Below, in pieces: positions 1-64,000 of a DNA stretch of 64,000 nucleotides (its first letter is position 1; every line of letters begins with the position of its first letter). Location: contig CM055895.1 in the NCBI GenBank assembly GCA_029582155.1, positions 60,613,078 to 60,677,077 on the forward strand. Reading direction: 5' to 3'. The stretch is from Panopea generosa (Eukaryota > Mollusca > Bivalvia > Adapedonta > Hiatellidae). The notes below the pieces were generated by a model, which worked only from the letters and a program-made list of their open reading frames with translations, was not told the DNA's origin and ran no database searches. A program made the position numbers and the translations under genes.

Positions 1-1
1 G

Positions 2-1175
2 TATAACTCCTTTTGTCAAGCTGTTGACTCAGGAAAGGAAATTCGAGTTGTATTCTTTGATATAAGTAAAGCATTTGTTCGAGTTTGGCACAAAGGTCTT
101 TTGGTCAAATTCAAAACTGCAGGTATCTCTGATCATATTCTGAAATTTCTTGCTGACTATTTAAGTAACAGACGTCAACGTATAGTAACTCCTGGAGCAA
201 AATACAATTGGAATACAATAAATGCTGGCGTTCCACAGGGCTCTATTCTTGGTCCTCTATTATTCCTTATATACATAAATGACATTGTTTCAAATATCAG
301 TTCAAATATTTGCTTATTTGCTGACGATACAAGTTTATATCTTATTATTGACAATGAAAGAGACGTCACAAATACAGCAAACATACTAAACCAAGACATC
401 ATAAAAATAACGGAATGGGCGGAGAAATGGTTAGTTACATTCAACCCTACCAAAACCGAATCCTTGTTAATATGTCGTAAAAAAACCCTCCAATTCACCC
501 TCCCTTATTCATGATAAACCAACAAATAGCGGAAGTGCCTTCTCGTAAATATCTTGGAGTCTTCCTCTCAAATGATTGCTCTTGGCATTCACACATCGAA
601 TATGTTACACAGATGTTGGATGGGAAACTCTCTCAGTTCGTAGACGAAAACACAAACTAGTCATCTTTTATAAAATGATAAATAACAAAACTCCGCCTTA
701 TCTTTCCTCGCTAGTACATTCTTTGGTTAGCGAAGCATCGGTCTATTATCTAAGAAACGCAAGTGATTATCAAATTTCATTTTCTCGTACAAAGCTATAT
801 TCAACATATTTTTTTCCATCTGTAACGCGAGAATGAAACAGTCTTCCAACTGCTGCACGAAATGCTAGTTCTATGGCTACTTTTAAGCAACAACTTAACC
901 ACGACATAACTAAAGTACCAAAATACTATTACTCGGGAAATAAGAGAGCACAAATACTGCACACACGATTACGTACTAATTGTAGTTCCTTAAACAAACA
1001 TATATTTCATAAAAAACATTGTTGAATCTCCCCTTTGTATTTGCGGAAGTATCGAAAGTACGTATCATTTCTTTCTGAAATGTCCGCTCTATGATATTAT
1101 TCGCGCCGACTTATTGCGGAAACTCAATCCATTATGCGCTGTGTCTGTAAATACGAAATATTAAATGCTTCTCAA
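2..1175 (+). mobile_element. Decayed non-LTR retrotransposon (LINE), RT domain to C-terminus
   Basis: The window opens inside a reverse transcriptase. Frame 2 reads from base 2 to 514 and contains an FFDISKAF block (first catalytic Asp), a GVPQGSILGPLLFLIYINDI block and the FADDT catalytic box. The frame then shifts: a PSRKYLGVFLSND segment continues in frame 1 (about 500-658), and an RRRKHKLVIFYKMIN...YYLRN segment continues in frame 3 to a TGA at 834-836, where related elements usually have Trp before NSLP. Beyond it is a typical LINE C-terminus with a CxCG...E...HFFLKC zinc-knuckle-like motif around 1036-1085. Sequence between the frame-1 and frame-3 parts appears deleted. These motifs are typical of CR1/L2/Jockey-type elements; the exact clade is not resolved. 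It is dead, and its 5' part lies outside the window. Confidence 0.9.
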
Positions 1176-1435
1176 TCTCTTCTTTTCAAATTTTTAAATC
1201 GAACTGGTTAAATAATCTCTTGTAAATCGTTCTTTTTTCCTTCCAAACTCTATCATTTATAATGTTAAAATGTACTAATTATTAAGCATATTCATACTAT
1301 GATTTACCGCCAATGGATCATCACACTTGTATTCTTGGATAAGAGCTTTATAAGATTCATCTTTCGTTCTAAACCTATTCTTATTGTTTCACAAATATGT
1401 TGTTATATTGTAAAGATTGAAAATAAAATATGTTT
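1176..1435 (+). other. Probable LINE 3' flank, no gene
   Basis: AT-rich sequence between the end of the LINE C-terminal reading frame and the 42-bp minisatellite. It may include the LINE 3' UTR. No ORF, RNA gene or clear element end is visible. Confidence 0.4.
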
Positions 1436-1437
1436 AA

Positions 1438-2135
1438 ACTAATAGGAGACGGAACCAGCAATACGATAATATTCGTATGTCTAATAGGAAACGGAACTAG
1501 CAAAACTATAATATTTATGTCTGATAGAAGACGGTACCAGCAATACGATACGGTTCCTATATCCAACAGGAGATGGAACCGACAATACGATAACATTCAT
1601 ATGTCTAATAGTAGACAGAACCAGCAATACGATAATATTCGTATGTCCAACAGGAGACGGAACCAGAAATAATACGATAATATTCGTACGTCTGATAGAA
1701 AACGGAACCAGCAATACGATAATATTTGTATGTCTAATAGGAGACGGAACCAGCAATACGATAATATTTTATGTCTAATAGAAGACGGAACCAGCAATAC
1801 GATCATATTCGTATGTTTGATAGGAGACGAAACCAGCAATACGATAATATTTGTATGATCAACAGGAGATGGAACCAGCAATACGATAACATTCATATGT
1901 TTAATAGGAGACGGAACCAGCAATACGATAATATTTGTATGATCAACAGGAGACGGAACTAGCAATACGATAATATTTGTTTGTATGTCTAATAGGAGAC
2001 GGAACCAGCAATACGATAATATTCGTATGTTTACTAGAAGACGGAACCAGCAATACGATAATTTTTGTATGTTCAACAGGAGACGACCAGCAATACGATA
2101 ATATTCTTATATCCAACAGGAGACGGAACTTACAA
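1438..2135. repeat. 42-bp minisatellite, about 16 copies
   Basis: Tandem units built on GGAGACGGAACCAGCAATAC followed by GATAATATTCGTATGTC. The period is mostly 42 bp with 39-46 bp variants. Because 42 is a multiple of 3, several frames stay open on both strands (for example 1597-2076 minus), but these peptides are only repeat translations and no gene is called. The array fades out near 2135. Confidence 0.92.
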
Positions 2136-2547
2136 AAATAATAACAAGTGCTGTCGGAGGGACAACGTGCTCGACTATTTCGATGCTGTTCTTTAATAAC
2201 GGCTAATTCAGGAAATAAGCACCAAATGAAAAACACTTAATATAAAAACTCAGGGGTGGTTAAATTAAGCTATAACTAGTGCTTGTATGTTAAAATTAAA
2301 TTAGCAAAACAATTCAACAACAATATTTATTTCCATTTTCAACAATGAATAGATGGCTTATGTTACCTTAATGTTATTTAATTTAGCATTTAGTTACATT
2401 TGTCGTTCAAACTTTAACATTGCTTTATAAATTCATTAACTGCTGACAAATATCCCGATAAGTGAGCTAATAACTATCTTAAGACACACCATGTATGTAT
2501 AATAGCCCCATATTTTACAATTCTTCTTCTACGTCATCTTCTTCTTC
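2136..2547. other. Unassigned AT-rich spacer
   Basis: No coding, RNA or repeat feature recognised. It ends in a short TTC-rich run (2521-2547) directly before the inverted-repeat element. Confidence 0.5.
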
Positions 2548-2689
2548 TTAAGGAGGAATATACCTTTTAAATTATTTTCGAAATCAGTGGAATATTTGGT
2601 ATGTAATGAAACTAGAAGTAATTTCCAATTTGAATATGCTTTTTTTTCTGCAGTAAATATAACACTTCTTTACCTATGACGTCGTAAAC

Positions 2690-2923
2690 ATGGCCATGTT
2701 TGGTCTTTCTGACGTCCCGATTTATAGCAGCAAAATCGCGTATTTGTCGACTTCAGTCAAGTTATACCGAATGTACAGAATCGAAACACATATCACCACG
2801 TACACATTCAACGGATATATGAATTTACAGATGCAAAAATTACGACGAATGCCAAATTTTGAAAATATTAGCGAAAAATGGAAATTATTATTTTCTCGAT
2901 TTTTTCGAAAAAAATGCTTCTAA
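2690..2923 (+). other. Conserved small ORF inside the inverted-repeat element, copy L1 (77 aa)
   Basis: Starts MAMFGLSDVPIYSS and contains LQMQKLRRMPNFENISEKWK. The same reading frame recurs at 3263-3547 (+) and 4401-4685 (-), and as a broken version near 4112. No known domain, signal peptide or membrane helix is recognised. Persistence in several diverged copies is suggestive, but coding function is unproven because the units themselves are repeats. Confidence 0.3.
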
Positions 2924-3262
2924 TAAAAATTACCAAAAAACAAACCGAGCGATTTTGGAATAATTTTTATTTTATTTCTAATAATATGCTTCACAGTGAT
3001 TGTGAGATTTTTAGAACAATTGACAAACTAGATTTTTTTTTATTTTTAATTATTTAACCCCACCCTACGTTAAAAAAGACGTCAACATATTGCATAATTC
3101 TACGCGTTTTCCATAAGATTTTTGGCGGTTGATTAAGGTTAAAATATTTTCTAAATCAGTGGTTCAATTAGTATATTATGAAACTAGAAGTAATTTCCAA
3201 TTTGAATATGTATTTTTTTGCAGCGGTCAATAGAATATATATTTACATGTGACGTCGTAAAC

Positions 3263-3547
3263 ATGGCCATGATCAGCCTTTTTGACGTCCCAATTAATAG
3301 CAGCCAAATCGCATATTTTTCGACCTCAGTTGAGTTATTCCTAATACACAGAATAGGAACATATATCACCATGTACACATTTGACGGATGTATGGATTTA
3401 CAAATGCAGAAATTACGACGAACCCCACATTTTGAAAATATTAGCGAAAAACGGAAACTAATTTTTTCTCGATTTTTTTCGAAAAACGGCTTCAAATCAA
3501 AATTGCCACAAAACAAATCAAGCGAATTTTGCATAATTTTTATATGA
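3263..3547 (+). other. Conserved small ORF inside the inverted-repeat element, copy L2 (94 aa)
   Basis: Starts MAMISLFDVPINSSQIAYFS. Clearly homologous to the ORFs at 2690 and 4685, with many substitutions but no stop. The ATG at 3263 is preferred over the upstream one at 3218 because it is shared by all copies. Function unknown. Confidence 0.3.
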
Positions 3548-4040
3548 TTTTATACTATTTATTGTAAAATTATTGTGAGATTTTTAGAAAAATTGACAAA
3601 CTAGATTTGTTATGATATTCAATTATTTAACCCTACCCTACGTCAAAAAACGCTTTAAAGCAAACGTCAACGTCGGTATAGCGCATGAGGTATACGTTTT
3701 GTGATAATTAAACAAGTTTGTTTTTACCATTAGATTAGTATTTTGTGCACACTAGTTATATATACATCTGCTGTTTAGTGGCAACTAATTTGTATATAGC
3801 ATTTATAATAGCGTGACTGTTTAGTGCACGTACAAAACCGTCATTTTTTTTTCACTTACAGGGAACTGGATTCCAAAACAATATTTTCATTTCTGACTAG
3901 CTCCACGACTGCTAGTGAAATGTGGACATCACGGTTGTCAATTATTAGAACAACAGGTCTGGCCTTTCTAAAGTAAATGCATACATCCGTGAAATGTGTA
4001 CATGGTGATATATGTTTTTATTCTGTGTATTAGGAATAAC

Positions 4041-4112
4041 TCAACTGAGGTCGAAAAAATACGCGATTTGGCTGCTATACATTGGGACGTCAAAAAGGCT
4101 GAACATGGCCAT
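4041..4112 (-). pseudogene. Broken copy of the inverted-repeat-element ORF
   Basis: Begins MAMFSLFDVPMYSSQIAYFF and then meets a TGA after an extra T in a T-run relative to the left-arm copy. It shows that at least one of the four copies is not maintained as coding. Confidence 0.35.
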
Positions 4113-4400
4113 GATTACGACGTCACATATAAATATATTTTCTATTGACCGCTGCAAAAAATACATATTCACATTGGGAATTTCTTCTAGTTTCATAATA
4201 TACTAATTGAACCACTGATTTAGAAAATAATTAAACCTTAATCAACTGCCGAAAATTTTATGGAAAACGCGTAGAATTATGCAATATGTTGATGTCTTTT
4301 TTGACGTAGGGTGGGGTTAAATAATTAAAAATAAAAAAAAAATCTAGTTTGTCAATTGTTCTAAAAATCTCACAATCACTGTGAAGCATATTGTTAGAAA

Positions 4401-4685
4401 TCAAATAAAAATTATTCCAAAATCGCTCGGTTTGTTTTTTGTTAAATTTGATTTAAACATTTTTTTCCAAAAAAATCGAGAAAATAATAATTCCCATTTT
4501 TCGCTAATATTTTCAAAATTTGGCATTCGTCGTAATTTTTGCATCTGTAAATTCATATATCCGTTGAATGTGTTCGTGGTGATATGTGTTTCGATTATGT
4601 ACATTCGGTATAACTTGACTGAAGTCGACAAATGCGCGATTTTGCTGCTATAAATCGGGACGTCAAAAAGACCAAACATGGCCAT
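4401..4685 (-). other. Conserved small ORF inside the inverted-repeat element, copy R1 (94 aa)
   Basis: Mirror partner of the ORF at 2690, starting MAMFGLFDVPIYSSKIAHLS. It is open for 94 codons, whereas the L1 copy stops after 77. No recognisable domain. Confidence 0.3.
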
Positions 4686-4827
4686 GTTTACGACGTCATA
4701 GGTAAAGAAGTGTTATATTTACTGCAGAAAAAAAAGCATATTCAAATTGGAAATTACTTCTAGTTTCATTACATACCAAATATTCCACTGATTTCGAAAA
4801 TAATTTAAAAGGTATATTCCTCCTTAA

Positions 4828-5960
4828 TACCATGCAGGGCTCATCTGGAGCAAAATCGCACATTGTGAATATATGTACACGTGAGAGAGGGTCTAGTGTG
4901 CAGTTAAAACAAGTTAAAAATATCATACAGCTGGTCAATCCGTCTTGCAACCATCTTAGTCTGGAATGCTTCGATGGATGGTGCCTCGAAAAGGCTGACT
5001 GAGAGGTAGTTCCATAGTCTGATACCAGATGGGAAGAAAGAGCCATGGTAGCTGTTGACACTGATGAACGGAGGAAAAAATCTGCTAGCATGACCACTGA
5101 TCTTAGCGCCGATTGGATGATGGTATTGGGCTGTAGATATTTCCGCAAGCTGATGCACAATGCGGAACATCATAGTAGCTTTGGAATGCTGACTACGTGT
5201 CTGGAAGTCCGCCAAGCCTAAGTGCTGAAGTATAGTGGAGACGCTATTTTTTGTTCGGCTATAGTCACTGTCACAAAACGAGCACCTTTTCGTTGCACTG
5301 ATTCGATCTTGGTTTTATTGGACTTGGTAGACGGGTTCCAGACAGTGGACGCGTATTCAAGTTATGGCCGGACTAGGGATTTGTAGCAGGAGGCTTTTTC
5401 TTCCTTGAAGCAGGAGGAGAGGTTTCTTTCTTCGAAGGAACGCTGTTATGGTGTTAGCCTTCTTCGCTATGGAGTATTTATGTGGGTTTCATGACTATGG
5501 TAAATCCGAGATATTTGGATTTGATGGTCATCTGCAGTTGATGGAAATGGAGCGAGTAGTTTGTAGGAATAAAACGCCTCTTGTTGGTTACTCTCAAAAC
5601 CTCGCACTTGTCTAGGTTAAAGGCCATCTGCTATTCATCTCCCTTTTGTTAGAGGTATGCTGTCATCAGCAAAAAGGCTGATCCTGGAATTAATTCTCGA
5701 CGATAAGTCATTTAGTGGACCCATGACTGTACCTTGAGAAACGCCGGAAGTGACAGGGACTGATGAGGAAGATTGGCCTTCAAGTACGACCTGTTGTGAT
5801 CGGTCAGAGAGGAAGCTCCCGATCCACTCCAAGGTCCTGACACTGACCCCATAATGATGAAGTTTGACAGCAAGACGTCCATGGGGGACTTTATCAAAAG
5901 CTTTATTGAAGTTGAGGAGTGTAACATCCAGCTGCTGTTTATTGTTGAGACCTGTTGCTA
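4828..5960 (-). mobile_element. Decayed LINE (second family), RT core to 3' end
   Basis: Reading leftward from about 5940 the pieces are: an LNFNKAFDKVPHGRL-like block; MEWIGSFLSDRSQQVVLEG; SGVSQGTVMGPL joined directly to NDLSSRINSRISLFADDS, so the residues that normally separate them are deleted; a MAFNLDKCEVLRVTNKRR block; then stops and frameshifts. It ends with ADFQTRSQHSK and FFPPFISVNSYHGSFFPSGI at 4904-5215. This order (RT palm with FADD, then the NxY..FFP..I..WN C-terminus) is typical of CR1/Jockey-like ORF2. Multiple frame breaks make it dead. Its 3' tail (about 4828-4900) touches the inverted-repeat element. Confidence 0.85.
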
Positions 5961-6580
5961 TGGCCTATAGGGAGATATGATACTATGTGCTTCATTAATA
6001 GAATAATATAAGTCAAGCATATCGGGAATAATATTTAAACATTACCTGAAATAATTCCAGCAATAATTTAAAATAAAGTGTCAGCTGTATTGAGATGATC
6101 TTCCGATTTATGCAATACCTTCAAATCATATGGTAATAGACTAGTTATTGTAAATTGATCTATAGTCTTGTACCAACACATGCAGTTTATCAATGCAGGA
6201 TATCCTTCCACATTCTAAGTTGTTTCAGTTTTTTTGCACATATCATACATGCACTAACTTCACATAATAGGGCAATATATCGGCAATATTCATGAAAATT
6301 GGTATAAAGCTGAAAAAGATATTGTACCGGCATGCACAGTCTACCACAGCTGGAAACCATTTTATGAAAATGAAAGATTTTTTTTAAATTTCTTGAAAAT
6401 GAAAAAATAAATTAAAAAACTCTATATTTAAAACAACAACAACAAATTACCGTAACCCTAAAAGAAGTAAAAAATAATATCTGAGCTCCAGGCCTTCAAC
6501 TTTGGTAGAAATATATTTGTAAAACATCTAAACTACTGCAAACTTTAACCTGCTAAAGAACTGTAACGAAATTTCAAAGA
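5961..6580. other. Unassigned AT-rich region
   Basis: No gene or clear repeat recognised. A-rich patches occur around 6380-6470. Confidence 0.5.
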
Positions 6581-6589
6581 CTAAAGAGG

Positions 6590-7150
6590 CAAAACTTCTG
6601 CCAATATTCCATCAAGAGTTATGGTTCTTGCTCTATGAGTTTTCTCGATGATGCTTAACACACATGTGAAGTTTCATTCATGTCCAATGATAGGTTGATT
6701 AGATATGTACAAATTCAGAAACTTTAACATGCTAAAACTCTAAGTCTAAAAGTTCAATAATTCAGCCAATGGACAATCAAGAGTTATAGTCCTTGTCTCT
6801 GTGAGTTTCCTAGATGATGTTGAACACACATGTGAAGTGACATTCATATCCAATGATAGGTTGATGAAATATGTTCCTTCTCAAAGACATAAACCTACTC
6901 AAAAACCTTAATCAAATTCTCTAAGTCCTAAAGGACCATAATTATGCCAAAATGCAACCCAACGTTATGGTTCTTTTCTCTGTGAGTTTCGTTGAGGATA
7001 CTGAATACACATGTGAAGTTCCATTCATAGAACTTTAACCTGAAAAAACAATGCTGATGCCGACTCCGGCGCCGGGGTGCGTACAATACTATAACCCCCT
7101 CCCCCCTATCCACACCCCCTATTCTACAAATAGTCGAGCTGAAAACGTAT
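6590..7150. repeat. Three diverged ~170-bp tandem units with GC-rich end
   Basis: The motif GAGTTATGGTTCTTGCTCT...ACACATGTGAAGT...CCAATGATAGGTTGAT recurs near 6614, 6780 and 6962 (spacing about 166 and 182 bp). The array is followed by a GCCGACTCCGGCGCCGG stretch and a CTACAAATAGTCGAGCTGAAAA tail. It looks like a dispersed element with an internal tandem core. From general knowledge such units are common in bivalve genomes, but the family name was not checked. Confidence 0.7.
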
Positions 7151-7718
7151 GTCAGGTAAATGTATTTGCTTTTGTACCGATTTTTAGAGCAACTCGTCCG
7201 CTTGGTTGATATCGACATGTCCACGGATGAGGATGTAATAAGTGTTGGTGCTTCTAACCGTGTTGTAAGCTTTTATACTGCTGAAACGGTTTCTGACAGC
7301 CCCCACCATCGCGGCTAACACACATGATCACATTATAATGGATTCAACGATCATAGTAAATGTTGTGGTTTGCGACATCTTTAAATATCCTCACTTAAAC
7401 AATTTAAGATGTTTTGTTTTAACCACTGGCCGATTCATTTACGACAGGGTCCAGGTACCCTGAGGTTCCCGAAAATTCACAATTTTTCGGTCGACTTTTG
7501 CTATTTATTTTCGATAATCCTCATTTTCATCACAAAACCACCAGTCTAACGGCGATGATAGTCTAGCGACAGACCAGTCAACACACTCGATAGTACGTCT
7601 CAATAGATATAATTGTGTTGGGTGAGTGTGTCTTTTGAAAATCACGTTCCGTGTTAGATATTTATTCTTGGTTTATATAATGACCTACAATTTTGTTCAA
7701 TAAATATGTATAAAAAAG
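7151..7718. other. Unassigned region
   Basis: No coding or repeat feature supported between the dispersed element and the first 21-bp array. Confidence 0.5.
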
Positions 7719-8655
7719 CTTGTCATTCGGTAGTGGCTACATGTCATTCGGCGGTGGTTACTTGTCATTCGGCAGTGGTTACTTGTCATTCGGCAGTGGT
7801 TACATGTCATTCGGTAGTGGTAGCATGTTATTCGGAAATGGTTACTTGTCACTCGACAGTGGTTATATATTATTCGGTAGTGGTTCCTTGTCATTTGGCA
7901 GTGGTTGATTGTCATTTGGCAGTGGTTCCATGTCATTAGGTAGTGGTTACATGTCATTCGGCAGTGGTTACATGTCATTCGGCAGTGGTTACATATCATT
8001 AGGCAGTGGTAACATGTCATTCGGCAGTGGTTCCATGTCATTCGGCAGTGTTTACTTGTCATTCGGTATTTAGTGGTAACATGTAATTCGGAAGTGGTTA
8101 CTCATTCAACAGTGGTCACACATCATTCGACAGTGGTTCCATGTCACTCGGCAGTGATTACATGTCATTCTACAATTGTTAATTGTCATTTGGTAGTGGT
8201 AACATGTCATCCGGCAGTGACTACTTGTCATTAGGTGTAAAGTGCTCACATACAACTTGACAGTGGTTACACTTCATTCAACAGTGGTTACATGTCATTC
8301 AGCAGTAGTTACTTGTCATTCGACAGTGGTTCCATGTCATTTGGCAGTGGTTATTTGTCGTTCGGCAGTTTTTCATATATCATTCGGCAATGGTTACTTG
8401 TCATTTGGCAGGAGTTACTTGTCATTCCGATGTGGTTACCTGTCATTCGGTAATGGTTACATGTCATTCGGCAGTGGTTACTTGTCATTCCGCAGTGGTT
8501 ACTTGTCATTCGGCAGTGGTTACTTGTCAGTCAGCAGTGGTAACCTGTCATTCGGTAATAGTTATATGTCATTCGGCAGTTGTTACTTGAAAGTCGGCAG
8601 TGGCTACTTGTCATTCGACAGTAGTTATATATCATTCGGCAGTGAGTGGTGGTGA
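7719..8655 (+). repeat. 21-bp minisatellite array A (about 44 units)
   Basis: The unit is approximately TGTCATTCGGCAGTGGTTAC plus one base. Variants include TTTGG for TTCGG and several truncated units. All frames are in phase with the 21-bp period, giving repeat peptides such as SFGSGYL or CHSAVVT depending on frame. A short piece of the same unit reappears inside the next array at 8770-8815. It is the reverse orientation of array A' at 13216-16745. Confidence 0.97.
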
Positions 8656-11600
8656 GTAGGCTACACGTATGTACATGGCGAGTAGGGTACATACATGTAC
8701 ATGGTGAGTAGGCTACAAGTATGTACGTGGTGAGTAAATACACGTATGTATATAGTGAGTAGGCTACACGTACTTGTCATTCGACAGTAGTTACATATCA
8801 TTCGGCAGTGAGTGGTGGTGAGTAGGCTACACGTATGTACACGGTGAGTAGGCTACACGTTTGTACATGGTGAGTAGGCTACACGTTTGTACATGGTGAG
8901 TAGGGTACATATATATTCGTGGTGAGTAGGATACACGTATGTACATGGTGAGTAGGGTACATATCTGTACATGGTGAGTAGGATACACGTATGTTCATGG
9001 TGAGTAAGGTACATATATGTACATGGTGAGTACCCTACACGTATGTACATGGTGAGTAGGCTACATATTTGTACATGGTGAGTACGCAACATGCATGTAC
9101 CAGGTGAGTAGGGTACATATATGTTCATGATGAGTAAAGAACACGTATGTACAAGGTGAGTAGGGTACACATATATACATGGTGAATAAGCTACACGTAT
9201 GTACATTATGAGTAGGGTTCATATACGTACATGGTGAGTAGGGTACATATCTGTACATGGTGAGTAGGATACACGTATGTTCATGGTGAGTAAGGTACAT
9301 ATATGTACATGGTGAGTACCCTACACGTATGTACATGGTGAGTAGGCTACATATTTGTACATGGTGAGTACGCAACATGCATGTACCAGGTGAGTAGGGT
9401 ACATATATGTTCATGATGAGTAAAGAACACGTATGTACAAGGTGAGTAGGGTACACATATATACATGGTGAATAAGCTACACGTATGTACATTATGAGTA
9501 GGGTTCATATACGTACATGGTGAGTAGGGTACATATATGTACATGGTGAGTTGGATACACATATGTACATGATGAGTACGGTAAATATATGTACATGGTG
9601 AGTAGGATACATGTATGTACATGATGAGTAGGATACACGTATGTACATGGTTCGTAGGGTAAATGTATGTACATGGTGAGTAGGTTACACGTTTGTACAT
9701 GATGAATAGGCTACCCTTAAGTATATGGTGATTAGGGTACACGTATGTACATACTGTGTAGGCTACAAGTATATACATGGTGAGTAGGGTACACGTATGT
9801 TCATGGTGAGTAAGGTGCATATATGTATATGGTGAGTAGGCTACACGTATGTAGGTGGTGCGTAGTGTACATGTATGTACATCGTGAGAAGGATACACGT
9901 ATGTATATTGTGAGTAGGAAAAACGTATGTACATGGTGAGTAAGATACAGGTATGTACATGCTGAGTATGCTACACGTATGTACATGGTATGTACGTGAG
10001 TAGGATACATGTATGTACATGATGAATAGGATACACGTATGTACATGTTGAGTGGTATACACGTATATACATGGTGAGTAGGGTACAGTATATACATGGT
10101 GAGTAGGGTACATATATGTACATTGTGAATAAGATACACGTATGTACATACTGAGTAGGAAAGACGTATATACATGGTAGAAGGGTACACGTATGTATAT
10201 GGTGAGTAAAGTATATACATGGTTAGTAGGGAACATATATGTACATGGTGAGTAGGGTACACATATGTACATGGTAAGTAGGATACACGTATGTATATGG
10301 TGAGTAGCGTACATATATGTACATGGTGAGTAGGATACACGTATGTACATGGTGAATAGGATACACGTTTATACACGGTGAATAGGGTACACATATGTAC
10401 ATGGTGAGTAGGCTACACGTATTTACATGGTGAATAGACTACACGTTTGTACACGGTGCGTAGGCTACACGTATGTACATGGTAAGTATGGTCCATATAT
10501 GTACATGGTGAGTAGGGTACATATATGTACATGGGGAGTAGGATTCACATCTGTACATGGTGAGTAGATACATGTATATATATTGTGAGTAGGGTACACA
10601 TAATATTATGTACATGGTGAGTAGGATACACGGATGTACACGGTGAATATGATACACGTATGCACATGGTGAGTAGGGTATATTTATGTACATGGTGAGT
10701 AAGTTACACATATGTACATGGTGAAAAGAATACACGGATGTTCATGGTGAGTAGGGTACATATATGTACATGGTGAGTAGACTACACGTATGTACATGGT
10801 GAGTAGGCTACACATATGTACATGGTGAGTAGACTACACGTATGTACATGGTGATTAGGCTACACGTATGTACATGGTAAGTAGGGTACATATATGTACA
10901 TGGTGAGAAGGCTTCAAGTATATACATGGTGAGTAGGCTACATATATTTACATGGTGAGTAGGCTACACGTATGTACATGGTGAGTAGGCTACATATATT
11001 TACATGGTGTACTGGCTACACGTATGTACATGGTGAGTAGGCTACATATATTTATATGGTGAGTAGGCTACACGTATGTACATGGTGAGTAAGATACATA
11101 TATTTACATGGTGAGTAGGCTACACGAATGTACATAGTGAGTGGATTACACGTATGTACATACTGAGAAGGATACATATATGTACATGGTGAGTAGGTCA
11201 TACGTATGTACATGATAAGTAGCGTACATATATGTACATGGTGATTAGGGTTCACATATGTATATGGTGAGCAGGATACACGTATGTGCATGGTAAGTAT
11301 GGTACATATATGTACATGGTAAGTAGGGTACACATATGTACATGGTGAAAAGGATACACGTATGTACATGGTAAGAAGGGTACATATATGTACATGTTGA
11401 GTAGGATACACGTATGTACATGGTGAGTAGGCCAGACATATGTACATGGTGAGTAGACTACACGTATGTACATGTTAAGTATGGTACATATATGTACATG
11501 GTGAGTAGGCTACACGTATGTACATGGTAAGAAGGGTACACATATGTACATGGTGAAAAGGATACACGTATGTACATGGTAATTAGGGTACATATATGTA

Positions 11601-12930
11601 CATGGTGAGTAGGCTACACGTATGTACATGGTGTGTAGGGTACATATATGTACATGGTGAGTAGGCTTCACGTATGTACATAGTAAGTAGGCTACACGTA
11701 TGTACATGGTGGGTAGGCTACACATATGTACATGGTGAGTAAGGTACATACATGTACATGGTGAGTAGGCTACACGTATGTACATGGTGAGTAGGGTACA
11801 TATATGTACATGTTGAGTAGGCTACACGTATGTACATGGTAAGAAGAGTACACATATGTACATGGTAAGTAAGCTACACGTATGTGCATGTTGAGTAAGA
11901 TACATATATGTACATGGTGAGTAGGTTACACGTATGTACACGGTGAGTAGAGTACTTATATGTACATGGTGAGTAGGCTACACATATGTACATGGTGAGT
12001 AAGGTACATATATGTACATGGTGAGTAGGCTACACGTATGTACATGGTGAGTAGGCTACATATATGTACATGATGAGTAGGCTACACGTATGTACATGAT
12101 GAGTAGGGTACATGTATGTACATGGTGAGTAGGTTACACGTATGTACATGGTGAGTAGAGTACATATATGTACATGGTGAGTAGGCTACACATATGTACA
12201 TGGTGAGTAAGGTACATACATGTACATGGTGAGTAGACTACACGTATGTACATGGTGTGTAGGGTACATATATGTACATGGTGAGTAGGCTTCACGTATG
12301 TACATAGTAAGTAGGCTACACGTATGTACATGGTGGGTAGGCTACACATATGTACATGGTGAGTAAGGTACATACATGTACATGGTGAGTAGGCTACACG
12401 TATGTACATGGTGAGTAGGGTACATATATGTACATGTTGAGTAGGCTACATGTATGTACATGGTAAGAAGAGTACACATATGTACATGGTAAGTAAGCTA
12501 CACGTATGTGCATGGTGAGTAAGGTACATATATGTACATGGTGAGTATGTTACACGTGTGTACACGGTGAGTAGAGTACATAGATGTACATGGTGAGTAG
12601 GCTACACATATGTACATGGTGAGTAAGGTACATATATGTACATGGTGAGTAGGCTACACGTATGTACATGGTGAGTAGGCTACATATATGTACATGGTGA
12701 GTAGGCTACACGTATGTACATGATGAGTAGGGTACATGTATGTACATGGTGAGTAGGTTACACGTATGTACATGGTGAGTAGAGTACATATATGTACATG
12801 GTGAGTAGGCTACACATATGTACATGGTGAGTAAGGTACATACATGTACATGGTGAGTAGGCTACACGTATGTACATGGTGAGTAGGGTACTTATATGTA
12901 CATGGTGAGTAGGCTACACGTATTTATATC
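8656..12930. repeat. 26-bp minisatellite array B (about 160 units)
   Basis: The consensus is GTACATGGTGAGTAGGCTAC plus ACGTAT. It often alternates with a variant ending GGTACATATAT, giving a 52-bp dimer. Period checked at 12021 to 12047. Longer duplications are embedded: 8920-9206 recurs 286 bp later (11 units) and 11510-11785 recurs 624 bp later (24 units). Minus-strand ORFs of up to ~197 codons are repeat translations (YIRVAYSPCTYVYPTHHVHT type) and are not called genes. Confidence 0.97.
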
Positions 12931-13215
12931 TCATGAAATCAAGTTTCTTCATTTCCTTGCATCAGATCAATGTTTACACATATGAACGTATAACAATATG
13001 GAAATACTTATCTCCCTGTATTATCTGAAACTTAAGAAACCCCTCATAGTAGTGGCTCGTGTTAACTTTGGAAACATGATTGAACATCTTAATCAATACA
13101 AATTGATCAGTCCTCGGCATTGTGTATCATACCGATAAAAATTATGTAATAAAATATATCTTATACTTTTTCTTAAAGATGAGGAAAATTTACTAGAGTT
13201 ATATCCTTTTACAGG
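12931..13215. other. Unique linker between arrays B and A'
   Basis: Ordinary AT-rich sequence of ~285 bp with no repeat units and no ORF. The array changes orientation and type across it. Confidence 0.6.
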
Positions 13216-16200
13216 TTAAGAAACTACATATATACTGCCGAATGGCATGTAATCACTGCCGAACTACATATAACTACTGCCAAATGACACGTAACCATTG
13301 CCAAATGACATATAACTACTGCCGAAAAACAGGTAACCACTGCCGAACGACAAGTAACCACTGCAAAATGATGTGTAACCACTGCTGAATGGCATGTAAC
13401 CACTGCCGAATGACAAAAAAATTCTGCCGAATGACATGTAACCACTGCCGAATGGATAGCTGCATCTGCCGAATGACATGAGACCACTGCCGAATGAAAA
13501 GCTACATCTGCAAAATGACATGTAGCCACTTCCGAATGACATGTAACCACTGCCGAATGAAAAGCTACATTTGCCAAATGACATAAGACCACTGCCGAAT
13601 GGCAAATAACCACTGCCGAATGAAAAGCTACAACTGTCGAATGTCAAATCACCACTGCCGAATGAAAAGCAACATCTGCCGAATGACATGTAGCCACTGC
13701 CAATTGACATGTGACCACTGCCGACTGACAAGTTACCACTGCCAAATGACATGTAGCCACTGCGGAATAACAAATTTTCACTGCCGAATGAAAAGCTACA
13801 TCTGCTGAATGACATGTAGCCACTGCAAAATGGCAAATTACTACTGCCGAATGAAAAGCTACATCTGCCAAATGACACGAGACCACTACCGAATGGCAAA
13901 TAACTACTGCCGAATGAAAAGCTACATCTGCCAAATGACATGTAGCCACTGCCGAATGGCAAATAACTACTGCTGAATGAAAAGCTACATCTGCCAAATG
14001 ACATGAGACCACTACCGAATGACAAATAACTACTGCCGAATGAAAAGCTACATCTGCCAAATGACATGAGACCACTGCCGAATGACAAATAACTACTGCC
14101 GAATGAAAAGCTACATCTGCCAAATGACATGAGACCACTGCCGAATGACAAATAACTACTGCCGAATGAAAAGCTACATCTGCCGAATGACATGTAGCTA
14201 CTGCCGAATGACATGTGACCACTGCCGACTGACAAGTTACCACTGCCAAATGACATGTAGCCACTGCCGAAAGACAAACTTTCACTGCTGAATGAAAAGC
14301 TACATCTGCTGAATGACATGTAGCCACTGCCGAATGGCAAATAACTATTGCTGAATGAAAAGCTACATCTGCCAAATGACATAAGACCACTGCCGAATGA
14401 CAAATAACTACTGCCGAATGAAAAGCTACATCTGCCAAATGACATGAGACCACTACCGAATGACAAATAACTACTGCCAAATGAAAAGCTACATCTGCCA
14501 AATGACATGAGACCACTGCCGAATAACAAATAACTACTGCCGAATGAAAAGCTACATCTGCCAAATGACATGAGACCACTACCGAATGACAAATAACTAC
14601 TGCAAAATGAAAAGCTACATCTGCCAAATGACATGAGACCACTACAGAATGACAAATAACTACTGCCGAATGAAAAGCAACATCTGCCGAATGACATGTA
14701 GCCACTGCCAATTGACATGTGACCACTGCCGACTGACAAGTTACCACTGCCAAATGACATGTAGCCACTACCGAATGACAAATTTTCACTGCCGAATGAA
14801 AAGCTACATCTGCTGAATGACATGTAGCCACTGCTGAATGATAAATAGCTACTGCCGAATGAAAAGCTACATCTGCCAAATGACATGAGACAACTACCGA
14901 ATGACAAATAGCTACTGCTGAATGAAAAGCTACATCTGCCAAACGACATGAGACCACTACCGAATGACAAATAACTACTGCCGAATGAAAAGCTACATCT
15001 GCCAAATGACATGAGACCACTGCCGAATGACAAATAACTACTGCCGAATGAATAGCTACATCTGCCGAATGACATGTAGCCACTGCCGAATGACATATAA
15101 CCACTGCCGAATAAAAAGCTACATCTGCCGAGTGACATGTATCCACTGCCGAATGGCAAATAACCACTGCCAAATGAAAAGTTACATCTGCCAAATGACA
15201 CGAGACCACTGCCGAGTGACAAATAACCACTGCCGAATGAAAAGCTACATCTGCCAAATGACATGTAGCCACTGCCGAATGACAAGTAACCACTGCCGAA
15301 TGAAAAGTTACATCTGCCAAACAACATAAGACCACTGCCACATGACAAAAAAACACTGCCGAATGAAAAGCTACAACTGCCGAATGACATGTAGCCACTG
15401 TCAAATGACAAATAACCACTGCCAAATAAAAAGCAGCATCTGCCGAATGACATGTAGCCTCTGCCGAATGACATGGAACCACTGCCGAATGACAAGGAAC
15501 CTCTGCAAAATGACATGAGACCACTTCCGAATGACAAATAACCACTGCCGAATGAAAAGCTACATCTGCCGAATGACATGTAGCCACTACCGAATGACAA
15601 ATAACCACTGCCGAATGAAAAGCTACATCTGCCGAATGACATGAGACCACTGCCGAATGACGAATAACCACTGCTGAATGAAAAGCTACATCCGCTAAAT
15701 GACATGAGACCACTGCCGAATGACAAATAACTACTGCCGAATGAAAAGCTACATCCGCCAAATGACATGAGACCACTGCCGAATGACATGTAGCTACTGC
15801 CGAATGACAGATAACCACTGCCGAATGAAAAGCTACATCTGCCGAATGACATGTTACCACTGCCGAATGACATGTTACCACTGCCCAATGAAAAGCTATA
15901 TCGACCGAATGAGATCACTGCCGAGTGACAAATAACCACTGCCGAATGAAAAGCTACATCTGCCGAATGACATGAGAACACTGCCGAATGACAAATAACC
16001 ACTGCCGAATGAAAAGGTACATCTGCAAAATGACATGAGACCACTGCCGAATGACAAATAACAACTGCCAAATGAAAAGCTACATCCGCCAAATGACATG
16101 AGACCACTGCCGAATGACATGTAGCTACTGCCGAATGACAAATAACCACTGCCGAATGAAAAGCTACATCTGCCGAATGACATGTTACCACTGCCGAATG

Positions 16201-16830
16201 ACATGTTACCACTGCCTAATTAAAAACTATATCGACCGAATGAGATCACTGCCGAATGACAAATAACCACTGCCGAATGAAAAGCTACATCTGCCGAATG
16301 ACATGAGAACACTGCCAAATGACAAATAACCACTGACGAATGAAAAGGTACATCTGCAGAATGACATGAGACCACTGCCGAATGACAAATAACCACTGCC
16401 AAATGAAAAGCTACATCTGCCGAATGACATGAGACCCCTGCCGAATGACAAATAACTACTGCCAAATGAAAAGCTACATCTGCCGAATGACATGTTACCA
16501 CTGCCGAATGACATGTTACCACTGCCGAATGAAAAGCTACATCTGCCGAGTGACATGTATCCACTGCCGAATGGCAAATAACCACTACCGAATGAAATGT
16601 TACATCTGCCAAATGACATGAGACCACTGCCGAGTGACAAATAACCACTGCCGAATGAAAAGCTACATCTGCCGAATGACATGTAGCCACTAACAACTGC
16701 CGAATGACAAGTTACCACTACCGAATGACATGTAACCACTGCCGAATTACTAGTAACCACATCATAATGTAAAGTGACCACATCAGAATGACATCGAACC
16801 ACATCAGAATGAAAAGTAACTACATTATAA
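13216..16830 (-). repeat. 21-bp minisatellite array A' (about 168 units), inverted relative to array A
   Basis: The plus-strand unit is TGCCGAATGACATGTAACCAC plus variants, the reverse complement of the array A unit. Much of it is a 63-bp trimer: a unit ending GAAAAGCTACATC, one ending GACATGAGACCAC and one ending GACAAATAACTAC. A distinctive block (GTGACCACTGCCGACTG) recurs at 13711, 14215 and 14719, exactly 504 bp apart (24 units). Units decay after 16745 (ACCACATCAGAATGA forms to about 16830). Minus-strand frames stay open for 982 codons (13264-16212) and 745 codons (13644-15881). Confidence 0.97.
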
Positions 16831-19794
16831 TGTTTTGAGAGAGGCTTTAAATCACCCAACCACGGGTGGACACATTTAATGAGTATACACTATAACTTCG
16901 TTGAAATTAATACATATTGTTTTATTTATTACTTTAAAGATGGCAACCACAGGCACGTATTAACATCAAATTACTATTGAAAAAGATGGTTGGTGTTGTA
17001 TACTGTTTAGCCTCGTTTTCATCAATGTTCCGTTATAGGTGTAACCCCACCATTGATTTTTGTTCTTTATTCTATAGTAAATAATAAAAGTTTGAAGGCT
17101 TGTCATTCATAGAGGGTCCCAAATGAAAGAAGTGAAACCTACATTTTACTGTTTGTCAACCTCTGCACTATCAAAATATGATGAGAAAAGTAGGGGTCAT
17201 GTGTCATATAAGAGATTTTTTTTCTGCTCAGTGTGTACACTGGTGACAAAGTGAAAGTAGACTTCCGAAATCATGAATTCATACCCCAATTTCCAAGCAT
17301 CATTTTTTTTTTCTAAATTCACAATTCAAACATGACAATGCCATCAAAATGTTCAAAATACATCAATAATGCCATTCAAATAAAAAAATGAGCATTAAAA
17401 ATAGGAAAATGCATTTTTAAAGAAGAAGAATTGAGGATTATTTACAACCGCCATTATGCGACAACCCAACGGAAGCACTTCCTTTTTGCAATGGTGGCAC
17501 TATGCCTATATCGCGACGGTGTCTACTTGAGACACGTATTCTAAGCACTGCCACACTGGAGTATTACGACACAGACACATGGTATGGTATTCCACCCTGT
17601 CTCATTACACTGGCACCGAGCCAACCACACCTAGAACGATCCTGTTAATGCTGAACGCGAAACGATGAAGCTTCTACTACTATATTTTCAAGTCATGGTA
17701 TGACTCGGCTGGGGATTATTAAAATGTTGAAATCGAAATGTTCTATGTTCACACGTCAAATCAATATTTTCACGCATGAAAGAATATCCAAATATAGAGT
17801 AATCTCCAAGAATTGATATATAGAACTTCATAGTTAAGAAAGTATGAACAGCTTCAAGTTTTCATAAAACTAGTGGCGTCACGTCTGTTCTAAAAATATG
17901 AATAAATATTCCTTAAAAAATAAATTTGATATTTCTTTAGATGTTGTCTAAAGTCGTTCATACTTTTAAAATTAGAACAATCTATTTCACATAGATTGTC
18001 ATGACCTTAAGTAGATGTTGACCTACTTCTTCAGCCAATGAAATCGCTCAACAAACGAAGAAGTAGATCAACTTCTATGCCGGTTAGACGTTACATTGGA
18101 TTTTCTATATAATTTTTAACTTATACTTAGATTTTTCCTATCATGTCGATAAAAACTGATAAAACTAAGATACGTGTTATACGTTTGTCGTACATGACCA
18201 CCAATATGTGTAATATGATATATGTCAACCTTTTACAGTAAGCATTCCCCCGTTCTAAATTATAAACGAAGTATGTTCTGCACACATACTTTGATATTCT
18301 AATGGCATATTATGTTTGCATCTTGTAAATATCTAAGTTTCAAAATACTCTTAAATGGCTGTTTATCAAATTCGCCCTGTTTCTTTTAAGAGAGACAATT
18401 CTTCCAAAAACATCTACCGATATTTTGATACAAGCGTAGCTCAGTTAACGCTTGGTTGTTCCATGACAGTTATGGTTTAGTTGCAGTTATGGTATAGTCG
18501 CATTGAACGTTTCACACATCAATTAATTTTGCACAGTTCTACATATAGAGAAATATGCCTTTGAAACACTAAACACATTATCAATCGGCTTAAAAGTGTC
18601 TTATTTCCATAGATAGGCCTCTGTTGGTCCAAGTATGCAGGAAAACGTTGGGTTAACAATATTACTTTTACATTATTTCGATGGTTTGATGACACCCTTT
18701 CATTTTTGACAATTCCGTCCATTTGTTGCAGCGTGTCACTACACATTTTCAAACTGTTTTATGTTCAACCAACATCATCCAATACCATCCAAACTTGGTA
18801 GAACTCATGATAATGTTCAAATGTTCTCATCTGTACGAAGAAAACATCAAGCATTTTCAACATTGCCGAACCAATTTACACAACTCACATTAATTATTTA
18901 TTTTGTCGGGCGCAATAATCTTGTTACAGTCACCACGACCTCTGCTGGTAACTGGTATGCCGTTATTGTTATAGTATCGTGATGCCGCTTACACGCTTGG
19001 TAATCTCCCAAACCATAACATAAATGTGATGTAACAAAATGTTCTGTAGCATTTCCGGTGATGGTCCTGTCATACGAAATATTGACAAGGTGAGTCGTCT
19101 TCAATGTTTCCGTATTTGCCTTTTGTTTAAGAAAGAAAATAAAAATTCGGGAAATATTGAACGATATATTTATGAATACCATGTTCACACATACAGGTTA
19201 TTTCCAGATACGATGCTTTGTTTGTCTGTCATCACTTCTGGAAACGAAACAGCCGTGGCGAATTTTGTCAATTTTCGGCATGAAGGGTGAATGCCGAAGG
19301 GTGATTACCAATTGATTTTATTACCAGTTGCCCAAAGGATTGTAACTTGAATTGGCTTTAAATTGCTTATTAGGTATGCCCGAGAAAGTCTTGAAGTAAT
19401 ATAACAACACATACACTTCATTTTGTAGAACAAATGGATTTTGTACACGATGTTGTGGTTCGGGAATGTGTGTTCTGTGATGCAAGTTCGGCTGCATTGA
19501 AACCCGCTTGTTTTAAGTTGCTATGGGCTGGTTTTATGATGTAGCCTTATATCTCTGTGGAGACGAATTGTTACATATGCAATAAAAATAAACCTTTAAA
19601 GCAGTCCGACGACGACCTTAGCAAAAACGAAAACATTGTCTACAATTATAATCTGTAAAAATCACACTAATCTTGACTGGTCGAACATTTATGATAACAT
19701 TTATAGGTCTCACCACACAGTTGAATTTTAAATTAGTCCAATATCGTTTGCTACTTTATGTCTTTTTTTATAAAGATGGTGCAGCTTTAATATT

Positions 19795-19796
<2 letters not shown>
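16831..19796. other. Unassigned unique sequence
   Basis: Several ORFs of 73-96 codons overlap on opposite strands (18519-18752, 18898-19188, 19039-19290), but none resembles a known protein and codon use looks random. No promoter or exon structure could be supported. The missing last exon of the TenA-like gene copy 1 was looked for here and not found. Confidence 0.5.
17985..18080. repeat. Short dispersed repeat, copy 1
   Basis: GTAGATGTTGACCTACTTCT...CAGCCAATGAAATCGCTC resembles the sequence at 19930-19990. It contains an internal short inverted motif, GTAGATGTTGACCTAC / GAAGTAGATCAACTTC. Family not identified. Confidence 0.5.

Positions 19797-19826
<30 letters not shown>
19797..19826. repeat. 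(TC)n microsatellite
   Basis: Fifteen uninterrupted TC dinucleotides. Confidence 0.98.
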
Positions 19827-19829
<3 letters not shown>

Positions 19830-19879
19830 AAAAGGGTGGATTACTTCCTTGTTTGTTTTCCATGAATGTTTAAATGTTG

Positions 19880-19995
19880 TCCTACTTTGTCACCCAATAA
19901 AATCGCTCAGATATTTCAAAATAGGTCATTCTATCGGTAGATGTTGACCTACATCCTCAGCCAATGAAGTCGCTCCGGGAAAAGAAAGTAAATAC
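19880..19995. repeat. Short dispersed repeat, copy 2
   Basis: GTAGATGTTGACCTACATCC...CAGCCAATGAAGTCGCTC matches the copy near 18000. A partial third occurrence (CCAATAAAATCGCTCAG) lies just upstream near 19895. Confidence 0.5.
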
Positions 19996-21654
19996 ACATC
20001 TAAGACGGTGTAGAAAATCCCATAAAAATTCTAACCTTTATATAGAATATATATACCCACGATATGTATTTTGCAATATGATCTGTTGAATAGTCTCCCT
20101 TGTAAATCAATGATAATTATTCGACTGACAAGGACTGACACTTTAAAGTCATTGTATAAAGGTTATAGATTTGATATCAGGTTCGATGAAGACTACACTT
20201 ATTGGGACATCTTTAATAATGTATGCACAAAAAGTAATATATAATGCGTAAAAAACACGACCCCAAACACTTTTTTTAAAAAAAACAAACAAAAAACATT
20301 CCTAAGTATGTGTATGCATAACATATGATACATGGCGTTCATTATACAGAGTGACTTACAGAATAGTCTCCCTTGAATTTTATATTAAAGCTGTATAATT
20401 TGTATAATCTATCAGTGTTGAATTCTCTGTAGCAGCCTTTGTCATCAGAATAATTACCAAATGGTAGCAATATAAGTAGAAGCATCAGCAACAGAAGCAA
20501 TCATGCCTTTAACCACAATAACTTTATAGCACCGCTAGATTTACATTCACAGCCTTGTCAATAACAAATACATTAAAAATAATATGATTGGAGCTTTTTA
20601 TGCCTCAGGGGTGTCCGATCAGGTAATACGAAATAACTTGTTACCGCAACTGAGACACCTTAAAATTGTCTTCCACATAAACAGTTAGATTGGCGCCACG
20701 TGTGTGATAATGAAAAATGATGTCGCCCTGGTGTTTTTCAAGTTTTGTCATCTATAAAAATATAGCAATTAACCCATTAAAAACTACCCACAGCACATCT
20801 ACAGCCGACACCCACATATACCCACATATATACGTATAATAACGTCGCAAACTACAAAGACCACACTGCATGTGTCAGCCAAGGTAAACCATAAATGAAC
20901 AAGGATAGGTTAGACAGATACGTTTATTTCGGATATGGATGCATGTATTGACAATTAAAATAACATGCACAGTAAATAGAATTATTACATACATGAGGCA
21001 TAGTGAGCCATGACATGCACAGCACCACCAAGGATAACACAAAAAAAGAGTAATCTCTTATTTCCATTGTCGCCCTTTGTGTTGTGTTAGCATGGCATAC
21101 TGATGCAAATCAATCAATCAAAAACTATAATTATCATAGAAATTAATTGCACTATTAACTAATTAAGAATCAAGTAGACTATCAATTGCAATATCAGTAT
21201 TAAGTTGATTAAATATATCATTTCATATGTAACTTGTACAGTTAAAATTAATTTACCAAAGACTTTGTGATGCATTTTAACTTTAACGAATGCATTAGCA
21301 TCTGTTATTATTATTATATCAAGTAGTTTAGCAACAAAATAAAAAGCAGTTTCGATAAAAGTAATTTAGAATTTTAAGCTCATTACCGAACGTATTTAAA
21401 ACTGGTTAAAAAGGTAATATTTGGTAAAAATAAATTTAATAGTTTTGATTAAATATAAACGACAAACATGTTGGAAAAAATGCATACAGCCTCAGCCACC
21501 CAATTATATAGCTGTGAAATAAACTTCAGCCTATGTATGTGTTACCATAATCAACATTTGGTTCGTTATAAAAGAAATAGATTATTAAAACTGACAGTCT
21601 ATACTGAAAAATATCTTTCAAAATGCATTTATATGGGAAAAAACCCAAAGAATG
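19996..21654. other. Unassigned unique sequence
   Basis: AT-rich with no supported gene. The 64-codon ORF at 21468-21662 has no recognisable features. Confidence 0.5.
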
Positions 21655-21990
21655 TGCTTTAAATTATGCTAAGTTATCGAGCAAATGAGACTTAATAGCA
21701 GCCTTAAAACAAGGAAGTTTCTCAATTTGAGTGATATTGGCAGGTAAACTGTTCAACAAAATACATCCTCTGTAGCAGAAGGACTAAATCCTGTATTCAT
21801 AGGGACAGCACAAACACCTTGTGACATAAACAAGGTGACATAAACAAGATGTTTGCTTGCAAAGAATGCATTTAGACGATTGAAAGAAAATAGGGCATAA
21901 CGCCGTTCTCAAACAAGTACAGGTTATTAATGGCATCTAGTTTTATTGGTAAAGAAAGATCCCAGATCGTAATTACATTTCGAACCTTTT
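21655..21990 (-). mobile_element. LINE C-terminal/3' remnant
   Basis: The minus strand at 21664-21775 reads FCYRGCILLNSLPANITQIE then KLPCFKAAIKSHLLDN and stops. This is the YRG...NSLP...I...FK..LK.HL signature found at the extreme C-terminus of many CR1/Jockey-like ORF2 proteins. Upstream sequence to about 21990 is consistent with the preceding region but contains stops. Only the tail is present. Confidence 0.65.
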
Positions 21991-22760
21991 CATATATAGG
22001 CTTTTGACTAATATTGTTTTTCAAATGTTAGGTTCGATAAAAAATCAATATTAAATATGATAAGTTCATAACGTATATAATCATAAAACACGACATTTGA
22101 GATTGCGAGTCAATGATGTTATATTTAATTTTATAAATCGTGCGAATACCTTCTTATCACCAAATACTTGATTTTGGAATGCCGCAGTTATCAAAGATAT
22201 AAGGCAAAATGACAATTTGAAATAAATTTAGACAATTTATATTAGTGAAATGTACTTTCGTTTCTATATTTAATATAGCTGAATAATTGTCTTCTATTGT
22301 CTTTTTTTAAAAACCGTTATTCAAAACTATTTGAATGTATTGTTATAATAAAGTAATGAACCTTTTATATAAACTTAGATTTTGAAATCTGAAAGAGTGT
22401 TTTACTTTGATTAACATAGTATTTTTCTTGCATAACTATCATTGTTAAACCCTTTATTCTGTTTAAAATGAGCAAAACTACACTATAATGAAGTAATAAA
22501 TTGGATAAACTTGAAACCAGGTTACCTTAATACAAAATTAACCGAACATTGGTCCAATGCTCCAGGCATTCGTTATCTAATGACAATATTGAGAAAGGTA
22601 CGCGACATCTAATAAAATATACCAAAAATATAGTTTGAATTCATCAGAAGTAATTGAGTTCTACCAAATTAATCAAAAATGCATTATTATTATATGTGCT
22701 ATTGACTTACAGTTACAATGCCATGTTTCAGTAACATAAATATCATTAACGCTGTTAATA
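21991..22760. other. Unassigned AT-rich region
   Basis: No gene, RNA or repeat supported. It directly precedes the 78-bp array. Confidence 0.5.
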
Positions 22761-22764
22761 TATC

Positions 22765-25700
22765 TAAACAATCATGAGTATACATATTTCCCTCTGTCAT
22801 ACCAATCATACATATTCAATACATTTATGAAAGTGAGATTGGAATTATACTATCATGAGTACACAAATTTATCCTTGGCATACCAAACATAAATAAATAC
22901 ATATATGATTGTAAGATTGGAATTATACTATAATGGGTACACATATTTACCTCTGGCAAACCAATCATACAAAAATTACATATGTAATAGTGAGATTGGA
23001 ATTATACTATCATGGTACATATATTTACCAATTGCATACCAATCACACATAAATACATATATGATAGTGAGATTGGAATTATACTATAATGGGTACACAT
23101 ATTTACCTTTGGCATACCAATCACACATAAATACATATATGATAGTGAGATTGGAATTATACTATATTTGGTACATATATTAACCTCTGGAATACCAATC
23201 ACACATAAAAACATATATGATAGTGAGATTGGAATTATACTATCATGGGTATGCATATTTACCTCTGATATACCAGTCACATATACATACATATATGATT
23301 GTGAGATTGGAATTATACTATAATGGGCACATATATTAACCTCTGGCATACTAATCATGCATATATACCTACGTGATGATTGTGAGATTGGAATTATACT
23401 ATAATGGGTACACAAATTTACCTCTTGCATACCAATCACACATAAATACATATATGATATTGAGATTGGAATTATACTATCATGAGTTCACATATGTACC
23501 TCTGGCATACCAATCACACATACATACATAATCATATGATAGTGAGAATGGAATTATACTATCATGAGTTCACATATATACCTCTGGCATACTAATCACA
23601 CATACATATATATCATCTGATAGTGAGATTGGAATTATACTACCATGAGTACACACATTCACCTCTGGCATACCAATCACACATACATACATAATCATAT
23701 GATAGTGAGAATGGAATTATACTATCATGAGTTCACATATATACCTCTGGCATACTAATCACACATACATATATAATCATATGATAGTGAGATTGGAATT
23801 ATACTATCATGAGTACACACATTCACCTCTGGCATACCAATCACACATACATACATAATCATATGATAGTGAGATTGGTATTATACTATCATGAGTTCAC
23901 ATATTTACTTCTGGCATACCAATCACACATAAATACATAATCATATGATTGTGAGATTCGTATTATACTATCATGAGTTCACATATTTACCTCTGGCATA
24001 CCAATCACACATAAATACATAATCATATGATTGTGAGATTGATATTATACTATCATGAGTTTACACATTTACCTTTGGCATACCAATCACACATAAATAC
24101 ATAATCATATGATTGTGAGATTGATATTATACTATCATGAGTTCACACATTTACCTTTGGCATACCAATTATACATAAATACATACATAATCATATGATA
24201 GTGAGATTGGAATTATACTATCATGAGTACACATATTTACCTCTGGTATACTTATCACACATACATACATAATCATATGATAGTGACAATGAAATTATAC
24301 TATCATGAATTCACATATTCACCTCTGGCATACTAATCACACATACATACATAATCATATGATAGTGACAATGAAATTATACTATCATGAATTCACATAT
24401 TCACCTCTGGCATACTAATCACACATACATACATAATCATATGATAGTGAGATTGGAATTATACTATCATGAGTACACACATTCACCTCTGGCATACCAA
24501 TCACACATACATATATAATCATATGATAGTGAGAATGGAATTATACTATCATGAGTACACATATTTACCTCTGGCATACTAATCACACATACATACATAA
24601 TTATATGATAGTGATATTGGAATTATACTATCATGAGTACACATATTTACCTGTGGCATACTAATCACACATAAATACATATCAGATAGTGACATTGGAA
24701 TGATAGAATCATTGGTACACATATTTACCTCTGGCATACCAAACATACATCAATACATATATGATTGTGAGATGAATTATACTATAATGGGTATACATAT
24801 TTACCTCTGACATACCAAACATACATCAATACATATATTATTGTGAGATGAATTATACTATAATGGGTACACGTATTTACCTCTGACATACCAATCATAC
24901 ATAAATATATAAATGATAGTGAGATTAGAATTAAGCTATCAGAGGTAAACATATTTACCTCTGGCTCACCAATCACACATGAATACGTACATGATAGTGA
25001 GATTGGAATGATACTATAAAGGGTACACACATTTACTTCTAGCATACCAATCACACATAAATACATATATGATAGTGAGATTGGAATTATGCTATCATGA
25101 GTACACACATGTACCTCTGGCATACTAATCATACGTTAATACATATATGATAGTGAGATTGGAATTATAATATAGTGGGTACTCATATTTACATCTGGCA
25201 TACCGATCTGACATCAATACATATATGATTGTGAGATTGGAATTATACTATAATGGGTACACACATTTACCTATGGCATACCAGTCATACATTAATACAT
25301 ACATGATTGTGACATTGAAATGATAGTATCATAGGTACACATATTTACCTCTGGCATACCAAACATACATCAATACATATATGATTGTGAGATTGGAATT
25401 ATATTATAATGGGTAAACATATTTACCTCCGACATACCAAACATACATAAAGACATATATGATTGTGAGATTGGAATTATACTATTATGGGTACACACAT
25501 TTACCTCTGGTAAACCAATCATACATAAATACATACATGATATTGAGATTGGAATGATACTATAATGGGTATACATATTTACTCCTTGCATCCCAAACAT
25601 ACATCAGTACATACATGATTGTGAGATTGGAATGATACTATAAAGTGTACACACATTTACCTCTAGCATACCAATCACACATAAATACATATATGAAAGT

Positions 25701-28700
25701 GAGAATGGAATTATACTTACACGAGTACACATATTTATCTCTGGCATACCAATCTCATATCAATACATAATCTTATGATAGTGAGATTGGAATTATACTA
25801 TCATGAGTACACATATTTATCACTGGCACACTAATCATACATAAATACATATATGATAGTGAGATTGGAATTATACTGTCATGAGTACACACATTTACCT
25901 CTTGCACACTAATCATACATAAATACATATATGATTATGAGATTGGAATTATACTATTATGGGAACACACATTTACCTCTGGTAAACCAATCATACATAA
26001 ATACATACATGATAGTGAGATTGGAATGATACTATAATGGGTATACATATTTACTCCTTGCATCCCAAACATATATCAATACATACATGATTGTGAGATT
26101 GGAATTATACTATAAAGGGCACACACATTTACCTCTAGCATACCAATCACACATTAATACATATATAATAGTGAGAATGGAATTATACTAACATGAGTAC
26201 ACACATTTACCTCTGGCACACTAATCATACATAAATACATATATGATTGTGAGATTGGAATTATACTATTATGGGTACACACATTTTCCTCTGGTAAACC
26301 AATCATACATAAATACATAATCATATGATAGTGAGATTGGAATTATACTACCATGAGTACACATATTCACCTCTGGCATACTAATCATACATAAATACAT
26401 ATATGATAGTGATATTGGAATTATACTGTCATGATAACACACATTTACCTCTGGCACACTAATCATACATAAATACATATATGATAGTGAGAATGGAATT
26501 ATACTATCATGAGTACACATATTTACCTCTGGCATACCAATCACACATAGATACATAATCATATGATAGTGAGATTGGAATTATACTATCATGAGTACAC
26601 AAATTTACCTCTGGCACACTTATCATACATAAATACATATATGATAGTGAGAATGGAATTATATTATAATGGGTAAACATATTTACCTCCGACATACCAA
26701 ACATACATAAAGACATATATGATTGTGAGATTGGAATTATACTATTATGGGTACACACATTTACCTCTGGTAAACCAATCATACATAAATACATACATGA
26801 TATTGAGATTGGAATGATACTATAATGGGTATACATATTTACTCCTTGCATCCCAAACATACATCAGTACATACATGATTGTGAGATTGGAATGATACTA
26901 TAAAGTGTACACACATTTACCTCTAGCATACCAATCACACATAAATACATATATGATAGTGAGAATGGAATTATACTTACATGAGTACACATATTTATCT
27001 CTGGCATACCAATCTCATATCAATACATAATCTTATGATAGTGAGATTGGAATTATACTATCATGAGTACACATATTTATCACTGGCACACTAATCATAC
27101 ATAAATACATATAAGATAGTGAGATTGGAATTATACTGTCATGAGTACACACATTTACCTCTGGCACACTAATCATACATAAATACATATATGATTGTGA
27201 GATTGGATTTATACTATTATGGGAACACACATTTACCTCTGGTAAACCAATCATACATAAATACATACATGATAGTGAGATTGGAATGATACTATAATGG
27301 GTATACATATTTACTCCTTGCATCCCAAACATACATCAATACATACATGATTGTGAGATTGGAATTATACTATAAAGGGTACACACATTTACCTCTAGCA
27401 TACCAATCACACATTAATACATATATGATAGTGAGAATGGAATTATACTAACATGATACACACATTTACCTATGGCACACTAATCATACATAAATACATA
27501 TATGATTGTGAGATTGGAATTATACTATTATGGGTACACACATTTACCTCTGGTAAACCAATCATACATAAATACATAATCATATGATAGTGAGATTGGA
27601 ATTATACTATCATGAGTACACATATTCACCTCTGGCATACTAATCATACATAAATACATATATGATAGTGATATTGGAATTATACTGTCATGATAACACA
27701 CATTTACCTCTGGCACACTAATCATACATAAATACATATATGATAGTGAAAATGGAATTATACTAACATGAGTACACATATTTACCTCTGGCATACCAAT
27801 CACACATAGATACATAATCATATGATAGTGAGATTGGAATTATACTATCATGAGTACACAAATTTACCTCTGGCACACTTATCATACATAAATACATATA
27901 TGATAGTGAGAATGGAATTATACTAACATGAGTACACATATTTACCTCTGGCATACCAATCTCACATCAATACATACATTAACATAAAATAGTGAGATTG
28001 GAATTATACTATCATGAGTACACATTTTACCACTGGCATAATAATCACACATACATACATAATCATATGATAGTGAGATTGGAATTATACTATCATGAGT
28101 ACACATATTTACCTCTGGCACACTAATCATACATAAATACATATATGATAGTGAGATTGGAATTAAACTGTCATGAGAACACACATTTACCTCTGGCATA
28201 CCAATCATATATAAATACATACATGATTGTGACATTGGAATGGTATTATCATTGGTACACATATTTACCTCTGGCATACAAAACATACATAAATACATAT
28301 ATGATTGTGAGATTGGAATTATGTTATAATGGGTACACATATTTACCTCTGACATACCAAACATACATCATTACATATATGACTGTGAGATTGGAATTAT
28401 ACTAACATGAATACATACATTCACCTCTGGCATACAAATCACACATACATACATAATCATATGATAGTGAGATTGGAATTATACTATCATGAGTACTCAT
28501 ATTTACCTCTGGCACACTTATCATACATAAATACATATATGATAGTGAGATTGGAATTATATTGTCATGAGTACACACATTTACCTCTGGCATACCAATC
28601 ATACATAAATACATACAAGATTGTGACACTGGAATGATAGTATCATTGGGACACATATTTACCTCTGGCATACCAAACATACATCAATACATATATGATT

Positions 28701-31700
28701 GTGAGATTGGAATTATACTATAATAGGTACACATATTTACCTCTGACATACCAAACATACATCAATACATATATGATTGTGAGATTGGAATTATACTATA
28801 ATGGGTACACATATTTATCTCTGACAAACCAAATATACATCAATACATATATGATTGTGAGATTGGAATTATACTATTATGGATACACACAGTTACCTCT
28901 AGCTTACTTATCGTCAATAAATATATATATGATAGTGAGATTGGAATTATACTATCGTGAGTAGACACATTTACCTCTGGCATACTTATCATACATCAAT
29001 ACATATATGATAGTGAGATTGGAATCATACTATCATGGGTATACATATTTAACTCTGGCATACCAATCACACATTAATACATATATGATAGTGAAATTGG
29101 AATTATACTATCATGCGTATACATATTTACCTCAGGTAAACCAGTCACACCTACATACATATAACTATGATAGTGACATTGGAATTATAATATAATGGGT
29201 ACACATATTTACCTCTGGCATACCAAACATACATCAATAAATATATGATAGTGAGATTGGAATTATACTATTATGAGCACACAAATTTACCTCTGGCATA
29301 CTAATCATACATAAACACATATATGATAGTGAGATTGGAATGATACTGTCATAAGTACACACATTAACCTCTGGTATACAAATCATACATACATATACAT
29401 ATAATAGTGAGATTGGAATTATACTGTCATGAGTACACATATTTACCTCTGGCATACCAATCACACATGAATACGTACATGATAGTGTGATTGGAATGAT
29501 ACTCTAAAGGGTACACACATTAACTTCTAGCATACCAATCACACATAAATACATATATGATAGTGAGATTGGAATTATGCTTTCATGAGTACACACATGT
29601 ACCTCTGGCATACCAATCATACATTAATACATATATGATAGTGAGATTGGAATTATAATATAGTGGGTACACATATTTACATCTGGCATACCAATCTCAC
29701 ATCAATACATATATGATTGTGAGATTGGAATTATACTATAATGGGTACACACATTTACCTCTGGCATACTAATCATACATTAATACATACAACATTGTGA
29801 CATTGGAATGATAGTATCATAGGTATATATATTTACCTCTGGCATACCAAACATACATCAATACATATATGATTGTGATATTGGAATTATACTATAATGT
29901 GTACACATATTTACCTCTGAAATACCAAACATACATAAATACATATATGATTGTGAGCTTGGAATATACTATTATGGGTACACACATTTACCTCTGGTAT
30001 ACCAATCATACATAAATACATACATGATAGTGAGATTGGAATGATACTATAATGGGTATACATATTTACTCCTGGAATCCCAAACATACATCAATACATA
30101 TATGATTGTGAGATTGGAATTATACTATAAATGGTACACACATTTACCTCTAGCATACCAATCTCACATAAATACATATATGACATTGAGATTGGAATTA
30201 TGCTATCATGAGTACACACATGTACCACTGGCATACCATTCATACATCAATACATATATGATAGTGAGATTGGAATTATAATATAATGGGTACACATATT
30301 TACATCTGTCATGCCAATCTCACATAAATACATATATGATTGTGAGATTGGAATTATACTATCATGAGTATACAAACTTACCTGTGGCTTACCAATTATA
30401 CATCAATACATATATGATTTTTAGATTGGAATTATACTATTATGGGTACACACATTTACCTCTGGCATACTTATCATCAATAAAAATATATATGGTAGTG
30501 AGATTGGAATTATACTATCGTGAGTAGACACATTTACCCCTGGCATACTAATCATACATAAATACATATTTGATAGTGATATTGGAATTATACTATCATG
30601 GGTACACATATTTACCTCTGGCATACTAATCATCAATACATACATGATTGTGACATTAGAATTAAACTATATTGGGTACACATATTTACCTCTGGCATAC
30701 ACAACATACATCAATACATATACGATTGTGAGATTGGAATGATACTATAATGGTAACACACATTTACCTCTGGCGTCTAATTATACATAAGTATATATAT
30801 GAAAGTGAGATTCGAATTATACTGTCAAGGCTACATATATTTACCTCTGGCATACCAATCACACATCAATACAAATATGACTGTGAGATTTGAATTATAT
30901 TATAATGGGTACACACATTTCCCTCAGGCATAGCTTTCATACATAAATACATACATGATAGTGAGATTGGAATTATACTGTCATGAATACACACATTTAA
31001 CTCTGTCATACTTATCACACATAAATACATTGATGATAGTGAAACTGGAATTATTCTAACGTGGGTACACACATTTACCTCTGGCATACTAATAATACAT
31101 TAAGACATACATGATTGTGAGATTGGAATTAACTATCATGAGTACACACATTTATCTTTGGCATACCAATCATACATAAATACATACATGATTGTGAGAT
31201 TGGAATTATACTATAATGGGTACACACTTTACCTCTGGCATACCAATCATACATTAATACATACATGATTGTGAGATTGGAATTATAGTATCATGGGTAT
31301 ATATGTTAACCAGTGGCATACCAATCACACATAGATACATATATGATAGTTAGATTGGACTTATACTATCATGGGTACATATATTAACCTGTGGCATACC
31401 AATCACACATACAAACATATATGAAAGTGAGATTGGAATTATACTATAATGGGTACATACATTTACCTTTGGAATACCAATCTTACATAAATACATACAT
31501 GATAGTGAGATTGGAATTATACTATCATGGATACTTATATTAACAAGTGGCATACCAATCACACAAAGATACATATATGATAGTGAAATTGGAATTATAC
31601 TATAATGGGTACACATATTTACCTCTGGCATACTAATCATACATCAATACATACGTAATTTTGAGATTGGAATTATAATATAATGGGTACACATATTTAC

Positions 31701-32330
31701 TTCTGACATACCAATCACACATAAATATATATGTTGCAGTGATATTGGAATTATACTATCATGAGTACATACATTGACCTGTGGCATACCAATCACACAT
31801 AGATACATATATGATAGTGAGATTGAAATTATACTATCATGAGTACACATATTTACCTCTGGCAAACCAAACATTATCAATACATATATGATAGTGAGAT
31901 TGGAATTGTACTATAATGGGTACACACATTTACCTCTGGCATACCAATCACAAATGAATACGTACATGATAGTGAGATTGAAATTATACTATAATGGGTA
32001 CACATATTTACCTCTGGCATCCCAAACATACACAAATACATACATGATTGTGAGATTGGAATTATAATATAATGGGTACACATATTTACCTATGGCATAC
32101 CAATCACATTTAAATACTAATGTGATAGTGATATTGGAAGTATAATATTATAGGTACACATATTAACCTCTGGTATACCAGTCTTACATAAATACATATA
32201 TGATAGTGAGATTGGAATTATACTATCATGGGTACACATATTTACCTCTGGCATACCAATCACACATAACTACATATATGATCCTGAGACAGGAATTATA
32301 CTATTACGGGTACACATATTTACCTCCGGC
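22765..32330 (-). repeat. 78-bp minisatellite array C (about 120 units), intron 5 of TenA-like copy 1
   Basis: The period is 78 bp (checked at 22951, 23029, 23107 and 23185). Read on the minus strand, the gene's sense strand, a unit contains ATGCCAGAGGTAAATATGTG followed by GTACCCATGATAGTATAATT and CCAATCTCACTATCATATATG. The first part matches the exon 5/intron 5 junction at 32311-32336 (GCCGGAG|GTAAATATGTGTA) almost base for base, so the array grows out of the splice junction. A ~1.26-kb block is duplicated in tandem (about 25400-26660 and 26661-27920). Units at 23460-24660 more often carry an extra ATAATCATATGA segment. The ORFs in it are repeat translations. Confidence 0.95.
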
Positions 32331-32426
32331 ATACCATTCATCCACCATCTTGTCAAGCTCTTCATATCCGACATACTTAGGGTCAAAGTTATCACTGACC
32401 CACTTAGTGTACATGCCGAAGTTGTG
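32324..32426 (-). CDS. TenA-like copy 1, exon 5
   Basis: 103 nt, starting in phase 0 after ...TTAACAG and ending G|GTAAATATG (phase 1). It encodes HNFGMYTKWVSDNFDPKYVG and YEELDKMVDEWYAG, matching the NPYxxWIxxYxxxEF segment of TenA proteins. The 3' end of this exon is the seed of the adjacent 78-bp minisatellite. Confidence 0.85.
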
Positions 32427-35400
32427 CTGTTAATTTAAGATCATGGCAAATTTAACAAATGTCATTAAACCTTTCAAAATTATATTGTCGCTTGGTACAC
32501 AGTTAGAGAACATTAAATGTCATTGCTCATATATTCATGCTGCATAAGATACATCAACCACCCCCGATAAATTTTCTCTGGAATCTATAACCATGAGATT
32601 GAATAAATAATTAATTAATATAAAACCTAAAAGAAATTGGTTCCTTTTTTAAAAAATTACAATACTATTAAAAGTCAAAACTAACCTCTTCTTCAAGCAA
32701 TTCCTTACCGATCCATGGCCATAACTTGAGGCAGGGAATCATGGCTACAATTGTATAAATGGGTTCCATAGTTTTAGCCACACCGAACTTGTAATCTGTG
32801 TAAGCTTGACACCCACTACCAAGTTTCACACAAGACGAATTAGTCAAGTGCCATTCCTTGTACATGCCAATGGCATAACTGTAATAAAGTTTTGATATAC
32901 GCATTAACATTTCATAGGTATTACAATAAATCATACCGGTTGCATTTCCTGTGTTATTAAGTCATTGACCTACCATCATCGTCGAATACCCAAGGGGTAT
33001 CAATTCCACTACTCTCCATTCATCACCCGTGTGAAATAACGCTAGCACTGCGTCGTTTTATTTGAACAGAACAATACACGATACAGCTAACGTTAACAAC
33101 TAGCGTTACGATTGGATAACGTTCCCTTCAAAAAAGCTCGAAGTAGCCAATCATATGTTTGCATTGTGGCTTGGTAGAAACGACGCAAAGCTAGTGCAAT
33201 GTTCCACGGGTGATGAATGGAGAGTATCGGAATTGATTACACGTGAGTATCCGGCGCTGCCATACCATACGAGTCATCAGAAGTAAATGAGTTACAAAAA
33301 TAGTGTTACCTAATATAATAAACATGCTTTTCTATTCTGCAATAAAAGTCAAACCAAAATGTTTGCTCCACGAGCATTCTGTAAACAATTCTAAACTAGT
33401 GTAAGAAAAGTAAATTGTTTTGCTACATGACATTTTGGTAATAAACCAAAAAAACAAAGAAGAACGGTATTAAATTCTTATCTCCCGCTCAAAAGGGCCA
33501 TGGACTGAGCAAAACAGGTATTGCCTGTGGATGTGGGTACTGAAAAAGCGGCTTATAACCAGAAGAGCAGAATTAAAGTGTGACAGTGTGCACGATTGTG
33601 GAAAGTATCCGCTATTGCCAGAAGACAGTTTCTTTATAGATTTTACAATTTCATCATTTGATATTACTTCGTTTGATAAAGAGTTTTCATAAAGGTTATT
33701 ATTTACTGAGTAAGTATGCAAATCAGTATTTACGGCGTTTTTGCCGTATAGGAGCAGTTTCAAATAGTTTCACTATTCAATAGCACGTATTAAGCTATCG
33801 GAATTAGCAGCTCTGCGATTCTTTGAAGCAATGTCATCATAGGTTTTTCATAGCATCAATCAAATTATGTCGGTTTGTTTTCAGATACTTGCCTTAATTT
33901 GGATTACATTTACTTTTGATTTTGTTTTTATTAACTTTATATAACCTCAAGTCATGAAGTTATAAAAGGACTCTCGTTTACTTTAATACCACTTAAACTA
34001 ATTGCATTTTTTTAGACATTCGATATAAACACCAGTTGTGCGCCAGGTTCGTATACTATGTTATAACTGAAAAGGCATTTGACATAAAACAGGTGAGTGA
34101 ATCATCTTTGTCACCGATTTTAAAATCAGAAAAATATTGAAAAAAATCAGTCAATATTTCGAGCATATTCAGGTCATCACGAATCAAATATCTTACTCAA
34201 TACAGTATTGTTATGTCTAGCATGTTATAAACATTGTTACACGCTAGAAGGGTAAACAGCTCATTTTAATGAAATGATAAGAACTATTCTCCGCTGGACT
34301 TTGGAGATTTGACATAAACAGCTTACCCCATATATTTGATAGCTTGTCCAATAAGAAACTCTTTGTCTACGACTGCATCATTCATATCCACATTCTGTGA
34401 GGCAATCAATAATATGACCGATTGTTTTTCTAAGTAAACAGCATCCTGCACATTGTATGCCCCTGTAAATAAAGTGGGTTCTCTTTTATTTTATACAATA
34501 CAATTATTTAATACATTCCGTCTAAGAAATCACCCCAAAAGGGAGGTGCTGGTGGGTACAAAAAACATCCCTGACACGTGTTTCATATTGAATATCTAAC
34601 CATGTCATGATACATGTTATGTATTAACAAAGGCTCATTACACGTTTAATGACCAGGCAGGTTTGAACTCATGAACTCATAACATATTTTTACTTATTTG
34701 TAAAGGATAAAGATGCGATATTTTATTTCCTGCAATGGTATAGGAGAACATAAACATAAATTATATACAATTTGAAATGATAGAACATATACAATTGACA
34801 AATAATAGTATTAAATTATAAATACAACATGTACATGACGATATATAATAAAATAAAAAAAAAGAATGACATTTAACTCACAAAACCATAAAACTTTAAT
34901 ATACAAATAATATTATACGATAAGTAAGCATTTATTTCAGTAACGTCTGATACATAACAGTTACTTTAAACTAAAACGCACAATGACACATTTTTACATG
35001 CTGTCATTTTGTACTACAATAATGATTGTCACCACCTAATGATAATCATCATAATCCGTGACGTATTGTCCTATTGGCTACAACCACCAAAGCACCATAA
35101 ACATGATCAACGTACAAGAAATTAGAATGAGTAATACATATATACATACAGACAAAATGACAACTGGGGTAACCACCATGGAATCACCAAAGCAACAGAA
35201 ACATGATCAACATACAATAAAATAAAACAAGTAATACATACATACAGACATAATGACAACTTGGGTAACCACCATGGAACCACCAAAGCAACATAAACAT
35301 GATTAACATACAAGACATTAAAACAAGTAATACATGCAGACAGACGGAATGACAACTCGGGTAACCATCCTGGAAACACCAAAGCAACATAAACATGATC

Positions 35401-36744
35401 AATATTAAAAAAATTAGAACAAGTTATACATACATACAGACGGAATGACAACTGGGGTAACCACCTGGAAACACCAAAGCAACATAAACATGATCAAAAT
35501 ATAAGAAATTAAAACAAGAAATACATACAAAGAGACGGAATGACAGCTGGGGTAACCCCCCTTGAACCACCAAAGTAACATAAACATGATCAACATAAAA
35601 AAAATTAGAACAAGGAATACATACAGATAGACGGAATGACAACTTGGGGTGATCACCCTGGAAACACCAAAGCAACATCAACATGGTCAACATACAAGAA
35701 ATTAGAACAAGTAATACATACATACAGACGGAATAACAACTGGGATAACCACCCTGGAACCACCAAAGTTACATAAACATGATCAACAAACAAGAAATTA
35801 GAAAAGTAATACATACATACAGATAGACGGAATAACAACGACAACGACAACGACGATAACGACAACGACGACGACGACGACGGCGACGACAACAACACCA
35901 CCACCACAGGATATACAACATATTATAACTTTAGTTTTATTTGAATTTCTGGAATCATCTGCTATTCAAATACATTTTTCTCTGTTTGGAAGAGTCCATA
36001 TTGTCTCCATTGAAGTATTGCAATATATGATATGGGTATGTTTAATTTACTGACTGGTTTTCTGTTATCAGATTTCGAAGTGATTTTATGAATAAAGATA
36101 TGATCAATGTAAATTAATATAATACAAACCAAACTTAGTCGGAAGAAGTGTTCCATCCTTTAGACCTTGTATGAAAGGAGTGTCAAGCGCCTTCTCGGCT
36201 ATTTCTAATGAATCAGCCCACAACCGCTGAGAAAGTGTTGTGTCTTCTTGTACATTGATATTTGCTGTGTACTTTATAGGATCAGCTACAGCATCGCTGT
36301 CTATATCGTTGTAGCTATACTCTACTACTACCGGTTCGCCAACAGTACCTATGTGAATTGTAATAAATTAGATAGTTTGGTCTGGCCGAATTGTATTTTA
36401 TTTTAATGTTAGTGATGGGAATGCACACAATGTGATATTGATACAGATGACAATACAATTATAAATCTTGACCCAATTCAGACTTGAAATTAAAACATTA
36501 AATTTAACTAAAAAAGTTAAAACATTTTTTTTTGCAAACTTATAAAATACTTGAACTAAATGCAGTAACATTTCAAATACTTGTTCCATTGATGTTATTA
36601 TTGTCAGCACAACTTGACAATATTTTTAAATTGTTCTCTTGCAAACGAGCTCATATCCAATTGTTAAGGAACGCACTTACCTGTAAGAATGACAGCCAAA
36701 CCAATCCATTGTCCTAATGTTAAAAACATCACTGTTTTATTCAT
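32324..36744 (-). CDS. Secreted TenA/thiaminase-II-like protein, copy 1 (exons 1-5; last exon not found)
   Basis: A five-exon model on the minus strand: 36744-36681, 36348-36130, 34462-34327, 32878-32686 and 32426-32324, with consistent phases (1, 2 then 1 nt split codons) and no internal stop. Residues 1-22 form a signal peptide (MNKTVMFLTLGQWIGLAVIL). A TenA-family core follows: LWADSLEIAEKALDTPFIQG, LKDGTLLPTKF, YNVQDAVYLEK, YTIVAMIPCLKLWPWIG and YTKWVSDNFDPKYVGY. The Asp and Tyr of QDAVYL and the Cys of MIPC sit where TenA enzymes have the active-site Asp, Tyr and nucleophilic Cys. TenA proteins cleave thiamin or aminopyrimidine breakdown products; the substrate here is unknown. A signal peptide is unusual for TenA, so an extracellular or secretory role is inferred. 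With a sixth exon like copy 2, the protein would be 266 aa. Confidence 0.85.
32686..32878 (-). CDS. TenA-like copy 1, exon 4 (catalytic Cys)
   Basis: 193 nt. Acceptor TTTATTACAG|TTATGCC, donor GAAGAG|GTTAGT. It encodes YAIGMYKEWHLTN...QAYTDYKFGVAK...AMIPCLKLWPWIGKELLEEE. The Cys in MIPC corresponds to the TenA catalytic cysteine. The last 12-13 nt of coding sequence differ completely from copy 2, although the rest differs only at three silent sites. Confidence 0.88.
32977..33268. mobile_element. MITE-like element with ~75-bp terminal inverted repeats (intron 3, copy 1)
   Basis: The left end (TATCAATTCCACTACTCTCC, ATTCATCACCCGTG, GCGTCGTTT) is matched in reverse complement by the right end (ATGAATGGAGAGTATCGGAA, TTGATTAC). 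Imperfect TIRs run from about 32977 to 33055 and 33180 to 33262. A possible 6-bp target duplication TACCAT lies at 32971-32976 and 33263-33268. No transposase is encoded. The same insertion is in copy 2, so it predates the duplication. Confidence 0.75.
33470..33840 (-). mobile_element. LINE fragment in intron 3 (copy 1)
   Basis: The minus strand reads SNDEIVKSIKKLSSGNSG then GYFPQS, like the segment just before the RT palm (..EI..AIKKLK.GKS.G.D...FP..W), with internal deletion. The 97-codon ORF at 33470-33763 is this remnant, not a gene. Duplicated in copy 2. Confidence 0.6.
34327..34462 (-). CDS. TenA-like copy 1, exon 3
   Basis: 136 nt. Acceptor TTATTTACAG, donor ATGGG|GTAAGC. It encodes AYNVQDAVYLEKQSVILLIA then SQNVDMNDAVVDKEFLIGQA and IKYMG. 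QDxxYL is the TenA helix bearing the active-site Asp and Tyr. Compared with copy 2 there are five substitutions, all amino-acid changing. Confidence 0.88.
35083..35830. repeat. ~96-bp tandem repeat in intron 2 (copy 1), about 8 units
   Basis: The unit contains CACCAAAGCAACATAAACAT, GATCAACATACAAGAAATTAG and ACAGACGGAATGACAACTGG. Starts near 35083, 35170, 35278, 35375, 35470, 35568, 35664 and 35758. Minus-strand ORFs here are repeat translations. Confidence 0.92.
35836..35909. repeat. (ACG/ACA)n trinucleotide repeat in intron 2 (copy 1)
   Basis: Interrupted ACAACGACAACGACG repeats grading into CACCACCACCAC. Confidence 0.95.
36130..36348 (-). CDS. TenA-like copy 1, exon 2
   Basis: 219 nt. Acceptor TTCACATAG|GTACTG, donor TTTG|GTTTGT (a weak but GT donor). 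It encodes an N-terminal extension rich in Asp, Val and Tyr (VGEPVVVEYSYNDIDSDAVA) and then TenA helix 1 (LWADSLEIAEKALDTPFIQG, LKDGTLLPTKF). The extension, about 40 residues between the signal peptide and the TenA fold, has no recognised domain. Confidence 0.87.
36681..36744 (-). CDS. TenA-like copy 1, exon 1 (signal peptide)
   Basis: 64 nt from ATG to ACAG|GTAAGT, a strong donor. It encodes a short basic N-terminus and a hydrophobic core (VMFLTLGQWIGLAVIL), i.e. a signal peptide. Start chosen because it is the only ATG in phase with exon 2 and it lies 60-70 bp downstream of a TATA box. Identical in copy 2. Confidence 0.85.
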
Positions 36745-36805
36745 TGTTGTGATAAAGTCCAGGTGTGACGCTATTTTGTTATTTATATTGATGCAGTATG
36801 CTTGC

Positions 36806-36813
36806 CTTTTATA
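36806..36813 (-). promoter_or_regulatory. TATA box of TenA-like copy 1
   Basis: TATAAAAG on the minus strand, ~62 bp upstream of the ATG, so transcription would begin about 30 nt later. Conserved in copy 2. Confidence 0.7.
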
Positions 36814-37401
36814 CTAATGTCTGGCTCTGAAACAGACATCAAGAAAACTGGACAAATTGCAAACTCGTAACCTTATTTTCGATTATTTGATTCAATTAGT
36901 TATACTGTTTTCGCAGCAATGTGTTTCCCCGGATGATGTCACTCCGTTCGATCTTTGTGCTTGGACACATCACTAACCGATTTTGGTTAGTGATAATAGC
37001 GAGGAGTAGGTAGAATGCATGGACTATTTTAATAGTTATATGCTCATAAATGGTCTCTTATTTCACATTTCCTTGAAGTCTATGTTAATAAAGTTCACAT
37101 ATTAAATATTTTGAATAAAGATATATATTCCTAAATAGTATATAGTTCATGAATTTAAAAAAAACAACAACAAATAAACTTCACTCCGAACCATTTTCGT
37201 ATTGGAAATATTGTATATCATGACAATCAAATTTTCTGCAAGAGACGGCGCAATCTCTTGGATTCACCAAACTAATTAAAATAGAACAAATTTAGTGTTT
37301 TTGAATTCTGTTTCGGAGGAGAAAGACTTCATTGCGGTACTTCTGACGTGTTGCGAGAAAATTTCAAAATAAAATAGTTCTAATGAAAACGTCGTTAATG
37401 A

Positions 37402-37730
37402 GTTGCGGTGATCTAGTGGTTAGCATGCTTGCTCAAAGACCCAGAGGTCCCCGGATCCTGGTGGAGTTGTTATATTTCAAACGCACCCCCACAGTACCTC
37501 ATTCGGGCAAGATACTGTGAAAGCATGCAATCCTTCGGAGGAGATTTAAAATAGTTGTCCGTGCACAGGGAGAGACATATCCAGTGCACCTAAAAGGTCT
37601 CACTGAACTTCTATGCTAATCGGTGGTACAAATGCTCGTAAACCTCCCTCGGAAACGAGACAGACTTCCTATAACAATCAGAAATTGATTGAGTCGGGAC
37701 ACCGGTCAGTGTGTTAGCGCCACCTAGTGG
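37402..37730 (+). mobile_element. tRNA-derived SINE (family 2)
   Basis: Head GTGATCTAGTGGTTAGCATG (A-box-like), then AGAGGTCCCCGGATCC where a B box is expected, followed by a ~250-bp body ending GTTAGCGCCACCTAGTGG. The second copy at 57545-57793 stops inside the body, where the gene duplication ends. Confidence 0.65.
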
Positions 37731-38197
37731 TAACTCAATGTTGTTTTTTTCGTTATTAATAAACCTTATGTCATTTTACAATTAAAGATTTTGCCGATCG
37801 ATGCCAATCAATATATTCTATTGTAATGATTGAAGCGGTATTTTATAGTCCTACGTTATAGACATCCGTTTGGAAAATACGTACTAATTTACCTATAAAG
37901 GGATAACATTTTCCATAAGTATTATGGAATATAAGACAACTTCAGTGTATTTTCATGTTTTATGTTTGTAGTTCGGATAGCAATAAATGCTTCTTTTTCT
38001 CGCATTCCATTATTTCAGTTTAATTCATCATATTATATTTTACAACAATCGCTATTAAGACGTCAAATAATTAACTAATATAATTCCTTTGCCCAAATAA
38101 GACCCTCTTAAAAATTGTGTAGATAGGTAGACATGTTTTTGTCCCACCCATCTCCCATGGGCTTCAGCGGCTGCACGTCCCGATATATACATATCGT
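37731..38197. other. Unassigned spacer
   Basis: No gene or repeat recognised. Confidence 0.5.
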
Positions 38198-38555
38198 CAA
38201 ATGCTTCTTAGAGACTTGCACTAAGTCGCTCTGCAAAGGATCGTATTGATTAGGCTGATACACTACTTAAGGCTTCTTAGAGACTTTCAATATGTCGCTC
38301 TGCAAATGATATCGTATTAATTAGGCTGATACACTACTTAAGGCTTCTTAGAGACTTGCAATATGTCGCTCTGCAAATGATCGTATTAATTAGTCTGATA
38401 CACTACTTAAGGCTTTTTAGAGACTTGCAATATGTCGCTCTGCAAAGGATATCGTATTAATTAGGCTGATACACTACTTAAGGCTTCTTAGAGACTTGCA
38501 ATATGTCGCTCTGCAAAGGATATCGTATTAATTAGGCTGATACAATACTTGCAAT
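38198..38555. repeat. ~71-bp tandem repeat, 5 copies
   Basis: The unit contains GCTTCTTAGAGACTTGCAAT, ATGTCGCTCTGCAAA and TTAGGCTGATACACTACTTA. Copies begin near 38200, 38271, 38341, 38411 and 38482 and are highly similar. Confidence 0.93.
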
Positions 38556-38589
38556 GTTACGAAGTAGCAAATCACATCACCACAGATGT

Positions 38590-38890
38590 CATAATGATTG
38601 ATTGAATATTTAGCGTCGTTTTATGCCAGCGAAGGCTAACACACGATCAGTTAACCTAACCACAGTTTTCTGAGATCCTGAAAGGTTAACCAGTACTCGA
38701 GAGCACACCCCATCTCCGCAAGTAACTGATAACTTTCCTACCTGAATCAGCGGTGAAAGACGAAAGGTAATGATACACAATGTCGTATATCAATCATCAC
38801 GGAGACGTTTGCCGGGTAGGGATTCGCACTCACGACTGCTGGATCGACAGTCAGACGAGTAACCAACTGAACTAATGCGGCCCTGCTATA
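38590..38890 (-). mobile_element. tRNA-derived SINE (family 1), copy on minus strand
   Basis: The reverse complement starts GGGCCGCATTAGTTCAGTTG (A box), then GTGAGTGCGAATCCC (B box), a body with CGCTGATTCAGGTAGGAAAG and GTGCTCTCGAGTACTGGTTA, and a tail ending in short TCAA/ATCA repeats. About 300 bp. Same family as 41022, 47080 and 52355. Confidence 0.8.
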
Positions 38891-39190
38891 GAAATGTCAT
38901 AAAGCTAGTAATAATTATCAATGTCAATTAAACAATACCACAAAAAAACTGAATTTTCAACAATCCAGCTTTATATAATATTTTTGCCTGTGATATACAG
39001 AGATGTCTGGGAATATGATAGTGACGTATTCCTTGTGGGATTTATTTCCCTTTAGCTAGATTTTAGGAAATACGTTTTGTTTACAAAAGTAATTGTTTGT
39101 ACTTGAAGGTCGACTTATGTTGAATATTGATGACATGCCATAGAAAGTCATGAAAATGTAAATAAGTATTTGTTCTTTATATAAATAGCA
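38891..39190. other. Unassigned AT-rich spacer
   Basis: No gene or repeat recognised. Confidence 0.5.
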
Positions 39191-39194
39191 CAGT

Positions 39195-39735
39195 AATAAG
39201 TTAACTTTATATCACAGTTGATCCGTAAATTGCCTTTGAGTACACATGTACTATTAAATATTGCAGACAAATTCATTATTATTTCATATTGCGTGCTATA
39301 TCATTGGTAGAGGTGTTCCGATTGCTTCAGACTATTAATAATTGTTGTTGGCGATAATCGATTTGTTTCCGATAATTGGTTTGTTAGCAATCGATTCTCG
39401 CTACACAGTGATTTTTTCGGTTATTTTCTTACTGTCAGATGTTTTATGTTAGATTACCAGGTATCCATGAGGAACTCAACTTATTTCAGCCTAGTAAATG
39501 ATTTTCAATACATATATGATTTTTATTGATCTTTGTATACCTCTTTATCATGTTCTCTCCGAATGTCTTTAAATAGGTGAAGTAAATGAATCAATTACTT
39601 ATTTGAATCGCACATTTGATAGCCATAAAGACAAGCATTTCATTTGATCTCTCTCATTCTATTTTACATGCAAAGTAAATGGCTCAATTATCACTAAAAC
39701 CCATATTGACCGATTATTCATAGAAAATCGAAAGT
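39195..39735 (+). repeat. Dispersed repeat, direct copy 1
   Basis: Begins TTTATATCACAGTTGATC and shares TTTGAGTACACATGT, GGTAGAGGTGTTCCGATTG and ACTAAAACCCATATTGACCG with 39780-40065. Copy 1 carries about 250 bp of extra internal sequence. Contains CGATT/AATCG motifs. Confidence 0.8.
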
Positions 39736-39779
39736 AATTACTTTTATTTATATATAATATAATATAATTATATCACAGT

Positions 39780-40065
39780 AATAAGTTACACTTTATATCA
39801 CAGTTGATTCGTTAATTGTCTTTGAGTACACATGTCCTATCAAACATCACAGACAACTTCATTATTATTTCATATAGGCCTACGTGCTATATCATTGGTA
39901 GAGGTGTTCCGATTGTCTCAGACTATTGACATAAAGACAAGGCTTTCATTTGATTTCTCTCTCTCTTATCTATTTTAAATGCAATATAAATTACCCATTA
40001 TCACTAAAACCCATATTGACCGATTATCCGATTATCATTTGGATGAAACAAAACCGATTGTAACC
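39780..40065 (+). repeat. Dispersed repeat, direct copy 2
   Basis: Shorter version of 39195-39735, lacking the internal segment. The 112-codon ORF starting at 39979 runs out of it and shows no recognisable domain. Confidence 0.8.
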
Positions 40066-40379
40066 GATAATCGATTGTTAAAATATCGACAATATGGAAA
40101 TGTAATAATCAACGGTTTTACTGCTGTGCAGATCTTCAAGATTTATGAAATATCTGTGTATATAAAATTCCAGTGGAACCAATTGAGTGTATTTACATTA
40201 TTATTCTACACTACTTACATTAAATCAACATACAACTCTAAGTGGAATTCCTTTAACTTCTTTTTTACCAATATTTGTATCGGTATTGATGTAAAACAAT
40301 ACATTTTGGATATATGATTCAAAAAGCATTTCTAATTATATAAAACATAGTCAACAGAAATAAAATGAAATTTACTTAC

Positions 40380-40452
40380 CAGCAAATAAGAGTTTATCGA
40401 GTAGCGAATACAAAACTTGATCATTGGGTGAGCGGCAACGCTTGTTTATATA
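40380..40452 (-). promoter_or_regulatory. Candidate distal promoter and non-coding first exon (copy 1 side)
   Basis: On the minus strand a TATATAAAC (40452-40444) is followed ~65 nt later by a good donor, CTG|GTAAGT (exon end 40380). A related arrangement, TATA-like AT run then GTTG|GTAAGTTAATTT, lies at 58344-58420, upstream of copy 2. No acceptor could be assigned, so linkage to the TenA-like genes is inference. It could instead belong to another gene. Confidence 0.3.
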
Positions 40453-40469
40453 GTTTTAACGTGACAGTA

Positions 40470-41020
40470 TAGCATGCGCAAACAGATATTTACGGTTTTG
40501 TAAGAGTACATTGTGTCTCGGTAACTTTTGCGGATTTGGACGCACGCATATGTTTTGTTGTTTTTTTTGAATGGGGTTTAATATACAATACATGTTTTTA
40601 AACAGGATGAATATATGTAAATTTTACCATCACACTTCGTGCATCTTTACTCCTAGGGAAAAGGCGATAGCCGCAACCGCAGTCAGGGAATTTTGGAATA
40701 ACTAGGAGAGATTTAGGTCGATAATTGGTCACAGCTTCACGTCGATCGAATGCGTACAGAATACGGCTATTTATTTACTTAACCAGTTGTAATTTTACGG
40801 ATTTTGTATATGACTGAATTCCGCTTATAGATATAATAAGTATTTTTAAAGTTCAAACCGATCACAGGTGCATTATAAAAATGTATAATTTAACAAGTCA
40901 TGCTGGAAATGATAGTAGAATATTTGTACATGTATAAATATATTCAGAACATATTTATACTTCATTTCTACTTTCATTTTCAGCGAAAAATATATAAATC
41001 ATTATATTCATAACAGCCGG
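40470..41020. other. Unassigned AT-rich spacer
   Basis: No gene or repeat recognised. Confidence 0.5.
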
Positions 41021-41021
41021 G

Positions 41022-41310
41022 CCCGATTAGCTCAGTCGTTAAGGCGTCTGATTATCAATCCAGGGGTCGTAAGTTGGAATCCCCGCCCGGCAACAGTCTC
41101 CATGATGATTGGTTTACGGCATTGTGTCTCATTACCATTCGTTTCTCACCGCTGATTCAAGTAGGAAAGTTATCAGTTACTTGCAGAGATGGAGTGTGCT
41201 CGAGTACTGGTTAACATTCCAGGATCACAGGAAACAGTGGCTAGGTTAACTGATCGTCTGTGAGCCTTCGATGACATAAAAATGACGTTTTGCGTCGATG
41301 TTAACGGAAA
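41022..41310 (+). mobile_element. tRNA-derived SINE (family 1), best-preserved copy
   Basis: The head folds as a tRNA: acceptor strands GCCGGGC and GCCCGGC pair perfectly, with A box TTAGCTCAGTCGTTAAGG, anticodon loop TTATCAA and B-box region GTAAGTTGGAATCCCC. The body contains CCGCTGATTCAAGTAGGAAA and GTGTGCTCGAGTACTGGTTA. The tRNA is fused to a SINE body and recurs elsewhere, so it is not called a tRNA gene. Confidence 0.85.
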
Positions 41311-41779
41311 TGCCACGTACGGATTGAGTACAGCTGTCAAAATAATGTCGTTGTTTTATAGCATACATGTCTATATATAGCAATTATTATAAGAAGAGGT
41401 AACAAACTCTATTTTTTCGCTATAATTATATAATATTATACCAGATATACGTTTTAAAAGATAATTCATCATAAAAAAATGAATGATACAATTATATTCA
41501 ATGATTGAAATATTAATCATGAATCATGAATTGGACACCATTTTTCTTTAGTTGTTTACCTGAATATAAGGTCAGAGTTTTTTGGTACAAAATAGGACGG
41601 TTTACTACTTCGTATTAAAGCAATACCATGTTAGCTAGTTTCTTTCGACGCAATGTTGCAAGAAGTCTGCTTGAGATTTTCAATGTCAAAGTGTGCTTGA
41701 AACCTGGGGAAGAGAGTACATTGCGACAAAGATTCTTTCTATCGATAGGCTTTGGGAATATATTTTAAACTCATAGGAA
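41311..41779. other. Unassigned AT-rich spacer
   Basis: No gene or repeat recognised. Confidence 0.5.
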
Positions 41780-41784
41780 TAATT

Positions 41785-42185
41785 ATTGAGCTGGAACTGG
41801 GGATTGTTTCATGCACACTTATTTAGTCTGACGCTTTTAGTTTGAAACCGTTCTGAAACAAAACAGGTTAGTTTTGTGCTGGAACTGGATTTTTATCTTA
41901 GTTCGAAGATTTGGAAAAGTCTCCAAACGTATAAGTGTATATTTATGCTGGAACTGAGCATTGTTCCAAGCATACAGTTTTGTTATTAATTTGAAACCGT
42001 TCTCTTTATTTTCGTGTTGAAACTTGGCTTTGTTTCATGCGCTCTAGTTTAGTTTGAAGACTAAGGTTTGAAACAGTCTTCAAACATATAGGTGTACTCT
42101 TATGCTGGAACTGAACAGTGTTCCAGACATACAGTTTTGGTTTGAGTATGAAACAAGTCTCAAACGTATGCTGTCCAGACACGTA
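41785..42185. repeat. Degenerate tandem repeat, ~70-87-bp units
   Basis: TGCTGGAACTG followed by TTGTTTCA/TTGTTCCA and GTTTGAAAC(A/C)GT recurs near 41791, 41878, 41949, 42018 and 42103. Units are strongly diverged. No ORF. Confidence 0.6.
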
Positions 42186-42199
42186 GTCTGAACAGCTGG

Positions 42200-43099
42200 T
42201 CTCATTAATAAAATAGTGTTGAACAACAGTTAGTTCAACTATACAGGGTTTGAAACATTATACTGTATATAGTTGATTGGTATGATCATTTGTCTGTATG
42301 ATTTCTTAATATTAGAATAATTTTATTATCTTTATTTTGTTTGAAGTTTACTAATCATGAGGCAAGATGCCTGAGGAATATTTAAATAGTATATAGTTTG
42401 AACAAAATTGTTTAACATAGTTTCAAGCTAGGCTGTTTCACAGCTTAATCCAGTTAAGACATAGTCGCCTTACAGAAGATCCCGTTTTAAGTTCAAGATA
42501 CACACCCAACATCTTGACACTAGCCAATAATAATGGTAGCACACATTCAACGGTGTATTATGAACTTATGGTTTGTGTACCCAATGACACCTAATAATAC
42601 ATTCCTGTGACTAGTGTGACAGAATTAAACAGTAAGATCCACAAATTAAAATGAAATGAAAATCGTCTTCTATTGCATATCATTTGATTTACATATCTGA
42701 CAAACTCGCTCGCATCTCTCAACTTTCTCTCTCATATATCTCCCTGTTTCTATTCTTAAACTTAGTAACTTATATGCATTTCAGTTTCAAGTATATGCAG
42801 ATCGCTATGCAGTTGCTTCCCTTGCTTTGTTTACATTAGAAACAGATGTGACATTATAAACTAAATTAATGTACACAAACACTAACCAAATCAACGGACT
42901 TTTTAACGAAGAACATACATATTTTTTATCCGTTAAAGAATGTATACTGTATGTTACTTGCCTTCTTTTAAAATAAATATATTCTTCGTTTTGTTATCGT
43001 CAATATTCATCAAACGAATTTCGTTTTAAATTCAGTTCGACGTCACCTTTCTCTTATTTACAACAAAAAGCATCCAAGTTTAACAGTCGGTTTGCTAGC
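42200..43099. other. Unassigned AT-rich region
   Basis: No gene or clear repeat recognised. Confidence 0.5.
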
Positions 43100-44644
43100 G
43101 ACACGTATCTTTATTTCTTTATTTAAGTCTCATCTATGTACAAACATATAAATAAAACATACAGTAACACATACAACGTACATAGCCATTCAATATTAGA
43201 ATTACAAGAGACTATCGCTATAATATTGACATAAAATATATACAACTATCACAGATTATTCATGCATTATTTTTGAAAAAGATGTATACTATAAAGCATT
43301 ATACACTAAGAATTGAGACACCGGCGCTAATCTTGGCTCGAGACCTAAAAGATTATTAAAATAACTTTTGTTAAATCGTGAAAGGAAAAATAAATGCAAA
43401 TGCATCGCTATATAGTCAAAAGCTTTTTAAAAATATTTTAAAAGATCAGTTATCACCCCAGATCAGATCTGGAATGACCTGATTAGCACCGATTTCTCAA
43501 CATAATATAAAATTAATTTGTTTTACATTTAGGATATAATACATTATTTATATAAAATATTTCTACGTTTTTGTAGTATTGTAAAACAGGTTTTGGCACA
43601 TATTCTTATCATATCTTTATTGGAAAAGAGAAACTTCATTTTATTACAGTCATCAAAATTATTAAAGTTTGCATCTATGCTTACTGCTTTAAGCATCAGA
43701 TCTGTCCTAATATCTTTATAAGAGGCACATTTTAAAATAACATGACACTCATCTTCTATAGCATCATTACAGAAAGGACATAACCGGTCATTCTCATTAA
43801 TACCCTCATATCGACCAGTTTCTAGTTTTAATGGCGCAACACCACATCTGAATTTTGCAAACGCTGATCTATGCTTCATTGGTAGCACAATTTTACAGTA
43901 ATTTTCTACTTCATAATCATTTTTAAAAAGCCTATAAGTTCTTAATTTATTACGTCCATTACCACATATACTAGTTGTTTGATTTAAACTTGCTTTCCAC
44001 TCCGTAATATATATAGACATCATCTTTTCAAATACAGTATCAACAAATTTAATTTTGTTAATGTTTGAGTATGTATGAATATGAAGCTGTAAACTATCAA
44101 ATTGATTTATAACTGTGAAAACCCAATTTTTACAAGAGTTATTAGCTTTATTTCGTGCCCAAATAAATATTCTTTTATTTAATCTTGTATCAATTGTATA
44201 GATGTTGCGTACCCAATGTCTGGCTATACATTTCCATTGTTTGACTATTGGAGGGACCCAACCCATATCGCCTGAAATGGCTGCAGTAGGTGTATATTTG
44301 CCAGTTCCCAGAAAAAATCGCATCGCCCTATTTTGTATTGAATTTATGCACGAATAAGATTTAACGCCCCATATTGTAGCTCCATACGATATAACAGACC
44401 AAACAAGTGAATTAAACAACTTTGTAAATACTTTATGGGGCATTCCACCTAAGCTTTTATACCTGGCAATAAGTAAACCTAGAGCACGACCAGCGCTTTG
44501 AGCCACTATTTTTGCAGTTACATTAAAATCTAGATGCTCTGTCAATGTTAATCCAAGATATACATATTTATCAGTATATGCTCTCGTCCGACATGTTGAA
44601 CCATGATGGCGTTTTACGCAGCCATTGGTTTCATACACAGGCAC
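43100..44644 (-). mobile_element. LINE 3' part: ORF2 C-terminus plus 3' UTR
   Basis: A 366-codon open frame (44644-43544) corresponds to the region after the RT palm of a non-LTR retrotransposon: KYVYLGLTLTEHLDF, SVISYGATIWGVKSYSCINS, QNRAMRFFLGTGKYTPTAA, DMGWVPPIVKQWKC, then a C-terminal zinc knuckle with Cys289, Cys292, His301 and Cys306. It ends in ILQKRRNILYK. The RT palm with its FADD box is absent, so the element is 5'-truncated near 44644, where a short palindrome sits. The reading frame has no stop, suggesting recent insertion. About 440 bp of AT-rich 3' UTR follow. Third LINE family in the window. Confidence 0.88.
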
Positions 44645-44728
44645 TGGTCACAAACTCTTTTTAGTATACATGGGCATATAGTATCTACAATACAGATACT
44701 AAAAAAGAATTTGTGACCAGTGCCTGTG
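44636..44728. repeat. Short palindrome at the 5' truncation point of the LINE
   Basis: CACAGGCACTGGTCACAAA...TTTTTAGTAT (44636-44667) is inverted at 44696-44728 with about 28 bp between arms. The left arm overlaps the first codons of the LINE frame. Confidence 0.85.
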
Positions 44729-44859
44729 GTTTTATACACGCACGTGTTCACCGGGCCATATGATTATGAGTTTTCGGCCCGGGCCGATAAGTGATAACCA
44801 GTGTGTGAAGGCAATAACCTGCTTAAAACATGGTCATTTTTGTTGCTATAGTTACATGT

Positions 44860-45260
44860 GTATTAAACGATTTTACCGATGTAGGAAAACTTAACTTTTC
44901 TCACATGACCAGACGAAAATCTTGGACTAGGCCTACATGTAAATGATTTTTTTGTAATCTTTTTCCTTATCCACACATCGTAATTATTTGTATTTTCATT
45001 TTCTCGTCTATTAAAATATTTTTTGCCGTGTGGGATAGAAATTCTTCCATTTCTGCTCATAGAAGATAGGCCTACGGGTTCTCCCCATGGAGGAAAACTC
45101 TATCCGTGTCACGTGATAGTTTTCTCACATGGCCTGACGAAAATTTGGGACTAAATCTTTTTTGTAATCTATTTCCTTATCCACAAATCGTGATCATATA
45201 CATTTTTCTTTTCACGTAGACCTACGAAAGTATTTTAAAACTTGATTTTGTCGAAGGAAA
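44860..45260. repeat. ~205-bp tandem duplication
   Basis: TTTTCTCACATGACCAGACG...TTTCCTTATCCACACATCG near 44893-44985 recurs as TTTTCTCACATGGCCTGACG...TTTCCTTATCCACAAATCG near 45118-45190. A related TTCCATTTCTGCTCGTAGAA segment lies at 60242. Confidence 0.75.
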
Positions 45261-45992
45261 CCGTACAAAAGAGATAGAAGTTACGTCAGTATAACGACGT
45301 CAACGTATATATTTATGACGTCTTGCTTACCTACAAGAAAAATGTCAGAATGAAAAGTATATCTGAAATGAATTATTTAGATTAAACAATGTGCGAAGAA
45401 ATTAACACGTGTAATTTCTGGTAAAATGTCAATTTCTTCATGTACACATGCTATATCTTGGGCGTTAAACACGCAATAAAAAAAGAAGAATATTTTTGTG
45501 ATGAAGGCCATTATCGAAGATCTGTCATTTGACTGAGATGAATGGAAGAAAATAAATCCATTATGAGTCATCCATGTGGAATAGAAAAATCTCACCCTCT
45601 GAGTAAAAATTACATGCAGGGTACTCGGCAGAGCCTCGTGCCTGCATGTAATTTCGATCCCTCGGATAGATCTTTGAAAATGGCCTTCATCACAAAACTT
45701 GTCTAGTTTTTTTAATGTGTGTTTAAACGCCCAAACTTTCAAATATATATGAAGAAATGGAGAATTTAAAGTACATATTAAAATATGTATGCATACTAAA
45801 AGTATGTATGAGAAATTACACCTGTTAATCTTTCCGCACATTGTTTAAATAATTCACTTCAAATATAGTTTTACTCTGACCTTTTTCTTGCAGGTAACCA
45901 AGACGTTGAATTCATTATTCTGACGAAACATCTATCTCTTTTTTACGGTTTCCTACGACAAAATCAAGTTTTAAAATATTTTCTTAGACGTG
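45212..45992. repeat. ~780-bp palindrome (arms ~370-390 bp)
   Basis: The left arm carries AAAACTTGATTTTGTCGAAG, GGAAACCGTACAAAAGAGAT, AACAATGTGCGAAGAAATTA and GAAGGCCATTATCGAAGATC. The right arm carries their reverse complements, ending CGACAAAATCAAGTTTT at 45972 (pairs sum to ~91209). The centre, near 45605, is itself a hairpin (TTACATGCAGG...CCTGCATGTAA). Identity is imperfect, so it is old. Confidence 0.85.
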
Positions 45993-46004
45993 AATATTTC
46001 TATT

Positions 46005-46260
46005 ATGTTTGTGATGAAGGCCATTATCAAAGATCTATCATTTGACTGAGATAAATGGTGAAAAAAATCCAGCATGATTTCATCCATGTTGGATAAAAAC
46101 ATCTCACCCTCTGGGTCAAAATTACATGCAGGGAACTCGGCAGAGCGTAATTTCGAGCCCACGGATGAGATATTTCTATCCCATACGGATAATCATGATG
46201 GATTCTTATAATCCCACATGGATATTCATGATGAATTCTCATAAACCTTCTTTAATGTGA
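46005..46260 (+). repeat. Third, direct copy of the inner palindrome segment
   Basis: TGTGATGAAGGCCATTATCA through ACATGCAGGGAACTCGGCAG repeats 45497-45630 at a distance of about 515 bp. It is followed by short GGATAATCATGATGGATTCT-type repeats to 46250. Confidence 0.8.
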
Positions 46261-47070
46261 TATTATTAGATGCTCAACTACTTTTGCAGTGGGGTTTGAA
46301 AAGAATGCAAACAACACAAATTCGGGTTCCAGAGAAATATATTTCACTTTGTTGTATTAAATATCAAAATATAGTCGAAATTTCCAAAAACATTATATAA
46401 CTACTTTAAACAAAATAGATGTATATTTATATCCAGATCATATCATTCAGTCAATACCCAGAGATAAACTTTAGAGCGCATGTTATCTGCATAATCTATG
46501 ACCTTATCTGCTTTCTGTTGATCCCAATCACTGGCACTTATTTTGAAAATAAGATTTATTCAGTCTAAAAAACATGCACAGACTGAACGTTCAGCACAAA
46601 GAATTGCCTAACCTGAGTCCAAAATGTTACTTAACAGTCCCAAACTGTACATAATGCTCCTTTACAATTAATTATACTAAATGAAAAGTACAAAATAATA
46701 CTATTTGCATAAGTCTAAAAAGTACAGTATAGAATAATTAAATACCAATTAGAAATGTACATGTATATATTTATTTATAGAACATCTTCGTCGCTGTATT
46801 TTAATTGGTCAATATTTATATCAACAAAAGCAAGAAAATGAGAACTTATTACACAAAATAGAGAAACGTTCTTGATACACAACAGTACCACATATAATAA
46901 GAATTAATACAACGGCGTGTTTTGTCCTCAATGTACTGTCAAACAAACACCAAAGACTTTCTCAAACAAAATGACGGATGTCAAGGAAAACTCAGGAACC
47001 CTTTTTTATACACTACAAGCTTAGGTGTGGAAAAAAGATTACACTCAAACGAAGGTTATACACAAATAAT
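46261..47070. other. Unassigned AT-rich region
   Basis: No gene or repeat recognised. It would lie downstream of the stop codon of TenA-like copy 2. Confidence 0.5.
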
Positions 47071-47079
47071 TATACATGA

Positions 47080-47255
47080 TTGATTTATTAAACGTTTAGC
47101 GTTATTTCTATGCTCTCCGACGGTCATTTTACTTTATCACTCTTTCCTGGAATCCCGGAAGTTTAACAGTAGTCGAGTACACTTCCGCAAACAACTGACA
47201 ACTTCCCTACTTGAATTAACAGTGAGAGACAAATGATAATGAGGTGAAACGATTA
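47080..47255 (-). mobile_element. Degenerate SINE (family 1)
   Basis: Contains AGTAGTCGAGTACACTTCCG, ACAACTTCCCTACTTGAAT and GTGAGAGACAAATGATAATG, which match the body of the SINE at 38590. The tRNA head is not recognisable. Confidence 0.6.
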
Positions 47256-47652
47256 AGGTAACTGGACCAAATAAGAAATAACCTCAAAATAATTAATTGC
47301 AATTTTGAATCCTTTTCTTTGGAATGGAAACAAAATATATCCTTCTGCAATAATTCTTAATAAACTGACTTTCCCAATACGAAAAAAATGGCGAATGTTT
47401 TGTCAAGGAAATATCAGGGAACCCTATCTTTAAATATGACAAATAAAATGTTGTTTTTTTTCTGTTAAACAATTGTTTACGTTATCGATACAAAACATAT
47501 GACACTGTGAGATGCTTATTCACTGCACGTTCATTAGGCCATTAAGTGCATGTTCAGATCATTTAGAGTAATCAATCGGAAAAAAGATCTAAAATAGAGT
47601 ATATTTTGCGATCCCATCGGGCACATGTCATTGTCATTTGTGTAGTAAATAT

Positions 47653-47738
47653 CTAATTCATGGCGCGGTCGAAGAAAAGATATTCTCCATTCATACAGTT
47701 CCGGTATACTTCCTTTGCTATCTCCTCTGTAATCAAAC
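47653..47738 (-). CDS. TenA-like copy 2, exon 6 (C-terminus)
   Basis: 86 nt after acceptor TTATTTCTGTAG, starting in the phase demanded by exon 5 (G|GT). It encodes 27 residues and TAG. EVYRNCMNGEYLFFDRA fits the final TenA helix. No equivalent was found for copy 1. The poly(A) site is not identified. Confidence 0.78.
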
Positions 47739-47739
47739 C

Positions 47740-49118
47740 TACAGAAATAAAATTACCAGAATAAAATTATATATTCATACATTTTCAGATTAAACGTTCG
47801 ATAAGTGATTTAAATATATTTTGAATAATCAAAATATAAATATGTTGTTTGCTTTCAAATACTAATTTATACGAGAAATAACTAATGAGGCTTAATGTCA
47901 TTCACATGACCTTACGTAAGATCAGACGTACATGTACATGTTGGCATAAATCTGAGTAGAACCGCCGTCTTTCCCCATTAAAATGAAAACCATTCTATTT
48001 TTGTATAAGCTTTCAAATATACTGAAAACTAAGTCCAGTCAGTAAAAATACATGCGAAATCCCATAGGGTACATTTAAAGCCGAATGTGTGCCTGAATAA
48101 GGCAGTGGTATTTTGAAGAAGCAATCTGAAATTGAATTTAGGTTTGTAAAAAAAAAAATCGATGGTTAAATAAAGTATACCAACTTTCATTCTGGTGATA
48201 TCCGTCGTCCTATATCGTTCTTATTTCAATGTAAAGGGAGATAGTGTACCGATTACTTAACTTTCAAGATGGAATGCGTGTACAGTTTTACATTCTTTGA
48301 TGTAAGCTCCGCCAATTTACGCAGTTTCAGTTGTTTAACTAGGCAAATAGTGCTTTTATTTTACAAAATGCTGTTTTACATAAAGAAGCAATAACCTTCA
48401 GCTAGACTTTAGTTTATCTACATACTTCGACAAGTATAGAAATATCGAATTCTTATTTTGTATTATTGTTAAACTTGCATGAAAACACCGACTAAACGTT
48501 TGGATCTGAGTATATTTCTGTTTTTATCGAACGTGTATGCCCACTGGAAAATCCATATCAAACATGTATGCTGCATATGATTACATATATTATACATCAA
48601 GCTAAATAGAAGAAATGTAAACATTGAAGTCCGTTACATTAAACTCAGTTTTATTTATAAAGCAGGAGCGAATACCTGTCACTAAAACATAACTTAACAC
48701 AGAAACTTGAGTTTAGATTTTGCAGTCAGTACTTCATGATACATGATAAGGCAACGACAATTTGAAATAAAAAGAAATATTAGTAAATTGTCATGACTTT
48801 TCATATATGTGTATTACACCGGGAATTGAATAATGCCAACGATTAAACCGATAACTATAAGATGAACTTACGTAATTACATGTACATTCGTACATACATA
48901 TAATATAAACGAATTAATCATGACATCTATCCCCTTTTTATTTAAAAACTGTAATTAAAAACATTTTGATTGTATAACATTAATGAAGTGTACCTATACC
49001 ATACATATTTTAAAACATTAAAAAGTGATTGCCGATAATATACATAGTCTTACGATCGAAAGTACATCATTATGTTATTTGCTATTGATTTGTAATTGCT
49101 ATGCCATATTTCATTACA
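47740..49118. other. Intron 5 of copy 2, unique part
   Basis: AT-rich sequence between exon 6 and the 57-bp array. No other feature recognised. Confidence 0.5.
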
Positions 49119-49119
49119 G

Positions 49120-52100
49120 TTGTTTAGCGTACATACGCGATATAAATAGCTGATTGTATCTATACTATCATTAAAGTTGTCTGGCGTATATACGCGACAT
49201 AAATAGCCAACTATATCTTTACTATAATTAACGTTGTCTGGCCTATATAAGCGACATAAATAGCTGACTATATCTATGCTATCATTAAAGTTGTCTGGCG
49301 TATATACGCGACATAAATAGCCGACTATATCTTTACTATAATTAACGTTGTCTGGCGTATATAAGCGACATAAATAGCTGACTATATCTTTGCTATCATT
49401 AAATTTGTCTGGCGTACATATGCGACATAAATAGCTGATTATATCTAAACTATCATTAATGTTGTCTGGCGTACATACGCGACATAAATAGCCGACTATA
49501 TCTTTGTTATCATTAAATTTGTCTGGCTTACATATGCGACATAAATAGCTGATTATATCTTTAATATCACTTTAGTTGTCTGACGTTCATACGCGACATA
49601 TATAGCCGACTATATCTATACTATCATTAACGTTGTCTGGCGTACATAAGCGACATAAATAGCCGACTATATTTATACTATCATTAAATTTGTCTGGCGT
49701 ACATGTGCGACATAAATAACTGATTATGTCTATAACATCATTAACGTTGTCTAGTGTACATACGGGACATAAATAACTGATTATATCTATACTATCATTA
49801 ACGTTGTCTGGCGTACATAAGCGACATAAATAGCCGACTATATTTATACTATCATTAAATTTGTCTGGCGTACATATGCGACATAAATAACTGATTATGT
49901 CTATAACATCATTAACGTTGTCTAGTGTACATACGCGACATAAATAACTGATTATATCTATACTATCATTAAAGTTGTCTGGTGTGCATACGCGACATAA
50001 ATAGCCGACTATATCTATACTATAATTAAATTTGTCTGGCGTACATATGCGACATAAATAGCTGATTATATCTATATTATCAGTAAAGTTGTCTGGCGTA
50101 CTTTCGCGACATAAATAGCCGAATATATCTATACTATAATTAACGTTGTCTGGCGTTCATAAGCGACATAAATAGCCGACTTTATTTATACTATCATTAA
50201 ATATGTCTGGCGTACATATGCGACATAAATAGCTGATTATATCTATACTATCATTTGCGTTGTCTGGTGTACATACGCGACATACATAGCCGACTTTATC
50301 TATACTATCATTAACGTTGTCTGACGGACCCACGCGACATAAATACTAGACTATATCTATAATATCATTAACGTTGTCTGGCGTGCCTACGTGGCAAAAA
50401 TAGCCGACTATATATTTATATCTATACTATCATTAAAGTTGGCTGGCGGTTATACCCAACTTAAATACTAGACTATATCTATACTATCATTAAAATTGTC
50501 TGGCGTACGTACGCGGCTCAAATACTCGACTTTATCTATTCTATAATCAACGTTGTCTGGCGGACCTACGGGACATATAGAATAGCCGACTATGTCAATA
50601 CTACCATGAACGTTGTCTGGCGGACCTACGGGACATATAGAATGGTCGACTATGTCTATACTATCATGAACGTTGTCTGACGTACCTACGGGACATATAA
50701 AATAGCCGACTATGTCTATACTATCATGAACGTTGTCTGGCGGACCTACGTAGCATAAATACTAGACTATGTCTTTACTATCATGAATGTTGTCTGGCGG
50801 ACCTACGCGACATAAATACAAGACTATGTCTATACTATCACGAATGTTATCTGGCGGACCTACGCAGCATAAATACTAGACCATGTCTATACTTTCACGA
50901 ACGTTGTCTGGCGGACCTACAAAGCATAAATACTATACTATGACTATACTATCATGGATGTTGTCTGGCGGACCTACGCAGCATAAATACTAGACTATGT
51001 CTATATTATCACGAACGTTGTCTGGCGGACCTACGCAACATAAATACTAGGCTATATCTCTACTATCATTAACGTTGTCTGACGGACCTACGCAGCATAA
51101 ATACTAGACTATGACTATACTATCATGAACGTTGTCTGACGGACCTACGCAGCATAAATACTAGACTATATTTCTACTATTATTAACGTTGTCTGACGGA
51201 CCTACGCAACATTAATACTAGACTATATTTCTACTATTATTAACGTTGTCTGACGGACCTACGCAGCATAAATACTATACTATATTTCTACTTTTATTAA
51301 CGTTGTCTGACGGACCTACGCGACATTAATACTAGACTATATCTCTACTATCATGAACGTTGTCTGGCGGACCTACGCGACATAAATACTAGACTATTTC
51401 TCTACTATCATTAATGTTGTCTGGCGGACCTACGCAGCATAAATACTAGACTATATTTCTACTATCATTAACGTTATCTGGCGGACCTAATCGACATAAA
51501 TACTAGACTATATCTCTACTATCATTAACGTTGTCTGACGGACCTACGCAGCATAAATACTAGACTATATCTCTACTATCTTTACGTTGTCTGACGGACC
51601 TACGCAGCATAAATACTAGACTATATCTTTAATATTATTAAAGTTGTCTGACGGACCTACGCGACATTAATACTAGACTATATCTCTACTATCATGAACG
51701 TTGTCTGGCGAACCTACGCGACATAAATACTAGACTATTTCTATACTTTCATTAATGTTGTCTGGCGGACCTACGCAGCATAAATACTAAACTATATCTC
51801 TACTATTATTAACGTTGTCTGGCGGACCTACGCGACATTAATACTAGACTATATCTCTACTATCATTAACGTTGTCTGACGAACCTACGCAGCATAAATA
51901 CTAGACTGTATCTCCACTATCATTAACGTTGTTTGACGAACCTACGCGACATTAATACTAGACTATATATCTTCTATCATGAACGTTGTATGGTGGACCT
52001 ACGCGACATAAATACTAGACTATTTCTATACTATCATTAATGTTTTCTGGCGGACTTACGCGACATAAATACTGGACTATATCTCTATTATCATTAACGT

Positions 52101-52155
52101 TGTCTGACGGACCTACGCAGCATAAATACTAGACTATATATTTACTGTTATGAAT
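49120..52155 (-). repeat. 57-bp minisatellite array D (about 53 units), intron 5 of copy 2
   Basis: Units repeat every 57 bp (landmark CTGGCG at 49181 and 49295, CTGGCC at 49238). Two subfamilies: to about 50330 the unit has GTTGTCTGGCGTACATACGC plus GACATAAATAGCCGACTAT; from about 50550 it has GTTGTCTGACGGACCTACGC plus AGCATAAATACTAGACTAT, with a mixed zone between. The array ends about 12-25 bp from the exon 5 donor. The unit is unrelated to array C in copy 1. Confidence 0.95.
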
Positions 52156-52167
52156 ACAAATATTTAC

Positions 52168-52269
52168 CTTTGGCATAATATGTATCTACAATCTCATCGA
52201 ATTTTCATATCCGACATAATTAGGGTCAAAGTTCTCTTCGACCCACGATGTGTACACACCTGAGTTATG
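52168..52269 (-). pseudogene. TenA-like copy 2, exon 5 (frameshifted)
   Basis: Acceptor AATTGACAG|CATAAC, donor AAAG|GTAAATATT. It reads HNSGVYTSWVEENFDPNYVG and then loses frame by one missing base, reaching TAG. Restoring phase in the analysis gives a tail similar to the copy 1 tail. Many differences from copy 1 show this part was not homogenised. Confidence 0.8.
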
Positions 52270-52354
52270 CTGTCAATTTTAAAAAAATTAAATTAAACAA
52301 ATAAATAAAAAATTCACAAAAGTAAAGTCACAAGTCTTATTTCGTCACATCATT

Positions 52355-52565
52355 ACTACCGGACCCAGATAGAGCAGTCCGTAGTTCAAATCCTCCTCCG
52401 CCACCCCGGTCACAGTGTCTGTTATTATTGATACACGGCATAACGTCTCATCTCTGATTCAGTCGGGAAAATTATCAATGACTTGCACAAATGAGCGTGC
52501 TCGAGTACTGGTATGGTGGCTGTTATCCTCGATGGCATGAAAATGACGTTATGTATGCAAACAAA
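52355..52565 (+). mobile_element. SINE (family 1), partial head, in intron 4 of copy 2
   Basis: A degraded tRNA head (CAGATAGAGCAGTCCGTAGT, TCAAATCCTCC) followed by the family body (CATCTCTGATTCAGTCGGGA, GCGTGCTCGAGTACTGGTAT). Absent from copy 1, so inserted after divergence of this part. Confidence 0.7.
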
Positions 52566-52570
52566 CAAAA

Positions 52571-52697
52571 TCCTCAGTTACACAGTTATAGAACCTGCGA
52601 TGTTTCATCATTCAATGCCATTGCACACAAGTTCATCCCACCTCAGTTATACAGTTATCGAACCTGCGATGATTTAGCATTCAATGCCATTGCATAC
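52571..52697 (+). repeat. 69-bp direct duplication
   Basis: CCTCAGTTACACAGTTATAG...CATTCAATGCCATTGCA occurs at 52571 and again at 52640. The 88-codon ORF across it is not a gene. Confidence 0.85.
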
Positions 52698-52852
52698 ATT
52701 TTATGCGAAATAAGTTACCCTTTGTTACATTTTCTCTTGCGGCCTGGACTTCTATAACCACGAGCATAGATAAATAAGAAATATTTAAAAAAATAAATAA
52801 AATAAGTTGGTTCCTTGTTAACATATTAAGGCTTATCAAATATCCAACTAAC

Positions 52853-53045
52853 CTTTATTTTCTGGAATTCCTTACCGATCCATGGCCACAACTTGAGGCA
52901 GGGAATCATGGCTACAATTGTATAAATGGGTTCCATGGTTTTAGCCACACCGAACTTGTAATCCGTGTAAGCTTGACACCCACTACCAAGTTTCACACAA
53001 GACGAATTAGTCAAGTGCCATTCCTTGTACATGCCAATGGCATAA
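52853..53045 (-). CDS. TenA-like copy 2, exon 4
   Basis: 193 nt, same borders as copy 1. Identical protein up to WPWIGKE, then FQKIK instead of LLEEE, before GTTAGT. The switch from near-identity to divergence falls at about 52865. Confidence 0.85.
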
Positions 53046-53143
53046 CTGTAATAAAGTTTTGATATACGCATTAACATTTCATAGGTATTACAATAAACCA
53101 TACCGGTTGCATTTCCTGTGTTATTAAGTCATTGACCTACCAT

Positions 53144-53435
53144 CATCGTCGAATACCCAAGGGGTATCAATTCCACTACTCTCCATTCATCACCCGTGTG
53201 AAATAACGCTAGCCCTGCGTCGTTTTATTTGAACAGAACAGTACACGATACAGCTAACGTTAATAACTAGCGTTACGATTGGATAACGTTCCCTTCAAAA
53301 AAGCGCGAAGTAGCCAATCATATGTTTGCATTGTGGCTTCGTAGAAACGACGCAAAGCTAGTGCAATGTTCCGCGGGTGATGAATGGAGAGTATCGGAAT
53401 TGATTACGCGTGAGTATCCGGCGCTGCCATACCAT
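53144..53435. mobile_element. MITE-like element, copy 2 counterpart
   Basis: Same TIR element as 32977-33268 at the same intron position, with a few substitutions. Confidence 0.72.
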
Positions 53436-53637
53436 ACGAGTCATCAGAAGTAAATGAGTCACAAAAATAGTGTTACCTAATATAATAAACATGCTTTTCT
53501 ATTCTGCAATAAAAGTCAAACCAAAATGTTTGCTCCACGAGCATTCTGTAAACAATTCTAAACAAGTGTAAGAAAAGTAAATTGTTTTGCTAGATGACAT
53601 TTTGGTAATAAACCAAAAAAAACAAAGAAGAACGGTA

Positions 53638-54010
53638 TTAAATTCTTATCTCCCGCTCAAAAGGGCCATGGACTGAGCAAAACAGGCATTGCCTGTGAAT
53701 GTGGGTACTGAAAAAGCGGCTTATAACCAGACGAGCAGGATTAAAGTGTGACAGTGTGCACGATTGTGGAAAGTATCCGCTATTGCCAGAAGACAGTTTC
53801 TTTATAGATTTTACAATTTCATCATTTGATATTACTTTGTTTAATAAAGAGTTTTCATAAAGGTTATTATTTACTGAGTAAGTATGCAAATCAGTATTTA
53901 CGGCGTTTTTGCCGTATAAGAGCAGTTTCAAATAGTTTCACTATTCAATATCACGTATTAAGCTATCGGAATTAGCAGCTCTGCGATTCTTTGAAGCAAT
54001 GTCATCATAG
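53638..54010 (-). mobile_element. LINE fragment in intron 3 (copy 2)
   Basis: Counterpart of 33470-33840, carrying the same ISNDEIVKSIKKLSSGNSG remnant. Confidence 0.6.
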
Positions 54011-54495
54011 GTTTTTCATAGCATCAATCAAATTCTGTCGGTTTGTTTTCAGATATTTGCCTTAATTTTGATTACATTTACTTTTGATTTTGTTTTTATT
54101 AACTTTATATAACCTCAAGTCATGAAGATATAAAAGAATTCTCGTTTACTTTCATACCACTTAAACTAATTACATTTTTTTAGACATTCGATATAAACAC
54201 CAGTTGTGCGCCAGGTTCGTATACTATGTTATAACTGAAAAGGCATTTGACATAAAACAGGTGAGTGAATCATCTTTGTCACCGATTTTAAAATCAGAAA
54301 AATATTGAAAAAAAATCAGTCAATATTTCGAGCATATTCAGGTCATCACGAATCAAATATCTTACTCAATACAGTATTGTTATGTCTAGCATGTTATAAA
54401 CATTGTTACACGCTAGAAGGGTAAACAGCTCATTTTAATGAAATGATAAGAACTATTCTCCGCTGGACTTTGGAGATTTGACATAAACAGCTTAC

Positions 54496-54631
54496 CCCAT
54501 ATATTTGATAGCTTGTCCAATAAGAAACTCTTTGTCTACGACTGCATCATTCGTAGCCACATTCTGTGAGGCAATCATTAATATGTCCGATTGTTTTTCT
54601 AAGTAAACAGCATCCTGCACAATGTATGCCC
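54496..54631 (-). CDS. TenA-like copy 2, exon 3
   Basis: 136 nt, open. It encodes AYIVQDAVYLEKQSDILMIA. Differs from copy 1 at five bases, changing Asn to Ile, Val to Asp, Leu to Met, Asp to Ala and Met to Thr (copy 1 to copy 2). YxVQD with a hydrophobic x resembles TenA consensus more than copy 1 does. Confidence 0.85.
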
Positions 54632-55251
54632 CTGTAAATAAAGTGGGTTCTCTTTTATTTTATACAATACAATTATTTAATACATTCCGTCTAAGAAATC
54701 ACCCCAAAAGGGAGGTGCTGGTGGGTACAAAAAACATCCCTGACACGTGTTTCATATTGAATATCTAACCATGTCATGATACATGTAATGTATTAATAAA
54801 GGCTCATTACACGTTTAATGACCAGGCAGGTTTGAACTCATGAACTCATAACATATTTTTACTTATTTGTAATGGATAAAGATGCGATATTTTATTTCCT
54901 GCAATGGTATAGGAGAACATAAACATAAATTATATACAATTTGAAATGATTGAACATATACAATTGACAAACAATAGTATTAAATTATAAATACAACATG
55001 TACATGACGATATATAATAAAATAAAAAAAAAGAATGACATTTAACACACAAAACCATAAAACTTTAATATACAAATAACATTATACGATAAGTAAGCAT
55101 TTATTTCAGTAACGTCTGATACATAACAGTTACTTTAAACTAAAACGCACAATGACACATTTTTACATGCTGTCATTTTGTACTACAATAATGATTGTCA
55201 CCACCTAATGATAATCATCATAATCCGTGACGTATTGTCCTATTGGCTACA

Positions 55252-55985
55252 ACCACCAAAGCACCATCAACATGATCAACGTACAAGAAATTAGAATGAG
55301 TAATACATATATACATACAGACAAAATGACAACTGGGGTAACCACCATGGAATCACCAAAGCAACATAAACATGATCAAAATACAATAAATTAAAACAAG
55401 TAATACATACATACAGACATAAAGACAACTTGGGTAACCACCATGGAACCACCAAAGCAACATAAACATGATTAACATACAAGACATTAAAACAAGTAAT
55501 ACATGCAGACAGACGGAATGACAACTCGGGTAACCATCCTGGAAACACCAAAGCAACATAAACATGATCAATATTAAAAAAATTAGAACAAGTTATACAT
55601 ACATACAGACGGAATGACAACTGGGGTAACCACCTGGAAACACCAAAGCAACATAAACATGATCAAAATAAAAGAAATTAAAACAAGAAATACATAAATA
55701 GAGACGGAATGACAGCTGGGGTAACCCCCCTTGGACCACCAAAGTAACATAAACATGATCAACATAAAAAAATTAGAACAAGGAATACATACAGATAGAC
55801 GAAATGACAACTTGGGGTGACCACCCTGGAAACACCAAAGCAACATCAACATGGTCAACATACAAGAAATTAGAACAAGTAATACATACATACAGACGGA
55901 ATAACAACTGGAATAACCACCCTGGAACCACCAAAGTTACATAAACATGATCAACATACAAGAAATTAGAACAAGTAATACATAC
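55252..55985. repeat. ~96-bp tandem repeat in intron 2 (copy 2)
   Basis: Counterpart of 35083-35830, same number and order of units with scattered substitutions. Confidence 0.92.
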
Positions 55986-56002
55986 ATACAGATAGACGGA
56001 AT

Positions 56003-56071
56003 AACAACGACAACGACGACAACGACAACGACGACGACGACGGCGACGACAACAACAACACCACCACCACA
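56003..56071. repeat. (ACG/ACA)n trinucleotide repeat in intron 2 (copy 2)
   Basis: Counterpart of 35836-35909 with a different internal pattern of ACG and ACA units. Confidence 0.95.
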
Positions 56072-56292
56072 GGATATACAACATATTATAACTTTAGTTT
56101 TATTTGAATTTCTGGAATCATCTGCTATTCAAATACATTTTTCTCTGTTTGGAAGAGTCCATATTGTCTCCATTGAAGTATTGCAATATATGATATGGGT
56201 ATGTTTAATTTACTGACTGGTTTTCTGTTATCAGATTTCGAAGTGATTTTATGAATAAAGATATGATCAATGTAAATTAATATAATACAAAC

Positions 56293-56511
56293 CAAACTTA
56301 GTCGGAAGAAGTGTTCCATCCTTTAGACCTTGTATGAAAGGAGTGTCAAGCGCCTTCTCGGCTATTTCTAATGAATCAGCCCACAACCGCTGAGAAAGTG
56401 TTGTGTCTTCTTGTACATTGATATTTGCTGTTTACTTTATAGGATCAGCTACAGCATCGCTGTCTATATCGTTGTAGCTATACTCTACTACTACTGGTTC
56501 GCCAACAGTAC
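56293..56511 (-). pseudogene. TenA-like copy 2, exon 2 with premature stop
   Basis: 219 nt with the same splice borders as copy 1. Coding is interrupted by TAA at 56434-56432. Apart from this, only one silent change (CCG to CCA) was noted. Confidence 0.85.
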
Positions 56512-56844
56512 CTTTGTGAATTGTAATAAATTAGATAGTTTGGTCTGGCCGAATTGTATTTTATTTTAATGTTAGTGATGGGAATGCACACAATGTGATA
56601 TTGATACAGATGACAATACAATTATAAATCTTGACCCAATTCAGACTTAAAATTAAAACATTAAATTTAACTAAAAAAGTTAAAACATTTTTTTTTTGCA
56701 AACTTATAAAATACTTGAACTAAATGCAGTAACATTTCAAATACTTGTTCCATTGATGTTATTATTGTCAGCACAACTTGACAATATTTTTAAATTGTTC
56801 TCTTGCAAACTAGCTCATATCCAATTGTTAAGGAACGCACTTAC

Positions 56845-56908
56845 CTGTAAGAATGACAGCCAAACCAATCCATTGTCCTAATGTTAAAAACATCACTGTT
56901 TTATTCAT
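56845..56908 (-). CDS. TenA-like copy 2, exon 1 (signal peptide)
   Basis: 64 nt, identical to exon 1 of copy 1, ending ACAG|GTAAGT. Confidence 0.85.
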
Positions 56909-56968
56909 TGTTGTGATAAAGTCCAGGTGTGACGCTATTTGTTTTTTATATTGATGCAGTATGCTTGC

Positions 56969-56976
56969 CTTTTATA
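56969..56976 (-). promoter_or_regulatory. TATA box of TenA-like copy 2
   Basis: TATAAAAG, ~61 bp upstream of the ATG, as in copy 1. Confidence 0.65.
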
Positions 56977-57544
56977 CTAATGTCTGGCTCTGAAACAGAC
57001 ATCAAGAAAACTGGACAAATTGCAAACTCGTAACCTTATTTTCGATTATTTGATTCAATTAGTTATACTGTTTTCGCAGCAATGTGTTTCCCCGGATGAT
57101 GTCACTCCGTTCGATCTTTGTGCTTGGACACATCACTAACCGATTTTGGTTAGTGATAATAGCGAGGAGTAGGTAGAATGCATGGACTGTTTTAATAGTT
57201 ATATGCTCATAAATGGTCTCTTATTTCACATTTCCTTGAAGTCGATGTTAATAAAGTTCACATTTTAAATATTTTGAATAAATATATATATTCCTAGATA
57301 GTATATAGTTCATGAATTTTAAAAAATAACAACAAATTAACTTCACCACGAACCATTTTCGTACCGGAAAAATTGTACATCATGACAAACAAATTTTCTG
57401 CAAGAGACGGCACAAACTAATTAAAATAGAACAAATTTAGTGATTTTGAATTCCGTTTCGGAGGAGAAATACTTCATTGCAGTACTTCTGACGTGTTGCG
57501 AGAAAACTTCAAAATAAAATAGTTCTAATGAAAACGTCGTTAAG

Positions 57545-57793
57545 GAGTTGCGGTGATCTAGTGGTTAGCATGCTTGCTCAAAGACCCAGAGGTCCCCGGA
57601 CATTCGTGGAGTTGTTATATTTCAAACGCACACCCACAGTACCTCATTCGGGCAAGATACTGTGAAAGCATGCAATCCTTCGGAGGAGATTTAAAGTAGT
57701 TGTCCGTGCACAGGGAAAGACATATCCAGTGAACCTAAAAGGTCTCACTGAACTTCTATGTTAATCATTGATACAAATGCTCGTTAACCTCCT
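57545..57793 (+). mobile_element. tRNA-derived SINE (family 2), truncated copy
   Basis: Same as 37402-37650. Similarity ends near 57793 (AATGCTCGTTAACCTCC), before the SINE's own end. Confidence 0.65.
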
Positions 57794-60700
57794 GCTTTAA
57801 ACAATAAAACAATAACCTGTTTTACAGGACCATAACTCAGATATTAGAGAAACAAGTATAACGTTATTTTAATATATTTATAATATTTTCATTTATACAC
57901 CCCATGTATTTGAGTTTTCATTTCTTGTCTTTGCTATGCGTGCTGATGTATTGGTACGCTATTGTTTGTTTTAATAAGGTATGCACTATGCTTTAAACCA
58001 AAATAAACAATTCTGTATTCATTTATAATAAAAATCCTGCTAACAAAAAACATGTTCGGGCGGATAGTAATTCAATAATTTAATGTACTGCCAAACTAAG
58101 CTACTATGACACGACCCCTAAACACGTTTAACCAGACTCTGCAACTGTTAAATAAGTGTATTTGTTCTGAACCCGACGCGACTCTTTTAACAATTAAGTT
58201 GGTAGGTAAACATTGTATTTGTTATTGCCTCACCCCCACCTCTCATAATCAACTCGTTATACTCATCATATATCTGCTACATGAAAATACATTCTAAGTA
58301 AACTAAAGCTTTTAAATATTCAATGGAAATAAAATTAACTTACCAACTAATTAAGGTTAACCAAGTAACACATACCAAATATCGACCATCCAGTAATCGT
58401 AAAGCTTGTTTAATATATAAAATTTGTGCATGCATCTTAGTATGCATACGTCAACGGAAATTGTATACGGAAAGTAAATCACTTTAACACGGACTATAAA
58501 TTGCTTCATTGGCAAAACACTCAATCAACAATATGCCTAAATGCAGCAAAATGGATACAATAAAATCCTGTTCATCACAAACTTTAAATAAAAATAGAAT
58601 GTTGTATTCGTTATGCTAATTTAAAAAATGTGATTTTTGCAATTCAGTTTCGGCTTTAATTTCATTTTAGTTTCATATTAGTTTCAGTGGTATAGCTTAC
58701 TTATACCGTTTTAAATACATGTATAAATTTTATTATAACTGTTATTGTAAATATCAAATAACAAATGTACGGGCACGTGAAAACGGACTGGACGGGAGGG
58801 TTTACGCTTTAGTCTCAACATTTCCTTGCATGATAATACATATATGAACGCACATTGACCTTCCCGACAAGACCATATCTCAGATGCACCCGTGTGCATA
58901 CACAAACTGATGCGCTGTTTGTAAACTAATATGCATGCGCTTCGGACAGACAATACTTTCTTAGGCATTCATATGCATGTCGTTATGAATTTCAGATTCG
59001 CCGCGGCCGCATCGAAACACGTGCATCTTCTGACAAAAGGGAAAAAAATGTGTTTAAATACAAAGCAACACTCCAATAAGGTCATATGAAATCGGGCACT
59101 ATCCTATTCGCAATGCAAGTTAAATGACTTAAGGTCACACTGGCAATTTAGATGAAGTCATATTTAGTAGTATTTTTTATTCTGTATTGTACCTACAAGA
59201 ACGCCATTTGGTATCATTTGGTATCATTTAAAATACCCATTCTAATAGTTCCCTGGACAAACATGATTTGAGAGCCATATGGAATATATCGCTATAGGCG
59301 TATTGAACAAATTGTAAACTACTGGCATCATGCTGAGAGCTCCTACTTAATCCCCACAAACACTACATGAACACCATAATTCCCCAAACACTACATGCAC
59401 ACCATGTGGTAGTGTGCAATACCATGCCAATTGTGTTTTCACACTTCACTCCAATTTGCATAGATCACCCCTGGTTTTATGACCCGAGGGTTTATGACAG
59501 GATGTATGTAACAGTGCATCATATTATGGTTAATTATTAATTCTATCACTTTCAGTTAATTAGTGGGTCTATTAATCATTCAATTCAATTTAAATACGAA
59601 ATCTATAAAAAAAATCCTAAACTATTATGTGTATTTATATATAAGAAATTTAAAAATATCTCTTCCATAAACTTGTGCTTATATAATGTTTATAATATTA
59701 TTTAATGTTACCTTTCATTACAAGTTCACAAGGAAAAGTCTAAAATATGGTTAATATTTATTTTTGTTTTCATTTTTCATAAATGATTCATATCTAAGTT
59801 GTATTTTGCTAACATAAAATACTCTATACAGTTAAAAAAGTGAAATTGATGACATAAACTAAGAAAAACTAAAAAAAAAATGGCGGTAATGGCCCCTAGC
59901 CTAGGCAGTTCTTATCATATCCTATAAACCCACTTTGAAAGATTCTAAAGCAAGAAATCACAGTATGAACTGAAACTTGACATGTACTAAACAGGAGGCA
60001 TTTCAAGAATGAAACTGAATTAATTTTACCATTTTTTAGATGGATTTTATATAATACACAAAACAAAAATAACAATAAAACTGAACCACATTGGTCCATG
60101 ATGATATACTTTTAGATTGTCACTGACCCCTTCTTTTCGATAAAATATGTATACTTAATATGTAAGTTATAGCTGTTAATAAAGCATTGCATCAAATTCA
60201 TCCGAAGAGGAGATAGTGTTATTAAAAATGGTGATAATAGTTCCATTTCTGCTCGTAGAAGATACGAATTTTTCTCCCACAAGGTCCGAGGGCCGTTATT
60301 AATTCCGAGCCGATTATCACCTCCCGGCCCGGCTCTGTCGTATATCAATGTCTTTAATACACATGTTTGGTTGCACTACTAAAATAGAGTAAATACATTT
60401 TCACTCACCAGCACTGTTATTACTAAAGGCACTGTTCATTCGTCAGGAGCGTGCCTGGACCGTAATGTGAGATACGCACAAAACGTAGGAGGGAGGGGTT
60501 CGAGGGCATCCCCCTCACCCCTGATTTTTTTTCATTCTACATGGCCCTAGGTGAGTTTTGGTGTATATTTTACAATTCTAAAACGCCTATGTACCACTAT
60601 TAATTGGACAATTTAAACACATATATACATTTACTAGCATAATATACATATATACATTTTCAAGCGCAACTGTAAAATATTAGTTCTTTATTTGTAATGA

Positions 60701-61100
60701 TCAAATAGTGTTTTTCGGTAGTTTTCCTAAACGTACGGATCCCGGGATTTTTTAGCTCTATATTGCCGGACATGTGAATATTTGGCGCATCTTTTACAAC
60801 ATTGAAACGCCTACATATCACTATATTAATAAATCAAGTTGTATTTTCCAATGACATGTACAGCATGTATTAATTGAGTAGTTTAAACGCAAACATGTTA
60901 CATCTACTAGTTTATCAATAACAACACTGACGATTTCTGAAAAATGTTGTTTAGCTAAGACATTAATAATGGATAAATTTTAATGACCATTCCCTCTCTG
61001 GGGCAAAATGTTGCTTTTCGCTTTTCAAAAGTGACTGAACGCATGGCGGGTCATCTATAAAACATAATCATAGAGATAGAGAGGTCAACACGGAGAACGG
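57794..61100. other. Unassigned AT-rich region
   Basis: No gene was supported. ORFs of 61-85 codons (58106-58297, 58711-58968, 59896-60099, 60112-60348) have no recognisable motifs. 58344-58420 contains the candidate distal first exon discussed for 40380. 60240-60340 resembles the dispersed sequence near 44760-45060. Confidence 0.45.
58344..58420 (-). promoter_or_regulatory. Candidate distal promoter and first exon (copy 2 side)
   Basis: On the minus strand an AT run (TTATATATTAAACAAGC) is followed by GTTG|GTAAGTTAATTTTATT. The donor side matches 40380 (GTAAGTAAATTTCATTTTATT), and AACAAGC is shared. Lies outside the near-identical duplication. Confidence 0.3.
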
Positions 61101-61104
61101 ATAT

Positions 61105-61283
61105 TATGCAGTCCCCCATTAATGCTTCAAATAAAAGGACAGCCAGTTAACCGTTTTACCACTTTATTGTTCTTGCACAAACTGACAAGGTATGGATTTG
61201 TGATAACTTGTGCAAGAACAATAAAGTGGTAAAACGGTTAACTGGCTGTCCTTTTATTTGAAGCATTAATGGGGGACTGCATA
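61105..61283. repeat. Perfect 76-bp inverted repeat with 27-bp loop
   Basis: 61105-61180 (TATGCAGTCCCCCATTAATG ... TTGTTCTTGCACAA) is the exact reverse complement of 61208-61283, 76 of 76 positions by eye. It lies in the presumed LTR end of the BEL/Pao element and includes an AATAAAAGG poly(A)-signal-like motif in each arm. Confidence 0.97.
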
Positions 61284-61451
61284 GTAAATAGACCATAAGG
61301 GCACTAAAATAGCCAATATACAACCATGTTGAACCAAGCGACAGGATTCAATCCAATATGGCTGCCTCCTGCGAAGCCGCGAGGTGTAAAGACCAAAAAT
61401 AGTGGAAAGTAACGGAAAGGATGGCACGTACTAAACAGCACACTCCCCACA
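61183..61451 (-). mobile_element. Tentative 3' LTR of the BEL/Pao element
   Basis: On the minus strand, about 300 bp after the pol stop, TGTGGGGAGTGTGCTG begins a 269-bp stretch that could end TTGTCA at 61183 (TG...CA ends) and contains AAATAAAAGG. No second LTR is in the window and no clear polypurine tract was seen, so the borders are guesses. Confidence 0.35.
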
Positions 61452-61756
61452 TGATATCTATATTATAATGATATCACTCTTAACTATCAAAATTTTCAAA
61501 CACAAATAACAAAGTTTTATAAATGCTTAAGATACAATTTTGACTTAAAAGTTTTACTGTAAACAATTTTATGACAAACTTATTTTAAGTGCAAACGGAG
61601 CCTAGCTTAAGAAAAGAATATCATGAGTCCTGATGTAGGATAAAGCAGGTAATACTGGATACCATAACAGAAACATTGAAAATTGTACTTTCTCAACTTA
61701 TACCTGACTAAATAACACTTCAAATCTCAAGTGGCCTGGGAAAGCTTGTTGCTTTC

Positions 61757-63898
61757 TTAATATCTGATAAGTACAACAACCTCAACTACAGGCCTGACTA
61801 GACAAGTCTGCTTTCCTTCTCTCATAATGCAGACCTCAACTTTACGCACCCGACCGTCTGCGCTTGGAAATACACGTGATACTCGTCCCATTGGCCAACA
61901 ATTTCTAGCAACTTCTTTGTCCTTAAGCAAGACAACATCATCTACTTTGACTGGTGTTTGATCATTGTGCCATTTCGTTCTAGTCTGCAATGACTGAAGA
62001 AATTCACGCCGCCATTTTAACCAGAACTGATCTGCCAAGTACCTCACCCGTTTCCACTGATCTTTGTACATGTCCTTGAAAGACAAACCGCCTAATGGTT
62101 GCTGATCATTGTTAAGCTTCAAGGTCAATAATGCTGAAGGACTAAGGACTTCTGGACAATCTGGGTCAGAAGAGATGGGGACAATAGGTCTTGCATTGAT
62201 GATTGCACCAACCTCTGCCATAAGTGTGACTATAACATCATGAGTAAGGTTGTGAGTACCAGAGAGCAACGACTCTAAAATACGTCTTGTTAACCCAATC
62301 ATTCGCTCCCATACGCCTCCCATATGGGAGCTGTGTGGCGTGTTAAACAGCCAAACACAACCTGACCCCAAAAGAAAACCCTTGGTTCTCTCATCCTCAA
62401 CATTGATAGCTTCTGCATTGATCAAATCTGTAGCCCCTACAAAATTTGTACCTCGATCAGAACGGAAAAGTGTCACTTTGCCTCTGATAGCTATGAGTCG
62501 GCGGAGTGCATTGACAAAGGCGGAGGACGACATCTCATCTATAACCTCTATATGTACAGCACGTATAGACAAACATATGAATAGTACCGCCCAACGCTTG
62601 GCACTGGCTTGAGACCCTCGAGTTTTCCTGAAGACAACCTGCCAAGGTCCAAATACATCTACCCCAACCTGTGAAAAGGGTGCAGACTCTACTGTTCTAT
62701 CTACGGGCAGATCAGACATTTTCTGATTTTCAATCCTTCCCCTGAGTTTCTTACAGGGTACGCAATGGAAGATATAGGAAGTTACAGCACGCCTACCACC
62801 TATTACCCAATAGCCACCCTGCCTAATAGCTCCTTCTGTAAGCAAGCGTCCTTGATGATGGACAGATTCATGAAACTTTCTAATGATCAATGTAGTAACA
62901 TGATGTTTGGCTGACAAAATAATGGGATGCTTTTCCTCCATTGGCAAACTGCTATTGCTAAGACGACCCCCCACTCGGAGCAAACCAAACTCATCCAAGA
63001 AAGGATTCAATGACAATAAAAGACTATCACTATCCAACTGTTCCTCAGAACACAATGTGGCAACATCTGTGGGAAAGCATGCAAATTGGACTTCTTTGAT
63101 AACCAAACGCTTCGCTCTGTCATTATTTTGAACCAATCTTGATTGGGGACAAGCATGCCAGCCACTGCAAGTGGAGTTCTTCCTGAATGACATAGCTACA
63201 TGTATCAAAATCGACACTGAAATTACTAGCCTATCCCAAGAAGAAAAACGCTCAAACCTATCAGATCCTAAACAACCCTTTACGGAAACACCCGTAGAAA
63301 GAGCAGTTACATTAGCACGAATCTCAGAGTCTATGTTGGGATCAAACAAGGGATAGAACTCTGGCACTCTAGTTTTTTGGGCTGTAAGGAAAGGTGGTCC
63401 TAATAGCCAAGAACTATCTACTAAAAATGATGAGAAAGCACCTCTAGTACCAATATCTGCAGGATTCTTATCGGACGGCACATACTGCCATTGCATCGGA
63501 CTACTCACATGCCTTATCTTGTAAACCCGGTTACTGACATATGTATAAAACCTACGAGACTGGTTACAAATATAGCCGAGTACAACTCGACTGTCTGAGT
63601 AGAACCTAGTATGACTGATCTCAATGTCTAGATTCTCAACGACCATCTGATACAGCTCTGTAGCTAGAACAGCTCCACAGAGTTCTAACCTTGGGATGGT
63701 GTGACCATTAGAAGGGGCAACCTTGACCTTTCCAAGTATGAAGCTAGACTGTTTTATACCACTGCTAGAAACTGCCACAAGAAATACTACTGCTGCAATA
63801 GCCTTCTCTGAGGCATCAGAAAATATGTGCAGCTCAAACCCTGACATCTTTGTAATAGACAACTTGAACAGACTCCTGGGAATCTTAACACACTGCAT
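61757..63898 (-). mobile_element. BEL/Pao LTR retrotransposon pol: RNase H, integrase, C-terminal domain
   Basis: A 713-codon open frame. RNase H: Asp28 in IFSDAS, Glu72 in PRLELCGA, Asp102 in FYSDSR, and DKNPADIGTRG, the BEL/Pao hallmark. Integrase zinc domain: His347/His348 region with Cys379 and Cys382. Integrase core triad: Asp414 (VGVDVFG), Asp481 (SDRGTNF) and Glu531 (GGVWERM). A DUF5641-like C-terminus follows (NCWPMGRVSRVFPSADGRVR). All catalytic residues are present. Protein homology continues upstream of the first Met to about 63960 (DDPLPPDTEVRWQNWL) but is interrupted by TAG at 63962-63960 where Trp is usual, with further stops beyond. The RT, protease and gag parts lie outside the window, so the element is probably defective. 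Confidence 0.95.
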
Positions 63899-64000
63899 GT
63901 CACTAATACTGTCTAACCAATTTTGCCACCTGACCTCAGTGTCAGGAGGTAATGGGTCATCCTAATCTACTCCACTAGACACTATCTCTCAGAATCAGCC

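What the first reader, a model, noticed from the sequence alone, without database searches (positions are those of the whole stretch)
22765..32426. Minisatellite built from a gene's own exon-intron junction: about a hundred decoy 5' splice sites in one intron
Read on the minus strand, exon 5 of TenA-like copy 1 ends ATGCCGGAG|GTAAATATGTG. Each well-preserved 78-bp unit of the adjacent 9.5-kb array contains ATGCCAGAG|GTAAATATGTG, followed by the same continuation (GTACCC, then GATAGTATAATTCC). A match of ~28 bases spanning the exon end and donor is not chance, so the array expanded from a tandem copy that included the exon's last ~13 nt. The transcript would carry ~100 copies of its own donor with exon-like flank. 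That could titrate U1 snRNP, produce spliced variants with extra 78-nt pieces (78 is a multiple of 3), or slow splicing. This is a proposal, not shown.
Basis: partly seen in the sequence, partly recalled or inferred. Interest (0 to 1): 0.9.

Follow-up and report, generated by a model that had tools for sequence, protein, structure and literature searches.

The report
Minisatellite of repeated splice donors
Next to the last recognisable exon of one TenA-like gene copy, the exon's end and its splice signal have been copied about 120 times in a row together with the tip of a dispersed repeat; it looks like a neutral accident in a gene copy that has lost its final exon, but with its five sister genes it makes a natural test of how much a gene suffers from decoy splice sites.

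Summary
On the minus strand a 9.6-kb array of 122 units (78 bp) starts inside exon 5 of TenA-like copy 1 and repeats the exon's last 13 nt plus its 5' splice site: 62 of 122 units keep the exact 9-mer GAG|GTAAAT, 111 of 122 keep GT.

The interpretation needs revision. (1) The unit is a chimera: columns 38-70 are the tip of a high-copy dispersed repeat. (2) The gene has at least five sister copies; all five have a 57-60-bp array at the same place, without a single GGTAAAT. (3) Copy 1 alone has no detectable exon 6, so the array is not shown to be an intron. (4) Read-through of the real donor meets a stop after six codons, so 78 being a multiple of 3 is irrelevant. (5) Donor columns vary like the rest of the unit.

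Best reading: neutral re-amplification of a donor-bearing unit in a truncated paralog. A human precedent exists (IFI6/6-16 minisatellite, Turri 1995; title and a citing passage seen). No RNA evidence was available.

The parts
36681..36744 (-). TenA-like copy 1, exon 1 (ATG, hydrophobic N-terminus)
   Evidence: 64 of 64 nt identical in sister copies 0, 2 and 3; donor GTAAGT
36130..36348 (-). copy 1, exon 2
34327..34462 (-). copy 1, exon 3
32686..32878 (-). copy 1, exon 4
32324..32426 (-). copy 1, exon 5; its last 13 nt (32336-32324) are the start of repeat unit 1
   Evidence: acceptor ACAG and donor GTAAATAT at the same places in five sister copies
32318..32326 (-). real 5' splice site GAG|GTAAAT
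32301..32306 (-). in-frame stops TAA TAG met if the real donor is read through or any later donor is used
   Evidence: read-through ends ...EWYAGGKYVYP**
22765..32336 (-). 78-bp minisatellite, 122 units: exon tail + donor + intron start + tip of a dispersed repeat
32259..32336 (-). unit 1, overlapping exon 5
25440..27880 (-). recent block duplication inside the array: units 58-72 (27880-26700) repeated as units 74-88 (26621-25440), each pair at 95% identity or more
   Evidence: lag 16, run of 15 units; unit coordinates
22735..22776 (-). distal edge: the last partial unit lacks the dispersed-repeat piece and runs into sequence like the sisters' 57-bp unit
   Evidence: 14 of 2000, 2 of 2000 and 179 of 2000 shuffles reach the score against the copy 2, P and copy 4 units; 649 of 2000 against the 78-mer (suggestive)
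21812..22733 (-). downstream flank, colinear with copy 2 (49116-47812) up to about 75 nt before the place of exon 6
   Evidence: four blocks, 67-76% identity, best E 1e-16; reversed control one block at E 0.02
49111..52146 (-). copy 2: 57-bp array at the homologous place; no GGTAAAT in it
52168..52269 (-). copy 2, exon 5 (102 nt against 103 in the other five, frame broken)
47653..47738 (-). copy 2, exon 6, the exon not found for copy 1

Best explanation
It is a neutral minisatellite born at an exon-intron junction. SHOWN: a TenA-like gene family of at least six copies carries a tandem array that starts in, or a few bases past, the end of exon 5. In five copies the unit is 57-60 bp and the arrays hold no GGTAAAT. 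In copy 1 the unit is 78 bp: 13 nt of exon tail, 24 nt of intron beginning with the donor, about 33 nt that equal the tip of a high-copy dispersed repeat, then 8 nt. Copy 1 has no detectable exon 6, and its donor columns vary like the rest of the unit. INFERRED: an array existed before the copies split; in copy 1's lineage a dispersed element landed in the donor-bearing first unit, most of it was deleted (a shared TATTTA fits a microhomology deletion), and slippage or unequal exchange amplified this chimeric unit about 120-fold, replacing the older units, of which the distal edge looks like a relic. Because copy 1 is truncated, the decoy donors are tolerated and drift. If copy 1 is transcribed, they would at most act as passive U1 sites or weak cryptic donors leading to the same truncated product.
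For: Array and donor counts. The junction motif occurs once in each of five sister loci, and the unit's ATGCCAGAG equals the exon end of copies 4 and P while copy 1's own exon has GGAG, so exon to array is the direction. Copy 2 junction and first intron bases against the 78-mer: 0 of 500 shuffles reach the score. 78-mer against copy P's first unit: 0 of 500. Dispersed-repeat piece: of 159 matches of the 78-mer (40 of 280 candidates scored) 150 were listed, 120 in the array and 30 elsewhere; all 30 lie within cols 21-75, and 12 are identical over exactly cols 38-70. In the 11 of 12 fetched loci tested the family begins sharply there: median pairwise identity 0.35 upstream (maximum 0.92, one pair sharing its flank), 0.88 downstream. 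A 131-nt query: 1704 candidates, 40 scored, 40 matching. Exon 6: 5 hits, none for copy 1; targeted search with best 18.5 bits against 18.1 on the reversed sequence and 46.6-62.8 in the four positive-control loci. Neutrality: donor-window identity 0.926 against 0.899 elsewhere, rank 21 of 78; donor GT kept in 110 of 120 units, the six other GTs in 94-110 of 120; private variants per column 0.67 against 0.67. Block duplication typical of unequal exchange.
Against: That the 57-bp unit itself descends from the exon tail is not secure. For: 5 of 1000 shuffles, 16 of 2000 for P, 1 of 2000 for the copy 4 junction against the copy 2 unit, consensus 5.3 bits against 0 of 60 shuffles in a profile search. 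Against: two unrelated arrays of the window reach 32.5 and 31 where the 57-mer reaches 36; in the profile search copy 2's array (8.7 bits) is passed by two unrelated arrays (9.2 and 11.5) and nearly equalled by a third (8.4); exon tail plus donor alone gave 124 and 379 of 2000. The donor window is somewhat more conserved than the median window (exact 9-mer in 0.508 of units against 0.392, rank 19 of 70). Exons 1-5 of copy 1 are open with canonical splice sites, so the copy may not be dead; an unrecognisable or alternative last exon cannot be excluded. By the recalled matrix the P array has 6 other donor-like sites in 481 nt (all TAGGTACGC, 12.5 per kb), so 'donor-less' holds for this donor, not for every donor-like site.
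Confidence: 0.77

Rival explanations
1. IFI6-like: copy 1 is expressed and several repeat units serve as alternative splice donors, giving transcripts with exon 5 extended by n x 78 nt.
For: Units carry exon flank plus donor, 62 of 122 identical to the real 9-mer. Repeat units are used as donors in human IFI6 (passage in PMC4526556). Exons 1-5 are open.
Against: A stop codon in unit 1 truncates every extended form at the same place. No partner exon 6 was detected. No RNA data.
Confidence: 0.1
2. The array is a functional U1 platform: about 75 strong donors bind U1 along 9.6 kb and slow splicing, retain the RNA on chromatin or protect it from premature polyadenylation.
For: 77 donor-like sites at least as strong as the real one by the recalled matrix, 8.04 per kb against 1.28 per kb in other window sequence on that strand. 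No AATAAA or ATTAAA in the 9.6-kb array.
Against: The donor is not unusually conserved. Five sister arrays lack this donor. The absence of poly(A) signals reflects one repeated unit, so it is one observation. No exon 6 was detected.
Confidence: 0.06
3. The array is an unrelated satellite that landed beside exon 5, and the exon end was converted to the array sequence afterwards.
For: Unit 1 and the exon are almost continuous, and conversion between repeats is common in such arrays (general knowledge).
Against: Sister copies without the 78-mer have the same exon end and donor, once each. Outside this array no listed match of the 78-mer covers cols 1-20 (150 of 159 matches listed, 40 of 280 candidates scored; it did not list the short sister junctions either), whereas the dispersed-repeat piece is found in many places.
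Confidence: 0.03
4. Assembly artefact: unit number or order is inflated or collapsed.
For: Long arrays are hard to assemble; units 58-72 and 74-88 are near-identical.
Against: Units differ by about 15% on average (adjacent-unit identity 0.849), which lets long reads place them; the downstream flank is colinear with a sister copy. The sequencing method of this assembly is not known to me.
Confidence: 0.04

Closest known systems
Human IFI6 (6-16, G1P3) splice-donor minisatellite, Turri, Cuin and Porter 1995, NAR 23:1854 (title seen in reference lists; text not held; passage on its use in PMC4526556)
   Same: Tandem units at an exon-intron boundary, supplying splice donors.
   Different: In IFI6, by the passage seen, two downstream repeat units are used as donors and give isoforms; its 12-bp unit and about 26 copies are recalled, not seen. 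Here the unit is 78 bp, there are 122, a dispersed-repeat tip is included, read-through stops at once, no partner exon was detected and use is unknown.
Variable internal tandem repeats at exon-intron boundaries of segmental-duplication paralogs, De Grassi and Ciccarelli 2009 (PMC2812944; outline and sections 6 and 9 read)
   Same: Minisatellites at exon-intron boundaries that differ between recent paralogs and alter gene structure.
   Different: The human cases average 30-bp units, 4 repeats, 160 bp, and nearly all have RNA support; here 9.6 kb and no RNA.
[quoted passage not shown] 2010, PMC2891723, passages read; Zhuo et al. 2007 known only from a citation hit and recall)
   Same: Tandem copying of an AG|GT-containing stretch.
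   Different: Here the donor of an intron shared by the whole family was copied; no new intron is shown.
Minisatellites derived from transposable elements (review PMC9659126, passages read)
   Same: A piece of a dispersed repeat became part of a tandem unit.
   Different: Here less than half of the unit is dispersed-repeat sequence; the rest is exon and intron.
Intronic minisatellite-length repeats in tandem earthworm metallothionein genes (PMC12783039, passages read)
   Same: Tandem gene copies with similar exons but diverged intron repeats.
   Different: No copied splice donor is described in the passages seen.

Membership tests
Minisatellite | Head-to-tail units of about 15-100 bp at one locus | tested here: met
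   78 bp, 122 units; listed full-length matches only at this locus (150 of 159 matches listed)
Splice-donor minisatellite of the IFI6 type | Array begins at an exon-intron boundary and units carry exon tail plus donor | tested here: met
   13 nt of exon tail plus donor; 62 of 122 exact 9-mer, 111 of 122 keep GT
Splice-donor minisatellite of the IFI6 type | More than one unit is used as donor in mature mRNA | not testable with these tools
   No RNA data. No partner exon 6 was detected
Splice-donor minisatellite of the IFI6 type | Extended isoforms keep an open reading frame | tested here: not met
   TAA TAG within unit 1 in the exon's frame. That the frame stays open in IFI6 is inferred from the isoforms named
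Intron gain by tandem proto-splice duplication | A new intron absent from paralogs | tested here: not met
   The exon 5 donor is present in all six copies
Tandem repeat derived in part from a dispersed element | Unit contains a piece of a dispersed family with a defined end | tested here: met
   cols 38-70; sharp family boundary in the 11 loci tested; 40 of 40 scored candidates match. The class of the element was not determined
TenA/THI-4 family (PF03070), host gene | Pfam score above the gathering cut-off | tested here: met
   Sister copies 3 and 0 (266 aa each): 41.1 and 35 bits, cut-off 22; best solved relative BT3146, 2a2m, E 2.4e-23 with copy 3. A 172-aa hybrid fragment scored 18.6, below cut-off; copy 1 exons 3-5 read into the intron matched no family at E 0.001

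The most novel reading that the evidence does not exclude
Decoy donors are a selective load that shapes minisatellites. In the five copies that have exon 6 the array unit is free of this donor; only in the copy without exon 6 did the donor-bearing unit expand, either because selection was gone or because the decoys themselves ended splicing to exon 6 and so led to its loss. The six paralogs would then be a natural experiment on how many decoy 5' splice sites an intron can bear.
Probability: 0.18. Interest if true: 0.7.

Novelty: new variant of a known kind. Interest (0 to 1): 0.42.

Why it matters
The one earlier case of a minisatellite that supplies splice donors that I met in the searches is a human gene, IFI6. 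Here the same kind of event is seen on a large scale, its parts can be traced (exon tail, intron start, tip of a dispersed repeat), and five sister genes carry arrays free of this donor at the same place. That makes two questions testable: where junction minisatellites come from, and whether many decoy donors harm splicing. The comparison rests on one independent contrast, because the donor-free unit may be a single ancestral state.

Tried and rejected
In-frame 78-nt isoforms: rejected, since a stop lies in unit 1.

Exon 6 of copy 1: sought in the window, in the genome and in the 37,942 nt between the copy 1 array and copy 0's exon 1. Protein queries: best 18.5 bits (E 0.35) against 18.1 bits (E 0.49) on the reversed sequence; DNA queries: best E 0.058 on both. 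The positive control found exon 6 in 4 of 4 sister loci with all four queries (E 1.6e-11 or better).

Homology of the 57-bp and 78-bp units: left as suggestive. For: 5 of 1000 shuffles, 16 of 2000 and 1 of 2000, 0 of 60 shuffled consensus arrays. Against: other arrays of the window score nearly as high or higher (32.5 and 31 against 36; 11.5 and 9.2 against 8.7 bits), 58 of 500 for copy 2's second-unit zone, 124 and 379 of 2000 for exon tail plus donor alone.

Relic of the 57-bp unit at the distal edge: 30 of 500, then 14, 2 and 179 of 2000 with a shorter query against three sister units. The query was shortened after the first result, so this is suggestive only. The last unit with its flank as a whole scores higher against the 78-mer (63.5) than against the first units of copies 4 and 2 (58 and 47; 0 of 1000 shuffles each).

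Recursive splicing or acceptors inside units: considered from the sequence (AG|GT in the unit, about half pyrimidines upstream), not tested.

Rows dropped: the pre-array row before all counts; unit 1 and the partial last unit for column statistics (120 of 122 used); L076 from the boundary test (11 of 12 used), because it lacks the anchor motif. In the joined CDS copies 4 and P do not translate openly, because my exon ends for them may be wrong; no claim is made on their intactness.

Papers that seemed close by their terms: PMC12783039 and PMC3549977 (passages) describe no copied splice donor in what I saw. The listings were seen as listings only, apart from the papers cited.
Full report
WHAT WAS CLAIMED.

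On the minus strand exon 5 of copy 1 ends GCCGGAG|GTAAAT (32324/32323). A wraparound alignment splits 32336-22765 into 122 units; the first begins 13 nt inside the exon and the last is partial. TRF gives period 78, 121.5 copies, 83% matches. The donor 9-mer GAGGTAAAT is exact in 62 of 122 units and GT is kept in 111 of 122; the longer 20-mer with exon flank is exact in 16 of 122. Across the 1.47-Gb genome (39 contigs; window at C2:60613078-60677077) the exact 20-mer pattern has 17 hits, all here, and 0 for the pattern read backwards. GAGGTAAAT does not occur in the 39,923 nt of the window outside arrays on either strand. By a weight matrix recalled from memory 73 of 122 units are at least as strong as the real donor, and the array has 8.04 such sites per kb against 1.28 per kb elsewhere on that strand; other sequence of this length would therefore hold about 12.

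THE GENE. The host gene is a TenA/THI-4 family member: sister copies 3 and 0 read open for 266 codons and score 41.1 and 35 bits against PF03070 (cut-off 22); the best solved relative is BT3146 (2a2m, E 2.4e-23). A genome search with a hybrid protein gave 38 matches from 41 candidates, all on C2, which I sort into six copies: P on the plus strand, and copies 0, 1, 2, 3 and 4 on the minus strand. Copies 1 and 2 lie in the window. Their 5' 5 kb (32584-37647 and 52751-57792) are 96.7% identical while exon 5 is about 75% identical, so the pair is a mosaic. Copy 2 has a stop in exon 2 and a 1-nt frame break in exon 5.

COPY 1 HAS NO DETECTABLE EXON 6. Exon 6 is found in the five other copies but not for copy 1. 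Downstream of its array copy 1 stays colinear with copy 2 down to 21812 (copy 2: 47812), about 75 nt before copy 2's exon 6, and then no match is found (four blocks, best E 1e-16; the reversed control gave one block at E 0.02). A targeted search of the 37,942 nt between the copy 1 array and copy 0 gave at best 18.5 bits, against 18.1 on the reversed sequence and 46.6-62.8 for exon 6 in 4 of 4 sister loci. So the array follows the last recognisable exon of a truncated copy; that it is an intron is not shown. What follows the break reads like the tail of a retrotransposon ORF to my eye (recalled pattern, not tested; the search did not complete).

THE READING FRAME. From exon 5 through the donor the frame reads G-G-K-Y-V-Y-P-stop-stop. 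Any use of a later unit as donor gives the same truncated protein, so it does not matter that 78 is a multiple of 3.

THE UNIT IS A CHIMERA. Of 159 matches of the 78-mer in the genome (40 of 280 candidates scored) 150 were listed: 120 lie in this array and 30 elsewhere. All 30 fall within cols 21-75, and 12 are identical over exactly cols 38-70. In the 11 of 12 fetched loci that I tested, the dispersed family starts abruptly at this place: median pairwise identity is 0.35 in the 60 nt before (maximum 0.92, where two loci share their flank) and 0.88 in the 60 nt after. A 131-nt query gave 1704 first-look candidates, 40 scored, 40 matching. Thus cols 38-70 are the tip of a high-copy dispersed repeat, and cols 1-37 are exon tail, donor and intron start. 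The class of the element was not determined.

THE SISTER ARRAYS. All five other copies have a tandem array starting at or just after the exon 5 donor: by TRF 57 bp in copies 0, 2 and 4 and 60 bp in P, and in copy 3 by matches to the 57-bp unit. GGTAAAT occurs 0 times in each of the five arrays and 71 times in copy 1's (counted past the real donor). Sites at least as strong as the real donor by the recalled matrix are 0.33-0.92 per kb in copies 0, 2, 3 and 4, but 12.5 per kb in P, where all 6 are TAGGTACGC, a different motif. The junction motif TATGCCNNAGGTAAATAT occurs exactly once in each sister locus. The junctions of copies 4 and P read TGGTATGCCAGAG|GTAAATATTTA.GTTCACAATAGTATAGATAAAGTCGG, which resembles copy 1's unit before the dispersed piece, and in its later half the 57-bp unit: copy 4 junction against its own unit 0 of 2000 shuffles, P 16 of 2000, 78-mer against P's first unit 0 of 500. 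That the 57-bp unit also includes a decayed exon tail is only suggestive (124 and 379 of 2000 for that part alone; other arrays score as well in the profile test). The unit's ATGCCAGAG equals the exon end of copies 4 and P, whereas copy 1's own exon has GGAG; in this base the decoys are closer to those sister donors than copy 1's real junction is.

HOW IT AROSE (INFERRED). The simplest course is: an old array at the exon 5 junction before the copies split; in copy 1's lineage, insertion of a dispersed element into the donor-bearing first unit and loss of most of it, perhaps through the shared TATTTA; then amplification of the chimeric unit to about 120 copies. The distal edge of the array lacks the dispersed piece and resembles the 57-bp unit (14, 2 and 179 of 2000 shuffles against three sister units, 649 of 2000 against the 78-mer), which fits replacement of an older array. 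Exon 5 distances (copy 1 to copies 4 and P: 17 and 18 nt; to copies 0 and 3: 28 and 26 nt) would place copy 1 inside the family by midpoint; no tree was built. A 15-unit block is duplicated at a lag of 16 units, a mark of unequal exchange.

NO CLEAR SIGN OF SELECTION ON THE DONORS. Donor columns: mean identity 0.926 against 0.899 for the rest, rank 21 of 78 windows; GT kept in 110 of 120 against 94-110 of 120 for the six other GTs of the unit. Exact donor 9-mer in 0.508 of units against a median of 0.392, rank 19 of 70; private variants per column 0.67 in both classes. The donors are a little better kept than the average column but within the range of the rest; they are not purged.

WHAT IS KNOWN. 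[quoted passage not shown] text not held). [quoted passage not shown] Boundary minisatellites that differ between paralogs are described by De Grassi and Ciccarelli (PMC2812944, sections 6 and 9), tandem duplication of proto-splice sites by Lehmann et al. (PMC2891723, passages), and element-derived minisatellites in PMC9659126 (passages). In the library searches I met no other case of a copied splice donor; the two papers listed were looked at in passages. That library holds open-licence papers only.

VERDICT. A real and large splice-donor minisatellite with a traceable chimeric unit, most likely neutral, in a truncated gene copy. It is a new variant of a known kind. Its best use is as a comparison set: one donor-rich array and five arrays without this donor at the same exon of sister genes.

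Noticed in passing
32584-37647 and 52751-57792: 5 kb with exons 1-4 is 96.7% identical between copies 1 and 2, while exon 5 and the flank past the arrays are 67-76% identical: recent homogenisation of the 5' part of an older pair.
   Followed up: partly
exon 3 of copies 0, 1 and 3 (copy 1: 34327-34462): All differing codons between these copies are nonsynonymous (5, 6 and 5 of 44 codons in the three pairs, 0 synonymous): relaxed or diversifying evolution of a TenA-like gene with a hydrophobic N-terminus.
   Followed up: no
35082-35896 and 55251-56059: 96-bp tandem repeat followed by an (ACAACG)n-type microsatellite in the same intron of both copies (also 7823-8486 of L059); the layout recalls Pearl/CvA-like bivalve elements (recalled).
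   Followed up: no
13235-16833: 63-bp array (three 21-bp parts) with minus-strand stop-to-stop frames of 983 and 756 codons in the style AVVTCHSAVVTCHSADVAFHS; likely only a by-product of a stop-free 21-bp period.
   Followed up: no
2548-3401 and 3973-4827: Long inverted repeat, 95% identical over 857 nt, with inner repeats of about 80%.
   Followed up: no
61760-63961 minus: 734-codon stop-to-stop frame that looks like a BEL/Pao-type polyprotein fragment (recalled pattern).
   Followed up: no
about 21560-21812 minus: Where copy 1 stops being colinear with copy 2, just before the place of exon 6, a short frame SLPANITQIEKLPCFKAAIKSHLLDNLA-stop resembles the tail of a non-LTR retrotransposon ORF (recalled; search not answered); it may mark the event that removed exon 6.
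   Followed up: partly
8650-12923: 52-bp array of two 26-bp halves, 82 copies, about 4.3 kb; the window holds about eight sizeable tandem arrays in all, so array growth is common here.
   Followed up: no
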